Part shown: positions 1-64,000 of the stretch, piece by piece
How the letters are laid out: every line of letters starts with the position of its first letter
Numbering within the stretch: the stretch's first letter is position 1
DNA from: Luzula sylvatica
Lineage: Eukaryota; Streptophyta; Magnoliopsida; Poales; Juncaceae
Direction: 5' to 3'
Length of the DNA stretch: 64,000 bases
Assembly (NCBI GenBank): GCA_946800325.1
Contig: OX326956.1
Coordinates: forward strand, 14,611,167 to 14,675,166
Translations under genes and position numbers: made by a program
Notes under the pieces: generated by a model
What the model was told of the DNA's origin: nothing
The model's database searches: none
What the model saw: the letters and a program-made list of their open reading frames with translations, nothing else

Positions 1-600
1 TCTTTTTTACATTTTGGTCCTTTATATTTGCATTTTGGTCCTTCGAAATTTTAATATTCACATTTTTGTCCAGGGGCCTCAAATTGGTCCTGTTTTTTAA
101 AACAAATTATATTTTAGTCCTTTTTTATCACATTTCGGTCCTTTATATTTGCATTTTGGTCCTTCGAAGTTTTAAAATTTACATTTTGGTCCTTTATTAT
201 TTTTCTTGACTGGTGCAGCCACGTCACCAGGGGCCTATTTGTAAAAAATATATATATTTTTTACATTTTGGTCCTTTTTGATTTACAAATTGGTCCTTTT
301 TTCGAAAAAAATTTACATTTTGGTCCTTTTTTTCCATTTTGGTCCTTTTTTATTTACAAATTGGTCCTTTTTTCGAAAAAAATTTACATTTTGGTCCTTT
401 TTTTTTTTCTCATTTTGGTCCTTTATATTTGCATTTTGGGCCTTCGAAGTTTTGAAATTTACATTTTAGTCCAGGGGCCTCAAATTGGTCATATTTTTTA
501 AAAAAAATTATATTTTTGTCCTTTTTTCACATTTTGGTCATTTATATTTGCATTTTTGTCCTCCGAAGTTTTAAAATTTACATTTTGGTCCTTTATTATT
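1..600. repeat. Degenerate short tandem repeat, GGTCCTTTTT type
   Basis: The block is built from variants of a unit reading roughly ACATTTTGGTCCTTT, repeated dozens of times with larger repeats on top (segments around 60-180, 270-400 and 420-600 resemble each other). It leaves open frames that are pure low-complexity translation. It probably forms part of the Helitron whose 3' end is at 1603, but the left end is outside the window. Confidence 0.75.
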
Positions 601-1603
601 TTTCTTGAAAAACTAAAATAAAATTATAATAAGTTGAACAATATTAATAAAAGAACATCTTGCAAATATTTAAAAATAAAATATCACAAAACTATTAAAA
701 AATACATAAAAAGAAAACTAAAATAAAAAATAGATGTTTAAATAGATATTTTCTATGAATATATTTGCAAGGTGTTTATTTATTATCATTTAATGTTAGT
801 TTTTTTATGAATAAAGAATGTAATATTAAAATTATATAAACAAAATATGTAATAATTTAAATTTTTTTAAATCACTACGTGTTAAGAAGTGTTTATGAAT
901 TTTCTTAAAATTAATAAAAAATAACAAAAATAAGTTTTAATTATTACATATGAGATTTGGAGGGTATTTTGGAAAAAAAAAAATTAATATCATCCATAAG
1001 GAGTATTTTAAAATAAAAGTTTGGTAAAGAGTTTTTTTTTTTGGGAGTTTACGAAAAGATAGAGAATTTTTTATAATATCCAAAAAAAATTAGGGGGTTA
1101 AAAATATACCAAATCATGGATGTGCGAATAATCATGACATAATTTAAATTAAAGATTCGAACGAAACGGTTAGCGATGACATCGTCAAACTTTGTTGTTG
1201 GCTGACCACACAAAGGACGAAAAATATTTGTACTAAATATGTAGCGAAATTAAAGATTTGTGAAATTAAAAACACTCTTTTTTTCAGCAATGTTTTCTGA
1301 ACTATTATGTTCTTAATAAATTTCATGACGACTCATTCGTTCTTTTTCCTTATTTTACTTATGAAATATAAAATATAGATAATTTTTTTAACAATAACCG
1401 TTTGAATTATTCAAGAAATCCGGCTCTTAAAATTTTCAAACGATTTTTGCTACAAAATTTCACTCGCACACAACACACTAAATTACACATATAATAATGA
1501 TTACAAAAAGAAAGTCACATACACAAAACGAACAACAATTTTTTTCAACTACATTACTTATAAACCCGAACAGCCCCGCGCAATTGCGCGGGGGTAATGC
1601 TAG
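601..1603 (+). mobile_element. Helitron, 3' portion with terminal hairpin
   Basis: The segment ends in a GC-rich hairpin (CCCGCGCAATTGCGCGGG, 1575-1592), an 8-base linker and CTAG (1600-1603) followed by T. This is the standard Helitron 3' end (hairpin, then CTRR, inserted before a host T). No Rep/helicase is visible, so it is non-autonomous here. The 5' end was not found and may lie left of the window. The body around 720-1110 recurs inverted at about 1720-2110, so the neighbouring element is related. Confidence 0.7.
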
Positions 1604-1609
1604 TATATA

Positions 1610-2430
<821 letters not shown>

Positions 2431-2639
2431 TTAATTGAGATAAAAAAAATATGAATAAATTTGGTCCACGATGGATCAAGGTTCATGTAATTTTTGAATT
2501 AGTTGGTTTATATAGACCATGTTCAAATCAAAAATCAAATATTTAGACTTTTTGATCAAGATCAAGTGGTCCACATTAAATGAATGATGTGGTCTCATGT
2601 GAGGACTTCAATTTCTCTAAAATTATATATATTAATAAT

Positions 2640-3200
2640 TCCAGTTAAAAAAATCATGTTCTAGAAAATGATTGTAAATGTATGAACATATGAAAAATTA
2701 CTTTGTGTAGCCATTCATAATCTCGTGAACATTCTTAATTGTTTTTCTGATAATAAAATATAATATTCATTGTATTGTCATGAAGAAAACATGAAATTCA
2801 AACTTTTGGTAGTGACAATTTTATCGTGCTCTGTATCATTCATGTTGCGCGAGATTTATGAAAAGTCACACAATGATCATGTTAAACTAATCTCTTTTTT
2901 CAATTAGTTACTTTGTCTATTTTGTCTATTTATGCTCGGTTCCAACAACTAAATAAAATGAACAAACACATGACTGAACTTTGTAGCCTGTAGGAGTTAT
3001 AATCATTCTTTAGACCAACATAATACTTACTTTTTTTAATGTGATCACAAATTTATGTTGAGTCATTGGAGAAAATCAGAATATTCATTTCAAGATACAT
3101 GCAATTGAATATCATCCGATGTCCAATATTTGGTACATCTCAAATTAAGCAAAAGAAATATATTGTGATTTACCTAGTCGAAAACATTCTTCCAGTAGTC
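2640..3200 (-). repeat. Dispersed repeat R1, inverted copy
   Basis: This is a recurring non-coding repeat. Landmarks are a stretch reading TTTAGTCGGAA...GAATAAATAGACAAAG and, about 70 bases on, CGTGACCTTTCATAAAT. Other copies lie near 11340-12050, 22361-22870, 24170-24600, 26580-27300, 42770-43160 and 45010-45740; this one is in the opposite orientation. No coding frame is conserved among copies. Confidence 0.65.
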
Positions 3201-4329
3201 TTAACATGATTAGTGGTTATAGAATAATCATTATTAAGTGTTTATATAGTGTACTTGATATTTAGAATTTGATTACTAAAAGTTGTGTAATTTAAGAAAA
3301 ATGCTACAGCGCACGAAACCAATTCCCGAATTGTTACCGAAGACTTTTTTAACATACACATAATATTGGGCTCAAATCCCACATACACACAAAATACATA
3401 TAAATTCACTTTTCGAGAATGGATTAGTAAAAGAATTCGGGACACCAAGACTTTTTGGTAATTTAATGAGATATTTTATCATAGATCTTTTTTCGAAAAA
3501 GAACAATTTCGGTATTGAAAGATTTATCAATCGTTATATATTTTTATGTCTTGATTTCATAATTGATTGTACTCTCCCTCATTTCCATTTTACTGCTTCT
3601 CTCTCTGCCTCTTTCTGTTATCCTCCTTTTATCTCTCCTCGTACCATTGTCTTTACTCTTTCCCTATTCTCTACTTTTATATCTTGTAATTTACAAATTA
3701 CAATATGAGCTCGCATATATCAATTTTGTTTAGTGGTAAAATTGACCATATATCAATTTTGGATGTTACAGTGGATGTTACAGTGCCTGGCACAATTTTT
3801 CAAATTTAAATCATTATTAAGCATAACTAGTTTTTTTTTTTTTAAATATAGGACTGCTCAAATTTTAAAAATGATTTAGAAAAAAAACGAATTAGGTGAA
3901 ATATTGTTCGTGTATTTCAAATTTGCGTCACTCTCAAAATTATGATTGGATTTCTCCACGTTTGAGCCAGCAAATTCTGGCTACTGCTGGTAAGTAATAA
4001 CCCCAGCCTTTACGTAACTCATATTTGTACATCCTTTAGAAGCCATCTTAATATTTTTAGTCGTTTGATTAAGTGATGTAGATACATCTTAAATCATTGC
4101 TCGAACCTTTAGTTATACAAACTATTTATTTCTGTGTGATTATTTATATGTTGTTGTTTTTGAACTATGTTTATGCAATCTCAAAGTGGCAAATCATCCT
4201 AATATATATATAGTCCGTCTACTCTGCAATCAGTTGTACCAAAGTGTTGGTGTAATTACTTTCTGAGACGTCCGATTTACTTTAAAATGCGTGCTAAACT
4301 TGATCTGCATTTTTTAATTTACCTTCCCC
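3201..4329. other. Intergenic, nothing recognised
   Basis: AT-rich sequence with only short unconserved open frames. A CT-rich patch is at 3570-3680 and a short direct repeat (GGATGTTACAGTG) near 3760-3785. Confidence 0.6.
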
Positions 4330-4640
4330 TCTCTCTCTCTCCTCCCTTCCCTTCCATCAAAGAAAACGACCCCAAAGAAGCGAGAAGCGATTGAACACTT
4401 TCCTCCTCTGCTATTCTTCCACACACGACCAAGCCCCACTGCTCCCTCTTTCTCTCTGCTTAGGTTTCTTAACCGCCCAAAATAAAGAAGGTCAAAAGAG
4501 CTCCTGTCTCCGAGAAATCTCGGCCAAGGAGATTGTCACAAACAGTCTTCTTCTCTCTCGATCGAAGTTATATAGTTTCTATGATTATTCTCTCTCAACT
4601 CCAGGTTTGCTTAAATATGTTTGTGTTTTGGATTGAATTT
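4330..4640 (+). other. Orphan leader-like segment: CT-rich start and possible splice donor
   Basis: A CT-rich stretch (4328-4360) is followed by GC-richer sequence and CCAG|GTTTGC at 4604/4605, which resembles the end of a plant 5'-UTR exon and the start of an intron. The 81-codon frame across it matches no family I know. No matching downstream gene is seen before the F-box gene. It could be a gene fragment moved by a transposon. Confidence 0.3.
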
Positions 4641-4672
4641 CGAAATGACGTCTACTTTTGAGATTAGGGTTA

Positions 4673-4842
4673 GAGTAATGATATAATCCATGAAAAAAAC
4701 CATGAATTTTTCCATGAATGATGACGTGGCACCTCGTGATTGGTTGCAATTTTTACTCAACTTTAATACAACCAATCCCGAGGTGCCACGTCACCATTCA
4801 TGGAAAAATTCATGGTTTTTTTCATGGATTGTATCATTACTC
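4673..4842. mobile_element. 170-bp MITE with 9-bp target duplication
   Basis: Two near-perfect inverted arms of about 73 bp (4673-4747 and 4770-4842) begin GAGTAATGAT and end ATCATTACTC, with a short loop. It is flanked by TTAGGGTTA at 4664-4672 and 4843-4851. Nine-base target duplications are typical of Mutator-like elements, so I call it MULE-derived. Transcribed, it would fold into one long hairpin. Confidence 0.85.
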
Positions 4843-4851
4843 TTAGGGTTA

Positions 4852-5480
4852 CATATTTCTAACTGAAAGTGGGTCTATTTTCGAAATTATGTGTTGAATT
4901 GTTGCATATATTTCGAATTTTGGGGTATATATTCTAATTTAAGTCAATTTTCTTATCTTTTTTTTTTTGCGATTGAAATTGAAGCTGTATTAGCTGAAAT
5001 TGTATCATTTAATACTTAATTGGGGTTCCCTATTTAATAGAAAATACTCAATTGGGGATGAAACCACTAGGAATTAACTCATGTAATTTATACTGGTACT
5101 TTATTTTATAACAAAAATAATACATGATGTTAAAATATACTGGTACTTTATTTTATAACTCATGTAATTTATACTGGTACTTTATTTTAAATGGCTGCAC
5201 AGGCAAGAAAAAATTAAAAAAAATAATACATGATGTTAAAATATTATAACAAATAATACACAATATTAAAATATTATAATAAATAATATATTGATATTAA
5301 AATATCATTTTCAACAATTATTATGATATTTTAATATCAATATGTTATTTATTATATTATTTTAATTTTAATATCTATGTATTATTTATTATAATATTTT
5401 ATTATCATGCATTATTTATTTTTTGACATATTTTATAGTAGTTAAATAAATATTTATTATTTATTAAATTATACAGATAT
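4852..5480. other. AT-rich intergenic segment
   Basis: The segment contains ACTGGTACTTTATTTTATAA-type direct repeats (5090-5190) and an inverted AT-rich stretch (5220-5420) resembling the middle of the foldback repeats at 25738 and 44298. No gene. Confidence 0.5.
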
Positions 5481-5700
5481 AAAAAATAAAACTATGGGGT
5501 ATAATGGTCATTTTTTGGAAAACATAACAAAAAGATAGGAGTTTTTTTTAGAAAATCTAAAAACGTTAGGGGGTTTTGGAAGAAGCAAAAAATATAGCGA
5601 ATTTTTGAGGGAATCAAAAAAATCTAGGGAGTTTTCTAAAAATACAGAGGATTTTTCAGAATTTGCAGAAAAGTTGGGGGGTTTTTGAAGAAATCCCCTA
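5481..5700. mobile_element. Foldback element, single arm
   Basis: Runs such as AGGAGTTTTTTTTAGAAAATC, GTTAGGGGGTTTTGGAAGAAGC and GAAGAAATCCCC match the arms of the two-armed elements at 25738-26579 and 44298-45012. The matching left arm is not seen here, so the copy is truncated. Confidence 0.5.
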
Positions 5701-6301
5701 TAATTAATAATTATATTAGAATTATTTAATAATTATATTATATTTTAATTTGTATATTATTTTTCATAAATAAATATAATTATTATTTTAATTATAACAA
5801 CAATTATCTAATTTATAAATAAATAAATGTTCCAAAATATAAACAATATAATAAATAGAGAGTATTTTTGTAAATAGCATGAGAATGCCACGTTACCATT
5901 ATTTTTGGTGGGAATCACTTTGGAAAGGTTGTTATTCCATTGAAATATTACTTTTATGTCACTTAGGATTCGGATGATATACCAAACATGTTAATCACAT
6001 TTCATTGACCTTATTTTTCAAGGAAAATTGTAACTTTCTCGTGACCCTCTTTCTTGTGAATTGATTTTTTATTTTTAACATACTCGGTGTATGTACACCA
6101 GAATAAGTAGGTTAGGATTTTTAATGGTCCATCCCGTGAGCCGCGTGCATTGAAGTTTATATCTGGGTACAAATCCGGGATCTTCAAAGTCCAATTTCCA
6201 TACCCTCCCAAGGTGACGTTTTAGCTCTTCGTTCCGCTCCCCGTTTCCAATAAATCCAAGTCTCAGTTTCCGGTTTGAGTAATATTGATATAAATTTTGT
6301 T

Positions 6302-7332
6302 GGGTCTGGAGCTTGTCCAATGATCATTGGACCAGATCGTGTCCGTGCATTTTTTGGACCGTTCGATCTCATCAAGAGTGATTATGATGAGATCTAATTA
6401 ACACTCTCTGTTTTATCTCCGTTAATAAAAAATGGAATGTAAATATTCGTGGGCGAGTCAAAATTAGAAGGTCTCTTTTCCTTTTCCTTGCTAATTCAAG
6501 AGACAAATTTGACAACTCCCATTCATGAAACAATGGCGAAATATTTCTCTCTCTCTCACACAGTCTCTCAGTGTCCTCTCATTTGTCCTTTTCAGACCTC
6601 TCATATGAGAGTACATTTTGGCAAAAAAACACAATTGCATCATTCGAATCCAAGCACTACAACTATAACATCATTCTCATATGTGAAATGCATTGTTATA
6701 AATCATGATTTTCAAAATTTCGGTATGTGTATTTACTTTCAAAAGATTCCTTGACACAAATTTATCTTCAAAGAATTCCGAACCTTCAAATTAAACATAT
6801 AAAAATCACAAACATATTATTAATTATTGAAATCAAGAACAGTTCTAATTCAACCAGACCATACAAGAAGGTTGAAATTTTTTTGTAAGTATATACTATA
6901 CTTACGGCTGAAACATGTGGTACTCTTCCCGGTTTTCAATCACTCACAGGGTACCATGAAAAGAAAGTGAATACCCAATAGCTTCTATCTTGTAAAACTT
7001 CACATCAGAGGAATTATTTACAAGAAAATAACAAATCAGTATAAAAGAATGAATGAGAACAACAAAAAATGAGAGCTCATATGAACTAGCAAGCTCGAAT
7101 GACTAGGAAAAGAGATGATTTGGCCGAATTGGAGAACTTCTAATTTTGACTCGCAAGAAATTTCAGAGCTCACGAGAAGGGAGGAGAATATTTGCTTTCC
7201 ATTTTTTACTAACGGAGATAAAACAGAGAATTAAATTAGATTTCATCACAATGGATCTTAATAGAGATCGGACGGTCTAAAAAATACATCGACGGGATTT
7301 TGTCCAATGACCACCGGACCAGCTCCGGACCC
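6302..7332. mobile_element. Non-autonomous MULE-like element, 1,031 bp, long TIRs
   Basis: The ends are inverted repeats of about 135 bp (6302-6435 against 7332-7197), with further matches inward (GCGAGTCAAAATTAGAAG). They start GGGTCTGGAGC and end GCTCCGGACCC. A perfect 9-bp duplication, AATTTTGTT, flanks it (6293-6301 and 7333-7341). Long TIRs plus 9-bp duplication identify the Mutator superfamily. No transposase is present, and the internal 101-codon frame has no recognised family. The other F-box copy has the unoccupied site near 14080-14100. It lies about 100 bp before the left F-box start codon. Confidence 0.9.
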
Positions 7333-7377
7333 AATTTTGTTTTTCTGAAGTTAAAAAGTAAAAACCATTCAGACAGT

Positions 7378-7421
<44 letters not shown>

Positions 7422-7435
7422 CCCAAATCAATCAA

Positions 7436-8477
7436 ATGTCTTCTTCTCCAATCAAGCTCAGGGGAAGCACCACCGCCTCCTCTTCCTCCAGTCCATCACG
7501 AGTCTGCAGTCGATGGTCCGATCTCGGTTCCGATCTCCTCGTCTCAATCTTCTGCAGACTGAGCAGTGTCGATCTGATTACCGGCGTGTCTGCCGTTTGC
7601 TCGTCCTGGCGCGTCGCCGTCAGGAATCCTCAGTGCTGGCGGATAATCGATCTTTCCCGCTGGGATTTTGATAATCCTAGGCCTGGACAGGTTTCTGTAG
7701 ATCAGATCTTCCATCGCGTGTTTAAGTTCTCCGGTGGTGCTGCGTGTATTGAGGAAGTTTACTTGCCTATAAAAGCGGATTGGGGAGATCTGTTATTCAT
7801 TGCTGAGAGGTAAAACAAGCTTCCACATTTTGAAAATTGTGAATTTTGTTTCGCTTTCTTCTTTCTCAAATTCAAATTGTAAATAAATCAAATTTAAAAA
7901 TGTATTTTCCACATGAATTTTCAGAATCCCAAATTTGCTGTATCTGGGCTGCCCAAGTCTCGTAGTTTCTGATGAACAAGATAGTTCAGCTCTTGCCAAT
8001 TTCAAATCACTCAAAGGCTTAGAAGTCAATCCACATCTTTTGACATCGCACAAAAGCCACAAAACATTCTCCCTCTTAAGCACACATCTTACCAACCTCT
8101 CAGAACTAAAACTTACGATTTCGTCAAGGTATAACGACAAGTATTCGAGAATTACCCCGATAATTTGTGCCTTTTTTCCGAAATTGAGAAAAGTAGAAAT
8201 GCCGTCTATCGATCTGAACAGTAAATCGATCTTGAAGCTTCTCGATTCGTTGGAACATCTAGAATACCTTGATGTTTCGGGGTATGATTGGTCGGGCCTT
8301 ACCAAAGAAATACGCAAGAAAGCTACAAGGTTGAAAGTGTTTATTTGGCACTCGACTCGGAATTTTGGGGAATATGAGGAGGATTCCAACTGTGAAGAAG
8401 CGGAGTTAGAATATCAGGTTGTAGTTCATGACAATTTCCCTGATAGGTTAACATATTCATATATATTCACTCTTTAA
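7436..8477 (+). CDS. F-box/LRR-repeat protein (At3g48880/FBW2-like), left copy
   Basis: Two exons, 7436-7809 and 7925-8477, join across a 115-bp GT-AG intron (GAGAG|GTAAAA ... TTTTCAG|AATCCC) and encode about 308 residues. Residues ~25-70 are an F-box (RWSDLGSDLLVSIF...VCSSWRVAV...CWRIIDLS), the Skp1-binding part of SCF ubiquitin ligases. The rest has leucine-rich-repeat-like strands (LTNLSELKLTIS, LRKVEMPSIDL, LEHLEYLDVSGY) expected to bind a substrate, which is unknown. I chose the ATG just after a (CT)n tract because both copies align from there; upstream in-frame ATGs encode only Ser-Leu repeats. The proximal upstream region is displaced by a MULE-like element ending about 100 bp before the ATG. 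The C-terminus is seven residues longer than in the right copy. It looks intact; expression cannot be judged. Confidence 0.85.
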
Positions 8478-8555
8478 CGGATTGTATCAAAATGATAACA
8501 ATCGAAATCTTTTGTTTTTAACGAAATGGTTCGATGTGTTCACCTGTACGAATAG

Positions 8556-9352
8556 TTAAAAATAAACCGTTGAAATTGTATTAGTTTTGCTAGCCAACCT
8601 AAATGCTTTTTGTTTCCATATTTCGAGAACTAGGAACATTGCCGCCCCGTCCCCTTTTGTGGTTCGAAATTTGATCCGTACCAGACCCCTCTGATCTTTG
8701 ATGTGTCCTCTTGCCTTCCAAATTTGACACGCTTCGTTCGTAAATCCGCACTCTTCCAGTAAATGGGCGAAGCCTTCTTCCGCCACCCTGCATAGTTGAC
8801 ATCTCGATGCCATGATCCATCCTGCATTGGGAGTATTCTTTTGGCGATTTTCCATGCGAAAGTTCTTAGTTTGCTCGTAATTTAGACCACGGCACCATGC
8901 ATTTACCTCCCTCAATTAGTCCCGCGTAGGCCGATTTGGTAGTGAATTTTCCATTTTCCTGATCAACCCAATCGAATGTATCCTTCGATTGTCCAAGCCG
9001 TGGCAGATTTGCTGTCAGTTCGAGCCAATTCTCCTCGGCTCTCTCCGAAATGTAGGTTCAAAAAAATAGCTGCCTTGCATCTGCGTCCACCACTTCTTTT
9101 AAGTGGAGTCCTTCCCTTGTACAATATGAGATTAAGCTTTGCATTGAATATCTGATTATTCCACACCCCTAATTGGAGTCCCAGAATGGTATTTCTCCTC
9201 GGCCTCTCACCAAAAATTCTCATAGCCACTTCTTTTAATTGGAGTCCTTCCCTTGCCCAATTTGCTAAAATCAATCCTTTGTCACTGCTACGCACCCCTT
9301 TCCACAGGAAGTTTATTCGCAATGAGGGACTGCTTATTTGCATGTTGATCAT
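8556..9352 (-). pseudogene. Decayed LINE, RT C-terminus and zf-RVT, left copy
   Basis: Minus-strand frames carry the end of a plant L1-type reverse transcriptase (NFLWKGVRSSDKGLILANW near 9310-9250), then after frame breaks the zf-RVT zinc-binding region (CQLCRVAEEGFAHLLEECGF near 8800-8750). Frames are interrupted and a direct repeat (GGAGTCCTTCCCTTG) lies inside. It sits about 80 bp behind the F-box gene, antisense to it, and occurs identically in the right copy, so it predates the duplication. No poly-A tail or target duplication was resolved. Confidence 0.75.
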
Positions 9353-9726
9353 ACGTTACATATTGTATCCACATCATAAACCATACATCTCATCATCCTG
9401 CTGTCAATAATGCAGCGAGAACATGTTGTATAAAATTATTCATTTATGAAGCGTAGTAATATAGAGCGATAACAATGAAAATCTCAATGGCCGGACCTAA
9501 CCAAAGATATCTTGAACAATTAATTATAGTATATAAGCAATATTTTTATTAAAATTAATTCCTAGAATAATGGTCGTGCTACGTGGCAATCATGTTAATT
9601 ATATTTTTCATTGTAATACATAATATAATTTTTTATGATAATAGTGATAATACGATCTCTATATAAAATTATTTGAACTCATTAAGTATGATTATGTATA
9701 TGTTTTATAATTATTTACAATACAAT

Positions 9727-11339
9727 AAATCCTTATGTTAATATTTAATATTTCTCACATATTATTTTTCTTTTCTGACTAATATTAGTTTTAGAACTTT
9801 AATTTAAAAAATTCGTCAAATATATTCACTTCATTTTTTTCTTTATGTAATGAAATGCAATGCAATGCCAAAAAAATGCGTATTTAGTATTTGAATAATT
9901 AAATTTTAAGTATTATGATTTTCTTGTAAAAATATATAATAGTAAATGTGTAATTAATATTAAGTTGGTTATATTTGTGATATTGTTCATACAACTTTAA
10001 AAAAATTTAAATTTGAAACTTAACATAAATTAAAAAGCAATAGTTTATCAATTAAAATATAAATAATTTATTAAATTTATAAACATATATTCAATGCAAT
10101 TGTTTTTTTTTTTAATTGTAAATTAAAAAATATCATAAGTTGTTAAATCAGTTTTAATTATGTTTTTGCTTAATTAAACTTAGATATTGTCTTTTGTAAT
10201 TATTTTCAAGGTTAAATGTGATATTATGTATAATTTTCATTATATTTTTATCCATAAAATAATATCAATACTATGTAATTAATTGTGTGCGGTAAAAGAC
10301 GAATGGTTCACTATTTATATATTTGACATCGCATGAATCGTTGTGAACAACGATGATATAACTCGTGTTATGTTTTTTTTTGTTGACGATGGAGAGCCAA
10401 GAAACTCAGTAATGGCAAGAAGTCATGAGGATGGAGATCCAATCCATGAACGACAATACAGTCTGAGACTTAATTGTTTCACCTGAAAGTTTAAAGTCCA
10501 TTAAGTATAAGTGGGACAAATATGGTAGAAAATTGGACAAATGCGGTCAAAATGAGAAATTGAAACTGTCATGTGTCGTATTTCTATTCAAGACGTGTAT
10601 TTGGAGTGCATGTCTATGAAATATATTAGTCGATTCCATAAAAGTATTGCAGGAATTATTAAAATCAACTTCGATTCGAAATTATTTTTTAAATTATTTT
10701 CGTTATTATATTTAATATTATTTATAATTTTCATTGCATTTCGAATCAATTAAAAATACGAGTCCTATATAATTAATGGTGCATAGTGAAAATGGTGTGG
10801 TATGATTCATTATTCATATATTTGATATTGCATGAAATTTGGTGGACAACAATAATACAATATTTGTTCTTATGTTTTTTCGTTAAACAACGTCATGCCC
10901 AAAATATTGTAAAGAGACACTGATATACATATTATTATTTCATAAGAAACATTGTGTGCGATCATAATGTAGAATGATTATAAAATACATAAAGTTGATA
11001 CAAATTGTACTTTTTATTAGCATGAAAAATATAATTCCATACTCGCAATGTATTGAAATTGAACGGTTTGAAAACAAATGGTCATGAAGTTATTGACACA
11101 AATTATAATTATAATATTACATTAAAAAACATATTTTTTGCCCTGATTAGTTCAATCGGACAAAGTTTTTTGAAATTTAAGGCACTTTTATCACTATTTT
11201 GTAAAAATGAATTAGTTGGTCAGTATTGTCTGAAATTTAACAAAATGATCGAATTAAAGCACTATTTTGTAGAATTTAAATTATTTGGTGTGATTTGGTA
11301 CAACCACAAAAAATTACAATCAAAACTGATATCTTTGAG
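9727..11339. other. AT-rich intergenic spacer between the F-box copies
   Basis: No gene is seen. About 10140-10380 and 10640-10890 are diverged copies of one another (shared TATTTGACATCGCATGAA/TATTTGATATTGCATGAA), separated by a less AT-rich insert (10385-10570). The remainder is low-complexity AT DNA. Confidence 0.55.
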
Positions 11340-12050
11340 CTCAGATTTGCAAACAAAATAAAATCTAACTAGTTTGAATCTAAGCATATATTTAGTTTTA
11401 TTGATATTAAATTACATAATTGATAGTAATCAAATTAAATGTTAAGATTATTTTTACACTGTATAACACTTGAGGATTACGATTATTCTAAACATTAATA
11501 CAAATGATCATTTTAAAGACTACATGAGAGACTAGGTTTAGGATACATAAGGCACAACATATTTCTTTTGCTTAAATTGACATATGCGAGATCCACTCTA
11601 TCACATGATATTTATTTGTATGTATCTTGAAATTGATATTATGACTTTCTCCAATAACTCAACATAAATTTGTGGTTGCATTGTTCATCTAAAGAATAAA
11701 GAATTACTATGAAGCCTAAAAAGTTTTGCAATCTACTTGTTCACTTTCTTTAGTCGGAACTGAGAATAAATAGAAAAAGTAATTAATGAAATGAGAGATT
11801 AATTTAATATTATTGTTGCGTGATCTTTCATAAATTTCATGCAATACGAATGACACATACCATGATAAAATTGTCACTGCCAATTATTTTTTTGAAATTT
11901 CATGTTTTTTTTCATGACAATACAATGAAAATATTAATTTGTTATTTAGAAGGCAATTGTTATTAAGCTAATTATTTTATGGAAGGCAAAATAACGTGGC
12001 CGAACTTAAACTATGGATGGCTACACATTTCTTTGTCACAGGGTATAGTT
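11340..12050 (+). repeat. Dispersed repeat R1, long copy
   Basis: The repeat runs from GAGCTCAGATTTGCAAA to GGCTACACATTTCTTTG and aligns with 26580-27300 and 45010-45740. Near 11330 it lacks the foldback insertion seen at 25738 and 44298, and so shows that empty site. Confidence 0.65.
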
Positions 12051-12260
12051 TGGTGTGTAATCTGGGTTGAATTATAATTAACAATTTTCAGTGGAACATA
12101 TTTGGGTACAAAGTGGGGGCTCCGGTAGAAACCGGATTCTGAATTCAGCGAGTCTTTGCGCGGTTCGACCCATAGTAGTTTGTTTGGATGAACCGTTTAT
12201 AAAAGAATGAGATCGAGTGATCAACATGAAGAGCTTAGTTTATAAAAGAATGAGATCGAG
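12051..12260. other. Short unique spacer
   Basis: The spacer holds a 24-base direct repeat (GTTTATAAAAGAATGAGATCGAG at about 12187 and 12238). No gene. Confidence 0.5.
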
Positions 12261-13877
12261 GGTGTGTTTGGATTGCGATAATGTGAAATTACCAAGGTAA
12301 TCACATTCGTTGGAATGTGATTTCCGAGAATCAGTTTTTCATCGACCGATAATATTTGTGTTTGGTTACATTTTTGGATTTCAAAAAAAATAATATGTCA
12401 ATATTTGTGGCAACATTATGATATTACTTGATAAATTGAATGAAATGACAATATTATTTTTTCTTATAGAATAATTAAATAATATGTCATTAATACTAGT
12501 GAGTACTATAACTATTTAATCAATTATAATTATACATTTAGAAGAAGAATATCAAGCTGAAATATATTATTTTTCTTTAAATAATTATAATTATATTATA
12601 TTTAATAATTATTATAATTAATGATATTATAATTATTTAATAATTATATTATATTTTAATTTGTATATTATTTTTCATAAATAAATATTATTATTATTTT
12701 AATTATAACAATAATTATCTAATTTATAAATAAATAAATAAATATTCCAGAATATAAACAATATAATAAATAGAGAGTATTTTTGTAAATAGCATGAGAA
12801 TGTCACATTACCTTCATTTTTTTTTGTGGGGATCACTTTCCGTGAAAAGATTTTTATTCCATTGAAATATTGCATTCATGTCCACTTAGGAATCTCATAA
12901 TATACCAAATATGTTAATCACATTTCATTGACCCTATTTCTTGTTGTTTCTTCTTGTGTATAAAGTTAGCCCCTCCAGGAGGTGGTGAACACGTGGGTGG
13001 ACTGCTAAGTTAGTCAATTCACGAATAGTTCGCGAATAATACACGAATTATACGAATTTTGAAAAATACGCGAAATTCGCGTATCCAATTCAGTGATTCG
13101 AAAATATTCGCGAATTTTATGTCCAAAAAATATTCGGCCGATTTTTTGCCGAATTTAGTGATTTTTTGCCGAATTTTTCAAATTGAAATTTTTTAATTGT
13201 TTATATATATTGCAATTTCTAAGTTTTTTTTTTTTAAGGAGGATCGACAATGTGTCGAGGCCTCGAATATAACAATTTCTAAGTTACATGAGTCATATCA
13301 TGATCTAAGTTAGTCAATTAGCGAATAGTTAGCGAATAATACACGAATTATACGAATTTTGAAAAATACGCGAACTTCGCGGTATTATATTTTGCCGAAT
13401 TTTTTGAACCGGATTTTTAATAAAAATCGTATTATACACGAACCTATACGAATACGAATATTATCCGTTCACGTTTTTTAGGTCCGAATTTTTTGCCGTA
13501 TGGAAAAACGCACTATCCGAATTATACACGAACGTATCCCGTATCGTATTATTGCCGTATCCCGAATGACTGACTATGGGGTGGAGTAGGGTAATTTTCA
13601 TTTTAGCCCCTTATTTCTTTATTTTTCAATTTTGATCTTTTTTTGGTAAATTTTCTTTTTAGCCCCTTATTTCTTCATTTTTCAATTTTGATCCTTTTTT
13701 GGAGTAAATTTCTTTTTTAGCCCATTATATTTTTACTTTTCAATTTTGATCCTTTTTTGGTAATTTTCCTTTTTACCTTATTTTTTCCTCCTTTTTCGAT
13801 TTTGGCTCGCGCAATTGCGTCGGAATAAAACTAGTTTTTCAAGAAAAGTTGCAACTTTATGGGGATCCAAACACACC
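12261..13877. mobile_element. Possible TIR element ending GGTGTGTTTGGAT
   Basis: GGTGTGTTTGGAT at 12261-12273 is matched by its complement at 13865-13877, as in many plant hAT and PIF/Harbinger MITEs. No target duplication was found, and the interior holds a Helitron. The interior from 12612 on also occurs in the left F-box copy, so the element would predate the duplication. Tentative. Confidence 0.35.
12937..13834 (+). mobile_element. Helitron insertion upstream of right F-box gene, 898 bp
   Basis: The left copy reads ACCTTA|TTTTTCAAGG (6009-6022). Here the same A and TTTTTC are split by 898 bp ending in a hairpin (CTCGCGCAATTGCGTCGG, 13806-13823) and CTAG (13831-13834). Insertion between A and T without target duplication and a hairpin-CTRR 3' end are Helitron hallmarks. 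The 5' end reads TTTCTTG, not a canonical leading TC, so the exact start is uncertain by a few bases. The body contains ATACACGAATTATACGAAT repeats and a tandem AGCCCCTTATTTCTT/TTCAATTTTGATC array. No helicase. Confidence 0.82.
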
Positions 13878-14130
13878 TTCTTTCTTGTGAATTGATTTTT
13901 TATTTTTAACATACTCGGTGTATGTACACCAGAATAAGTAGGTTAGGCTTTTAAATGGTCCATCCCGTGAGCCGCGTGCAGTGAAGTTTGTATCTGGGTA
14001 CAAATCCGGGATCTTCAAAGTCCAATTCCGAGTTTCCAATAAATCCAAGTCTCAGTTTCCGGTTTGAGTTATCTAATGATATAAAATTTTTTTTTCTGAA
14101 GTTAAAAAGTAAAAACCATTCACACAGTGT

Positions 14131-14168
<38 letters not shown>

Positions 14169-14191
14169 TTCTCCATTCCCAAATCAATCAA

Positions 14192-16397
14192 ATGTATTCT
14201 TCTCCAATCAAGCTCAGGGGAAGCACCACCGCCTCCTCTTCCTCCAGTCCATCACGAGTCTGCAGTCGATGGTCCGATCTCGGTTCCGATCTCCTCGTCT
14301 CAATCTTCTGCAGACTGAGCAGTGTCGATCTGATTACCGGCGTGTCTGCCGTTTGCTCGTCCTGGCGCGTCGCCGTCAGGAATCCTCAGTGCTGGCGGAT
14401 AATCGATCTTTCCCGCTGGGATTTTGATAATCCTAGGCCTGGACCGGTTTCTGTAGATCAGATCTTCCATCGCGTGTTTAAGTTTTCCGGTGGTGCTGCG
14501 TGTATTGAGGAAGTTTACTTGCCTATAAAAGCGGATTGGGGAGATCTGTTATTCATTGCTGAGAGGTAAAACAAGCTTCCACATTTTGAAAATTGTGAAT
14601 TTTGTTTCGCTTTCTTCTTTCTCAAATTCAAATTGTAAATAAATCAAATTTAAAAATGTATTTTCCAAATGCAAACGTCCAAGTTACCGAATGCGGTGAC
14701 AAAAAAAAATGACGAAAATAATAAGATCATTCTTATGGAAAGGAACGGAGCAATGCAATCCCGGAAATTGCTTGGTAAATTGGAACAAGGTATGCTTGCC
14801 AAAAATATGTGGAGGATTAGGGATAAGAGACATCTCAACTTCAAACGATGCTTTATTGCAAAAAGCACTATGGAAAATAGACAAAGGCAATAATGTGTGG
14901 GCGGATTGCATACACGAGCTCTATGGAATATCAAACACGTCCGAACTAATGAACTACCCGAAATCACAAATGTCCTTCTTCCTAAAACAACTACAACAAA
15001 TTGGACCGGCGTATAGAGCATCAATAACAACGGATGACCAATGCAAGTGGAAGTGGACACGAAACGAAGAGTTCTCGACAAGTTCGGCGTACAAATTCTT
15101 AAGAGATCCAGGTCAAAGGGTAGAATGGGCAAAAAAGGCATGGAAAATTAAGATCCCGCCTAAAATATCCTTCTTTCTATGGCTATTATTTTCGGAGAGA
15201 CTCAACACGGCCGAAAGACTACAAAAGAAAGGTATACCCCATGACCCAGTTTGCAAGTTATGCAAAAGACATCCGGAGACATTAAAACACATCATTATAG
15301 ACTGCCCCTATGCCACACAAGTATGGAATATTGTGACATCAAAGGTAGGGATATCTAACGTGAGAATGACACGAGACACAATCAAAGAGACTTGGTTAGT
15401 ATCGAGGGAAACGAAGCCAAAAACACAACGAACCTTATGGGACTGGATATGGATAGGGACCACATGGGAAACATGGAAGGAGAGAAACTCGAGGACGTTC
15501 ACTGCAAAAGAATGCAGTGAAGAAATAGTCGCGGGTAAAGCAATCGAGCAAGCAAAGCTGTGGCAAGTAGCGGCAAGGAGAACTCCGAACAACACATCAA
15601 GCACACCCACAACCGAGGCAGTGCCCTAGCAAGACGTCGAGACAGTGCCCTAACAAGGCGCTTGCACTCCAGAAAGACCACGACATAAGCATACACACTA
15701 TATGTCCTAATTAAGTTGGCTAATAGATACCTTTCTTTTGCACGAGAAAAGGGATAAGGGATATTAGATACCTCTGTAAAAAATTTATCTTTATTTTTTC
15801 AATGACACAAGGCTAGACCTTGAACTTTCAAAAAAAAAAAATGTATTTTCCACATGAATTTTCAGAATCCCAAATTTGCTGTATCTGGGCTGCCCAAGTC
15901 TCGTAGTTTCTGATGAACAAGATAGTTCAGCTCTTGCCAATTTCAAATCACTCAAAGGCTTAGAAGTCAATCCACATCTTTTGACATCGCACAAAAGCCA
16001 CAAAACATTCTCCCTCTTAAGCACACATCTTACCAACCTCTCAGAACTAAAACTTACGATTTCGTCAAGGTATAACGACAAGTATTCGAGAATTACCCCG
16101 ATAATTTGTGCCTTTTTTCCGAAATTGAGAAAAGTAGAAATGCCGTCTATCGATCTGAACAGTAAATCGATCTTGAAGCTTCTCGATTCGTTGGAACATC
16201 TAGAATACCTTGATGTTTCGGGGTATGATTGGTCGGGCCTTACCAAAGAAATACGCAAGAAAGCTACAAGGTTGAAAGTGTTTATTTGGCACTCGACTCG
16301 GAATTTTGGGGAATATGAGGAGGATTCCAACTGTGAAGAAGCGGAGTTAGAATATCAGGTTGTAGTTCATGACAATTTCCCTGATAGGTTAACATAG
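14192..16397 (+). CDS. F-box/LRR-repeat protein (At3g48880/FBW2-like), right copy
   Basis: Exons 14192-14565 and 15866-16397 encode about 301 residues, nearly identical to the left copy. Visible differences are Tyr for Ser at residue 2, Pro for Gln in the RPG(P/Q)VS motif, and an earlier TAG that removes the last seven residues. The F-box and LRR-like parts are intact. The intron is about 1,300 bp rather than 115 bp because a LINE fragment has inserted, but both splice sites are unchanged (GAGAG|GTAAAA, TTTTCAG|AATCCC). An internal poly-A tail and the LINE frame might cause premature polyadenylation or retention. The start was chosen by alignment; the long in-frame upstream extension crosses a (CT)n tract and is untranslated. 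Confidence 0.82.
14668..15836 (+). mobile_element. 5'-truncated LINE inserted in F-box intron
   Basis: A 16-bp duplication, AAAAATGTATTTTCCA, flanks the insert (14652-14667 and 15837-15852), and the 3' end is an A tract. These are marks of target-primed reverse transcription. The reading frame 14709-15629 encodes only the C-terminal end of a plant L1-type ORF2: an FLWKG...NWNKVCLPK...GGLGI block, then zf-RVT (WKIKIPPKISFFLWL; CKLCKRHPETLKHIIIDCPY). Endonuclease and catalytic RT are absent, so it cannot move by itself. The left copy has the intact target. The frame is uninterrupted, which fits a recent insertion. Confidence 0.93.
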
Positions 16398-16496
16398 TCA
16401 TATATATTCACTCTTTAACGGATTGTATCAAAATGATAACAATCGAAATCTTTTGTTTTTAACGAAATGGTTCGATGTGTTCACCTGTACGAATAG

Positions 16497-17293
16497 TTAA
16501 AAATAAACCGTTGAAATTGTATTAGTTTTGCTAGCCAACCTAAATGCTTTTTGTTTCCATATTTCGAGAACTAGGAACATTGCCGCCCCGTCCCCTTTTG
16601 TGGTTCGAAATTTGATCCGTACCAGACCCCTCTGATCTTTGATGTGTCCTCTTGCCTTCCAAATTTGACACGCTTCGTTCGTAAATCCGCACTCTTCCAG
16701 TAAATGGGCGAAGCCTTCTTCTGCCACCCTGCATAGTTGACATCTCGATGCCATGATCCATCCTGCATTGGGAGTATTCTTTTGGCGATTTTCCATGCGA
16801 AAGTTCTTAGTTTGCTCGTAATTTAGACCACGGCACCATGCATTTACCTCCCTCAATTAGTCCCGCGTAGGCCGATTTGGTAGTGAATTTTCCATTTTCC
16901 TGATCAACCCAATCGAATGTATCCTTCGATTGTCCAAGCCGTGGCAGATTTGCTGTCAGTTCGAGCCAATTCTCCTCGGCTCTCTCGGAAATGTAGGTTC
17001 AAAAAAATAGCTGCCTTGCATCTGCGTCCACCACTTCTTTTAAGTGGAGTCCTTCCCTTGTACAATATGAGATTAAGCTTTGCATTGAATATCTGATTAT
17101 TCCACACCCCTAATTGGAGTCCCAGAATGGTATTTCTCCTCGGCCTCTCACCAAAAATTCTCATAGCCACTTCTTTTAATTGGAGTCCTTCCCTTGCCCA
17201 ATTTGCTAAAATCAATCCTTTGTCACTGCTACGCACCCCTTTCCACAGGAAGTTTATTCGCAATGAGGGACTGCTTATTTGCATGTTGATCAT
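16497..17293 (-). pseudogene. Decayed LINE, RT C-terminus and zf-RVT, right copy
   Basis: Same remnant as at 8556-9352, with only a few substitutions. It shares all frame breaks, so it was already dead when the segment duplicated. Confidence 0.75.
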
Positions 17294-17667
17294 ACGTTAC
17301 ATATTGTATCCACATCATAAATCATACATCTCATCATCCTGCTGTCAATAATGCAGCGAGAACATGTTGTATAAAATTATTCATTTATGAAGCGTAGTAA
17401 TATAGAGCGATAACAATGAAAATCTCAATGGCCGGACCTAACCAAAGATATCTTGAACAATTAATTATAGTATATAAGCAATATTTTTATTAAAATTAAT
17501 TCCTAGAATAATGGTCGTGCTACGTGGCAATCATGTTAATTATATTTTTCATTGTAATACATAATATAATTTTTTATGATAATAGTGATAATACGATCTC
17601 TATATAAAATTATTTGAACTCATTAAGTATGATTATGTATATGTTTTATAATTATTTACAATACAAT

Positions 17668-19577
17668 AGTAAAACAGATTTATTTTTTATCAAATAATTA
17701 TACATGTGTCAATTTTATGATAAGACACAGTAACAAACAGTATATCATTGTTTCTAACAATATTTCATCCGTTACCAAGTGTAAAAATAGTGAATCGTAC
17801 GATATATGTAATAAAAATATTTTTTTTTTATAGATAATTTTTTTTTTAATTTGTACTTACTTCTTAAATTTTAATGTTCAAGTTGTTTGAATAGAAACAC
17901 AAATACAACTTATTAATTAATACTTGCATGTGGTTCTTATAATTATAATTTATAAATAAAAATAGTACTTAAAATTCTTCACAAATTCAAATTAGAAAAA
18001 ACGGTATATATAAACTATGTTATTACGGATGTCAAAATAAAAAAATTCAAACAATATATTTGATGAATTTTATAAATTAAAATTCTAAAAAAATATTAAT
18101 ATATGATTTATATTTTATAATATTATATATTAATTTATTAATATTTTATATATAATTTTTTTTTTACTGTATTCAAATTTGATCACCTATTAATCTAGTA
18201 TATCTTGATATTTCCGGATTAGTCGAGTAACTTATAGTGGTCCATCTAGTTCGGTAATATTTCTGTGAATATTTATTTTCTATTGACCCGATATTGTAGA
18301 ATTGTTGATTTTTTTTTTTTTTTTTGCAATTATAATTTTTTGAAATATTACAAAATTGTCGTAGCAAACAGACCCTTAATTCATATACATTATTGGATGG
18401 TTACTTCTTATATATTTTTGAAATATTAAAGTCCAGATACTTTAAAAATATGCATGGTTATTATCTGAGTTAACTAGAGAGATGAACACTATTTCACATT
18501 TTTATAAATGATTATTTATCCCTTCCAATTTTTATAAAACATATATATTTGAACAAAAAAAATATTAAACATATATTATCTGTCTTATTTTTTGTTTACT
18601 GCATTAAAATAAATATCAAATTTATCTCTTTAAACATCAATTATGAACAAATTAACCAGAAACTAATTTATCTGTAAAGTCTAATAAAACAATTAGTACA
18701 AAGACTGTTCTACCCTTCCTGTTCCTTCGACGTGAATATCGCATTGCACAGTAGTTCTCTGACTCTCGTTCATGCCACACCTTTCTCGGCCAGTCCATTG
18801 CCGAATCACCCTTCATCCTCATTGCGACCCTCTATGGAGTAAGGGTGATTTTTCTTCGTTAGAGATCTCATAGTCCTCTGACAATGTTGAAATTGTTGAA
18901 AGTATGCTTTTAATTCTGAATTTGATCGATTTTGTGATTAATTTGTGATTAATTGATTCAATTGGGGATAAATTATGTTGAAGTAAGGGTGATTTCTGCT
19001 GGATTTGGACAATGCGTGACCAAATTATTCTGAATTTGGGATTGTTAGTGCATATTTATGGTCAATTTTACCATTAAAAATTTCAAACAAAATTGATATA
19101 TTCGAACTCATATTTGCAGATTTCATCTGATCAGATAGTTATGATAAAAGTTAAAACCAAGTCTATCAAATTTAATTTTGTCATTGCTCTAAATCTAATA
19201 TCGATAATTCATTAGGATGAGAAGGTCTGACTTATCAACATTATGCTATCCCGAGATTATAACTCAAGTGATTGAGTGTATATTATAATAAAGGAAATTT
19301 TACCTTTCTAGGGATGCATCACCATATTTTCTTTATTCCTAATTAATGCACTTAATTAACTAATAATTGTTAATTCATGTATATATATATATATATCAGT
19401 CTATATCAGCTCATAACGGTCTATATATCGGTCTATATCCGTCCATATATCGGTTGACTGATTTACTCAATCGTTATATAACATATCGTAACGAACAAAC
19501 ACCGATTAACGATATGAAACCAACATACCGGTTCATATCAGTGATATTTAAAAAAATTGTGCATTATACGTATATAT
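17668..19577. other. AT-rich intergenic, no gene recognised
   Basis: The segment is low-complexity AT DNA to about 18690. A more balanced patch (18700-18860) is followed by a direct repeat, GTAAGGGTGATTT (about 18840 and 18985). About 19040-19130 distantly resembles the start of repeat R1 (AAAATTGATAT...GAACTCATATTTGCA). 19371-19470 has short TCTATATCGG-type repeats. Confidence 0.5.
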
Positions 19578-20686
19578 GGCCGGTTCCGTTGAGATCTTAT
19601 TTTGAGTCCGAATTTCGACCGTAGATCAAGATTCGATGAGTGGCTGATATTTACTACGAATATTACATGTTGCCAATTATATTCTTGCCCCAAATTCCTA
19701 TCCTGCCAAAATTTTCAATTTATGCCCGAATATATGGACTTGTCAAAAAGAATCTTATTTCTGCAAATTACCTTATGTGCAGGCTCTCTCTCTCTCTCTC
19801 TCTCTCTATTTCCTCGTTAAGAGAGGCAAACAAGCTTCTTTGTTTGTAGTTTGTACGACCTATTCTTTTCTTTGTCTACAAGAGTTAAGCAAATTAAGTC
19901 TTTGAAACTGACTAGTGTCATCACGAGACAAGGAATATAGTTCAGATTTCCCAATGGTACCACTGTACCAATCAGTTGGCAACACTTTTAGATATTAAAA
20001 CACAAACAAGTCTTTATTACCTTGTGCAAATTGAATTTACAATTGCTTAAATTACACAAACAAAGTTCAATTTAGTGACTCGCAATTACAAACCCAAATT
20101 TTGAGAGATCATAATTTTTTTTGAGATATCAATTACTCCAGTTCCACTCGTTAGTTTGAAGTCCCGATTGTAATTCCTCTTGATTAAAGTGCTAACACAC
20201 ATATAACTGAATTCATTTGATAATCCTAAGACACATACTAGTTTTACTAGTACGGTGCCATTCATACTAATTGCAAATGATATCGTAGTCTCTTAAGGTA
20301 GCAAATTGTGCTCCAGGAGGGTCAAGACTCGATCGCTCGAGGAAACTCAACCTCTCTGGCGATTCGGTCGAACAATGGGGCTAGGGATCCATGGCAAACT
20401 ATGCAACAGCCCGAACACTAGTGGAGAAGCATTGAAGAGTTTGAAATGCGAGCTATGAAGGAACATGAGCGAGAGGTGTAAGGAAGGTGGAAGCTTGACT
20501 AACACAAATTGAGGAAGGAGGAAGAAATTGAGTTTCCATACTCGGCAACAAAACTAGACACGGGCAGAGATATAATAGTTGGGTAGCGTTTTCTTCCATT
20601 TACATCTCAGCCTTTCATCCAAATAAATTGAAGGGTTTAGATCTGGACTCAAAATAAGGATTCGAAATAAGATCTCAACGGAACCG

Positions 20687-20690
<4 letters not shown>
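19578..20690. mobile_element. TIR element flanked by microsatellite, D-like, 1.1 kb
   Basis: The ends GGCCGGTTCCGTTGAGATC (19578 on) and the complement ending at 20689 form inverted repeats that extend with gaps to the TGAGTCC motif. A TATATAT run lies left and (CT)n(TA)n right. The termini resemble those of element D at 55812-58257. The interior has a (CT)n tract and no recognised gene. The TA-repeat flanks hide any target duplication. Confidence 0.65.
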
Positions 20691-20756
<66 letters not shown>

Positions 20757-20757
20757 T
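20691..20757. repeat. (CT)n(TA)n microsatellite
   Basis: About 17 CT units run into about 15 TA units, between the D-like element and an E-like terminus. Confidence 0.95.
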
Positions 20758-20800
20758 AACAAGAATCCACAAAAAGAATCCAAAGACCAAAATATAATAT
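20758..20800 (+). mobile_element. E-like element terminus
   Basis: CTAACAAGAATCCACAAAAA...GAATCCAAAGACC resembles the left end of element E (58292 on: CTAAATAGAATCCACGAAAA...GAATCCAAGGACC), and both follow directly on a TA repeat. No matching right end was found before 24 kb, so the element is truncated or the far end was replaced. Confidence 0.45.
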
Positions 20801-22336
20801 TGAAATTAACAAAATATATTTTTGTATGTAATGATCATCATGAAAATATTAAGTATCAAAACTTTGGCATTTAATAATGTGCATAAAATTTGTGTTTTTT
20901 ATAATGATTATGAAAATTTGTGCTCATCATTAAATGCACAAATCTCAATGCAAATATAATGATGAAAAAAATATTAAGTACCAAAATTTTTGTACTTGAT
21001 TTTTGTACTCAATGCAAATTTTCGTATTCTATTTCTAATTCAGCCACTTCTTCGATAAGCCTTTTTTCTTTTTCTTTATCCCATGGCCCGTTCTCTCAAA
21101 GCGTAGGTAACAAAACAAAAAGTTTATGAGCCCATTATATATCATCCTATAAACATGTTACAAATATATATACTTATACACGTAACGAGTTAATGTGAAT
21201 ACAAATTCACAGTATTTTCTAACTACGCATAGTTACATAATTGACCACGTTAAAAAGGCCACAATTTTTTTTTAGGAAATTAAATATATAAATAGGATCG
21301 ACTAACACACTTGATTAACTATAATTGAACACTATCAAATGAACACTATCATTTGATAGTATTTTCATAATAGAACACTATCAAATGAACACTATCACTT
21401 GATTAAATATAATATAATAAAACATACATCAAATATTGTTAGTATTTTCATAATGTAATTTAAAAAAATTAAGAAATATATTCGCTGGAATTTTATTTTT
21501 ATTTTGAGATCCATATTATCATATATTTAATATTTTTTCTAACTTGAAATTATGAAACCAATTATGTAAAAAAAAATATAAAAAAAAATATAATTACATT
21601 AATCACTTGTAAGATTTATTATTATTATTTTTAAAACTATAATTGAAAAAAATTGCACATACTACGAAGTATGTTATTATCATATAAAATTCAATATTTT
21701 TCTCTAACTTAAAATTATGAAAACAATTATGTAAAAAAGATATAAAAATAAATATAATTATATTAATGACTTGTAATCCTTATTATTATTATTTTAAAAT
21801 ACAATAGAAAAAAATTTGCACATCCTAATTATTATTATTATTTTTAAAACAATTATGTTATATTTGTATTTGTATTTAAAACAGTTTCATGTTAATCTTT
21901 AAAAAATAATAATGAAAGATATTTATTTACTAAACACAAATAATTTGTTTAACTTATATAATATTTTTCAATAATAAACATGAAACTTAAAATTTATCAG
22001 ATATAATTTTTTTTTTAACTTTACAATGTTATTATTCTTAATTTTAGATATGAAAATTTAAAATATCATATGATTTTGATTTTTGTTTATATCCACGCAT
22101 GTTGTTTTATTATTTTATAGTGATACTTTTTTTTTTTATGTGTTGATTTAAAGTACTAAATAAATATTCCGCAATGTGTTATATTCAAAAATAGTATAAT
22201 AATGTTGTCATCATCAAAATTCCTTAATCAATACGATATTTATTTTCATAAAGTCTTATATTTGATCCCGAAAAATCATAACTATATATTATGTGTATAT
22301 ATTACTTGTATGGTAAAACGAATGAAACAAAATCGC
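20801..22336. other. AT-rich intergenic, partly Helitron body
   Basis: No gene is seen. 20990-21230 is a diverged copy of 23500-23705 (shared TCAGCCACTTCTTCGATAAGC-type text and GAATACAAATTCA). 21326-21405 has tandem AACACTATCAAATG units. The right part presumably belongs to the Helitron ending at 22360; its 5' end was not located. Confidence 0.5.
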
Positions 22337-22360
22337 CGCGAAACGCGGGTAATCTCCTAG
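22334..22360 (+). mobile_element. Helitron 3' terminus
   Basis: A CGCCGCGAAACGCGGG hairpin is followed by TAATCTC and CTAG, then host T. It has split repeat R1: the sequence after it, TTACTATAAGGCCTAAA, continues the R1 text. Confidence 0.75.
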
Positions 22361-22870
22361 TTACTATAAGGCCTAAAATAGTTTTCGTAATCTACTTGTT
22401 TACTTTATTTAGTCGGAACGGAGAATAAATAGACAAAGTAATTAATACGAGTAAATGGAAAAGGTTTGGTGATCCTCCATTAATTCATCCATTCATAGGT
22501 GTTAATGAAACTCGAATCCATAACATCTAACAACATATGAGTTTTTGTGTCTCATACCCAACCAACTGGGTCAGAGTCCATTGACAGTAATTAATGAAAT
22601 ACTATTTCGAAGTTATAAATAGAGATTAATTTAACATTCATTATCGATGCTGCGCGACCTTTCATAAATCTCATGCAATACCAATGACACAGTGCTTGAT
22701 AAAATTGTCACCTTCAATTTTCTTTCTTTTTTCTGAAATTTCATGTTTTCTTTGTGACAATACAACGACAATTTTATTTTATTATATTCAAACACAATTA
22801 ATGTAATTTTTATGTGAAAGAACCTAATGTGGCCCAACTAAACTAGTGATGGCTGCCCAAAGTTTCTCTA
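22361..22870 (+). repeat. Dispersed repeat R1, right part
   Basis: The R1 landmarks TTTAGTCGGAACGGAG, GCGACCTTTCATAAATC and GATAAAATTGTCACC occur in order. The left half has been separated by the Helitron. Confidence 0.65.
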
Positions 22871-22914
22871 AATGTTCATACATTTAATAATTAATTTTTC
22901 ACAACATGAATATT

Positions 22915-23110
22915 TTTAAACAAACTTGGTCTATGTACACCCGGAGAAGAAGGTTAGGCTTTGCAATGGTCTGTAAATCCAGGATTTTTAAGTTGAATTC
23001 CGAGTTTCCAAGACTTTAGTTTCCGGTTTGAGTACAAATCAGGTCTTGAAGTCTCCAAACCCTCAATAAACCCAATCCTGACTACTTATTTTCGAAGTCT
23101 ATAAATTAGT
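22915..23110 (+). repeat. Diverged copy of the F-box upstream region
   Basis: CTATGTACACC, AAGGTTAGGCTTT, GGTCTGTAAATCC and TTCCGAGTTTCCAA...TTTCCGGTTTGAG match, in order, the region upstream of both F-box genes (6085-6280 and 13915-14070). No F-box coding sequence follows, so this is a repeat-borne or duplicated 5' fragment. Confidence 0.55.
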
Positions 23111-24252
23111 AGGATGTATTTTGCAGTAATTATTGATATAGTTGTAGTTTCTCTAATAAAATTTGATCCAAAAGGTAGAAATTCCCGTTAAAATTCATTC
23201 GCTTAAGTCCAACAAAATACTGTTTTAAAAAAGAACATTTCGTCGCTACTTTGTCCATTCAACATAGAAATTGTTTGATTCGTTCTTTGACGATAATTTT
23301 ATATCAAGACAAATTATTTCATGACACACTTTATTATCATTTTTTGTTTGTACATTTGTTTGATCTAGCACAAACGCACAAGTTTTAAACAGAGTTTATT
23401 TATAACAAATTATTGATTGTACAAGTTCTGTAAAAATATATTTTTGGTGTTTCAAATATTCGATACTATTAATTTTAGATATTTTTTATTCATGATAAAT
23501 ATATATTCATAGTTGTGTATTCTTTTCCTAATTCAGCCCCTTCGTCAATAAGCTTTTTTTTTTCTTTTCTTTTCCTTTAACCCATGACAAACAATGTTTA
23601 CTGGCCCATTATACATCATCTTATAAATATGTTACTTATCTGTATACTCATAAATGTAACTAGTTAATATGAATACAAATTCAAAGCATTTGTTAATAAC
23701 ACAAAATTGACGTGTCAATTAAATTAAACGAATAATTAAATTGTTAATAGACTCAATTAAGAATATTAATCAATATATGTAATTGAGTGATGATGTCTTC
23801 GATGACGACATGATATATATTTTTTTCTAATTTGAAAAAGCACCCAATGAAACCTCAAAATAACAAAACCAAACATTAGTTCAATCAAGACTCAATAACA
23901 TATATAGGCTGCAATAAAGACGCTTTAGCTAGTCAATAATTTGGTATAAAATCTTTTGAATTCGTAATAACCAAATATTAGATGTATTAAAATAATTCAT
24001 AATGATCGAGCACACTCTTCTTTTGAATTCATAATTTGATACGGAACAAAAAATAATTCATAATTTTAAATTCATAAGATTCATAAATTCTGAACAATCT
24101 CCAAGTCATGTCAAAGACTGCACGGGAGAATGTTTTATGCTATCTAAATGACAGATTTTCTTTTGTTTAAATTGAGCCGACATAAAAACGCAATATCCGA
24201 TGATATTCAATTGCATGTATCTTGAAATGGATATCGTGATTTTCTCCAATAA
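23111..24252. other. AT-rich intergenic
   Basis: No gene. 23500-23705 is a diverged copy of 20990-21230. R1-like sequence starts again near 24170. Confidence 0.5.
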
Positions 24253-25737
24253 CTCGACATAAATTTGTGGTTGCATAAAAAGATAAGTGTTATGTTCGTT
24301 TAAAGAATTTCTAGAACATCTAAAAAATTTAGTCATATGTTTGTTCATTTTACTTGGTTGGAATTGAGAATAAACAAAGTAACTCGTGAAATAAGAGATC
24401 AATTTAACATCATTATTGTGTGACCTTTCACAAATTTCGTGCAACACGGATGGTACTCATGATAAAATTGCCACTACCAAACATTTGAAATTTAATGTTT
24501 TCTTTGGAACAATACAATGAATATTGTATCTTATTATTAAAAAAACAATTAAGGTAGTTTTTTCATATGTGCCGAACATCACTTATATAAATGGCTACAC
24601 AAAATAAATATGTTTACGAATTATTTTTTCAGAAGATGATTCTTTTTTACTGCAAACGTATGTATGAATATTAAGAAATTTCCAATATATACATTATAGC
24701 CTCGTTTTTTTATCAATACTTTGTAGATCATTTTTGGACAAAATTTCAATGTACTAAATACCCACGTTCTTATTTTGCATTCATTTCGAAACATTCGCAC
24801 AAAACTACACCACCAGTCATCACAATTATTCATGATTATTGATCATTAAATTTTGTGACGTGACATCATATTTACATTAATTTTTCTATTTGATCTTTTA
24901 ATACATATAGTTTGTATTACAATTTCGTGTTTTAATTTGAACCGTTAGATGCTATGAAGTGGTTTGATCTTATTCTTTAATTTGTTGTTAGATATTTTGA
25001 AGATTATATCCAATATTATCATTTGTGTGTCATTATTTTACGACAATTTCTAATACATTTTTTTTAGTCATGTCATGTGTGATATTTTAAACACAAACCA
25101 TGCAATTAAAATGGGTCGCTTGACATCGAATCTAATGTCAACATGACAAGGAATATGAAAAGTTCTGTTACATTTTTGTGCCCACGCCTATAATTTATTT
25201 TTTTATTTAATAAAATGAATTGTTAATATTTAATATTTCTTACATATAATTTCTTTCTCTTCCAACTAATAGTATTTATCGAACTATAATTTAAAAAATG
25301 CATCATTATATTTATTTGGATTTTCTTTTTATTTTAGCATTTGTATTAGTATAGTTCAAACATAATATTTTATATTTTGAATCTATACTTTTAAGTCCAG
25401 GTACTTTGCAACTATACACGGTTATTGTCTAATAAGCTAGCTAGAGTGATAAGTAAGACACTACTTCACATTTTTTATGAAGTAATATTTCTTCCTTCGA
25501 ATGTACACTTGTTTACTACGCTAACCTTTTATAATATTAAGAACTTGTACTCTCTTAATTCTTCTCTATTTTCAGCACGAACATAGTTTGTAATTTCATC
25601 AAAATAAGATAATTTATTCATATTGTTGTTTCAAATTATTTTCAATTTTATTTAGTCACATCATCACAATCATTTCAATAATTATTTTGTGTTATTTGAT
25701 ATAACCACTAAAAATTACAAACAAAACATATAAGGAA

Positions 25738-26579
25738 ATTCTTCAAAAATCCCCTAAATTTTCAACAAATTATGAAAAATCCTCTGTATTTTTAGAAAAT
25801 CCCCTATTTGTTTTTTAGATTCCCTAAAAAAATCACAATATTTTTAATTTCTTCAAAAAACACCCTAATTTTTTTAGATTTCATAAAAAACACCCTATCT
25901 TTTTTGTTATGTTTTTAAAAATGACCATTATATACCCCATAATTTTATTTTATAGACCTCCATAATTTAATAAATAATAAATAGCTATTAAGCTATTATA
26001 AAAAAATATTAAAAAATAAATAATACATAGATATTGAAATATTATAATATTATAATAAATAATATATTGATATTAAAATGCCATTTTCAACAATTATTAG
26101 CATTTTATATCTATGTATTATTTATTATAATATTTTATTTTATATGTATTATTTATAATAATGTTTTAATATCTATTTATTATTTGTTATGATATTTTAA
26201 TATTTATGTATTACTTATTTTTAGTATTTCAATATATATTTATTATTTATAAAATTATGGGAAATTGTATAATGATAATCTTCAAAATCATAACAAAAAG
26301 GTAGGAGTTTTTGAGGAAATCTAAAAATGTTAGGGAGTTTTGGAGGAAGCCACAAATATAGGGGTTTTTTTAGAGAATCTAAAAATATAGGGAATTACCA
26401 CCAGATGTTGGGGCAACTGGATGGTACCAAGGATACCCTATGTGCCACCCGGGCTCAAGTCCCGGTTGAGGCAAGGAGGGCTTAATTTGGGTAGCCTGTA
26501 GGGGTAGGTGTAGGGGGGGTGTGCCTACGGGCCTATATCAAAACAAAACAAAAATTCCTAAACATAAGGGAATTCCCCA
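25738..26579. mobile_element. Foldback/TIR element with long AT-rich arms
   Basis: The left end GGAAATTCTTCAAAAATCCCC and right end AAGGGAATTCCCC are partly complementary. The arms carry mirrored AAAATCCCCTA/TAGGGAGTTTT motifs with an AT-rich middle. The R1 copy at 11330 lacks it, so it is an insertion within R1. The counterpart is at 44298-45012. Confidence 0.6.
26396..26553 (+). mobile_element. tRNA-derived SINE-like insertion
   Basis: The segment is about 160 bp with a pol III B-box-like GGCTCAAGTCCC (26452-26463), an A-box-like TGGGGCAACTGG about 43 bp upstream, and an A-rich tail (CAAAACAAAACAAAAA). The duplicated block lacks it exactly at 44975-44990, which demonstrates insertion. It is not a tRNA gene: no cloverleaf can be formed. 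Confidence 0.65.
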
Positions 26580-27462
26580 AATATATATGAGCTCAGATTT
26601 GCAAATTTCTTAGTATATATTTACTTTTTCGATATTAAATTACATAATTGATAATAATCAAGTTCTAAAAATTAAGATGTTTTTTACACTGTATAAACAG
26701 TTGAGCATTATGAGCATTATGACTAGAATATTCTAAACATCAATACCAGCGATCCCGTTAAAAACTACGTGAGGATTATGGTCGTATTCTTTTGTTTAAA
26801 TTTGATTCCTACGGGTACGGGTTGCAAGGCGTCATATGATATTCAATTGTATATATTTTGAAATTGATATCATGATTTTCTCCAATAACTCAATATAAAT
26901 TTGTAGTGGGATAAAAATAATAAGTATTATGATCATCTAAAGAATTACTGTAACGCCTAAATTTTATCGTAATCTACTTGTTCACTTCATTTAGTCGGAA
27001 TTGAGAATAAATAGACAAAGTAATTAACGAAATTAGAGATTAATTTAACATTATTGTTACGTGACCTTTCATAAATATCATGCAGTACGAATGATACATA
27101 GCATGATAAAATTGTCGCTGTATAAAAAATTTAAAAATTTATGTTTTCTTTATGAGAATACCATGTAAAGTTTATGTTATTATTAAAAAAGCAATTAAGG
27201 TAATTTTTTATGGAAAGCCAAATAACGTGTCAAACTAAACTATGAATGGCTACACAAAGTAAATTTTTGTATGCTCATACAATAACGAATTATTCCTTTA
27301 TATATATATATATAGCGTGTGTCTATTATGACATTAATGGTACAAAGTATTTGGTACCATTAATGTTTTAACTGTTTGATCAATGTAATAATGCAATGTT
27401 TGTGCAGATCAACAAAACTTGATTAATTTGTGATTAACGGCAGGGACGGAACCAGCATTTCA

Positions 27463-27473
27463 TGTGTGTGTGT

Positions 27474-27504
<31 letters not shown>

Positions 27505-27508
27505 GGGG
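27463..27508. repeat. (TG)n followed by a 20-base G run
   Basis: A simple repeat inside the hAT end; prone to slippage and to sequencing error. Confidence 0.9.
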
Positions 27509-27628
27509 AGGGAGATATAAACATAGTACTTAAAATGCTAATTTTAATAAAAGATGTCATACAAAACATACAAAATACATAACATTAATTTGGAACAGAC
27601 CATCAAAATATGCTAACTAAAAAATAAA

Positions 27629-30078
27629 TTAAAGACGAAAAAGAACACGTCTTGTTTGCATCATATCAAAGTCGTCTATTATCTTGTCCGTCGAGAAAGA
27701 TTCGGAAATCTCTTTCTCAATATAGACAACCAAATAGTTCGTTAAAAAATCATCATCCATTCTATTACGAAGCCTCGTCTTGACGATCTTCATGGCTGAA
27801 AAAACGCGTTCGGTCGTTACCATTGAACCCGGAAGAGTTAAAACAAGACGTAATAGCCTATCCACTAAAAAAAAAAATCTCAGATTTTCTAGTTTTCGCT
27901 AATGCTTGACATAAATATGAAATTGTAGGTAAATCCCGTAATTCGGGATCAATCGACACATCAATTTGGTAATGTCGTAATTGACACCTTAAAAGAATTC
28001 TTTCTTGCTCATTAAAATTCATAGGACAAAAAATTTCAGCTAACTCGCATATATCATTTATGTCGAATGCCTCGTACGAGTTTCACGGGTTCAATGCGGT
28101 GCTTAAGATAATGAGTTTGGTAACTTGTTCACCGAATCTATTATTTAATTCTTGTAATTGTTGGTCAATTGCACCTATAAATACATCAACACGGCAATGA
28201 TGCTCAACCGTAATTCTATCTTTTACTCGACGAGAACATATTATATCCGAGTATAAAGCATCCAAATCCGGAATTGGTACACTTTGTTTTTGGCAAAAAG
28301 ATTTCACCATTTCTAGAGTATTATTCCATTTATCATTTCTCAATTCTACAAGTAATGATTTTGTGCTTGTGAGTAAATATAATGCATTTAAGATATCTTG
28401 ACTCTTATCTTGAAATGTTTTGCATAATATAACGGTAATACTCATGATTTCTCCCATAACATGGAGAATAAATATACATTCAAACGATTTTACAGTTTTA
28501 AGAGAGGACCTTGCGTTTCCACGAACCGCATAATTCTCATCACCGCCTATTCTTTCAAGAACACGACAAGTGGGACCAAATAATTTAATCAAACTAGAAA
28601 TTGATTGGAAATGAGAACTCCACCTTGTTTCACCGGCGCGCCGCAAAGTGCCGAGTTGATTAAGTCTGCTTCCCGTTTCTAACTCCTCGGTTTCAACTAG
28701 ACGTGCAAACTCTAACACTTGTTCATCTCGTAGCTTGTCATTGCGTTTTGAAGAAGAAACAACCACGTTAATAATAAACGACAATTGTTGAAAGAAAGAA
28801 TGAACATCGGACACTTCTCTTGTTGCAACAACAAGAGCTAATTACAATTGATGAGCCAAACAATGCACATAATACGCATAAGGGCATTCATTTAAGATTA
28901 AAGCTTGCAATCCATTCCACTCACCCCGCATATTACTTGCTCCATCATATCCTTGTCCTCGAATATTTTTAGAAGCAAGATTGTGATGAGATAAAACATT
29001 CAAAATATGTTCTTTTAGAGTTGCCGAAGTTGTATCTCTTACGTGAACCAAATCTAAAAAACGTTCTCGAACATATCAATTTTTATCCACAAATCTCAAA
29101 ACAATTCCCATTTGTTCTCTTTTAGATTCATCCCTAGCCTCATCAACAATTAAACAAAATTTTGCATTACCAATTTCGTCACGAATCGATGATTGAACAT
29201 TTCTAGCAAAACATTGTAATATTTGCTTTTGAATTAATGGTGAAGTGTAAATAGCATTTTGTGGGGCATTTTTTAGAACAACATTGTTTACATCGTCATT
29301 GTACGATGCCAATAGTTCTACCATTTCAAGAAAATTTCCTCTATTTCTAGAATCGGACCTTTCACCGCGTCCTCTAAAGGTGCAAGATTGAAAGGTTAAA
29401 AAACGAATGACATCTATCGATGTTTTTAGACGCAATCTACCATCTAAGATTTCTGAGGTTGTGTGTTTTTTGATAACTTGTTCAATGTTTCTTGTTTGGT
29501 TTTTCAATTCATCGTAGCATCTAATTGAATAATTGTGTGCCGAGTAATTATCTTTTCCAATATGGCACAAAAATGCACAATCCTTTCCATTAACCTTTTT
29601 CCATGTATTAAATCCTTTTACACTAAATGTATCGGAACCGGGCTTTCCAATCGGTCGTTTTGAGAAAAGATAGCAATGAAAACAATAAGCTTTGTGTAAA
29701 TGAGGTGAATATTCTAACCATGAAATTTTTTTATACCAATGAGGTTGAAATTTGTGTTGATTATTTTCCGGTCTAGAAACTTGAAACTCACAATCGGTTG
29801 GTTGGTATGGACCGAGCATAATATAAGCTCGGAGAGCTAAGTCTTGTTCGTTGACCGGGTATTCCCAAATTGGTATTCGTTTATCGGGATCACGTTCTAT
29901 CGTGATTGCGTCATCGTTTGTATTCACCTTAGCCGTAGTAATGTTTGGATCTTGAGAAAACGTCGGAGATTGCTCACTAGTTGTGGTTGGTTCATTATTT
30001 GTTGTAGGCAAATGAGAATTGCTTGCAATTGGATCGATCTTCTTGTAGAAAGACTCAAATAATCTTTCTCTTGGACAT
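27629..30078 (-). pseudogene. hAT transposase of the TTF-finger/DUF4371 type (ZMYM1-like)
   Basis: The minus-strand frames follow each other in family order. 30078-29079 has the TTF-type finger region (HKAYCFHCYLF) and the start of DUF4371 (VDEARDESKREQMGIVLRFV). 29051-28845 has IRGQGYDGASNMRGEW and YYVHCLAHQL. 28814-28086 is the central region. 27865-27629 is the HAT dimerisation domain (TTERVFSAMKIVKTRLRNRM). Lesions are in-frame stops at 29078-29076, 28844-28842 and 28085-28083, a frameshift in an A run (27866-27880), and one near 30053 just after the likely ATG (30078). The family cuts and pastes DNA by a DDE nuclease; this copy cannot encode a full protein. Confidence 0.85.
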
Positions 30079-30591
30079 TATTTGCCCTAAAATATGAAAT
30101 GTCCAGCAAGTAAAATAAATTCGATATCAATATAATTATCTATCTACACAAATCTCATGAGAAATTTATATATAATCAAAATTGAAACTGAATTTATACT
30201 TAATTGTAAAAAAGTATCTCAATTTATATATTATTCTGTTTGGATTGAAGAAAAATATCCAAAATATTTGACCAAATGAAAAATTATAAGTGCCTAGAAA
30301 CAATACAAGAAGGGACCCATCAATAAACAAAATAATAATCAACAAAATTAACAAAAATATAAGGATTAATTGAATAAAGGAGAAAACAGGTACCTTTAAT
30401 GACTAATTTATGAAATCCAAGTCTCCACTGTAAGCACAGACAGCACACTCAGAACAAAGAGAAGAATAAATGGGGATTTGATTAGAATATTCTATTTGTG
30501 GTCCATCATTAAAATACTATTTTTTTGTCCACCGAGAATCATTTTTATGGGCTGGGCCATACATTCATTCTTTTAAATAAATTATAGTAAA

Positions 30592-30621
30592 ACTAGCTTG
30601 GTACCCGCGCTATTGCGCGGG
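30592..30621 (-). mobile_element. Helitron 3' terminus, minus strand
   Basis: On the minus strand the sequence reads CCCGCGCAATAGCGCGGG (30621-30604), a short linker, then CTAG (30596-30593) and T. The element would extend rightward; its 5' end was not found. Confidence 0.75.
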
Positions 30622-32569
30622 CTCGTTTTAAAAAAAAACAAAATTCCTACTTCCTTATGATTTTTATGTTTTGAGTGAGTATTTGTTCGATGAATCGTTA
30701 CATGTTCTATGATATAATCCAGACAGTTAAAAATCAGCATATTTTACGAACGTTAAAAATCAGCGTGGTACCCGCACTCATTGAATACCTCAAACATACA
30801 TCAACAAACAGTTCTTTGCGCCCGTCAAAGTTAAAAAGCGTTGTCCATTCTTCTTGTTGCGCCACCTCGCAACTAATTTGGCAAAGATTGCGATCACATC
30901 TATAAATATATTTTTATGGTAACGGGTAGAGCTATATCATACTTCCTCGTATACATCATATTTTGGCAGTCCCCTGAAAAGAAAGTCAATGTAGAGGGGC
31001 ATTTATGATATTATCATGTTTTGAAGGGTATTAAAAGGAAATTGGAGAAAGAGAGAGGGGTATTACTGGAAATTTATAGGAGATAAGCTGATACTACTGG
31101 TTGCATCGAAATATATCAAACCCTTTGTTGTTGCCTCGTTTATCTTAAGCCTAATTAACAAATTAGATGTTTAAATTTTTTTAAATTTTGAATTAGAATT
31201 AGTTCTCATTGGAAGGAAAAATGGTGTACTTGTATTCCATCCTTCCAAATGTGGGGTCTAAAATGATCCATCGCTCGTTCCAATTTCTCAGTTGTTTTAA
31301 AATCGCACAAATAGTTTATTTCTTATTAATTGCAGAATTGAGGTCAAATTGAAGTTCAATTCAGATTTAATGAAGAATTATAATTGAGGATGAGTGAGTT
31401 GGAAGTTATACCGTTTCAGATCGCTTGGAAAGAGGGCTTTGAAGGAGATAGCGACCCGAACTGGAAGAAGAAAGCTGCTTTTTTTCTTCTCCAAGATGCC
31501 GCTCTCTATTTTTGCGCCTTCATTCTATTGGAGGTCACGTGAGGAAGATTTAATCTTTCGCAACTCCATTTCGATCAAATTGGATAAAAGAAAATAAAAA
31601 ATTTAGATCGAAGGTGAGATTATCTACATGAGATACATTGGAGGTCATGTGAGGAAGAACACGTACGAATTAGAGTAAAAAATATAGAAAGAAAAGATGT
31701 GTTTATTAGGCTTAAGAGAAACCGGCTTGGTTTCGCCAACGTTTGCCCCCCTCTTCTTTGTTGATAGGGTTTCCTCACGACTGCGCAAATGAGAAGAGTG
31801 TTGTTTTCCTTTTTTCGTCGCTCGATCTGGCAAGACTTGAAAAGGCAGAGGGTTTTGCAAGCCCCTGAAACAGCGGATCTGGCAAGACTTGAACACGCGG
31901 AGAATTTCGCAGGTCCGAATCAATATTTTTGAATTAACCTGAAAAAATCATCAAATAAAATAATTCAATTTATACACAACCGACGAAATGTTTCAACTAA
32001 AATAGAAGAGAAGAAAAATAATAAGTAAATGACAGATATCAAAATCGAGGCCAATTTAAGTCATAAATGGACAGAATTAGGCATCGAACGAAAAAGGAAA
32101 AGAAGTCTCGCAAACCCTAGATACCAATATCAGTCGAATCAACACGAACACACAACCAATCTGAAAAAAATGCTAACCATTATTATTAAGTAGGAGATTT
32201 CTTCTGAAAAGAAGCGAAAACGTCGTCTGGCCGTTTGAAGAAATGTGCCGTAGTATCTCTCTCGCAGGTCTTGTGAGGGTTAGGGTTTGACGATTCAGGA
32301 CGTAGGGCTGCTCCGCCTCGCACCATCGCCTGCTCCGCTTCGCGCCATGACCTGCCCCGCCTTGTGCCATCGCTTTCGTTTTTCTCGCTCACGCCATCGC
32401 TTTCACTTTTCTCGCCATCGCTTTCTTTTTCCTATTCTCGGTCGCGTCTAGGGTATTTTTTTTTCGTGCGGAAATGAAGAAAAAAAAGAAGGGACCCCGT
32501 ATTATTATTTTTTTGGCGGAAGAAGAAGGGAACATAGAAGGAGAGAACATGGGCCACGTGTCATATTTT
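30622..32569. other. Helitron-associated spacer, no gene recognised
   Basis: Only small unrecognised frames occur. Direct repeats include GGAGGTCACGTGAGGAAGA (31542 and 31636), GATCTGGCAAGACTTGAA (31825 and 31877) and a CGCCATCGCTTTC run (32365-32430). The CCTAG/CTCGC-rich part (31740-32460) looks like minus-strand 5'-leader sequence of a captured gene, but no domain is legible. Confidence 0.4.
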
Positions 32570-32574
32570 GGTGA

Positions 32575-33549
32575 TGAAAGAAATACAGTTTCGGATCAAC
32601 CGTAAAAGTGTACACAAGGATAAACGAATGTAGTCGTACATTCGTGGCCATAACTTTCAGTGGGAAAATCCAATTAGAATGGTTCAAATTGGGTTAGATA
32701 GATAATGAGATTATCTACAACCTTCATATAGAAATATATTTCATATGAACGAAGTATAAGTGTCGTTTCTGTGAAATACCGAAAGGGTGCAACAGTATGA
32801 CATACAGTTAGTACAACAGTCATAACTTTTGCATACGAACTCCAATTGGGCTGGACCAAATTGGGTTAAGTAGATAATAAGATTATCTACAAGTTTCGTG
32901 TTGGTTGATTTTCTGTCAGAGAAATTTATCAATTTCGTCTGGACAGAATACTGAACAGGTTCATACAGTTTTCTGTGTGAAAGGGTGTATATTGGATATA
33001 CATGCCTTTTGGCTAATCCTTATCCTATTAGGTATAAATAGGATTTTCTCTCTCATCTTCACTAAGGAATTCAGAAGTAATTCAAAGCAATATTCTGCCC
33101 AAGACACAAGAAAAGAGCAAATTCAGATTTGATCTTTTGTGAGTGAAAAGGCACGAAGAGAGATTAATAGAGAATCGATCGAGATCAAGCAAGTGCATCG
33201 ATACATCGTCTAGGCAGGTGTATCCGTGTCCGGCGTCTTCCGACTCAAGGTGGATACGTGTGGAGGAGCAACACTTGGGGCTCTCCGTTGTGATCGAACC
33301 GAAGGATCGAAGAACGGGAACGAACGGTGAAGGACGCACGGTATGGGACGCGCGTAAAGTCACCAACGTGACCGAAGGAATAGGAGGCAGCGATCAACCC
33401 TTCGTGTTCCATCAATTTGGAACTGGTATGGATCTAACCTTCTATTTGCATCGTACCCTCGAAGTCGTGGCGTGATCTCGGGAATCGGGGAATCGGACCG
33501 GGCCTACATATCCGCTGCGCGGGCCCGGGGCCGGGGATATTACCCAACA
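32575..33549 (+). repeat. 5' LTR of copia element
   Basis: The LTR starts TGAAAGAAATACAG and ends CCCAACA. A TATA box, TATAAATA (33033-33040), stands before a CT-rich likely transcription start. GC-rich inverted stretches near the 3' end (GCGCGGGCCCGGGGCCGGGG) could act in termination or packaging. Confidence 0.95.
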
Positions 33550-33550
33550 G

Positions 33551-33562
33551 TGGTATCAGAGC
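33551..33562 (+). promoter_or_regulatory. Primer-binding site, initiator tRNA-Met type
   Basis: TGGTATCAGAGC follows one base after the 5' LTR, as in most plant copia elements. Confidence 0.93.
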
Positions 33563-33803
33563 GATCGCCATCGATTCAAGGGTCGAATCATAGTCGTATA
33601 TTAGATATACGCACGGGTTATCAAAGTTCGTACCCGTTTGCATGATGTTACATATTTAGAATGTCAAATTCCATTAAAATCACAAGTGAAATTCGCTAGA
33701 GATCGATCAATAGTTGATTGAGAGTATCTAGGAATAATCGTGAAAAGGTTTCATGATTGATCGTTTTGGAAACGAGCGAAAACAGCAGTTCAAAAATCGC
33801 ATA

Positions 33804-34341
33804 GTCCGTTATAACGGACTGCTCAGTCCGTCGCAACGGACACTGTAGCAGATACAGGAAATTGCGAATTTTCCGAAAAAAACACATATTCCGTTGTAAC
33901 GGACTTGGAGTCCGTTGCAACGGACCCTGTATGGGATGCGGGGTTGTGAAGAGAACCGTGAAAACTGCATATTCCGTTGTAACGGACTTGGAGTCCGTTG
34001 TAACGGACCTTGTATCTGATACGAGGTTGCGGGGATGCCTAGGGTGTCTATTGGAGTCCGTTGTAACGGACTGGGTCCGTTGTAACGGAGCTCTACACAG
34101 TTGGTCCGTTGTAACGGACTGTATGTTGCGTTGTAACGGACTGGTCTCTGGAAATTTGGACGAAAGTTTGCAGAAAATAGCGTTGTAACGGACCTAGGTT
34201 GCGTTGTAACGGACATGTTTCTGGCAAAATTTGGCCAAACTCCGAAATAAATAGCGTTGTAACGGACTGGACTTCCGTTGTAACGGAGTGCGAAGTATAC
34301 TGGAGGTCCGTTGTAACGGACTATGTTGCGTTGCAACGGAC
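33804..34341 (+). promoter_or_regulatory. Array of 16 palindromic CCGTT-N-AACGG sites in the copia leader
   Basis: I count 16 copies of a 16-mer with consensus (G/T)TCCGTTGTAACGGAC, starting at 33804, 33826, 33889, 33910, 33972, 33993, 34056, 34075, 34104, 34126, 34178, 34199, 34252, 34273, 34306 and 34326. The first, GTCCGTTATAACGGAC, is a perfect palindrome. Copies often come in pairs whose starts are about 20 bp apart. Each half contains AACGG, the core bound by plant MYB proteins, including three-repeat MYBs at mitosis-specific (MSA) elements. The array lies in noncoding leader between primer site and gag. The regulatory role is inference. Confidence 0.75.
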
Positions 34342-35145
34342 TGGTTTCTGGTTGCTGATTTTGTTTTCGTGATAACATTGGCTACACAACTTGGAATTTT
34401 GAGTTCTTTATATCGATTTGATCGGCATCAATCATACTAGCATATAATTAGATAATTATTTAGAATAATTAGACTCCCAAGTAAATACATATGCATTTAT
34501 GAAAATCTTGTGATAGTGATATAATTGGATTATGTCACGGATTTAGAAACATGCAATGGCATGATCCCTCATAATATTTAAGTCATGGAAATGCCTTCCA
34601 TATTCACAACCACTATGATCGGTACTACGTCTCACATGGGTTAAGGCCAAAGCCGACATGGGTTATTGTAGTCATCGATGGGGTGGCAAGCGTTAAATAG
34701 GGACTGATAAGGGTTAAGGCCAAAGCCGACTTATTAGTAGTTTATTTGAACGATACGATGAGTATGGTTGTGACTTTAACCGTTCAAGCCAGTAAGGGTT
34801 GAGGCCAAAGCCGACTTGATTGGAAGTTCGGGGCATAGATAGGATGCACACACGGAACTGGGATTGTATTGGATACGATCCATCACCGAAATCCTATAAA
34901 GGTTCAAGAGTCGCATTGGATGTGATTGGATATAATCCTACCTAAATAGCGAGATCCCATTCGTCTGCCAAAGCAACTTGTGGGAGGATCGTGAAATATG
35001 GGTCTTGAGTGTTATGGACTTGGAGTCCCGTATCGGTATGAGGGTTATCGATTCGATAAAATAACACTATCATATAATCATCATATAAGCCCTATAAGAT
35101 AAGTACGCAACGTTAGTAATCAATCTTTTATTTCATTTGTAGAAT
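34342..35145 (+). other. Remainder of copia untranslated leader
   Basis: No long ORF. A motif GGTTAAGGCCAAAGCCGAC occurs near 34640, 34710 and, slightly changed, 34797. Function unknown. Confidence 0.6.
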
Positions 35146-35670
35146 ATGTCTTCTAGTAACACCAACACCATGTCGATTAGATCGACTTTAGAAAAGGATA
35201 AGCTAGTGGGTCGGAACTACTTTGACTGGCACCGAAACCTGAGAATAGTTCTCAGGCAAGAGGGCAAGAGTCACGTATTGGATACGGAACTAGTGGAACC
35301 GGGCCCCGATGCTACGGCCGAAGAAAAGGCCGCGTTTGAGAAACTTAAGAAGGACTCAAATGATGTTACGTGCCTCATGTTGGCATGTATGGACGCTAGT
35401 CTTCAAAAGCAGTTTGAGGACTCGGATGCGCACATCATAGACGTTGTGCTCAAGGAAATGTTCCAAGAGCAGGAGCGTATTGAACGGTTCAGTACGCTCA
35501 AAGAGTTGGTAAACTGCAAGATGCCTTCGGGATCTTCGGTTAGCTCTCACGTTTTGAAGGTGCAAGCTCTCATAGACCGTCTTGAGAAGCTAGGAGAAAT
35601 TGTCGAAGATTATGCAACAAGATTTGATCTTGTGTGCACTTCCTCCAATGTTTTCTCCGTTCGTGACTAA
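35146..35670 (+). pseudogene. Copia gag, 5' part, frameshifted
   Basis: The frame encodes 174 residues of a copia capsid-type Gag (GRNYFDWHRNLRIVL ... LEKLGEIVEDYAT), then leaves the Gag frame at about 35615-35620 and stops at 35670. The homologous continuation is in the next frame, overlapping from about 35600. This is a one-base frameshift in an AACAAG context. Programmed shifting is unlikely, because plant copia elements normally have one continuous gag-pol frame. Gag would form the particle that packages element RNA. Confidence 0.88.
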
Positions 35671-38600
35671 CTATCACATGCATTCGATGGATAAGACGAT
35701 CCCTGAGCTTCACGGAATGCTCAAGAATTTTGAATCGGAGACGTTAAAGTCGTCCGGAGAGAACAGGGCAAGAGTTGCCGGAAATGTTCTCACAATTCAG
35801 AATAAGGATCGTAAGAGATCAAAGTCCAAGGGCGGTTCGGCTAAGAAACGTTCGAAGCCGAATAAAAGGGGAAAGGAGAAATCCAAGGATGAGACGTGCT
35901 TTCATTGTCACAAGGCTGGACATTGGAAGCGCGATTGCAAGTCTTACCTCGAGGAGGTGAAGAAGGGCAAGGCGGTTTCAGCGACCGGCCTCTCAGGTAT
36001 TAACGTTATTGAAGTTAATATTTCAACTATGACTAATTGGGTATTGGATACCGGTTGTGGGACTCATATTTGTCGAAATATGCAGGTTCTTCAAAATAGT
36101 CGAAGGTTGGAAAAGGGTGAAGTCGATCTACGCGTCGGGAATGGAGCAAGAGTTGCTGCGTTTGCCGTAGGAGTAGTTAATTTGACTTTACCTAGTGGAC
36201 TTATTTTAGTACTAAATAATTGTTATTATGTACCGACATTATGTAAGAACATAATAAGTGTGTCGAAACTGGCCAATGATGGCTATGAATTCGTTATTAG
36301 GAATAATGAGTTTTCGATATGTAAGGATTCTATTATCTATGGAAATGTTCTGTTAGAAAATGGTCTTTATGTGTTGGATTTCGATCACGGAAATAATAAG
36401 TCCATATATAACGTTAATGCAAAAAGGATTAAACCTAAAGTTGATAATCGGACTTTCTTTTGGCATTGTCGTCTCGGTCATGTGAATGAGAAACGCATTG
36501 CTAGACTCCATAAAGATGGAATGCTAGACTCATTTGAATTGGATTCATTTGGGAATTGCGAATCTTGTTTACTTGGCAAGATGACTAAGGCGCCGTTCTC
36601 CAAGGTCGGAGAGCGGTCCAACGATCTATTGGAACTCATACATTCCGATGTGTGTGGACCGATGAGCATCGAGGCAAGAGGAGGCTATCGATACTTTGTT
36701 ACGTTTACGGACGATCATAGTAGATATGGATATATCTATTTGATGCGTACTAAAGCGGAGACCTTTGAAAAGTTCAAAGAGTTTCAAAACGAAGTTGAAA
36801 ATCAACTTGGCAAGAAAATTAAAGCCATTCGATCGGATCGAGGTGGCGAATATTTGAGCTATGAGTTTGAAGATCATCTAAAATATTGTGGAATAGTTCC
36901 ACAATGGACTCCGGCAGGAACGCCACAATGGAATGGCGTGTCCGAGAGGAGGAATCGGACCTTGTTGGACATGGTTCGATCTATGATGAGTCAAACTTCC
37001 CTTCCAAAATCGTTTTGGGGATTTGCCCTTGAGACAGCGGCTTTCTTGTTGAACCGCATACCTTCTAAATCGGTACATAAGACGCCATATGAGATGTGGT
37101 TTGGAAATTCTCCAAAGTTGTCTTTTGTTAAGATTTGGGGTTGTGAAGCATATGTTCGAAAATTGATTTCGGATAAGCTCGAACCCAAATCTGAAAAATG
37201 TTTATTTGTCGGGTATCCTAAGGAAACAAAATGATATTATTTCTATCTTCCAATCAAAAATAAAGTTTTCGTAGCTCGAAGAGGAGTCTTCACAAAGGAG
37301 GATTTTATCTCTAGGCGAGTGAATGGGACTGAAATAGATCTTGAAGAAATTCGAGACCCGCAAACGAATGTTGAACCGATGAACGCTGATCCGATTTTCT
37401 CAAATGTTGAGGATCCGGAGTCAAGTGCACAAGGCGCAGTTCGTAGATCGGGTAGGATTCGTCAAGAGCCTATACGATATGGTTTTATCGTGGCAAATGA
37501 CGATGAAGTCGAATTCATAGATGATGAACCGACATCTTATCGCGAGGCTATGAAAAGCGAAGATTCCGATAAGTGGCAAACTGCCATGAAATCCGAGATT
37601 CAATCCATGTACGATAATCAAGTTTGGAACTTGATTGACCCACCTCCCGGGGTTAAACCAGTGGGATGTAAATGGGTCTTCAAGAAGAAGACCGACATGG
37701 ATGGGAATGTAAACACTTATAAAGCACGGCTTGTGGCGAAAGGTTTCAAACAAATTCATGGTGTAGACTATGAAGAAACGTTTTCTCCAGTAGCAATGCT
37801 TAAATCCATACGGATTTTACTTGCTATTTCTGCGTATTATGATTACGAGATTTGGCAAATGGATGTCAAAACCGCATTCCTTAACGGGAACTTAGAAGAG
37901 GATGTGTACATGACACAACCCGAGGGTTTTGTCGATTCGAAGAGTCCGAATAAAGTGTGCAAGTTGCAACGATCCATTTATGGATTGAAGCAAGCTTCTC
38001 GGAGTTGGAATATACGTTTCGATGAAGTTATACGAGATTATAATTTCGTGAAAAACGTAGAAGAACCTTGTGTATACAAGAAGGTTACTGGGAGCCGCGT
38101 AGTATTTCTTGTACTATATGTAGACGACATCTTGATCATAGGAAACGACATTCCGATGCTTACGGATGTTAAGAAGTATTTAAATACTCGTTTCGCTATG
38201 AAAGATTTGGGCGAGGCCGCTTATATATTAGGCGTGAGGATTTATAGAGATAGATCCAAGAAGTTACTCGGCTTGAGTCAAAGCACGTACATCGACAAAG
38301 TGTTGAAACGGTTTTCAATGCAAAATTCGAAGAAAGGACTTCTTCCAATGTCGAGTGGCATATCGTATTCTAAAGCTCAATGTCCGACATCGAGCGAAGA
38401 TAAGAATGCGATGAGTATTGTTCCATACGCTTCGGCGGTTGGATCAATTATGTATGCCATGATTTGTACGCGCCCCGATGTGTCGTATGCATTGAGCGTC
38501 GTTTCGCGTTACCAATCTAATCCAGGGGTTATGCATTGGATCGCGGTTAAGAACATCCTTAAGTACTTACGAAGAACTAAGGATCAATTTCTAATTTATG

Positions 38601-39115
38601 GTGGAAAGACATCCGGGTTGGTCATCAATGGATATACCGACGCCAGTTTCCAAACATGTGTCGATGACTTTCGATCACAAAGCGGATACGTGTTTTGTCT
38701 AAATGGTGGAGCGGTAGTTTGGAAAAGTTCCAAACAACCCACGATAGCAGACTCTACAACTGAATCGGAGTATATTGCGGCTTCCGAAGCGGCAAAGGAG
38801 GCGGTTTGGATCAAGAAGTTTGTGTCGGAGCTTGGTGTAGTCCCGAGCTTCTCGGAACCTGTAGTTGTGTATTGCGACAATACGGGCGCAATAGCACAGT
38901 CCAAGGAACCGAGGGCACATCACCGCTCCAAGCACATACTCAGAAAATTTCACTTGATCCGTGAGATTTTGCAAAGGAAGGATGTGATCATTGAGAAGAT
39001 TGATACTGAAAGGAATGTTGCGGACCCGTTTACTAAGCCACTCTCGCAAGCTAAGCACGATTATCATGCGAAAGCTATAGGTTTGAGATACCTAGAGGAG
39101 GAAGAGAGTAGTTAG
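35600..39115 (+). pseudogene. Copia gag C-terminus plus pol, with in-frame stop
   Basis: In order: the Gag zinc knuckle CFHCHKAGHWKRDC (C-x2-C-x4-H-x4-C, ~35900); protease active site LDTGCGTHIC (~36045); integrase zinc-binding WHCRLGHVNEKR...CESCLLGK and DDE core (HSDVCGP, TPQWNGVSERRNR); reverse transcriptase from ~37660 (ARLVAKGF, DVKTAFLNG, catalytic YVDD ~38117-38128); RNase H (DASFQT, ADSTTESEY) and an end near 39115. A TGA at 37232-37234 interrupts the end of integrase; the same frame resumes to 39115. With the upstream gag frameshift this copy cannot make its own polyprotein, though intact relatives could still act on its RNA. Confidence 0.92.
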
Positions 39116-40268
39116 TTATCTAAAACGATAGTTTCGTAGGACGAGATTAGTCTAATAGATTAGTAAACGTTGTATCACCCCAAACTTATCTTATAGTAAA
39201 ATGCAATTTCAGAATTTTCAAATTTTTCATTTTGCATCTATCTTATATGAAAACTGTGTGCTGGGTTGTGTAATATGATTGTTACATGAACCTTGATTTG
39301 AACTTGTGTGGACGTCGACATGGTTGAGGACCATGTGCAGCAAAACCGTCACACTTAAAGTGTCATTTCTAAACATCCCTAGTCGCGGATCAGCTTGCTT
39401 AAGAGAGAAGCATTTCTATTATTAGATAATAGACTGAACGCGTACACTAGTACGTTTGCCGAGGAGATGATTATGTTTTGCTAATCATGGGACAAAGGAG
39501 TTTGTCAAATCGGGAACGTAGATATATGTTAGGTTACATGTATTGGATATGACCGAAGCCGCGAGACCATGACATGGTTTAGTCATTATAGATGGACTTG
39601 CGACGGATGGGGTTTTAGATTCTTCATACTTGAGGGGATCATTGATTGCGTTACGTGCGTAACACAATGCTTTGATATGATCTTACGCTCACCGTAACAG
39701 GGAGTTAAAAGGGTCATCATTGGGTATTGTCCGAAACACGGAATTCAATGTGAGTCTCCAAGATAGGAATTGTTTATTCCGAAAGGAAGAGATATCTCTT
39801 AGGCGCCGCTCGATGAGTCGATTAACGAAAACTGTGGCCACAGTCAATGATATTAATGGTTAATATCGATTGAAATTTGTTAACTCAACTCGGAATCGGG
39901 GAATAAGTATAGTTAATCAAATTATAAGGATGACTATTACCGTGCCTTTTGATTAACGGATATCGTAAACAAGAGAACTAGTAACCGCTATTCGAGATAG
40001 GCACAATGATCACAATCATTTTTCGTTTAACATGGGTAGCTATGATGGAGTGACTAGATCCCGCTCATGAGCTTGTAGGCATTGGAAACAACCTACTGCC
40101 ATCGTTAAGTCGAACCTACATGGTCACACAACGAGTCGTACTAAGTCGGGCTTGATCATAAAATCGGCACATTGGATGTGCATAGCTTGGTATTTGATAC
40201 GCGAGCTATATTCTCTAAAATCGTGCGTATTGGATATGCATGAGTACCTTTTAGGTAGATCTGAAATT
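39116..40268 (+). other. Copia 3' noncoding region
   Basis: 1.15 kb between pol and the polypurine tract with no long ORF and no envelope-like frame. Confidence 0.7.
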
Positions 40269-40279
40269 GAGTGGGAGAC
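40269..40279 (+). promoter_or_regulatory. Copia polypurine tract
   Basis: GAGTGGGAGAC directly abuts the 3' LTR; it is the usual primer for plus-strand DNA synthesis. Confidence 0.85.
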
Positions 40280-41254
40280 TGAAAGAAATACAGTTTCGGA
40301 TCAACCGTAAAAGTGTACACAAGGATAAACGAATGTAGTCGTACATTCGTGGCCATAACTTTCAGTGGGAAAATCCAATTAGAATGGTTCAAATTGGGTT
40401 AGATAGATAATGAGATTATCTACAACCTTCATATAGAAATATATTTCATATGAACGAAGTATAAGTGTCGTTTCTGTGAAATACCGAAAGGGTGCAACAG
40501 TATGACATACAGTTAGTAAAACAGTCATAACTTTTGCATACGAACTCCAATTGGGCTGGGCCAAATTGGGTTAAGTAGATAATAAGATTATCTACAAGTT
40601 TCGTGTTGGTTGATTTTCTGTCAGAGAAATTTATCAATTTCGTCTGGACAGAATACTGAACAGGTTCATACAGTTTTCTGTGTGAAAGGGTGTATATTGG
40701 ATATACATGCCTTTTGGCTAATCCTTATCCTATTAGGTATAAATAGGATTTTCTCTCTCATCTTCACTAAGGAATTCAGAAGTAATTCAAAGCAATATTC
40801 TGCCCAAGACACAAGAAAAGAGCAAATTCAGATTTGATCTTTTGTGAGTGAAAAGGCACGAAGAGAGATTAATAGAGAATCGATCGAGATCAAGCAAGTG
40901 CATCGATACATCGTCTAGGCAGGTGTATCCGTGTCCGGCGTCTTCCGACTCAAGGTGGATACGTGTGGAGGAGCAACACTTGGGGCTCTCCGTTGTGATC
41001 GAACCGAAGGATCGAAGAACGGGAACGAACGGTGAAGGACGCACGGTATGGGACGCGCGTAAAGTCACCAACGTGACCGAAGGAATAGGAGGCAGCGATC
41101 AACCCTTCGTGTTCCATCAATTTGGAACTGGTATGGATCTAACCTTCTATTTGCATCGTACCCTCGAAGTCGTGGCGTGATCTCGGGAATCGGGGAATCG
41201 GACCGGGCCTACATATCCGCTGCGCGGGCCCGGGGCCGGGGATATTACCCAACA
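40280..41254 (+). repeat. 3' LTR of copia element
   Basis: Same 975-bp length as the 5' LTR. The two differences I see are C/A in GTA(C/A)AACAGTC and A/G in GCTGG(A/G)CC. TATA box at 40738-40745. Confidence 0.95.
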
Positions 41255-41276
41255 GGTGATACGTTTAGAATTAGAG

Positions 41277-41519
41277 CTATTGTATGATTTCATTGATAAA
41301 TTTCATTACATGCATCGCAACATCTTGGACTGAAACAAAGCCTCGCAACACTACCTTGTCAAGTCCTTGGAGAGCGAATGTATTTAACATGCATTTCTTC
41401 CAAGAACTCCAATTGGTTCCATCTAACTCACGTGAGTTTGATATATTTGATTTGGGTACGGTATTTATCGGATTTGTTGATGCCGATGAGGTTTGTACGA
41501 TAGGATTCAATTCGGCCAT
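41277..41519 (-). pseudogene. Copia-type gag N-terminal fragment, second family
   Basis: The 80-residue frame contains LDGTNWSSWKKCML, typical of copia Gag N-termini (DUF4219/UBN2-like). It begins about 55 bp downstream, on the minus strand, of a primer-binding site. It stops at 41277 and nothing recognisable follows on either side of the copia insertion, so the element is truncated. Confidence 0.6.
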
Positions 41520-41572
41520 TTGATCGTTAAGTACAAGTTATCCCTAATATTCTAAGAGATAGTTAGTAACCT

Positions 41573-41584
41573 GCTCTGATACCA
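41573..41584 (-). promoter_or_regulatory. Primer-binding site of the minus-strand LTR element
   Basis: The minus strand reads TGGTATCAGAGC, two bases after the LTR terminus (...AACCAACA). Confidence 0.85.
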
Positions 41585-41586
41585 AT

Positions 41587-42762
41587 TGTTGGTTAATTCT
41601 AACCTAGAGGGGGGGGTAAATTCGGTAATCTACCGTACACTTACTTTATATAATTACCTAGTTACGGTGCGGAATTAATAATAATTTAGATGATATAGAT
41701 GATACCGTAGTAACACTTGAACACAAGATGTTTTTTAACGAAGTTCGGTAGGTGGTTGCTATGTAGCTTTAACTCACCCTTTACTCGCTTAATTGACCGA
41801 CTCAATTATTTGCGAGTACCTACGTCTCCGGGAATACCTTGTGCCTCTTTTTGGCGTTCGATTGAATTCCAACTCACTCGATTACAAGGTGTCGCCTAGA
41901 TCGATTTACACGCTTTCTATCGATCTATAGCTTAGGCTCTTTACAAGTAGTAGCACTAGCCTATTACAATTTTCACTAATCGAGCTACAACGTGATCGGT
42001 CACGTGAGTGGGAAACGATTAGTAGAGGATATCGAAAGTAGATCAACGATCTAAAGAGGGTTTCTCAAGCTATCAATGGATATCGATGATCACAGCTTTA
42101 GGGTTTCTCTCTTTTGTATTGAATGTATGAAAAAGTGAAGAGAGAGAAAGGTCCTTGAAGGATTCTATTTATACTCTCTATAGAAATTCTTCAGAAAACT
42201 GCAAGTCCGTTCGAACGCACAGTGTTAGTTCTGAACGCACTTGTAGTTTGTACTAGCCATTTCAAAATAACATACAAGTATATTTGTAAGTCCGTTCAGA
42301 ACGAACTCAATTATACATTGATTTTTGTTTGTTCACAGTGATGATAGTCCGTTCAACGCACTTAAATTATGGGTGAACGGATTCTAAGTGTCCGTTCGAA
42401 CGGACATGTTTGTTCGTTCGAACGCACACAATCCTGTGACAAGGGTGATTCAATCAAGAGATGATATTTTGATATGTGGTAAGTCCGTTCTGAACGGACA
42501 TGGAGTTCGTTCAGAACGCACTTCATGCTTGATTGAACTCTTTGTTATTGTGAACATGATTTTACTCGAGATCTACTCGGTTTCTACCTATGGTTTGTTT
42601 GTGGCGCATCCCACTCACGGAAGGCTTCAACATCTTGATTCTTGATGTATTCCAATGACCTTCCTTGTATTCTTCTTTTCTTGTTCATCTCGAGACTTCA
42701 CAGGCTCTCATTCATCTTCGTATCGTACCTGCGTTGTCCTGCACTTTCTCGATGTATACGTT
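41587..42762 (-). repeat. LTR of truncated minus-strand copia-type element
   Basis: On the minus strand it ends AGAATTAACCAACA before the primer site. A TATA box, TATAAATAG, is at 42173-42165. The 5' limit is set by resumption of the duplicated block at 42763 and may be up to 20 bp too long. No partner LTR is in the window, so this is a 5' LTR plus gag start only. Confidence 0.65.
42205..42521 (-). promoter_or_regulatory. Palindromic CCGTTC-GAACGG cluster in LTR U3
   Basis: About eight variants of GTCCGTTC(A/T)GAACG(G/C)AC occur at 42205, 42228 (half), 42290, 42347, 42390 (perfect GTCCGTTCGAACGGAC), 42412, 42483 and 42505. On the minus strand they lie 30-350 bp upstream of the TATA box, where enhancer sites are expected. 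They differ from the copia leader sites in centre and spacing but share the CCGTT/AACGG halves. Confidence 0.65.
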
Positions 42763-45758
42763 CTCGACATAAATTTGTGGTTGCATAAAAAGATAAGTAT
42801 TATGTTCGTTTAAAGAATTTCTAGAACATCTAAAAAATTTAGTCATATGTTTGTTCATTTTACTTGGTTGGAATTGAGAATAAACAAAGTAACTCGTGAA
42901 ATAAGAGATCAATTTAACATCATTATTGTGTGACCATTCACAAATTTCGTGCAACACGGATGGTACTCATGATAAAATTGCCACTGCGAAAATAATGTGG
43001 TAGTTTTTTCTTCGGAATTTAACATCATTTGAAATTTAATGTTTTCTTTGGAACAATGCAATGAATATTGTATCTTATTATTGAAAATACAATTAAGGTA
43101 GTTTTTTCATCGAAGGCAAAATAATGTGGCCGAACATCACTTGTATGAATGGCTACGCAAAATAAATACGTTTACGAATTCTTTTTTCAGAAGATGATTC
43201 TTTTTTACTGCAAATGTATGTATGATATTAACGAGAATATTAAGAAATTTCCAATATATACATTATAGCCTCGTTTTTTTATCAATACTGTGTAGATCAT
43301 TTTTGGACAAATTTTAATGTACTAAATACCCACGTTCTTATTTTGCATTCATCTCGAAATATTCTCATAAAACTACACCACCAGTCATCATAATTATTTA
43401 TGATTATTGACCATTAAATTTTGTGACGTGACATCATCATTTACATTAATTTTTCTATTTGATCTTTTAATACATATAGTTTGTATTACAATTTCGTGTT
43501 TTAATTTGAACTGTTAGATGCTATGAAGTGCTTTGATCTTATTCTTTAATTTGTTGTTAGATATTTTGAAGATTATATTCAATATTATCATTTGTGTGTC
43601 ATTATTTTACGACAGTTTCTAATACATTTTTTTTAGTCATGTCATGTTTGATATTTTAAACCCAAACCATGCAATTAAAATCGGACGCTTGACATCGAAT
43701 ATAATGTCAACATGACAAGGAATATGAAAAGCTTTGTTAAAAAATTTTGCCCACGCCTGTAATTTATTTTTTTATTTAATAAAATGAATTGTTAATATTT
43801 AATATTTCTTACATATAATTTCTTTCTCTTCCAACTAATAGGTACTATCGAACTATAATTTAAAAAATGCATCAAATATATTATTTTGGATTTTCTTTTT
43901 ATTTTAGCATTTTTTATTAGTATAGTTCAAACATAATATTTTATATTTTGAATCTGTAATTTTAAGTCCAGATACTTTGCAACTATACACGATTATTATC
44001 TAATAAGCTAGCTAGAGTGATAAAACACTACTTCACATTTTTATGAAGTAATATTTCTTCCTTCGAATGTACACTTGTTTACTACGCTAACCTTTTATAA
44101 TATTAAGAACTTGTACTCTCTTAATTCTTCTCTATTTTCGGCACGAACATAATTTGTAATTTCACCAAAATAAGATAATATATTCATTCTGTTATTTCAA
44201 ATTATTTTCAATTTTATTTAGTCACATCATCACAATCATTTCAATAATTATTTTGTGTTATTTGATATAACACTAAAAATTACAAACAAAACATATAGGG
44301 AAATTCTTCAAAAATCCCCTAAATTTTCGACAAATTATGAAAAATCTCCTGTATTTTTAGAAAATCTCTTATCTTATTTAGATTCCCTAAAAAAACCTCC
44401 TATATTTTTTGTTTCTTCAAAAAGTCCCCTAACTTTTTTAGATTTCATAAAAAAAACCCCTATCTTTTTTGTTATGTTTTTAAAAATGACCATTATATAC
44501 TCCATAATTTTATTTTATAAATCTCCATAATTTAATAAATAATAAATAGCTGTTAAATTATTATAAAAAAATATTAAAAAATAAATAATACATAGATATT
44601 CAAATATTATAATAAATAATACATATATATTATAATATTATAATAAATAATATATTGATATTAAAATGTCATTTTCAATAATTATTAGTATTTTATATCT
44701 ATGTATTATTTATTATAGTATTTTATTATCTATGTATTATTTATAATAATATTTTAATATCTATTTATTATTTATTTATGATACTTTAATATTTATGTAT
44801 TATTTATTTTTAGTATTTCAATATATATTTATTATTTATAAAACTATGGAAAATGGTATAATGTTAATCTTCAAAATCATAACAAAAAGATTGGGGTTCT
44901 TAAGAGAATCTAAAAATGTTAGGGAGTTTTGGAGGAAGCAACAAATATAAGGGGTTTTGTAGAGAATCTAAAAATATAGGGGTTTTTTTTCCTAAACATA
45001 AGGAAATTCCCCAAATATATATGAGCTCAGATTTGCAAATTTCTTAGAATATATTTACTTTTTCGATATTAAAATACATAATTGATAATAATCAAGTTCT
45101 AAAAATTGAGATGTTTTTTACACTGTATAAACTGGTGTGCATTATGACTATGAGCATTATGATTAGAATACTCTAAACATCAATACCGGCGATCCCGTTA
45201 AAAACTACGTGAGGATTATGGTCGTATTCTTTTGTTTAAATTTGATTCCTATGGGTACGGGTTGCAAGGAGTATATGATATTCAATTGTATATATTTTGA
45301 AATTGATATCTTGATTTTCTCCAATAACTCAATACAAATTTGTAGTGGGATAAAAATAATAAGTATTATGATCATCTAAAGAATTACTGTAACGCCTAAA
45401 TTTTATCGTAATCTACTTGTTCACTTCATTTAGTCGGAAATGAGAATAAATAGACAAAGTAACTAACGAAATTAGAGATTAATTTAACATTATTGGTACG
45501 TGACCTTTCATAAATATCATGCAATACGATTATACGAATGATACATAGCATGATAAAATTGTCGCTGTCAATTTTTTTTTAAAAATTCATGTTTTCTTTA
45601 TGAGAATACCATGTAAAGTTTATGTTATTATTAAAAAGCAATTAAGGTAATTTTTTATGGAAAGCAAAATAACGTGTAAAACTAAACTATGAATGGCTAC
45701 ACAAAGTAAATTTTTGTATGTTCATACAATTACGAATTATTCCCTTATATATATATAT
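42763..45758 (+). repeat. 3-kb duplicated block, right copy
   Basis: Counterpart of 24253-27315; lacks the SINE. A ~35-bp extra segment (TAGTTTTTTCTTCGGAATTT) near 42995-43030 is a local duplication. No gene. Confidence 0.85.
44298..45012. mobile_element. Foldback/TIR element, right-block copy
   Basis: Same ends and mirrored arms as 25738-26579, without the SINE. The empty target is the R1 copy at 11330. Confidence 0.6.
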
Positions 45759-46579
45759 AGAAAAGCTAAAGTACTTAATTAAGTATTTTGCTTAGTGTAC
45801 TTAATATTTTTGGGCCGTTCCATTGAATTGAGATCACTTTCATGAGAATCTGATGATTGACGGAAAAATAAGGTGTCTTCCTTCCGTTTGCCATATCTCC
45901 TACTTGATATAATTTTTTATTTCCAAAACAATCGTCTGCACAGACCTTGTTCATATTCTTAGCCATGGCATGTTTTCCTTTCTCTCAAAAAATCAGCACG
46001 GTCACTCCTCATCCTCTTCTCTAGTCGCCAATAGAAGCTGCTTCTCCCTGTACGGCTTGCATTTGATGTATCTTCGCTTCGCTCATGTATGGCTCGCCTC
46101 TCCCCTAATGTCACTTCTGCCTCCCCTCTCCAGTTGTGGAAAGTGGAAACCCTAGGATCTTCTTATCTCGTAATTTGCTCCCCACATATCAAGATTTCAA
46201 AGCTCTAGCACACCCTCTAATATAATATGAGATATCATGTTTCTTCCGTCTTCCAGATTTGATGAAGTAACTAATTTTTGCGAAAAGGTGAAATCTTTTT
46301 TACTTAATTTTATTCTTCACCGGCAACTCTTTATAATAAAATATGTTTATGTGTCATCTCCGAGCCTTAATTATGAAGTTTTCAATCAATTTCATCTAAA
46401 TTATCTGAACTTGATTACTTTGCAACATCATTGACTGAAATTTAGAAGGTATTGGGATTTTGTTCTTGTTACAAGTTGGTTATTGACAATCAGCTATGAA
46501 ATTAACTTAATTTAATTAAGTACAAAATAATACATACAAAAATTGGGATCATAATTTATTTTACATATACAGGTTCTGA

Positions 46580-46790
46580 AGAGTTTGAGGGAGGCTGAAG
46601 AGATCGATGCGTCTTGAATGCTGAAGAGATCGACGCGTCTTGAAGTCTGAAGAGATTGATGAAAGCTTAAGAGATCGACGTGTTTTGAAGATCGAAGAGA
46701 TCGATGCATCTTCAAGATTGGTGAGAACGATGCATCTTGAAGGCTCTAGAGATCGACACATCTTGAAGATTTGTCCAGACTTGTGAACGT
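46580..46790. repeat. Minisatellite, ~30-bp GAGATCGATGCGTCTTGAAG unit
   Basis: About six degenerate units lie inside element A. The same unit occurs in opposite orientation in element B at 51215-51355. Confidence 0.8.
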
Positions 46791-46916
46791 CAGGAAAGGA
46801 TAAAGAGGATGTCTTACCAAGTTGTTTGTTTTATGTTATCTAGGATTTAGAAATTTGTTATTGTTCAAAAGAATGTATTGTTAAAATGGGTGCATATTTT
46901 AATGGAAAATTATATT

Positions 46917-47227
46917 TTCCCCCCAAAATCACCCAACAAATCGTGATGCAAGTCCCAATGCATTGTGGGGTGATTTGGACCCCCATTTTACACCCCAATT
47001 CTTCTTCAATTATAAAATTCTAATTAATTTTTAATTAATTATGTTCTAATTAAACTAATTAATGGTGCCACGAATTAAATTTCAATTAAAATTATTAAAA
47101 TTTTGGATTAAAATTTAATTGGAGCTGAATTGGGGTGTAAAATGAGGGTTCAAATCACCCCATGATGCATTGGGATTTGCATCACGATTTGTGGGGTGAA
47201 ATGGGGGGGGGGGGGGGGGGGGGGGGG
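46917..47227. mobile_element. MITE with ~85-bp TIRs ending in a 25-base G run
   Basis: The left arm (CCCCCCAAAATCACCC...CACCCCAATTC) and the complement of the right arm match over about 85 bp. The right boundary is hidden by G25 (47203-47227). Confidence 0.7.
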
Positions 47228-49609
47228 CCGGGGGATGAGTAGAACGGCTCTATTTTAATTAGTATAATTTTACTGTTCTATCTGTTTTCCTGTTCTGCCA
47301 CGTCATCAAGAAGATACCAGCCGTCCGATCGAGCTGTAATTTTTCTAGACGAATCAGAACCGTTCGTTTATTTCTGAACCTGGTCTACATACACCGTGCT
47401 AAATTAACTAATTTTAAATAGTTCGGATCACTATGAACCAAGTTCATTCAATGTGTTTGGCATGACAACAAATATATCTCCTCTTTCTCTCTCCTCTCTC
47501 CTGACCACAAAAACTCCACCAGAAACAAAAACCCTAGCTGGCGAGAGCAGTGCGATTTTGGAGCGATTTAGGCCATTTTTCGAGCGATTTCGGCGGCCGG
47601 TGTGACGCTGGCTTAGAGGCTGGCCTGGGTAAACCCTAGACAACGCGGGAGAGCGAAAGAAAAAACCTAGCCAGCAAGAACGGTGCGATTTTCAAGCCCT
47701 TGCGACGGACACACAGCGGAAACGAAACCCTGCCTATGTGTTCATTGTTTCTTCGTTCCATTTCCGCTGGGCAGAAAAACAGATTTTTACGACAACGATT
47801 TCACGTTTGCTGAAGGTAATTCTTTTTCTGTTCGATTTTTTCACTTCACTTTGTTGTGTAGTTAGTTGCTTGCTTGATTCATGTTCGATTTGTGCATGAA
47901 TTTGTGCATTTTGCTGGTTGTTTTTGCGTTTCCATACAAATTTCACTCCTAGGGTTTTTTTGGGATTGGTTTTTCTGTCTTTGTTGGCTGAATCAAAAGG
48001 AAAATAGATTTTTTGTTCTAATTATTTTACTGTTTCGTATTTTTCCTAATTATTCGCCAAATCCCTGCTTTTGACTCGCAGCAAGTCAAAATCCATGCTC
48101 CAACCACGGTGAAACGCCTCTCCTCTGATCCCATTACTGCTGTTCTTCATCAAGGAGTCACGCATCGGCATCTCCTGCTACTTGCTTCAGATCAGGTACG
48201 TACGGGTTGCGGCTTGATTACTGCCAGGCCTATTCCAGAAAGGTGTATATTATTTTCATTAATCTGTAGTTAATGACAAATTTATCATAATCAATCGATT
48301 AGCTTTTCGGTTTAGGGTTCGATATTGATTGTTGTATGCTTTGACATGTATCACTCTTTACAAACCTAAACCTTAATTAGTGTGCCAATTTGTCAGCGTT
48401 ATCATTCTAATTGAAATCTTATGTTATTTGAATTGCGGGCATATGTTCTGATATATCTGTTATTTTCTGGGGATGATTTCAGCGACCATGAGCTTACTGC
48501 CTGTCAACATACTGGCCACAAAAAAGATTCAGTCGAGTTTATTTGTTGCAAATAAAAAAAAATAGATTTGTTTTCTAATATACCTTTTATCATACTATTA
48601 TAGCTTATTTTACATAGTCATAACTTTGATTTATCATTTAAAGGGCAGTGGTCCATACAATGGTGGAGGTTTTATTTCTTTGTTGATCTAGCAAAAAGAA
48701 GGTGATTTACATTTAATTTTAGTTGATTCAGAGTTCATTAGACTTAATTGGTATGCATTTTTGTTTAGGTCCTTTGAATGAGACTTCATTTCAATTCAAT
48801 TAGTCAAATAACAATTGAAATTTCATAGCTGTTTTTTTTTTCTTCTTTTTCTTTTTTCATGGCATTTACATATAGGCGGGATGAAGTAGGATTGATGATG
48901 GTGTAGTCCTGGTAGCAAACTCGAATCAATTGGAGGTGGAAGGTATTATAATTAGATTATCCTTTTTGAAAGGTATTTTGGAAGCAAAAACATACACAAA
49001 GACCTTCATACTAATTTGAAAAAACTCAATTATTATAATTGGAATTTGTATTCTGAATAACAATGGGTTGCTTTATATGTTTGACAAACTCGGATCATTC
49101 ATGCCGAAATCTGCTCATATGACCCGTTCTGATTCAAATTTTTTTTTTGTCATGTTTTTTTTGTGGATACAAAATGAGGTGTTAACACGATGCTTTCTCT
49201 GGACTTGACATTTCTCTTTGGTTGACAGAATTATTAAGTTCATGCTTGGTAGTTTGCTTTGTTATGTTTAAATTATGGATGAAAGTTGGTTTCGTGCATT
49301 ACGATTGTTTTGTCGGAATTGTGATGCATACTCTTACGGGTGGCAATAATTCAACATTCGATAGTTTGCTATTGATATGGCAGCGAGAACAGTATTCTTT
49401 GATGTTTCTTTGTTTTGTGCTTGGATTGGAAATGAAATATTTTTCCATGTGAAACTGACGTATACAATGGTATTCGCTCAATTTATTCAATAGGTCAGCT
49501 AGAATAAATTGTCTACAATAATGTTTCCTCTTTTATGAAGACCACAATTTAATAAAATATATCACAAAAAGACGTGATGCCCCGCGCAATTGCGCGGGAG
49601 TATTGCTAG
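47228..49609 (+). mobile_element. Helitron with gene-like interior; 3' end certain, 5' end not
   Basis: A CCCGCGCAATTGCGCGGG hairpin (49581-49598) and CTAG (49606-49609) followed by T form the 3' end. Upstream sequence from about 47270 looks genic: TCTCTC-rich leader, AAACCCTAG motifs and exon/intron-like structure. The start is placed after the G run for convenience only. Confidence 0.55.
48082..48195 (+). other. Possible captured exon of unknown gene
   Basis: TTTTGACTCGCAG|CAAGTC and ATCAG|GTACGTACG are good plant splice sites. The 114 bases between are open in one frame (38 codons, containing HAPTTVKRLSSDP). I do not recognise the protein. It probably belongs to a transduplicated gene piece within the Helitron. 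Confidence 0.35.
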
Positions 49610-51214
49610 TAATGATAAATTCTGAAAACATTTGAATAAAACATGATTGGTATTTGTACCGATCAATATACTTGGTAAATGTGCTAGGAAATATGGTATT
49701 AATTTGATTTGCAACAGAAAATGGCTACTACAATTTTGGTACATGTGATTTGCTATATTACCGGTAGTCCGGTACAAGAATTTATATCCAATATCAGAGT
49801 TCTTTCTTTCATTCAGTCTGTATTGAAGAGCAAGAAATCTTAGTAGAGAGAGGAGTGATAAAAAAAGAGAGTTTTGGCAAGCGATGAACAGTTTCGCCGA
49901 GTAAACAAAATAATATATGAACATTTTCGAATAACTTCAAAATCACAAAAGGGTAGATGGAACCCTAGATCAACAATTTTTTCGAGTACAAAGAGCATAG
50001 AGGAGAAACGAGCAGTAGTTTTGGCGAGCAAATCTATTCTGGTGAGAACGAGAAAAAGGAAATGAAATGAGAAAGAGGGGATGCGCCATCGCCATGAATT
50101 TCTTTTGGAGAGAGAAAAAGGAAATTAAATGAGCTATGGCTTTGTTTTGGAAATAAGCATGTGAAATATAATTGTTTTGGAAATAATATTTGAGATCAGA
50201 AAGAGACAAACGGAAGACACATTTTTCCGTCCATCACCAAATTATCATCATATCTCAAATTGAATCGGATGGTTAAAACCTCTCAAGTACACAAAGCAAA
50301 ATACTTAATTAAGTACTTTTGCTTTAGTACTTAATTAAGTATTTTGATTAGCGTACTTAATACTTTTGGCCCGTTCGATTGAATTGAGATGCCTTTGATG
50401 CGAAACTGATGATTGACGGAAAGATAGGGTGTCTTCCTTCCGTTTGCCATATCTCCTACTTGATATGATTTTTATTTCCAAAACAATCGTCTCCATAGAC
50501 CTTTATTCATATTCTTAGCCATGACATGTTTTCCTTTCTCTCAAAAAATCAGCACGGTCCCACCTCATCCTCTTCTCTAGTCGCCAACAGAAGCTACTTC
50601 TCCCTGTACGGCTCGCATCTGATCTATCTTCGCTTCTCTCCTGTACGACTCCCTTAATGTCACTCCTGCCTCCCCTCTCCGGTTGTGGAAACCTTAGGAT
50701 CCCCTTATCTCGTAATTGGCTCCCCACATATCAAGATTTCAAAGCTCTAGCACCCCCTCTAATATGAGATATCATGTTTCTTCCTTCTTCCAGATTCAAT
50801 GAAGTAACAAATTTTTTCGAAAAGGTGAAATATTACATGTACAAGAATTTATATCCAATGACCGTTTTTTCATTCAGTATGTACTGATACGAGAATTTGC
50901 ACACTAATTGGTACATATAACTTGATTGATTGCCTGTACAACAATTATATGTAACATAAAGGTTCTTTTCATTCAATCCGTGATTGTATAGAAATTGTAA
51001 TATAATTGGTACATGTGATTTGAATAATTACTAGTACAAGATGTAATCATCACTCTATTTCATATCATTTCAAAATTCATCGTTACATAATTCACATTTA
51101 TACAATGCATACATCTTGATTATATTCTTTCAAACAATAACATATATCTAAATCCTAGATTTGTCGTACAACTTGGTCCAAGGCATCCCTTTTATTCTTT
51201 CATGATGTTCACAG

Positions 51215-51355
51215 GACTGGACAAGCTGCCTTCAAGATGCGTCTTCTCTTCAGCTTTCAAGATGCATCAATCTCTTGAGCCTTCAAGATGCCTCGATTCT
51301 TCTGGCTTCAAAATAATTTGACACACAGCTCAAGACGCGTCGATCTCTGGAGCAA
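51215..51355. repeat. Minisatellite, inverted relative to element A
   Basis: About four units of CCTTCAAGATGCRTCGATCT type. Confidence 0.75.
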
Positions 51356-51415
51356 AAATAAAAATATAACATCATTATTCGTCTAATATAACAAAAATAA
51401 TCTGACACACAGCTT

Positions 51416-51799
51416 TGTTAGAATTTGGACTTCATTTATAAACAAAGACCAAAAATGGCTTCTTTATTAAAATGGCCCCTTAATTAAAATAGAACGGAGA
51501 GAGAGAGAGAGTCAGGGGCAATTGCCCCTTTAATTTTCTTATAAAATTCTCTATCTTCCAATTCGTACAGATTACATGGGTTTATATAGGAACCTTATTC
51601 ATCCCCCTTACACACACCATTTCAACCATACATCATATCTATCTAAATTCTAGATACTTATATTCAAATAGACACCTATTTATTACAAGATACATCTCAC
51701 TTAATTAATCTAGACAATTCTAATAATTATCCTAATTATCCTGCCCATTAATTAATAATAATAATATTAATTAATATATTAAAAACATTAATTTTAATA
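51416..51799 (-). repeat. 3' LTR of TRIM-like element, short (GA)n
   Basis: 384 bp; about eight GA units at 51497-51511. Confidence 0.88.
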
Positions 51800-52368
51800 C
51801 TCCCCCTTAATGTTTTTTTTCGTTATTTTTTTTTTTGTTCTCGATACTCCCCCGTGATTTTTTTTCCGTCACGCTCGTCTATTTTCCTTTTTTTTTTTTT
51901 AATCGGCTTTTTTTTTTTCGAATCGTCCTTTTTTCGGATCATCTTTTTCGAATCGTCTTTTACCGAATCGTCCTCTTTTTTCTTCATCGAAATTGAGTTG
52001 CGAAACTTGTGGGAACCCGAACATACCGTCTTGGGTTGTCGTGGGCTTCTCCTACTCCAAATTTCTGCTGAACTCGATAAATCGATAATGAGTTGTGAAG
52101 TTCGTGTGAGCCCAAGTACATAACCTTCTTGGTTGTCTTGGTGACTCCTCCTCCGACTTCTACTAAACTCGATAATTCGGAAATGAGTTGTGAAGTTCGT
52201 GTGAGCCCAAGTACATAACCTATTTGGTTGTCTTGGTGACTCCTTCTCCGACTTCTACTAAACTCGATAACCGTCGTTTTTTTTTTTATATAACCGTCGC
52301 TCGATAACCGCCGCTCGATAATCGTCGATTTAGATAACCGTCAATCGATAACCTTGGCTCTGATACCA

Positions 52369-52446
52369 TGTTAGAATTTGGACTTCATTTATAAACAAAG
52401 ACCAAAAATGGCTTCTTTATTAAAATGGCCCCTTAATTAAAATAGA

Positions 52447-52544
<98 letters not shown>

Positions 52545-52827
52545 GGGCAATTGCCCCTTTAATTTTCTTATAAAATTCTCTATCTTCCAATTCGTACAGA
52601 TTACATGGGTTTATATAGGAACCTTATTCATCCCCTTACACACACCATTTCAACCATACATCATATCTATCTAAATTCTAGATACTTATATTCAAATAGA
52701 CACCTATTTATTACAAGATACATCTCATTTAATTAATCTAGACAATTCTAATAATTATCCTAATTATCCTGCCCATTAATTAATAATAATAATATTAATT
52801 AATATATTAAAAACATTAATTTTAATA
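52369..52827 (-). repeat. 5' LTR of TRIM-like element, expanded (GA)n
   Basis: 459 bp; differs from its partner almost only by about 46 GA units (52449-52540) against eight. Confidence 0.88.
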
Positions 52828-53524
52828 AGCTCAACATAATTTGAAGTCTGGGATATTATGCAAGTATTGTTTATTCAATCAAGAAACTGAATAAATATAG
52901 CAAACATATTTAGCAATTTCTAATTAGTGTTACTTAGCAAGGATGGATACTGGGTTAAACAAGAATTGAAGAGACATGAAACGTGTACAATGAATTGAAA
53001 CCAAGTAGAAAGTAATAGCATCGGGCATAAGTTATATGGGAATAAGGGGTACTAGATGTATCAATTTAATTCACCAGGGAGTTTCAGCAGATGAACAGTT
53101 TCGCCGAGTAAACAAAACAATAGATGAACATTTTCGAATAACTTCAAAATTACAAAAGGATAGATGAAACCCTAGATAAACAATTTTTTTTAGTAGAAAG
53201 AACACAGAGGAGAAACGAGCAGTAGTTTTGGCGAGCAAATATGTTCTAGTGAGAACGAGAAAAAGGAAATGAAATGAGAAAGAGGAAATGCGCCATCAAT
53301 TTGCTTTGGAGAGAGAAAAAGAAAATGAATTGAGTTGTGGTTTTGTTTTGGAAATAAGCATGTGAAATATAGTTGTTTTGGAAATAATATTTGGGATGAG
53401 AAAGAAGCTAACGGAAGACACATATTTCCGTCCATCACCAAATTACCATCATATCTCGAATAGAATCGTACGGTTAAAACCTCTTAAGTACACTAATCAA
53501 AATATTTAATTAAGTACTTTAGCT

Positions 53525-53529
<5 letters not shown>

Positions 53530-53596
<67 letters not shown>
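53530..53596. repeat. (CT)n(TA)n(GA)n palindromic microsatellite
   Basis: The run is itself an inverted repeat and joins elements B and C, whose facing ends both read AGCTTTT/AAAAGCT. Confidence 0.95.
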
Positions 53597-53600
<4 letters not shown>

Positions 53601-53796
53601 AGCTAACGTACTCAATTAAGTAAATTAACAACCATACTTAAGCATCATAAGCCGTCCGATTTAATTTGATGATGCTGAGGATATGTGATGACGGACGGAA
53701 TAAATATTCCTTTCGTTTACAATTGTTAGCTTAATTAGGTAACATAGATATATTACTTCAATTTGTAATTGTGTGTTTAATTAGGCAAGTCACTAA

Positions 53797-54169
53797 AGGG
53801 CCGTTTGGTTGAAGTTTTGAAATATGCCTTGGAATATTATATGTCAAGGAATTCAATTCCGTGGAATAGTATTCCATGACATATATAATAGTCATGTTTG
53901 GTTGATGCATATTATTTTCCTACAAATTTAGAAACTATGTGAAATAAATACATTTTTTGGAATAATTTTAGTTTTTAATATTTGAAGAGATAGAATGTCC
54001 ATGGGAATGGAGAAAAGCCACCAATTTTGGTGGTAATCCTAGAAATATGCCCATGGACATCGTGGATGACGTTACTTTATTACCTGATGTCTGAACCAAA
54101 CATGGGAATGGAATAAATTATGATGGATGCCAAGGCATAGTAATTTCAAAGCACGAACCAAACGCCCCT
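53797..54169. mobile_element. Tourist-like (PIF/Harbinger) MITE nested in element C, 373 bp
   Basis: The termini AGGGCCGTTTGG and CCAAACGCCCCT, flanked by TAA (53794-53796 and 54170-54172), fit PIF/Harbinger MITEs. The opposite arm of element C keeps the unoccupied site with a single TAA (complement at 55557-55559). Confidence 0.9.
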
Positions 54170-54302
54170 TAAGACCTTTATTTTTCATGGTTGTTTCTCG
54201 CTCTCCCTCTACCAGTTCTTTGTCCCTCTCCAAACATAAGTTTGCAAAAACATATATTATTTTCATGGTTGTTTTTCTTTGCAAGAACCAGAAGTTCGAT
54301 TG

Positions 54303-54824
54303 ACGGCTCGCATCGAATGCACTACTGCCGCTCGACCTCTTGGTACCGCTCTTCGGTTTCTCCCAGATGAAGCTCGATCGACTTTACGAACGGCTCGCAT
54401 CGAATGCGCTCCTGCCGATCGACCTCTTGGTACCGCTCTTCGGTTTCTCCCAGAAGAAGCTCGATCGACTTTACGAACGGCTCACATCGAATGCACTACT
54501 GCCGCTCGACCTCTTGGTACCGCTCTTCGGTTTCTCCCAGAAGAAGCTCGATCAACTTTACGAACGGCTCGCATCGAATGCACTACTGCCGCTCGACCTC
54601 TTGGTACCGCTCTTCGGTTTCTCCCAGAAGAAGCTCGATCAACTTTACGAACGGCTCGCATCGAATGCACTGCTGCCGCTCGACCTCTTGGTACCGCTCT
54701 TCGGTTTCTCCCAGAAGAAGCTCGATCGACTTTACGAACGGCTCGCATCGAATGCACTCCTGCCGCTCGACCTCTTGGTACCGTTCTTCGGTTTCTCCGA
54801 GAAGAAGCTCGACCTTACGACTCT
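54303..54824. repeat. Minisatellite, six 87-bp units
   Basis: Units start at 54303, 54390, 54477, 54564, 54651 and 54738 (ACGGCTCGCATCGAATGC). Because 87 is 29 codons, three plus-strand frames and two minus-strand frames stay open; I do not regard any as a gene. The opposite arm of element C has about one unit plus a ~33-bp internal duplication (55360-55425). Confidence 0.92.
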
Positions 54825-55754
54825 TCTCGAATGCTGCCACCAACCTCTTCGTCCATTGAAAAATTATATATCATAATTATAATTGGAAAAGTACATAAAT
54901 ATAATTAACCTAACCGCTCATTGTGTTTATATTCATTTATCTTTTCTAGTATATTACTTGTGAGACCATTTTACACTCTTGTAATCGCCAAATATAAAAA
55001 ATGTATTTTTCAGGCAATATTTTGCATGGCCATGTTTTACTTGTTGCATAGCTAAACGTTTCGTATCAATATCATTTTACACTCGTGCAATGTTGTCTTC
55101 CCTGTTTACTTAATAATTTGATAATACACATCATTTTTTTCGTATTTTTCACATGTAGTTTTGTGTGAAATCCACTTTTTCTTTTCCAAAAAAGTTATTT
55201 GAGAAAAGACTCAGCTTGTCGCGGTATTGCATGTCAAAATCCGCCAGATAATGCACTCCTAACTCTTAGATTGATCTAGAGAGAATCGAAGATGAGTACA
55301 AGGAGATTAGCGGCTAGAGAGCATTCGAAAAGAGTCGTAAGGTCGAGCTTCTTCTGGGAGAAACAGAAGAGTGGCAGAAGTGCATTCGATACAGAAGAGT
55401 GGCAGAAGTGCATTCGATACGATTCTTCGGTCCAACTTTTGGTTCTTAGAGAGAAAAAAATCATGAAAATAATATAGGTTTCTACAAACTTATTTTTGGA
55501 GAGGGACAAAGAACTGGTAGAGGGAGAGCGAGGAACAACCATGAAAAATAAAGGTCTTAGTGACTTGCCTAATTAAACAAACAATTGCAAATTGAAGTAA
55601 TATATCTATGTTACCTAATTAAGCTAACAATTGTAAACGGAAGGAATATTTATTCCGTCTGTCATCACATATCCTCAGTATCATCAGATTAAATCGGACG
55701 GCTTATGATGCTTAAGTACGGTTGTTAATTTACTTAATTGAGTACGTTAGCTTT

Positions 55755-55756
<2 letters not shown>

Positions 55757-55811
<55 letters not shown>
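55757..55811. repeat. (CT)n(TA)n microsatellite between C and D
   Basis: Four CT units, then about 24 TA units. Confidence 0.95.
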
Positions 55812-55813
<2 letters not shown>

Positions 55814-56593
55814 GGGCGGTTCAATGGAGTTCTTATTTGTAGTTCTTATTTGGAGTCCAAATCTTAACCCTTAATCTAACTATGATGAATGGACTGGATT
55901 TAAGAGAATCACCCGTTGCCCTAAAAATGTAGGGTTACCCTAACGAGAGTGAAGACTCCCAGCCTTCCCTAAACTTTTGCCTTCTCTCTCGCCATGCCAC
56001 TGCCTCTCTCAATCAATCAAGCTTTTACCATAGCTCGCCATGGATCCCAGCGACCTTGCTTGTTCGATCGAGTCCACTTAAATTTCTCTCCAACTATCGA
56101 GTTTCCTGGAGTGATCGTTTGTGGAAGAGCTCTCTCTCTCTCTCTCTCTATTGCGATAAAGAAGGAGTCATCTCATCTCTCCCCCCAGACTGTCGAAGGA
56201 CTCAACATATCTCCCTCTTACGCGAATGACGAAGAACTTTAGGGTTCTCATCTCTCTTTTTATCCCATCAAATTGTGTCTTATTCCTCAATTTTTCTACG
56301 AAAATTGTGAAACATATCTCCACTGATTGTTCGCTTTAGCCTCATATTGAACCAATTTTGTCCAATTAACCTTCATTTAAGAGTTGCTTCATCCTTACCC
56401 TCACCTTAATCTACTTTATTTGTCTCAACCATACTGGTCCTATTTGTACCAGTTTCTGTTGGTACCGGATGTACCAATTTTATAAGTTGCTAATGCTTCA
56501 GAAATATAGACTGTAAATCTTCACTTGCAAACCAGAGGGAGCTTATTTCTCAGGCGGAAATGAGAAGTATATATATTAAAACTGCCGTACGAT

Positions 56594-57175
56594 ATGGAAC
56601 GAAGAATCTATATTGAATACAGCACGAGTGCGATTCGACGCGCAGGATTTGTGCTTTACCCATGGACGTTAGCGATCGGGGCAAAAATAGCTCACTTTAA
56701 CTACAAGATGGAAGTGGTTCTGTCAAACTTACCACTCCATGCATGGTGCGAAAGGGAACTAGATGATCTGGTCAAGAACTTCGGGGTAATTATGCACTAT
56801 GGCCCACTCAAATCCTTGGTTGCGGTAAACAAAATCACAGTGGATGTGGTTACAATTGACCCGGAAATCAGACCCCCCTTTCTCTGGGTGCATGGGGGAG
56901 GGTTCACGAGAAAAGTAATGGTGGAGGTGCCAAAAGCAATTCAACACACTTCATACTTTTTTCGAGCTCCGGATACAACACCGTCAGAGGAATACTTTCA
57001 GCGATTAGCGGCAAATCCAATCCCCCCACCGATCAAAGCTAATCGGTTCGAAACAAACTCTCCGCTGTCCGAATATTCCCCAACCGAAATCGACTCCGCG
57101 GGGCCCGATTCAAACTCGAATCGCTCATTCTCTTCTTCCGAACAGAAAAGAATGGAAAAACATAATCTTGAATGA
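56594..57175 (+). CDS. DUF4283-like (LINE ORF1/zinc-knuckle family) protein fragment
   Basis: A 193-residue uninterrupted frame. Residues ~40-75 (NLPLHAWCERELDDLVKNFG) match the pattern of DUF4283-type regions in plant LINE ORF1-like proteins, with the LPLHxWCE core and following KSLVAV strand. The usual CCHC knuckle is not seen and the C-terminal ~70 residues are Ser/Pro-rich without a recognised domain. The ATG is the first in frame, but the true protein may have begun upstream. It lies inside element D and is probably captured or a remnant. The lack of stops over 580 bp is notable amid decayed DNA. Assignment is by motif only. Confidence 0.45.
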   Translation: MERRIYIEYSTSAIRRAGFVLYPWTLAIGAKIAHFNYKMEVVLSNLPLHAWCERELDDLVKNFGVIMHYGPLKSLVAVNKITVDVVTIDPEIRPPFLWVHGGGFTRKVMVEVPKAIQHTSYFFRAPDTTPSEEYFQRLAANPIPPPIKANRFETNSPLSEYSPTEIDSAGPDSNSNRSFSSSEQKRMEKHNLE

Positions 57176-57258
57176 ATGATACCAAATCAAACTTGCACTC
57201 CATCATAAACATTTTGTCGGAAACTGTGGCTACCAGTTGCGACTGGGTCGAATTATAC

Positions 57259-57364
57259 TACACACCCCGCTAATGAACCCCGCAATATACCCCGCATGGG
57301 CTAATTAGGAAGGTAATTAATTCATTAAATTTCCTAATTAATGAATGCGGGGAGAGTGGGGGGT
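57259..57364. mobile_element. Small insertion with 9-bp direct flanks
   Basis: GAATTATAC occurs at 57250-57258 and 57365-57373, around 106 bp whose ends are loosely inverted (ACACACCCCGC against the complement ACCCCCCACTC). It could be a tiny MULE-type MITE. Confidence 0.45.
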
Positions 57365-57679
57365 GAATTATACATTAAAACTCTTATATTACAAACTCAA
57401 AACTCCCGCAGCGTATTTTATTCCATAATCCTGAAAAAAGAAAGTAATTTTAATTATACAAAAGGTCAGCAAAATAACAAATAATTACTATTTACAAATA
57501 ATTACTAATCAAATCCTAGATGAGCCAATAATTACCAATAAGAATTAATCGACCGCCAATTAGGCTTCTAATCAACCCCTAATTAAGCCTCTAATTTATG
57601 AATCAAAATTAATTATCCCATAATTGCCGATAACATAACTAGTACCTATTGAGGCCTATTTTGATCTGATTTTGCTCAA

Positions 57680-57803
57680 TTAACCATGGATATTCGATTT
57701 ATCTCAACCCGTCCAATTACTGTTTCTCAATTAACCATGGATATTCGATTTATCTCAACCCGTCCAATTACTGTTTCTCAATTAACCATGGATATTCGAT
57801 TTC
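57680..57803. repeat. 51-bp tandem repeat, 2.4 copies
   Basis: Units starting TTAACCATGGATATTCGATT at 57680, 57731 and 57782, essentially identical. Confidence 0.93.
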
Positions 57804-58254
57804 GCTAGAGTCAGAGTCGAGCTATAGTGAGAAGAGCCGTCGTACTTACTGTTGGTATCCAATCGCCTAGCGAAGAGAGATGCAGAGGTAGAGAGTGGAG
57901 CTGTCGCGCCAGAGGAAGGATGAAGGAGGAAGGAGGAAGGAGGAAGAGGGTGAAGTTCGATCACTCGAGGAAAACTCCGCCGCACCAGAGAGGTCGTGGT
58001 TGGAAGAGGCGGAGAAAATCGTGGCTGGACTCTTTTGGTGAGATGAGAGAGAGACGTAATACAAAGTACAAGCAAAAAGTACAAGCAAGTAGGGCCGTAG
58101 GATGGGGTCAGGGAAAGAGAAGATGTTTCGAGCAAGGGCTAAATATTGGGCAGCGTTTGTTTCTATCTAAACCTCAGCCGTCCATTAAAATTAATTGAAA
58201 GGCTCTGATTTGGACTCCAAATAAAAATTACATATAAGAATTCTATTGAACCGC

Positions 58255-58257
<3 letters not shown>

Positions 58258-58291
<34 letters not shown>
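58258..58291. repeat. (TA)n microsatellite between D and E
   Basis: About 17 TA units. Confidence 0.95.
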
Positions 58292-58296
<5 letters not shown>

Positions 58297-58583
58297 GCTA
58301 AATAGAATCCACGAAAAGAATCCACAATTCGAATCCAAGGACCTAAAAATTAATACATGTACAGGCGGAGGGACTCTTTTATAAATTTCAACACACGGAG
58401 TGACTCTTTTATAAATTTCAACACACGGAGGGGCTCTTTTATAATAACGCAAAGACGGAGGGACCAAAATTTAAATAACATAACCCTCTTTTGTCTCTCT
58501 GCGCTCTCTCTTCCCCACGCTCTCTTTTTCTCCGCGCAAGCACAAACCCACAGCTTAGTAATCGGAGCTAAGCAATCAAACAA

Positions 58584-58786
58584 ATGGCCTCGTCAATGGC
58601 CACCTTAGTAATCGGAGCTCAGTTCTGTTACTCCTCATCCACGACACTCAGTCAGAAATTTCGCCGTCGATTGGTTGCCGTACGAGCAGAAGAAGACATA
58701 AACCCAGAAATTTGCAAGTACGAAGCTAAGGCAATCGATTCCATTGTTGCCAGCGAGCTTGCCAAGCCTCTCACTGCTTATTGTAG
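58584..58786 (+). pseudogene. NEET (CDGSH iron-sulfur) protein exon 1 fragment
   Basis: The frame runs from ATG through a plastid-transit-like Ser-rich start to EEDINPEICKYEAKAIDSIV and LAKPLTAYCR, and ends at a good donor (TGTAG|GTATTC). This matches exon 1 of the plant NEET protein (At5g51720-like), an organellar 2Fe-2S protein. Exon 2, which carries the CDGSH cluster ligands, is absent: sequence after the donor is unrelated. It cannot form a cluster-binding protein. A CT-rich putative promoter/leader precedes it (58490-58540). Confidence 0.8.
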
Positions 58787-58859
58787 GTATTCCCAATTCT
58801 CTTCCCTAAGCTTTAATCTCTGTTAATTTACCCTTTTCCTATTTTCTTCTCGTACAAAG

Positions 58860-59206
58860 GTGCTGGAGATCTGGGACTTTCATTCATTCTTTTTAATAGA
58901 AAAATTGAGTTTTTGTCTTAACAGAAAAACGATTATCTATTTTTATACAGCCCCGATCTGCGTCGTACCTACAGATTTTCGCCCAAACCAGGACCCGATC
59001 TGCCATCTGTCTTACTCGCAAGATCGCAATATGTTCTTCCATGGCGATGATACTACTAGAATATGATGTCTTCTTTCTCTCTTTGATGTTTGATTTCATA
59101 AATGAGGTTAATTTTGATTGAGTTAATTGGACAATTGAAGGTCAATTTGGACGTAATATTGAGATCTCCAGTATGGAGATAGATGAAAGTGCAATGGAGA
59201 TCTCCA
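58860..59206 (+). other. Chimeric spacer between captured fragments
   Basis: Short exon-like pieces without a recognisable family. A direct repeat, GGAGATCTCCAGTA, occurs near 59160 and 59197. Confidence 0.35.
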
Positions 59207-59651
59207 GTACGAATAAAAAGTGGTAGCATTAGATTGTGAAATGGTGGGGACAGGTTCTGACGGTTCTCTCGATGTTTGCGCGAGAGTTTGTTTAGTCGAT
59301 GAAAATGAAAATATTATTTTTCATTCTTATGTCGAGCCTCTTCTCCCCGTCACCAATTACAGGTATATCATATTAATTTCTCCAAATTTAAGGACCTTTT
59401 TGTAATTTTGCAATTTAAAAGTAACTTTAATATAATATTACCAGATATGAGATAACGGGCATAACAGAGGATAATTTATCGAACGCAATGCCATTAATGG
59501 AGGTATCGAAGAAAATAGAGGAGATATTATTTAATGGAGAGTCCATTTGGAGGGCAAGGATTGAAGGTGGCAAGGCTTGTCTTTTAGTTGGTCACGATTT
59601 GGATCACGACTTTTATTGTCTCCGATTAAATTATCCCGAACACTTAATTAG
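59207..59651 (+). pseudogene. DEDD 3'-5' exonuclease (At3g27970/REXO4-like), two-exon fragment
   Basis: Exon pieces ~59216-59362 and 59445-59651 join at GT-AG sites (ATTACAG|GTATAT; TATTACCAG|ATATGAG). They encode VALDCEMVGTGSDGS (ExoI, catalytic D and E), CARVCLVDENENIIFHSYVE, ITGITEDNL, and LLVGHDLDHDFYCLRLNYP (ExoII Asp), ending at LIR|GTATAT. The family trims RNA or DNA 3' ends. The ExoIII exon is missing and an in-frame TAA stands three codons before the VVALDCE motif, so this is a non-functional captured piece. Confidence 0.82.
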
Positions 59652-59989
59652 GTATATCAAACTATACTAAATAATATATTAAGTTAAAATTTATTATAAT
59701 AGAAAGTTAAAAAAGGATATATTATTTTTGGAATATCATATGTTTGTTGCTTCGTTTGAGATTATATAATTTGTCGCTGTGGAAATAATTGAACTTTGCT
59801 GTCATAAATATGATGTTTTGAAAATAAATAAAAAAAAGATTTGAGAGAGAAATGAAAATACTTCCAACTTAACTTTGCTGTGATAAATATGATGTTTTAA
59901 AATTTTATATGATACATATAAAAAATATTTTTAGTTCAAAAAATATTTCTAAAATATAGTTAATTATCCGATGAATACGATCATTAATT

Positions 59990-60985
59990 TCATATAATTC
60001 AGCAAAATATATGATTGAATTTAGCAAAATGTATGATTAAATTTAACAGAATATACGATTGAATATATTAAAATTTAGTTAATTATCCGATGAATATGAT
60101 CATTAATTTCATATAATTCAGCAAAATATATTATTGAATTTAGCAAAATATACGATTAAATTTAACAGAATATATGATTAAATTTAACAGAATATATGAT
60201 TGAATTGATCAGAATATATGATTAAATTTAACAGAATATATGATTAAATTTAGCAAAATATACGATTGAATTTAGCAAAATATAGTGAATTATCTGATGA
60301 ACATGATCATTAATTTCATATAATTCAGCAAAATATATTATTGAATTTAGCAAAATATATGATTAAATTTAACAGAATATACGATTGAATTTACTAAAAT
60401 ATAGTTAATTATCCGATGAAAACGATCATTAATTTCATATAATTCACCAAAATATATGATTGAATTAAGCAAAATATACGATTAAATTTCACAGAATATA
60501 CGATTGAATTTACTAAAATATAGTTAATTATCCGATGAATACGATCATTAATTTCATATAATTCAGCAAAATATATTATTGAATTTAGCAAAATATACGA
60601 TTAAATTTAACAGAATATATGATTAAATTTAACAGAATATACGATTAAATTTACCATAATATACGATTAAATTTAACATAATATATGATTAAATTTAACA
60701 GAATATATGATTAAATTTATCAGACTATATGATTAAATTTTACATAATATATGATTAAATTTAGCATAATATATGATTAAATTTAGCAAAATATACGATT
60801 GAATTTAGCAAAATATAGTTAATTATCTGATGAACATGATTATTAATTTCATATAATTCAGCAAAATATATTATTGAATTTAGCAAAATATACGATTAAA
60901 TTTAGCAGAATATATGATTAAATTTAGCAAAATATACGATTAAATTTAACAGAATATACGATTGAATTTACTAAAATATATTTTT
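59990..60985. repeat. Minisatellite of ~22-bp AATATATGATTAAATTTAAC units
   Basis: Dozens of degenerate units alternate with a longer GATGAATACGATCATTAATT segment (59970, 60090, 60298, 60415, 60534, 60828), giving a second-level period of 120-290 bp. It lies in what was an exonuclease intron. Confidence 0.9.
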
Positions 60986-61449
60986 AAAAAATGCTTAATT
61001 TTTGGTTTAAAAAAAAATTAACAGAATATATGGTTAAATTATATTGATTTTAAAAATGCTTAATGTTTTAATTATCCGTAAATTAAGCAATATAATTTGG
61101 TTTTAAAAAAATATATAATTTGGAGTTTCTAAAAGTAGAAAAAAATAAACTGTTATTCAAAATATAAATGACACAAATTCAAAACGAATAAGAAATAAAT
61201 AACAAGCAATATATATATTTATTACAAGCAAGTTCTTCAAGTCTCCTATATACACTCTCAAACAAAGTACAAAAAAATAACAAAAATATATTGATGAAAT
61301 TAATACAGCACATATCAAATAAAAACCAAGCTCTTTTTTCACATACAACCCCTTATAATTAACTGAGCACTTTCATCCGAGAAGGGTTATATATGAAAAA
61401 TTACCTACTTAGAACACGTGAATTTCAAAGGTTTCTGACCCGAGGATTA
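60986..61449. other. AT-rich part of element E
   Basis: No gene seen. Confidence 0.5.
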
Positions 61450-61946
61450 GGTTTCAGTTGGCTCGAATACTCTCCGTCGCTGCTAGAGACCGCAGAGTTC
61501 CGAGCATAACCGGTTGCGGGCTCGCTGTAATCGCCAGAATATTCTGGACTCGCCATTTGCACTTGTCGCATTTTAGTGCGCATAATGGATGCATACGAAC
61601 TCGACTCGTAATCAGAGCCAGAACCGAAGTTTGTGCTTTAACCCGGCCTCATTCCTTCGTTCAAGTCTTCGAGAGATACCTCCCCCTCCAATGCACGAAC
61701 GATCTGTGCAATTCGTACGTTGAAACTCGGCAAATTAAAATATGAACGAAAGAAAGAAAATATAAAAATAAAATAATTTTATACTTGGCTCATTTTGGGG
61801 CGCCATTTTGCAGAATGATGAACAGCGACAGCAGCAGAAGTCACCATGCGCGCCATCTCCATCGGGTCGTAGTTCCCTCGTAAGCGTGGATTTGCCAAAT
61901 CATCGTAGTTCCCATCCGTCAGTGCTAGTCCCAAAATCGGCCTTGC
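61450..61946 (-). pseudogene. PERK-type receptor kinase, last two exons
   Basis: On the minus strand, exon 61946-61785 (54 codons) encodes ARPILGLALTDGNYDDL...NPRLRGNYDPMEMARMV...WRPKMSQ. An 81-bp GT-AG intron (61784-61704) follows, then an exon reading IVRALEGEVSLEDLNEGMRPG. This is the C-terminal end of the kinase domain of proline-rich extensin-like receptor kinases, including the conserved RPKMSQ-IVRALEG splice junction. A TAA at 61640-61638 interrupts the tail; the PERK-like tail then continues (SGSDYESSSYAS, ASPEYSGDY). Catalytic lobes, membrane segment and extracellular domain are absent. Confidence 0.88.
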
Positions 61947-62260
61947 CTGAAATAAATAAACAAAATTTATAATTTATTTTTATTATAAGGATATATATGA
62001 AATAAATAAAAATATCAAACATACCCCTGCATATCAATCAAAACCTAAACTAATATTCACCTGAATATAATTTAATTACTCAAGGACAAAACAGTAGTTT
62101 GACATTTGAAAATTTAAAGGTGTGAAATTTTGTACCTCAGCGATGTCGTTTACTCTCTTCAAAAATCAGAGGAAGAGGCGACGACCAGTAGCTCGATCCC
62201 ATGTCCTCCTCACTCCTTGCTGAACTATTTGACAGTTGACACAAAACTGAATTTTAATTT
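61947..62260. other. PERK intron remnant and unidentified minus-strand exon-like piece
   Basis: The intron upstream of the PERK exon (minus strand, ending TTATTTCAG) runs back to a donor-like GCTGAG|GTACAA at 62137. The sequence before it is not PERK and is not recognised, so different donors may have been joined here. Confidence 0.35.
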
Positions 62261-62264
62261 ATAC

Positions 62265-62800
62265 TTAATTCTTCAAAAATCAGAAGAAACCCCCTGATTT
62301 TGAGCTAAAAACAACAAAGTATCAGTCCAAATCATCAAAGAAACAATAAATTACTGCCAGAAAGATGCCACTAGATGTTGCCTCCAGTATCTACCAAAAC
62401 AACTCGAAAAATCAGAGAAGAAAACCTGATTTTGAGTCACAAACAGAAATCGACCAGTCGAAATCAACAAAGAACCCAAATATTACTACTAGAAACCTTT
62501 CCCTAGTTGGCGCCTCCATTATCTACCAAAACAAATCGAAAAATTAGAAGAAAAAAACCTGATTTTGAGTCAAAAACATCAACGTACCAGCCCAAATCAA
62601 CAAAGAACCATAAAATTACGACCATAAACTTTTCCCTAGCAATCGTGAAGTGCAAATCTACCAAAACAAATCGAAGAATCAGAAGAAGAAAACCTAATTT
62701 TGAGTCAAAAACATCAACGTACCAGTCCAAATCAACAAAGAACCAAATAATTACAACCATAAACTTTCCCCTAGCAATCGTGAAGTGCAATACAGTGTCT
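62265..62800. repeat. ~134-bp tandem repeat, about four units
   Basis: CTACCAAAACAAATCGAA recurs at about 62390, 62522 and 62657, with an older diverged unit from 62265. Frames on both strands stay open by chance. Confidence 0.85.
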
Positions 62801-63172
62801 TCTAGGGTTTAGCGCACCAATTCGCCGAAAAGTGCGATGTATCTAGGGTTTTGCTAAGACGGAAGAGCAAAGAGAAAGGCAGCGACTTCTAGGATCTATC
62901 ACGAAAATGGTATTGTACGTAGAGCAATAGAGCAGTGAAGGGGGATCGGAATTACAAAGCTTGGAAGTTTGTAAAAAGGGGGAGGGGGTATATGATGATA
63001 CGACGGATTTCATGATTGCTCCATAGACGCAAAAGGCAAGGCGCCTCTTTCACTCGCCGGAGAAGGGAGAAGGGAGAAGTGAGAAGGCGAGAAGCAAAGG
63101 AAGGAAGAAGAGACCTCCGTCTCATGGATTCGTTTTGTGGATTCGTTTCGTGGATTCTCCTTGGCACGCCTG
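62801..63172. other. Right end of element E
   Basis: A leader-like segment with TCTAGGGTTT motifs (62800-62850) and the right TIR (63125-63172). No protein recognised. Confidence 0.45.

Positions 63173-63210
<38 letters not shown>
63173..63210. repeat. (TA)n microsatellite right of element E
   Basis: About 17 TA units. Confidence 0.95.
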
Positions 63211-63218
<8 letters not shown>

Positions 63219-63630
63219 GAATTAGTATACAAATACAAATAAAATTACGAAATACAAATACAAATACCAATAATACTACAAATACTAAACAAATGCAAAT
63301 ACGAAATAAAAATACAAAGACAGATACGAAACACAAATACAAATTCAAATAAAAATATAGAGCACTTATCCTTGTACAAATTAAGATAGAAATCAATAAA
63401 ACAATTATCACTAATTTTAGTTTTAATATCTAAACGCACCCTTAGGACAAAGAATGCGAAATTTGATTTTCCCCTAAATTTGGACATGATAGTTGCTTTT
63501 TATAAATTACAGAAAGCGCACTCGGGAAATTCAGTTCACTTTTCTCAACCAACGTTCCGAAGCTATTGAGTGAAACCTTAGTTATTAATCTAGTCGATAA
63601 TATGCTTTCATTTCTGAATATGTAGAATTC
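63211..63630. other. AAATAC-rich simple repeat and spacer
   Basis: AAATACAAATAC-type repeats run to about 63360. No gene. Confidence 0.7.
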
Positions 63631-63639
63631 AAGTAACTA

Positions 63640-63965
63640 CCGCCATGAAAGTCGAAAATAAGACCTCTGTAAGCTTTGTAAAAATGTCACACATTGTGAG
63701 CAACGCTGCATCACCAGGCGTCCTGATAAATCGAGACAAGAAGAAGAAGACATACACAATAACATGATTTCCAATTGGGGGAAATGCCCGCACGAAAAGC
63801 AATTAGGTTCTGAAACAAACATCTTGTGTTTTCATCAAAAGTCAAACATGGAATTTCCATGGTTCCGTTGCAAAATTCGATGTCAAGGGAAAAATTAATG
63901 CCCGAGTTACTGTATTCCATTGCTCGACGCCATTGAGATGGCTCGCAATATAGACATTTGTGGTT
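63640..63965 (-). pseudogene. DUF247 (UPF0481) protein fragment, frameshifted
   Basis: On the minus strand, SLDIEFCNGTMEIPCLTFDE then TRCLFQNLIAF matches the conserved DUF247 block (LDI-F-NG--EIP-L-IDD-T-SLF-NLIA-E). After about 63785 the family similarity moves to another frame (VYVFFF...INTPEDVALL-like FIRTPGDAALL), so there is a frameshift. Upstream sequence may continue beyond the window edge. DUF247 proteins are plant-specific with a C-terminal membrane anchor, not seen here. Confidence 0.65.
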
Positions 63966-64000
63966 CTGAAATGTAGCGAGTGATTTGGGGAAGCATCCAA

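Follow-up and report, generated by a model that had tools for sequence, protein, structure and literature searches.

A serial array of inverted-repeat elements at TA microsatellites in Luzula sylvatica, very probably built by successive insertion of non-autonomous MULEs

SaTar elements, known in guayule, rice, sorghum and citrus, are described as non-autonomous MULEs of 0.2-1.9 kb that reside in microsatellites and form mixed-family arrays linked by TA or other dinucleotide tracts, with a minority of copies showing 9-10-bp duplications, with fusions in which the joint was lost, and with defective MULE relatives also held in the arrays (PMC5907723). The same account classes Micron of rice, a small (380 bp) single-family element that targets (TA)n and whose TIRs resemble those of an autonomous MULE, as rSaTar2 (PMC5907723). 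The pineapple Ac-mMITEs, of 210-570 bp, also target (TA)n and have GA/TC termini and 9/10-bp duplications, with GA tracts mainly at the 5' and TC at the 3' side, attributed to slippage; 46.1% of the full-length elements lie in clusters, and an autonomous element, sought in the pineapple genome, is reported there as not found (PMC8449440). In Medicago, the MuTAnT elements, MULEs found in (TA)n, are paired with an autonomous Jittery-like partner, AutoMuTAnT; they have variable G-rich tips, mostly measure 200-300 bp, carry 9-bp duplications and are not known to form arrays (PMC4486113).

In the window, the whole stretch of 64,000 nucleotides from Luzula sylvatica that was analysed, positions 45760-63172 were occupied by five elements, A to E (Table 1), each of which showed its own inverted ends in the TIR alignments, and almost no unique DNA lay between them, the joints being short tracts or a direct fusion. 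The initial annotation had set a serial array of several families apart from known microsatellite-targeting elements such as Micron; the SaTar arrays (PMC5907723) and the Ac-mMITE clusters (PMC8449440), as described, are alike, so such an array is not new. The elements of the window are larger (about 1.8-4.9 kb) than the SaTars, one contains captured gene fragments, and a relative elsewhere has an open 771-aa transposase frame. No transposase gene was recognised within the array, and an Rfam search of the window gave 0 matches.

Table 1. Positions of the array elements, joining tracts, nested inserts and gene-like pieces in the window.
Feature	Position	Strand	Remarks
Outer (TA)7 tract, left array edge	45746..45759		
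Element A, non-autonomous MULE-like	45760..50325		About 1.85 kb without nested insert; TIRs 45762-45932 / 50171-50325; right end worn, fused to B
Nested Helitron-like insert in A	46897..49609		2.7 kb; 3' end a GC-rich hairpin followed by CTAG; inner inverted repeat 46919-47209; empty site in L012
Element B, family of A	50326..53527		About 1.79 kb without nested insert; left terminus lost at fusion
Nested LTR-type insert in B	51415..52827		1.4 kb; near-identical terminal repeats; AGCT on either side; empty site in L009
Compound (CT)n(TA)n(GA)n tract, B/C joint	53528..53598		71 bp; two extra T on the B side
Element C	53599..55754		TIRs of some 200 bp with 97% identity; 87-bp tandem repeat in the middle
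(CT)n(TA)n tract, C/D joint	55755..55811		57 bp
Element D	55812..58257		TIR about 124 bp, 81%
193-aa open frame in D	56594-57175
(TA)17 tract, D/E joint	58258..58291		34 bp
Element E	58292..63172		TIR imperfect and only 42 bp long (86%); tandem repeats rich in AT at 59996-60988; gene fragments
Captured exon-like piece in E	58584..58787	+	Match to Arabidopsis AT5g51720; PDB 3s2r/3s2q, E ~7e-8
Two exon-like pieces in E, RNase_T-type exonuclease gene	59241-59363, 59446-59652	+	PF00929, E 3.9e-6, pieces joined
Outer TA tract, right array edge	63173..63211

A and B, 88% identical over 529 and 460 bp, are one family, so that the chain of five elements stands as described but comprises four families, not five. 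This kinship is what an origin of the array by segmental duplication of one element would predict; C, D and E are distinct families, however, and among 84 matches the A/B junction (50325/50326) was spanned by more than one base only in the window's own matches, which makes such an origin scarcely credible. A copy of A at C3:21.8 Mb (L012) was 95-98% identical and lacked both the nested insert and the first 48 bp. Copies of B were found on C2, C3 and C4 at 93-98% identity, those on C2 and C4 with TA on both flanks, that on C3 with TA on one flank only, the other flank being a Helitron-like end. The inserts nested in A and B, of kinds other than the array members, imply that some 4 kb of the array's 17 kb was added later; at the Helitron-like insert of A no target duplication was seen.

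The elements had been described as joined by TA/CT microsatellites. This was observed for B/C, C/D and D/E, with 34-71 bp of TA, CT or GA repeat, whereas A and B met without any tract; TA tracts of 14-49 bp were present at both array edges and at all the joints save A/B. Dinucleotide tracts are difficult to assemble and the array was judged from the assembly, yet a spurious joining of unlinked elements is very unlikely, since the joints are short, the window lies within a 77-Mb contig, and like joints occur at many loci in different combinations. The terminal sequence attributed in common to A, B and C, GAAAAGCTAA, was found at the left end of A and at both ends of C, but the other A and B ends differed: B-right reads GAAAAAAGCTAA, with two additional A, A-right reads AAAGCAAAAG, and B-left has lost the shared sequence at the fusion. 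The aligned TIR stretches measured 154 bp (84%) in A, 145 bp (80%) in B, 207 bp (97%) in C, 124 bp (81%) in D, those of C and D taking in a few bases of the neighbouring tracts, and just 42 bp (86%) in E.

Ends of the A/B/C type elsewhere in the genome were scored for their distance to (TA)n. In total, 85/104 lay in or no more than 12 bp from (TA)n, compared with 0.86% of 20,000 random positions, which were drawn within the retrieved sequences themselves at distances of over 200 bp to any scored end, giving strong support to the proposed microsatellite targeting for these end types, which thereby share the flanking microsatellites by which SaTars are recognised. Nearly all the scored ends were of the A/B/C type or belonged to small relatives, and the 104 are not independent, as flanks were common to L060-L063 and L068, to L043 and L046, and to L031, L071 and L072, with L065-L067 alike in look. 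The 19 ends outside TA by the scoring rule came from two sets. In the first (52/66 in TA) both rows at the A/B fusion were scored as not TA; in the second (33/38) the script had given 34, and L041 was moved out because it has a 10-bp duplication with (AT)4 10 bp distant. The remaining ends of the second set comprised L044, where a GA run filled the 80 bp seen, and the non-TA ends L041, L045, L055 and L073; among its 41 matches, C4:67198368-67198398 adjoins L055 and was not taken as a fetch of its own. The full-length related elements found elsewhere were also situated in TA. Target duplications within pure TA were not readable, and no empty site of a TA insertion was obtained.

Copies with a fixed target duplication, named at the outset as evidence against TA targeting, do occur as a minority, as in the published descriptions of microsatellite families. 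Two were perfect and of 10 bp, GTTACACTAA at L029 and TTAGTCACTA at L041/L045, both abutting a TA run; a 9-bp duplication at L028 had one mismatch, and none was found at L026 and other loci. A shorter relative of C, at C4:7.5 Mb, is one of the copies with a perfect 10-bp target duplication. The two copies with the perfect duplications at L029 and L041/L045 had GAGA...TCTC termini, indicating that the A/B/C-type elements, with their TIRs and duplications of about 9-10 bp, are Mutator-like, and that the GA/CT tracts prolong their own tips. The B/C compound tract is thus the tip of B, then the target TA, then the tip of C. In 273,323 bp this order was found in 22 rows (two of them halves of the single B/C joint) against 0, and in 17/22 the GA/CT-facing side met a recognised element end, ruling out (CT) and (GA) tracts as separate insertion targets. 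An alternative model, set out for SaTars (PMC5907723), has circular intermediates with repeat filler recombining homologously with microsatellites in place of ordinary cut-and-paste. The flanking tracts, often unequal in length and kind between sides, would agree with it; the single order of the non-TA tracts, as expected for growth from tips, and the 10-bp duplications speak against it, and we regard it as improbable.

The autonomous MULE relative that had been suggested was represented by an autonomous-looking element of 4605 bp with TA at both ends, which holds an open stop-to-stop frame of 771 aa encoding a FAR1-MULE-SWIM transposase (PF10551, PF03101, PF21056 and PF04434). Its class of elements matched the A/B end type, with ends only ~67-78% alike to those of A. 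Among the matches listed (120 of 1493) the best relatives were sedge, Oryza brachyantha and pineapple proteins, the last with 45-50% identity, and a Juncus protein matched with 71% over 18%. P0001 gave no relatives of known structure at E 0.01. A 'Toxin_17' hit on the transposase end was under the cut-off and was taken as chance. At C1:64.54-64.55 Mb, a 10.6-kb element considered as a possible autonomous copy has long frames that on visual inspection resemble Copia-type ones, and it was therefore taken as a non-autonomous element with a nested retroelement.

Pack-MULEs are MULEs that carry host gene fragments inside. Element E resembles them in its exon-like pieces of host-type genes, one of them matching the Arabidopsis NEET protein AT5g51720, and differs in its position in a TA-joined array, its short TIR and its only probable MULE status. 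The expectation that several families carry genes was borne out for E, but D has one homologue-less frame (none at E 0.001) and the long frames of C are its tandem repeat. Three domain hits were set aside: HTH_AraC on the NEET-like piece, taken as chance; PF20375 on the D frame, weak (E 0.025) and under the cut-off; and 'Exotox-A_target' on the C repeat frame, which scored 28 bits (cut-off 25) with no single stretch passing and was likewise taken as chance. D and E are placed provisionally with the MULEs, only by the form of their ends, their TA setting and their company, their flanks having been seen in the window and at a few copies found incidentally.

Other arrays were found in the genome, including MITE-MITE-MULE, a MITE next to transposase elements, and junctions of C with ends of the E and D types. 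As in SaTars, the window and these loci consist of linear arrays of unlike elements uninterrupted by fellow members, and 9-10-bp duplications outside microsatellites were seen (L029, L041/L045, and imperfectly L028). At L023 an E-like piece replaces the end of an A-like element, which we interpret as a fusion, though it might count as an exception to the uninterrupted arrangement.

Taken together, the locus is very probably a modular array of non-autonomous MULE elements inserted successively in (TA)n next to earlier ones. A FAR1-type MULE transposase would move them in trans with a preference for TA, D and E probably being mobilised likewise; replication slippage would extend TA tract and GA/CT tip alike, yielding the (CT)n(TA)n(GA)n joints, and the A/B joint would have been lost through deletion. 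The initial annotation went further, to a self-propagating landing pad in which each insertion brings or expands a TA tract that receives the next one; arrays would then grow faster than by independent TA targeting. With a 10-bp duplication inside (TA)n, each side would retain five or more TA units, so that the target should survive and both sides stay available; this part is plausible. The GA/CT tracts stem from the element tips. The TA tracts that remain at the edges and joints, and the frequency of adjoining elements elsewhere, fit such feedback; on the other side, the approximately nine TA repeats at empty sites compared with ~15 per flank at occupied ones, as described in Medicago (PMC4486113), may be ordinary slippage. 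We consider accelerated growth of this kind possible but doubtful.

The array adds one more plant genome to those with microsatellite-stacked MULE arrays, and links the GA/CT joints to element tips through copies with clean target duplications. Tentatively, TA targeting might be a trait of one FAR1-type MULE transposase lineage, comprising the 771-aa frame, its pineapple relatives and perhaps the Jittery-like AutoMuTAnT, with arrays growing by positive feedback from two TA targets per insertion and captured exons thus being stacked side by side. The TA-sited relative of matching end type with an open FAR1-MULE frame is what the pineapple study, by its own account, sought in vain (PMC8449440), and TA targeting thereby becomes testable with one protein and one mini-element.

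Five inverted-repeat elements, A to E, follow one another in the window (contig C1:14611167-14675166 of a 445-Mb genome), with boundaries taken from reading of the sequence and self-comparison (see table). The chain had initially been annotated as joined by microsatellites, which holds for the B/C, C/D and D/E tracts but not for the A/B contact, where there is no microsatellite; since the expected terminal bases are also absent there, the A/B joint was probably deleted. Among 84 genome matches, this junction was crossed by more than one base only in the window's own matches. A and B, which match at 88% across 529 bp at their left sides and 460 bp at their right, belong to a single family. Their inner inserts were absent from the A copy on contig C3 (locus L012) and from the B copies on contigs C2, C3 and C4, and are therefore later than their hosts; no target duplication was found at the insert in A. 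The 87-bp repeat in C keeps three frames open, because its unit length is divisible by three.

Features of the window and of loci fetched from elsewhere in the genome (L numbers)
Feature	Position	Description
Left outer tract	45746	(TA)7
Element A	45760-50325	
Element B	50326-53527	
B/C joint		(CT)n(TA)n(GA)n, 71 bp
Element C	53599-55754	
C/D joint	ends 55811	(CT)n(TA)n
Element D	55812-58257	
D/E joint		(TA)17
Element E	58292-63172	
Right outer tract	ends 63211	TA
Insert in A		2.7 kb; 3' end with hairpin and CTAG; A/T site
Insert in B		1.4 kb; near-identical terminal repeats; AGCT either side
Repeat in C	54303-54812	87-bp unit x5.9, 96% matches
Smaller array	19577-21034	D-like element, (CT)18(TA)14, E-like end
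D-like element	19577-20690	inverted ends 82% over 50 bp
E-like end		CTAACAAGAATCCACAAAAAGAATCC
F-box-type gene region	7240-9355; 13985-17296	duplicated, frames matching
zf-RVT-domain frame	14709-15629	between parts of second F-box-region copy
Transposase-like fragment	29076-30011, minus strand	DUF4371 (PF14291)
Nearby frame	28083-28814	no Pfam match
Copia-like frames	35143-39115	by eye
(GAGAG)AATAACTAAAAAACTTGTACAAG-type ends	L020 near 3600, 5760; L029 6085-6150; L012 6230	
Adjoining elements	L014	three in row
Adjoining elements	contigs C3, C6	small element and transposase element, each
Adjoining elements	L010, L017, L019, L020, L023, L032	microsatellite between
Opposed ends	L037	C-type, E-type
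Opposed ends	L049, L070	C-type, D-type
Opposed ends	L040, L055	C-type, other small elements

Recognisable ends were scored in the window and in 24 loci fetched from the 84 matches. (TA)n was touched directly by 22 of 66 ends, reached via a pure purine run in 25 and lay at most 12 bp away in five, classes that together take in 0.86% of 20,000 positions drawn at random from these sequences; TA was farther away in four, and ten had no four-unit TA run inside 100 bp. A genome search with the C end gave at least 41 matches (two in the window, four in loci already fetched, one beside a fetched end and 34 newly fetched). The second set (n = 38), comprising these 34 as 105-bp ends and four left from the 84-match search, had 33 ends in TA, one in a GA run filling the visible 80 bp, and four outside TA, among them L055, which in its turn joins another element through a short TA tract. 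In total 85/104 ends lay in TA, more than expected at random; some of the 104 share flanks and are not separate insertions. Five C-type ends on contigs C2 and C3 (L060-L063 and L068) have one common flank beside a TA tract, and this unit therefore spread by duplication or within a larger repeat.

In 24 sequences (273,323 bp), all 22 tract rows in which TA and GA/CT each reached four units or more ran TA-GA or CT-TA, none in reverse, and a recognised element end met the GA/CT side in 17. The element tip is itself GAGA, so (CT)n(TA)n(GA)n can be read as the target flanked by the tips of two successive elements, a conclusion also reached for pineapple MITEs in PMC8449440. Duplications in this genome directly support the tip origin of GA/CT: L029 has GTTACACTAA and a C-type element (C4:7506928-7507938) TTAGTCACTA on either side, L028 has a 9-bp duplication with one mismatch, and all three elements start with GAG and end with CTC. 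None was found at L026. Fixed duplications in unique DNA with no TA repeats had been named as the case against a TA landing pad; duplications do occur in a minority of copies, the two perfect ones both adjoining a TA run. MULEs are characterised by 9-10-bp duplications and long TIRs; D and E are provisionally placed among them by setting and end form.

By eye, nothing but microsatellite lay between adjoining elements at 14 of the places examined, and their varied neighbours indicate that the families combine in differing orders. The window holds a second, smaller array. A further end family, (GAGAG)AATAACTAAAAAACTTGTACAAG and similar, adjoins TA tracts beside several array-type elements. At L010, the position expected for the TA tract of a B copy (5157-5200) is occupied by a Helitron-like 3' end with CTAGT and a GC-rich hairpin, and Helitrons may be further users of such tracts.

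E holds two RNase_T-type exonuclease pieces (PF00929) and a piece matching Arabidopsis AT5g51720, presumably NEET (PDB 3s2r/3s2q, E-value about 7e-8). The 193-aa frame of D had no homologue at an E-value of 0.001. A relative of the window's Copia-like element is nested in a 10.6-kb TIR element at C1:64.54 Mb (L033).

One autonomous-looking MULE relative of the sort sought was found: L015 carries an open 771-aa frame with FAR1, MULE and SWIM domains. Together with its neighbour L034 it lies inside one 4605-bp element whose ends are of A/B type; TA flanks this element on either side, and a small element adjoins it. Two further full-length relatives on contig C6 (4551 and 5245 bp), with interrupted frames, are also in TA. 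Among 120 of 1493 related proteins listed, the best 42 were 42-53% identical, and the named ones among them were from Rhynchospora, Carex, Oryza brachyantha and pineapple.

The window array is of a kind already known, to which it is assigned because it shows every feature examined. Serial arrays of mixed families are not new: PMC5907723 describes microsatellite-joined, non-nested MULE arrays in four plants, a minority of copies with 9-10-bp duplications, and fusions without a joint. PMC8449440 gives 46.1% clustering in pineapple, GA/TC from slippage and no autonomous element found there, and PMC4486113 a Medicago autonomous MULE located in TA. The differences from these published cases lie in size, in the gene pieces that E has captured, and in a transposase frame that stays open in the relative at L015. 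The transposase would move the array elements and select TA as target, and the arrays may promote their own growth.
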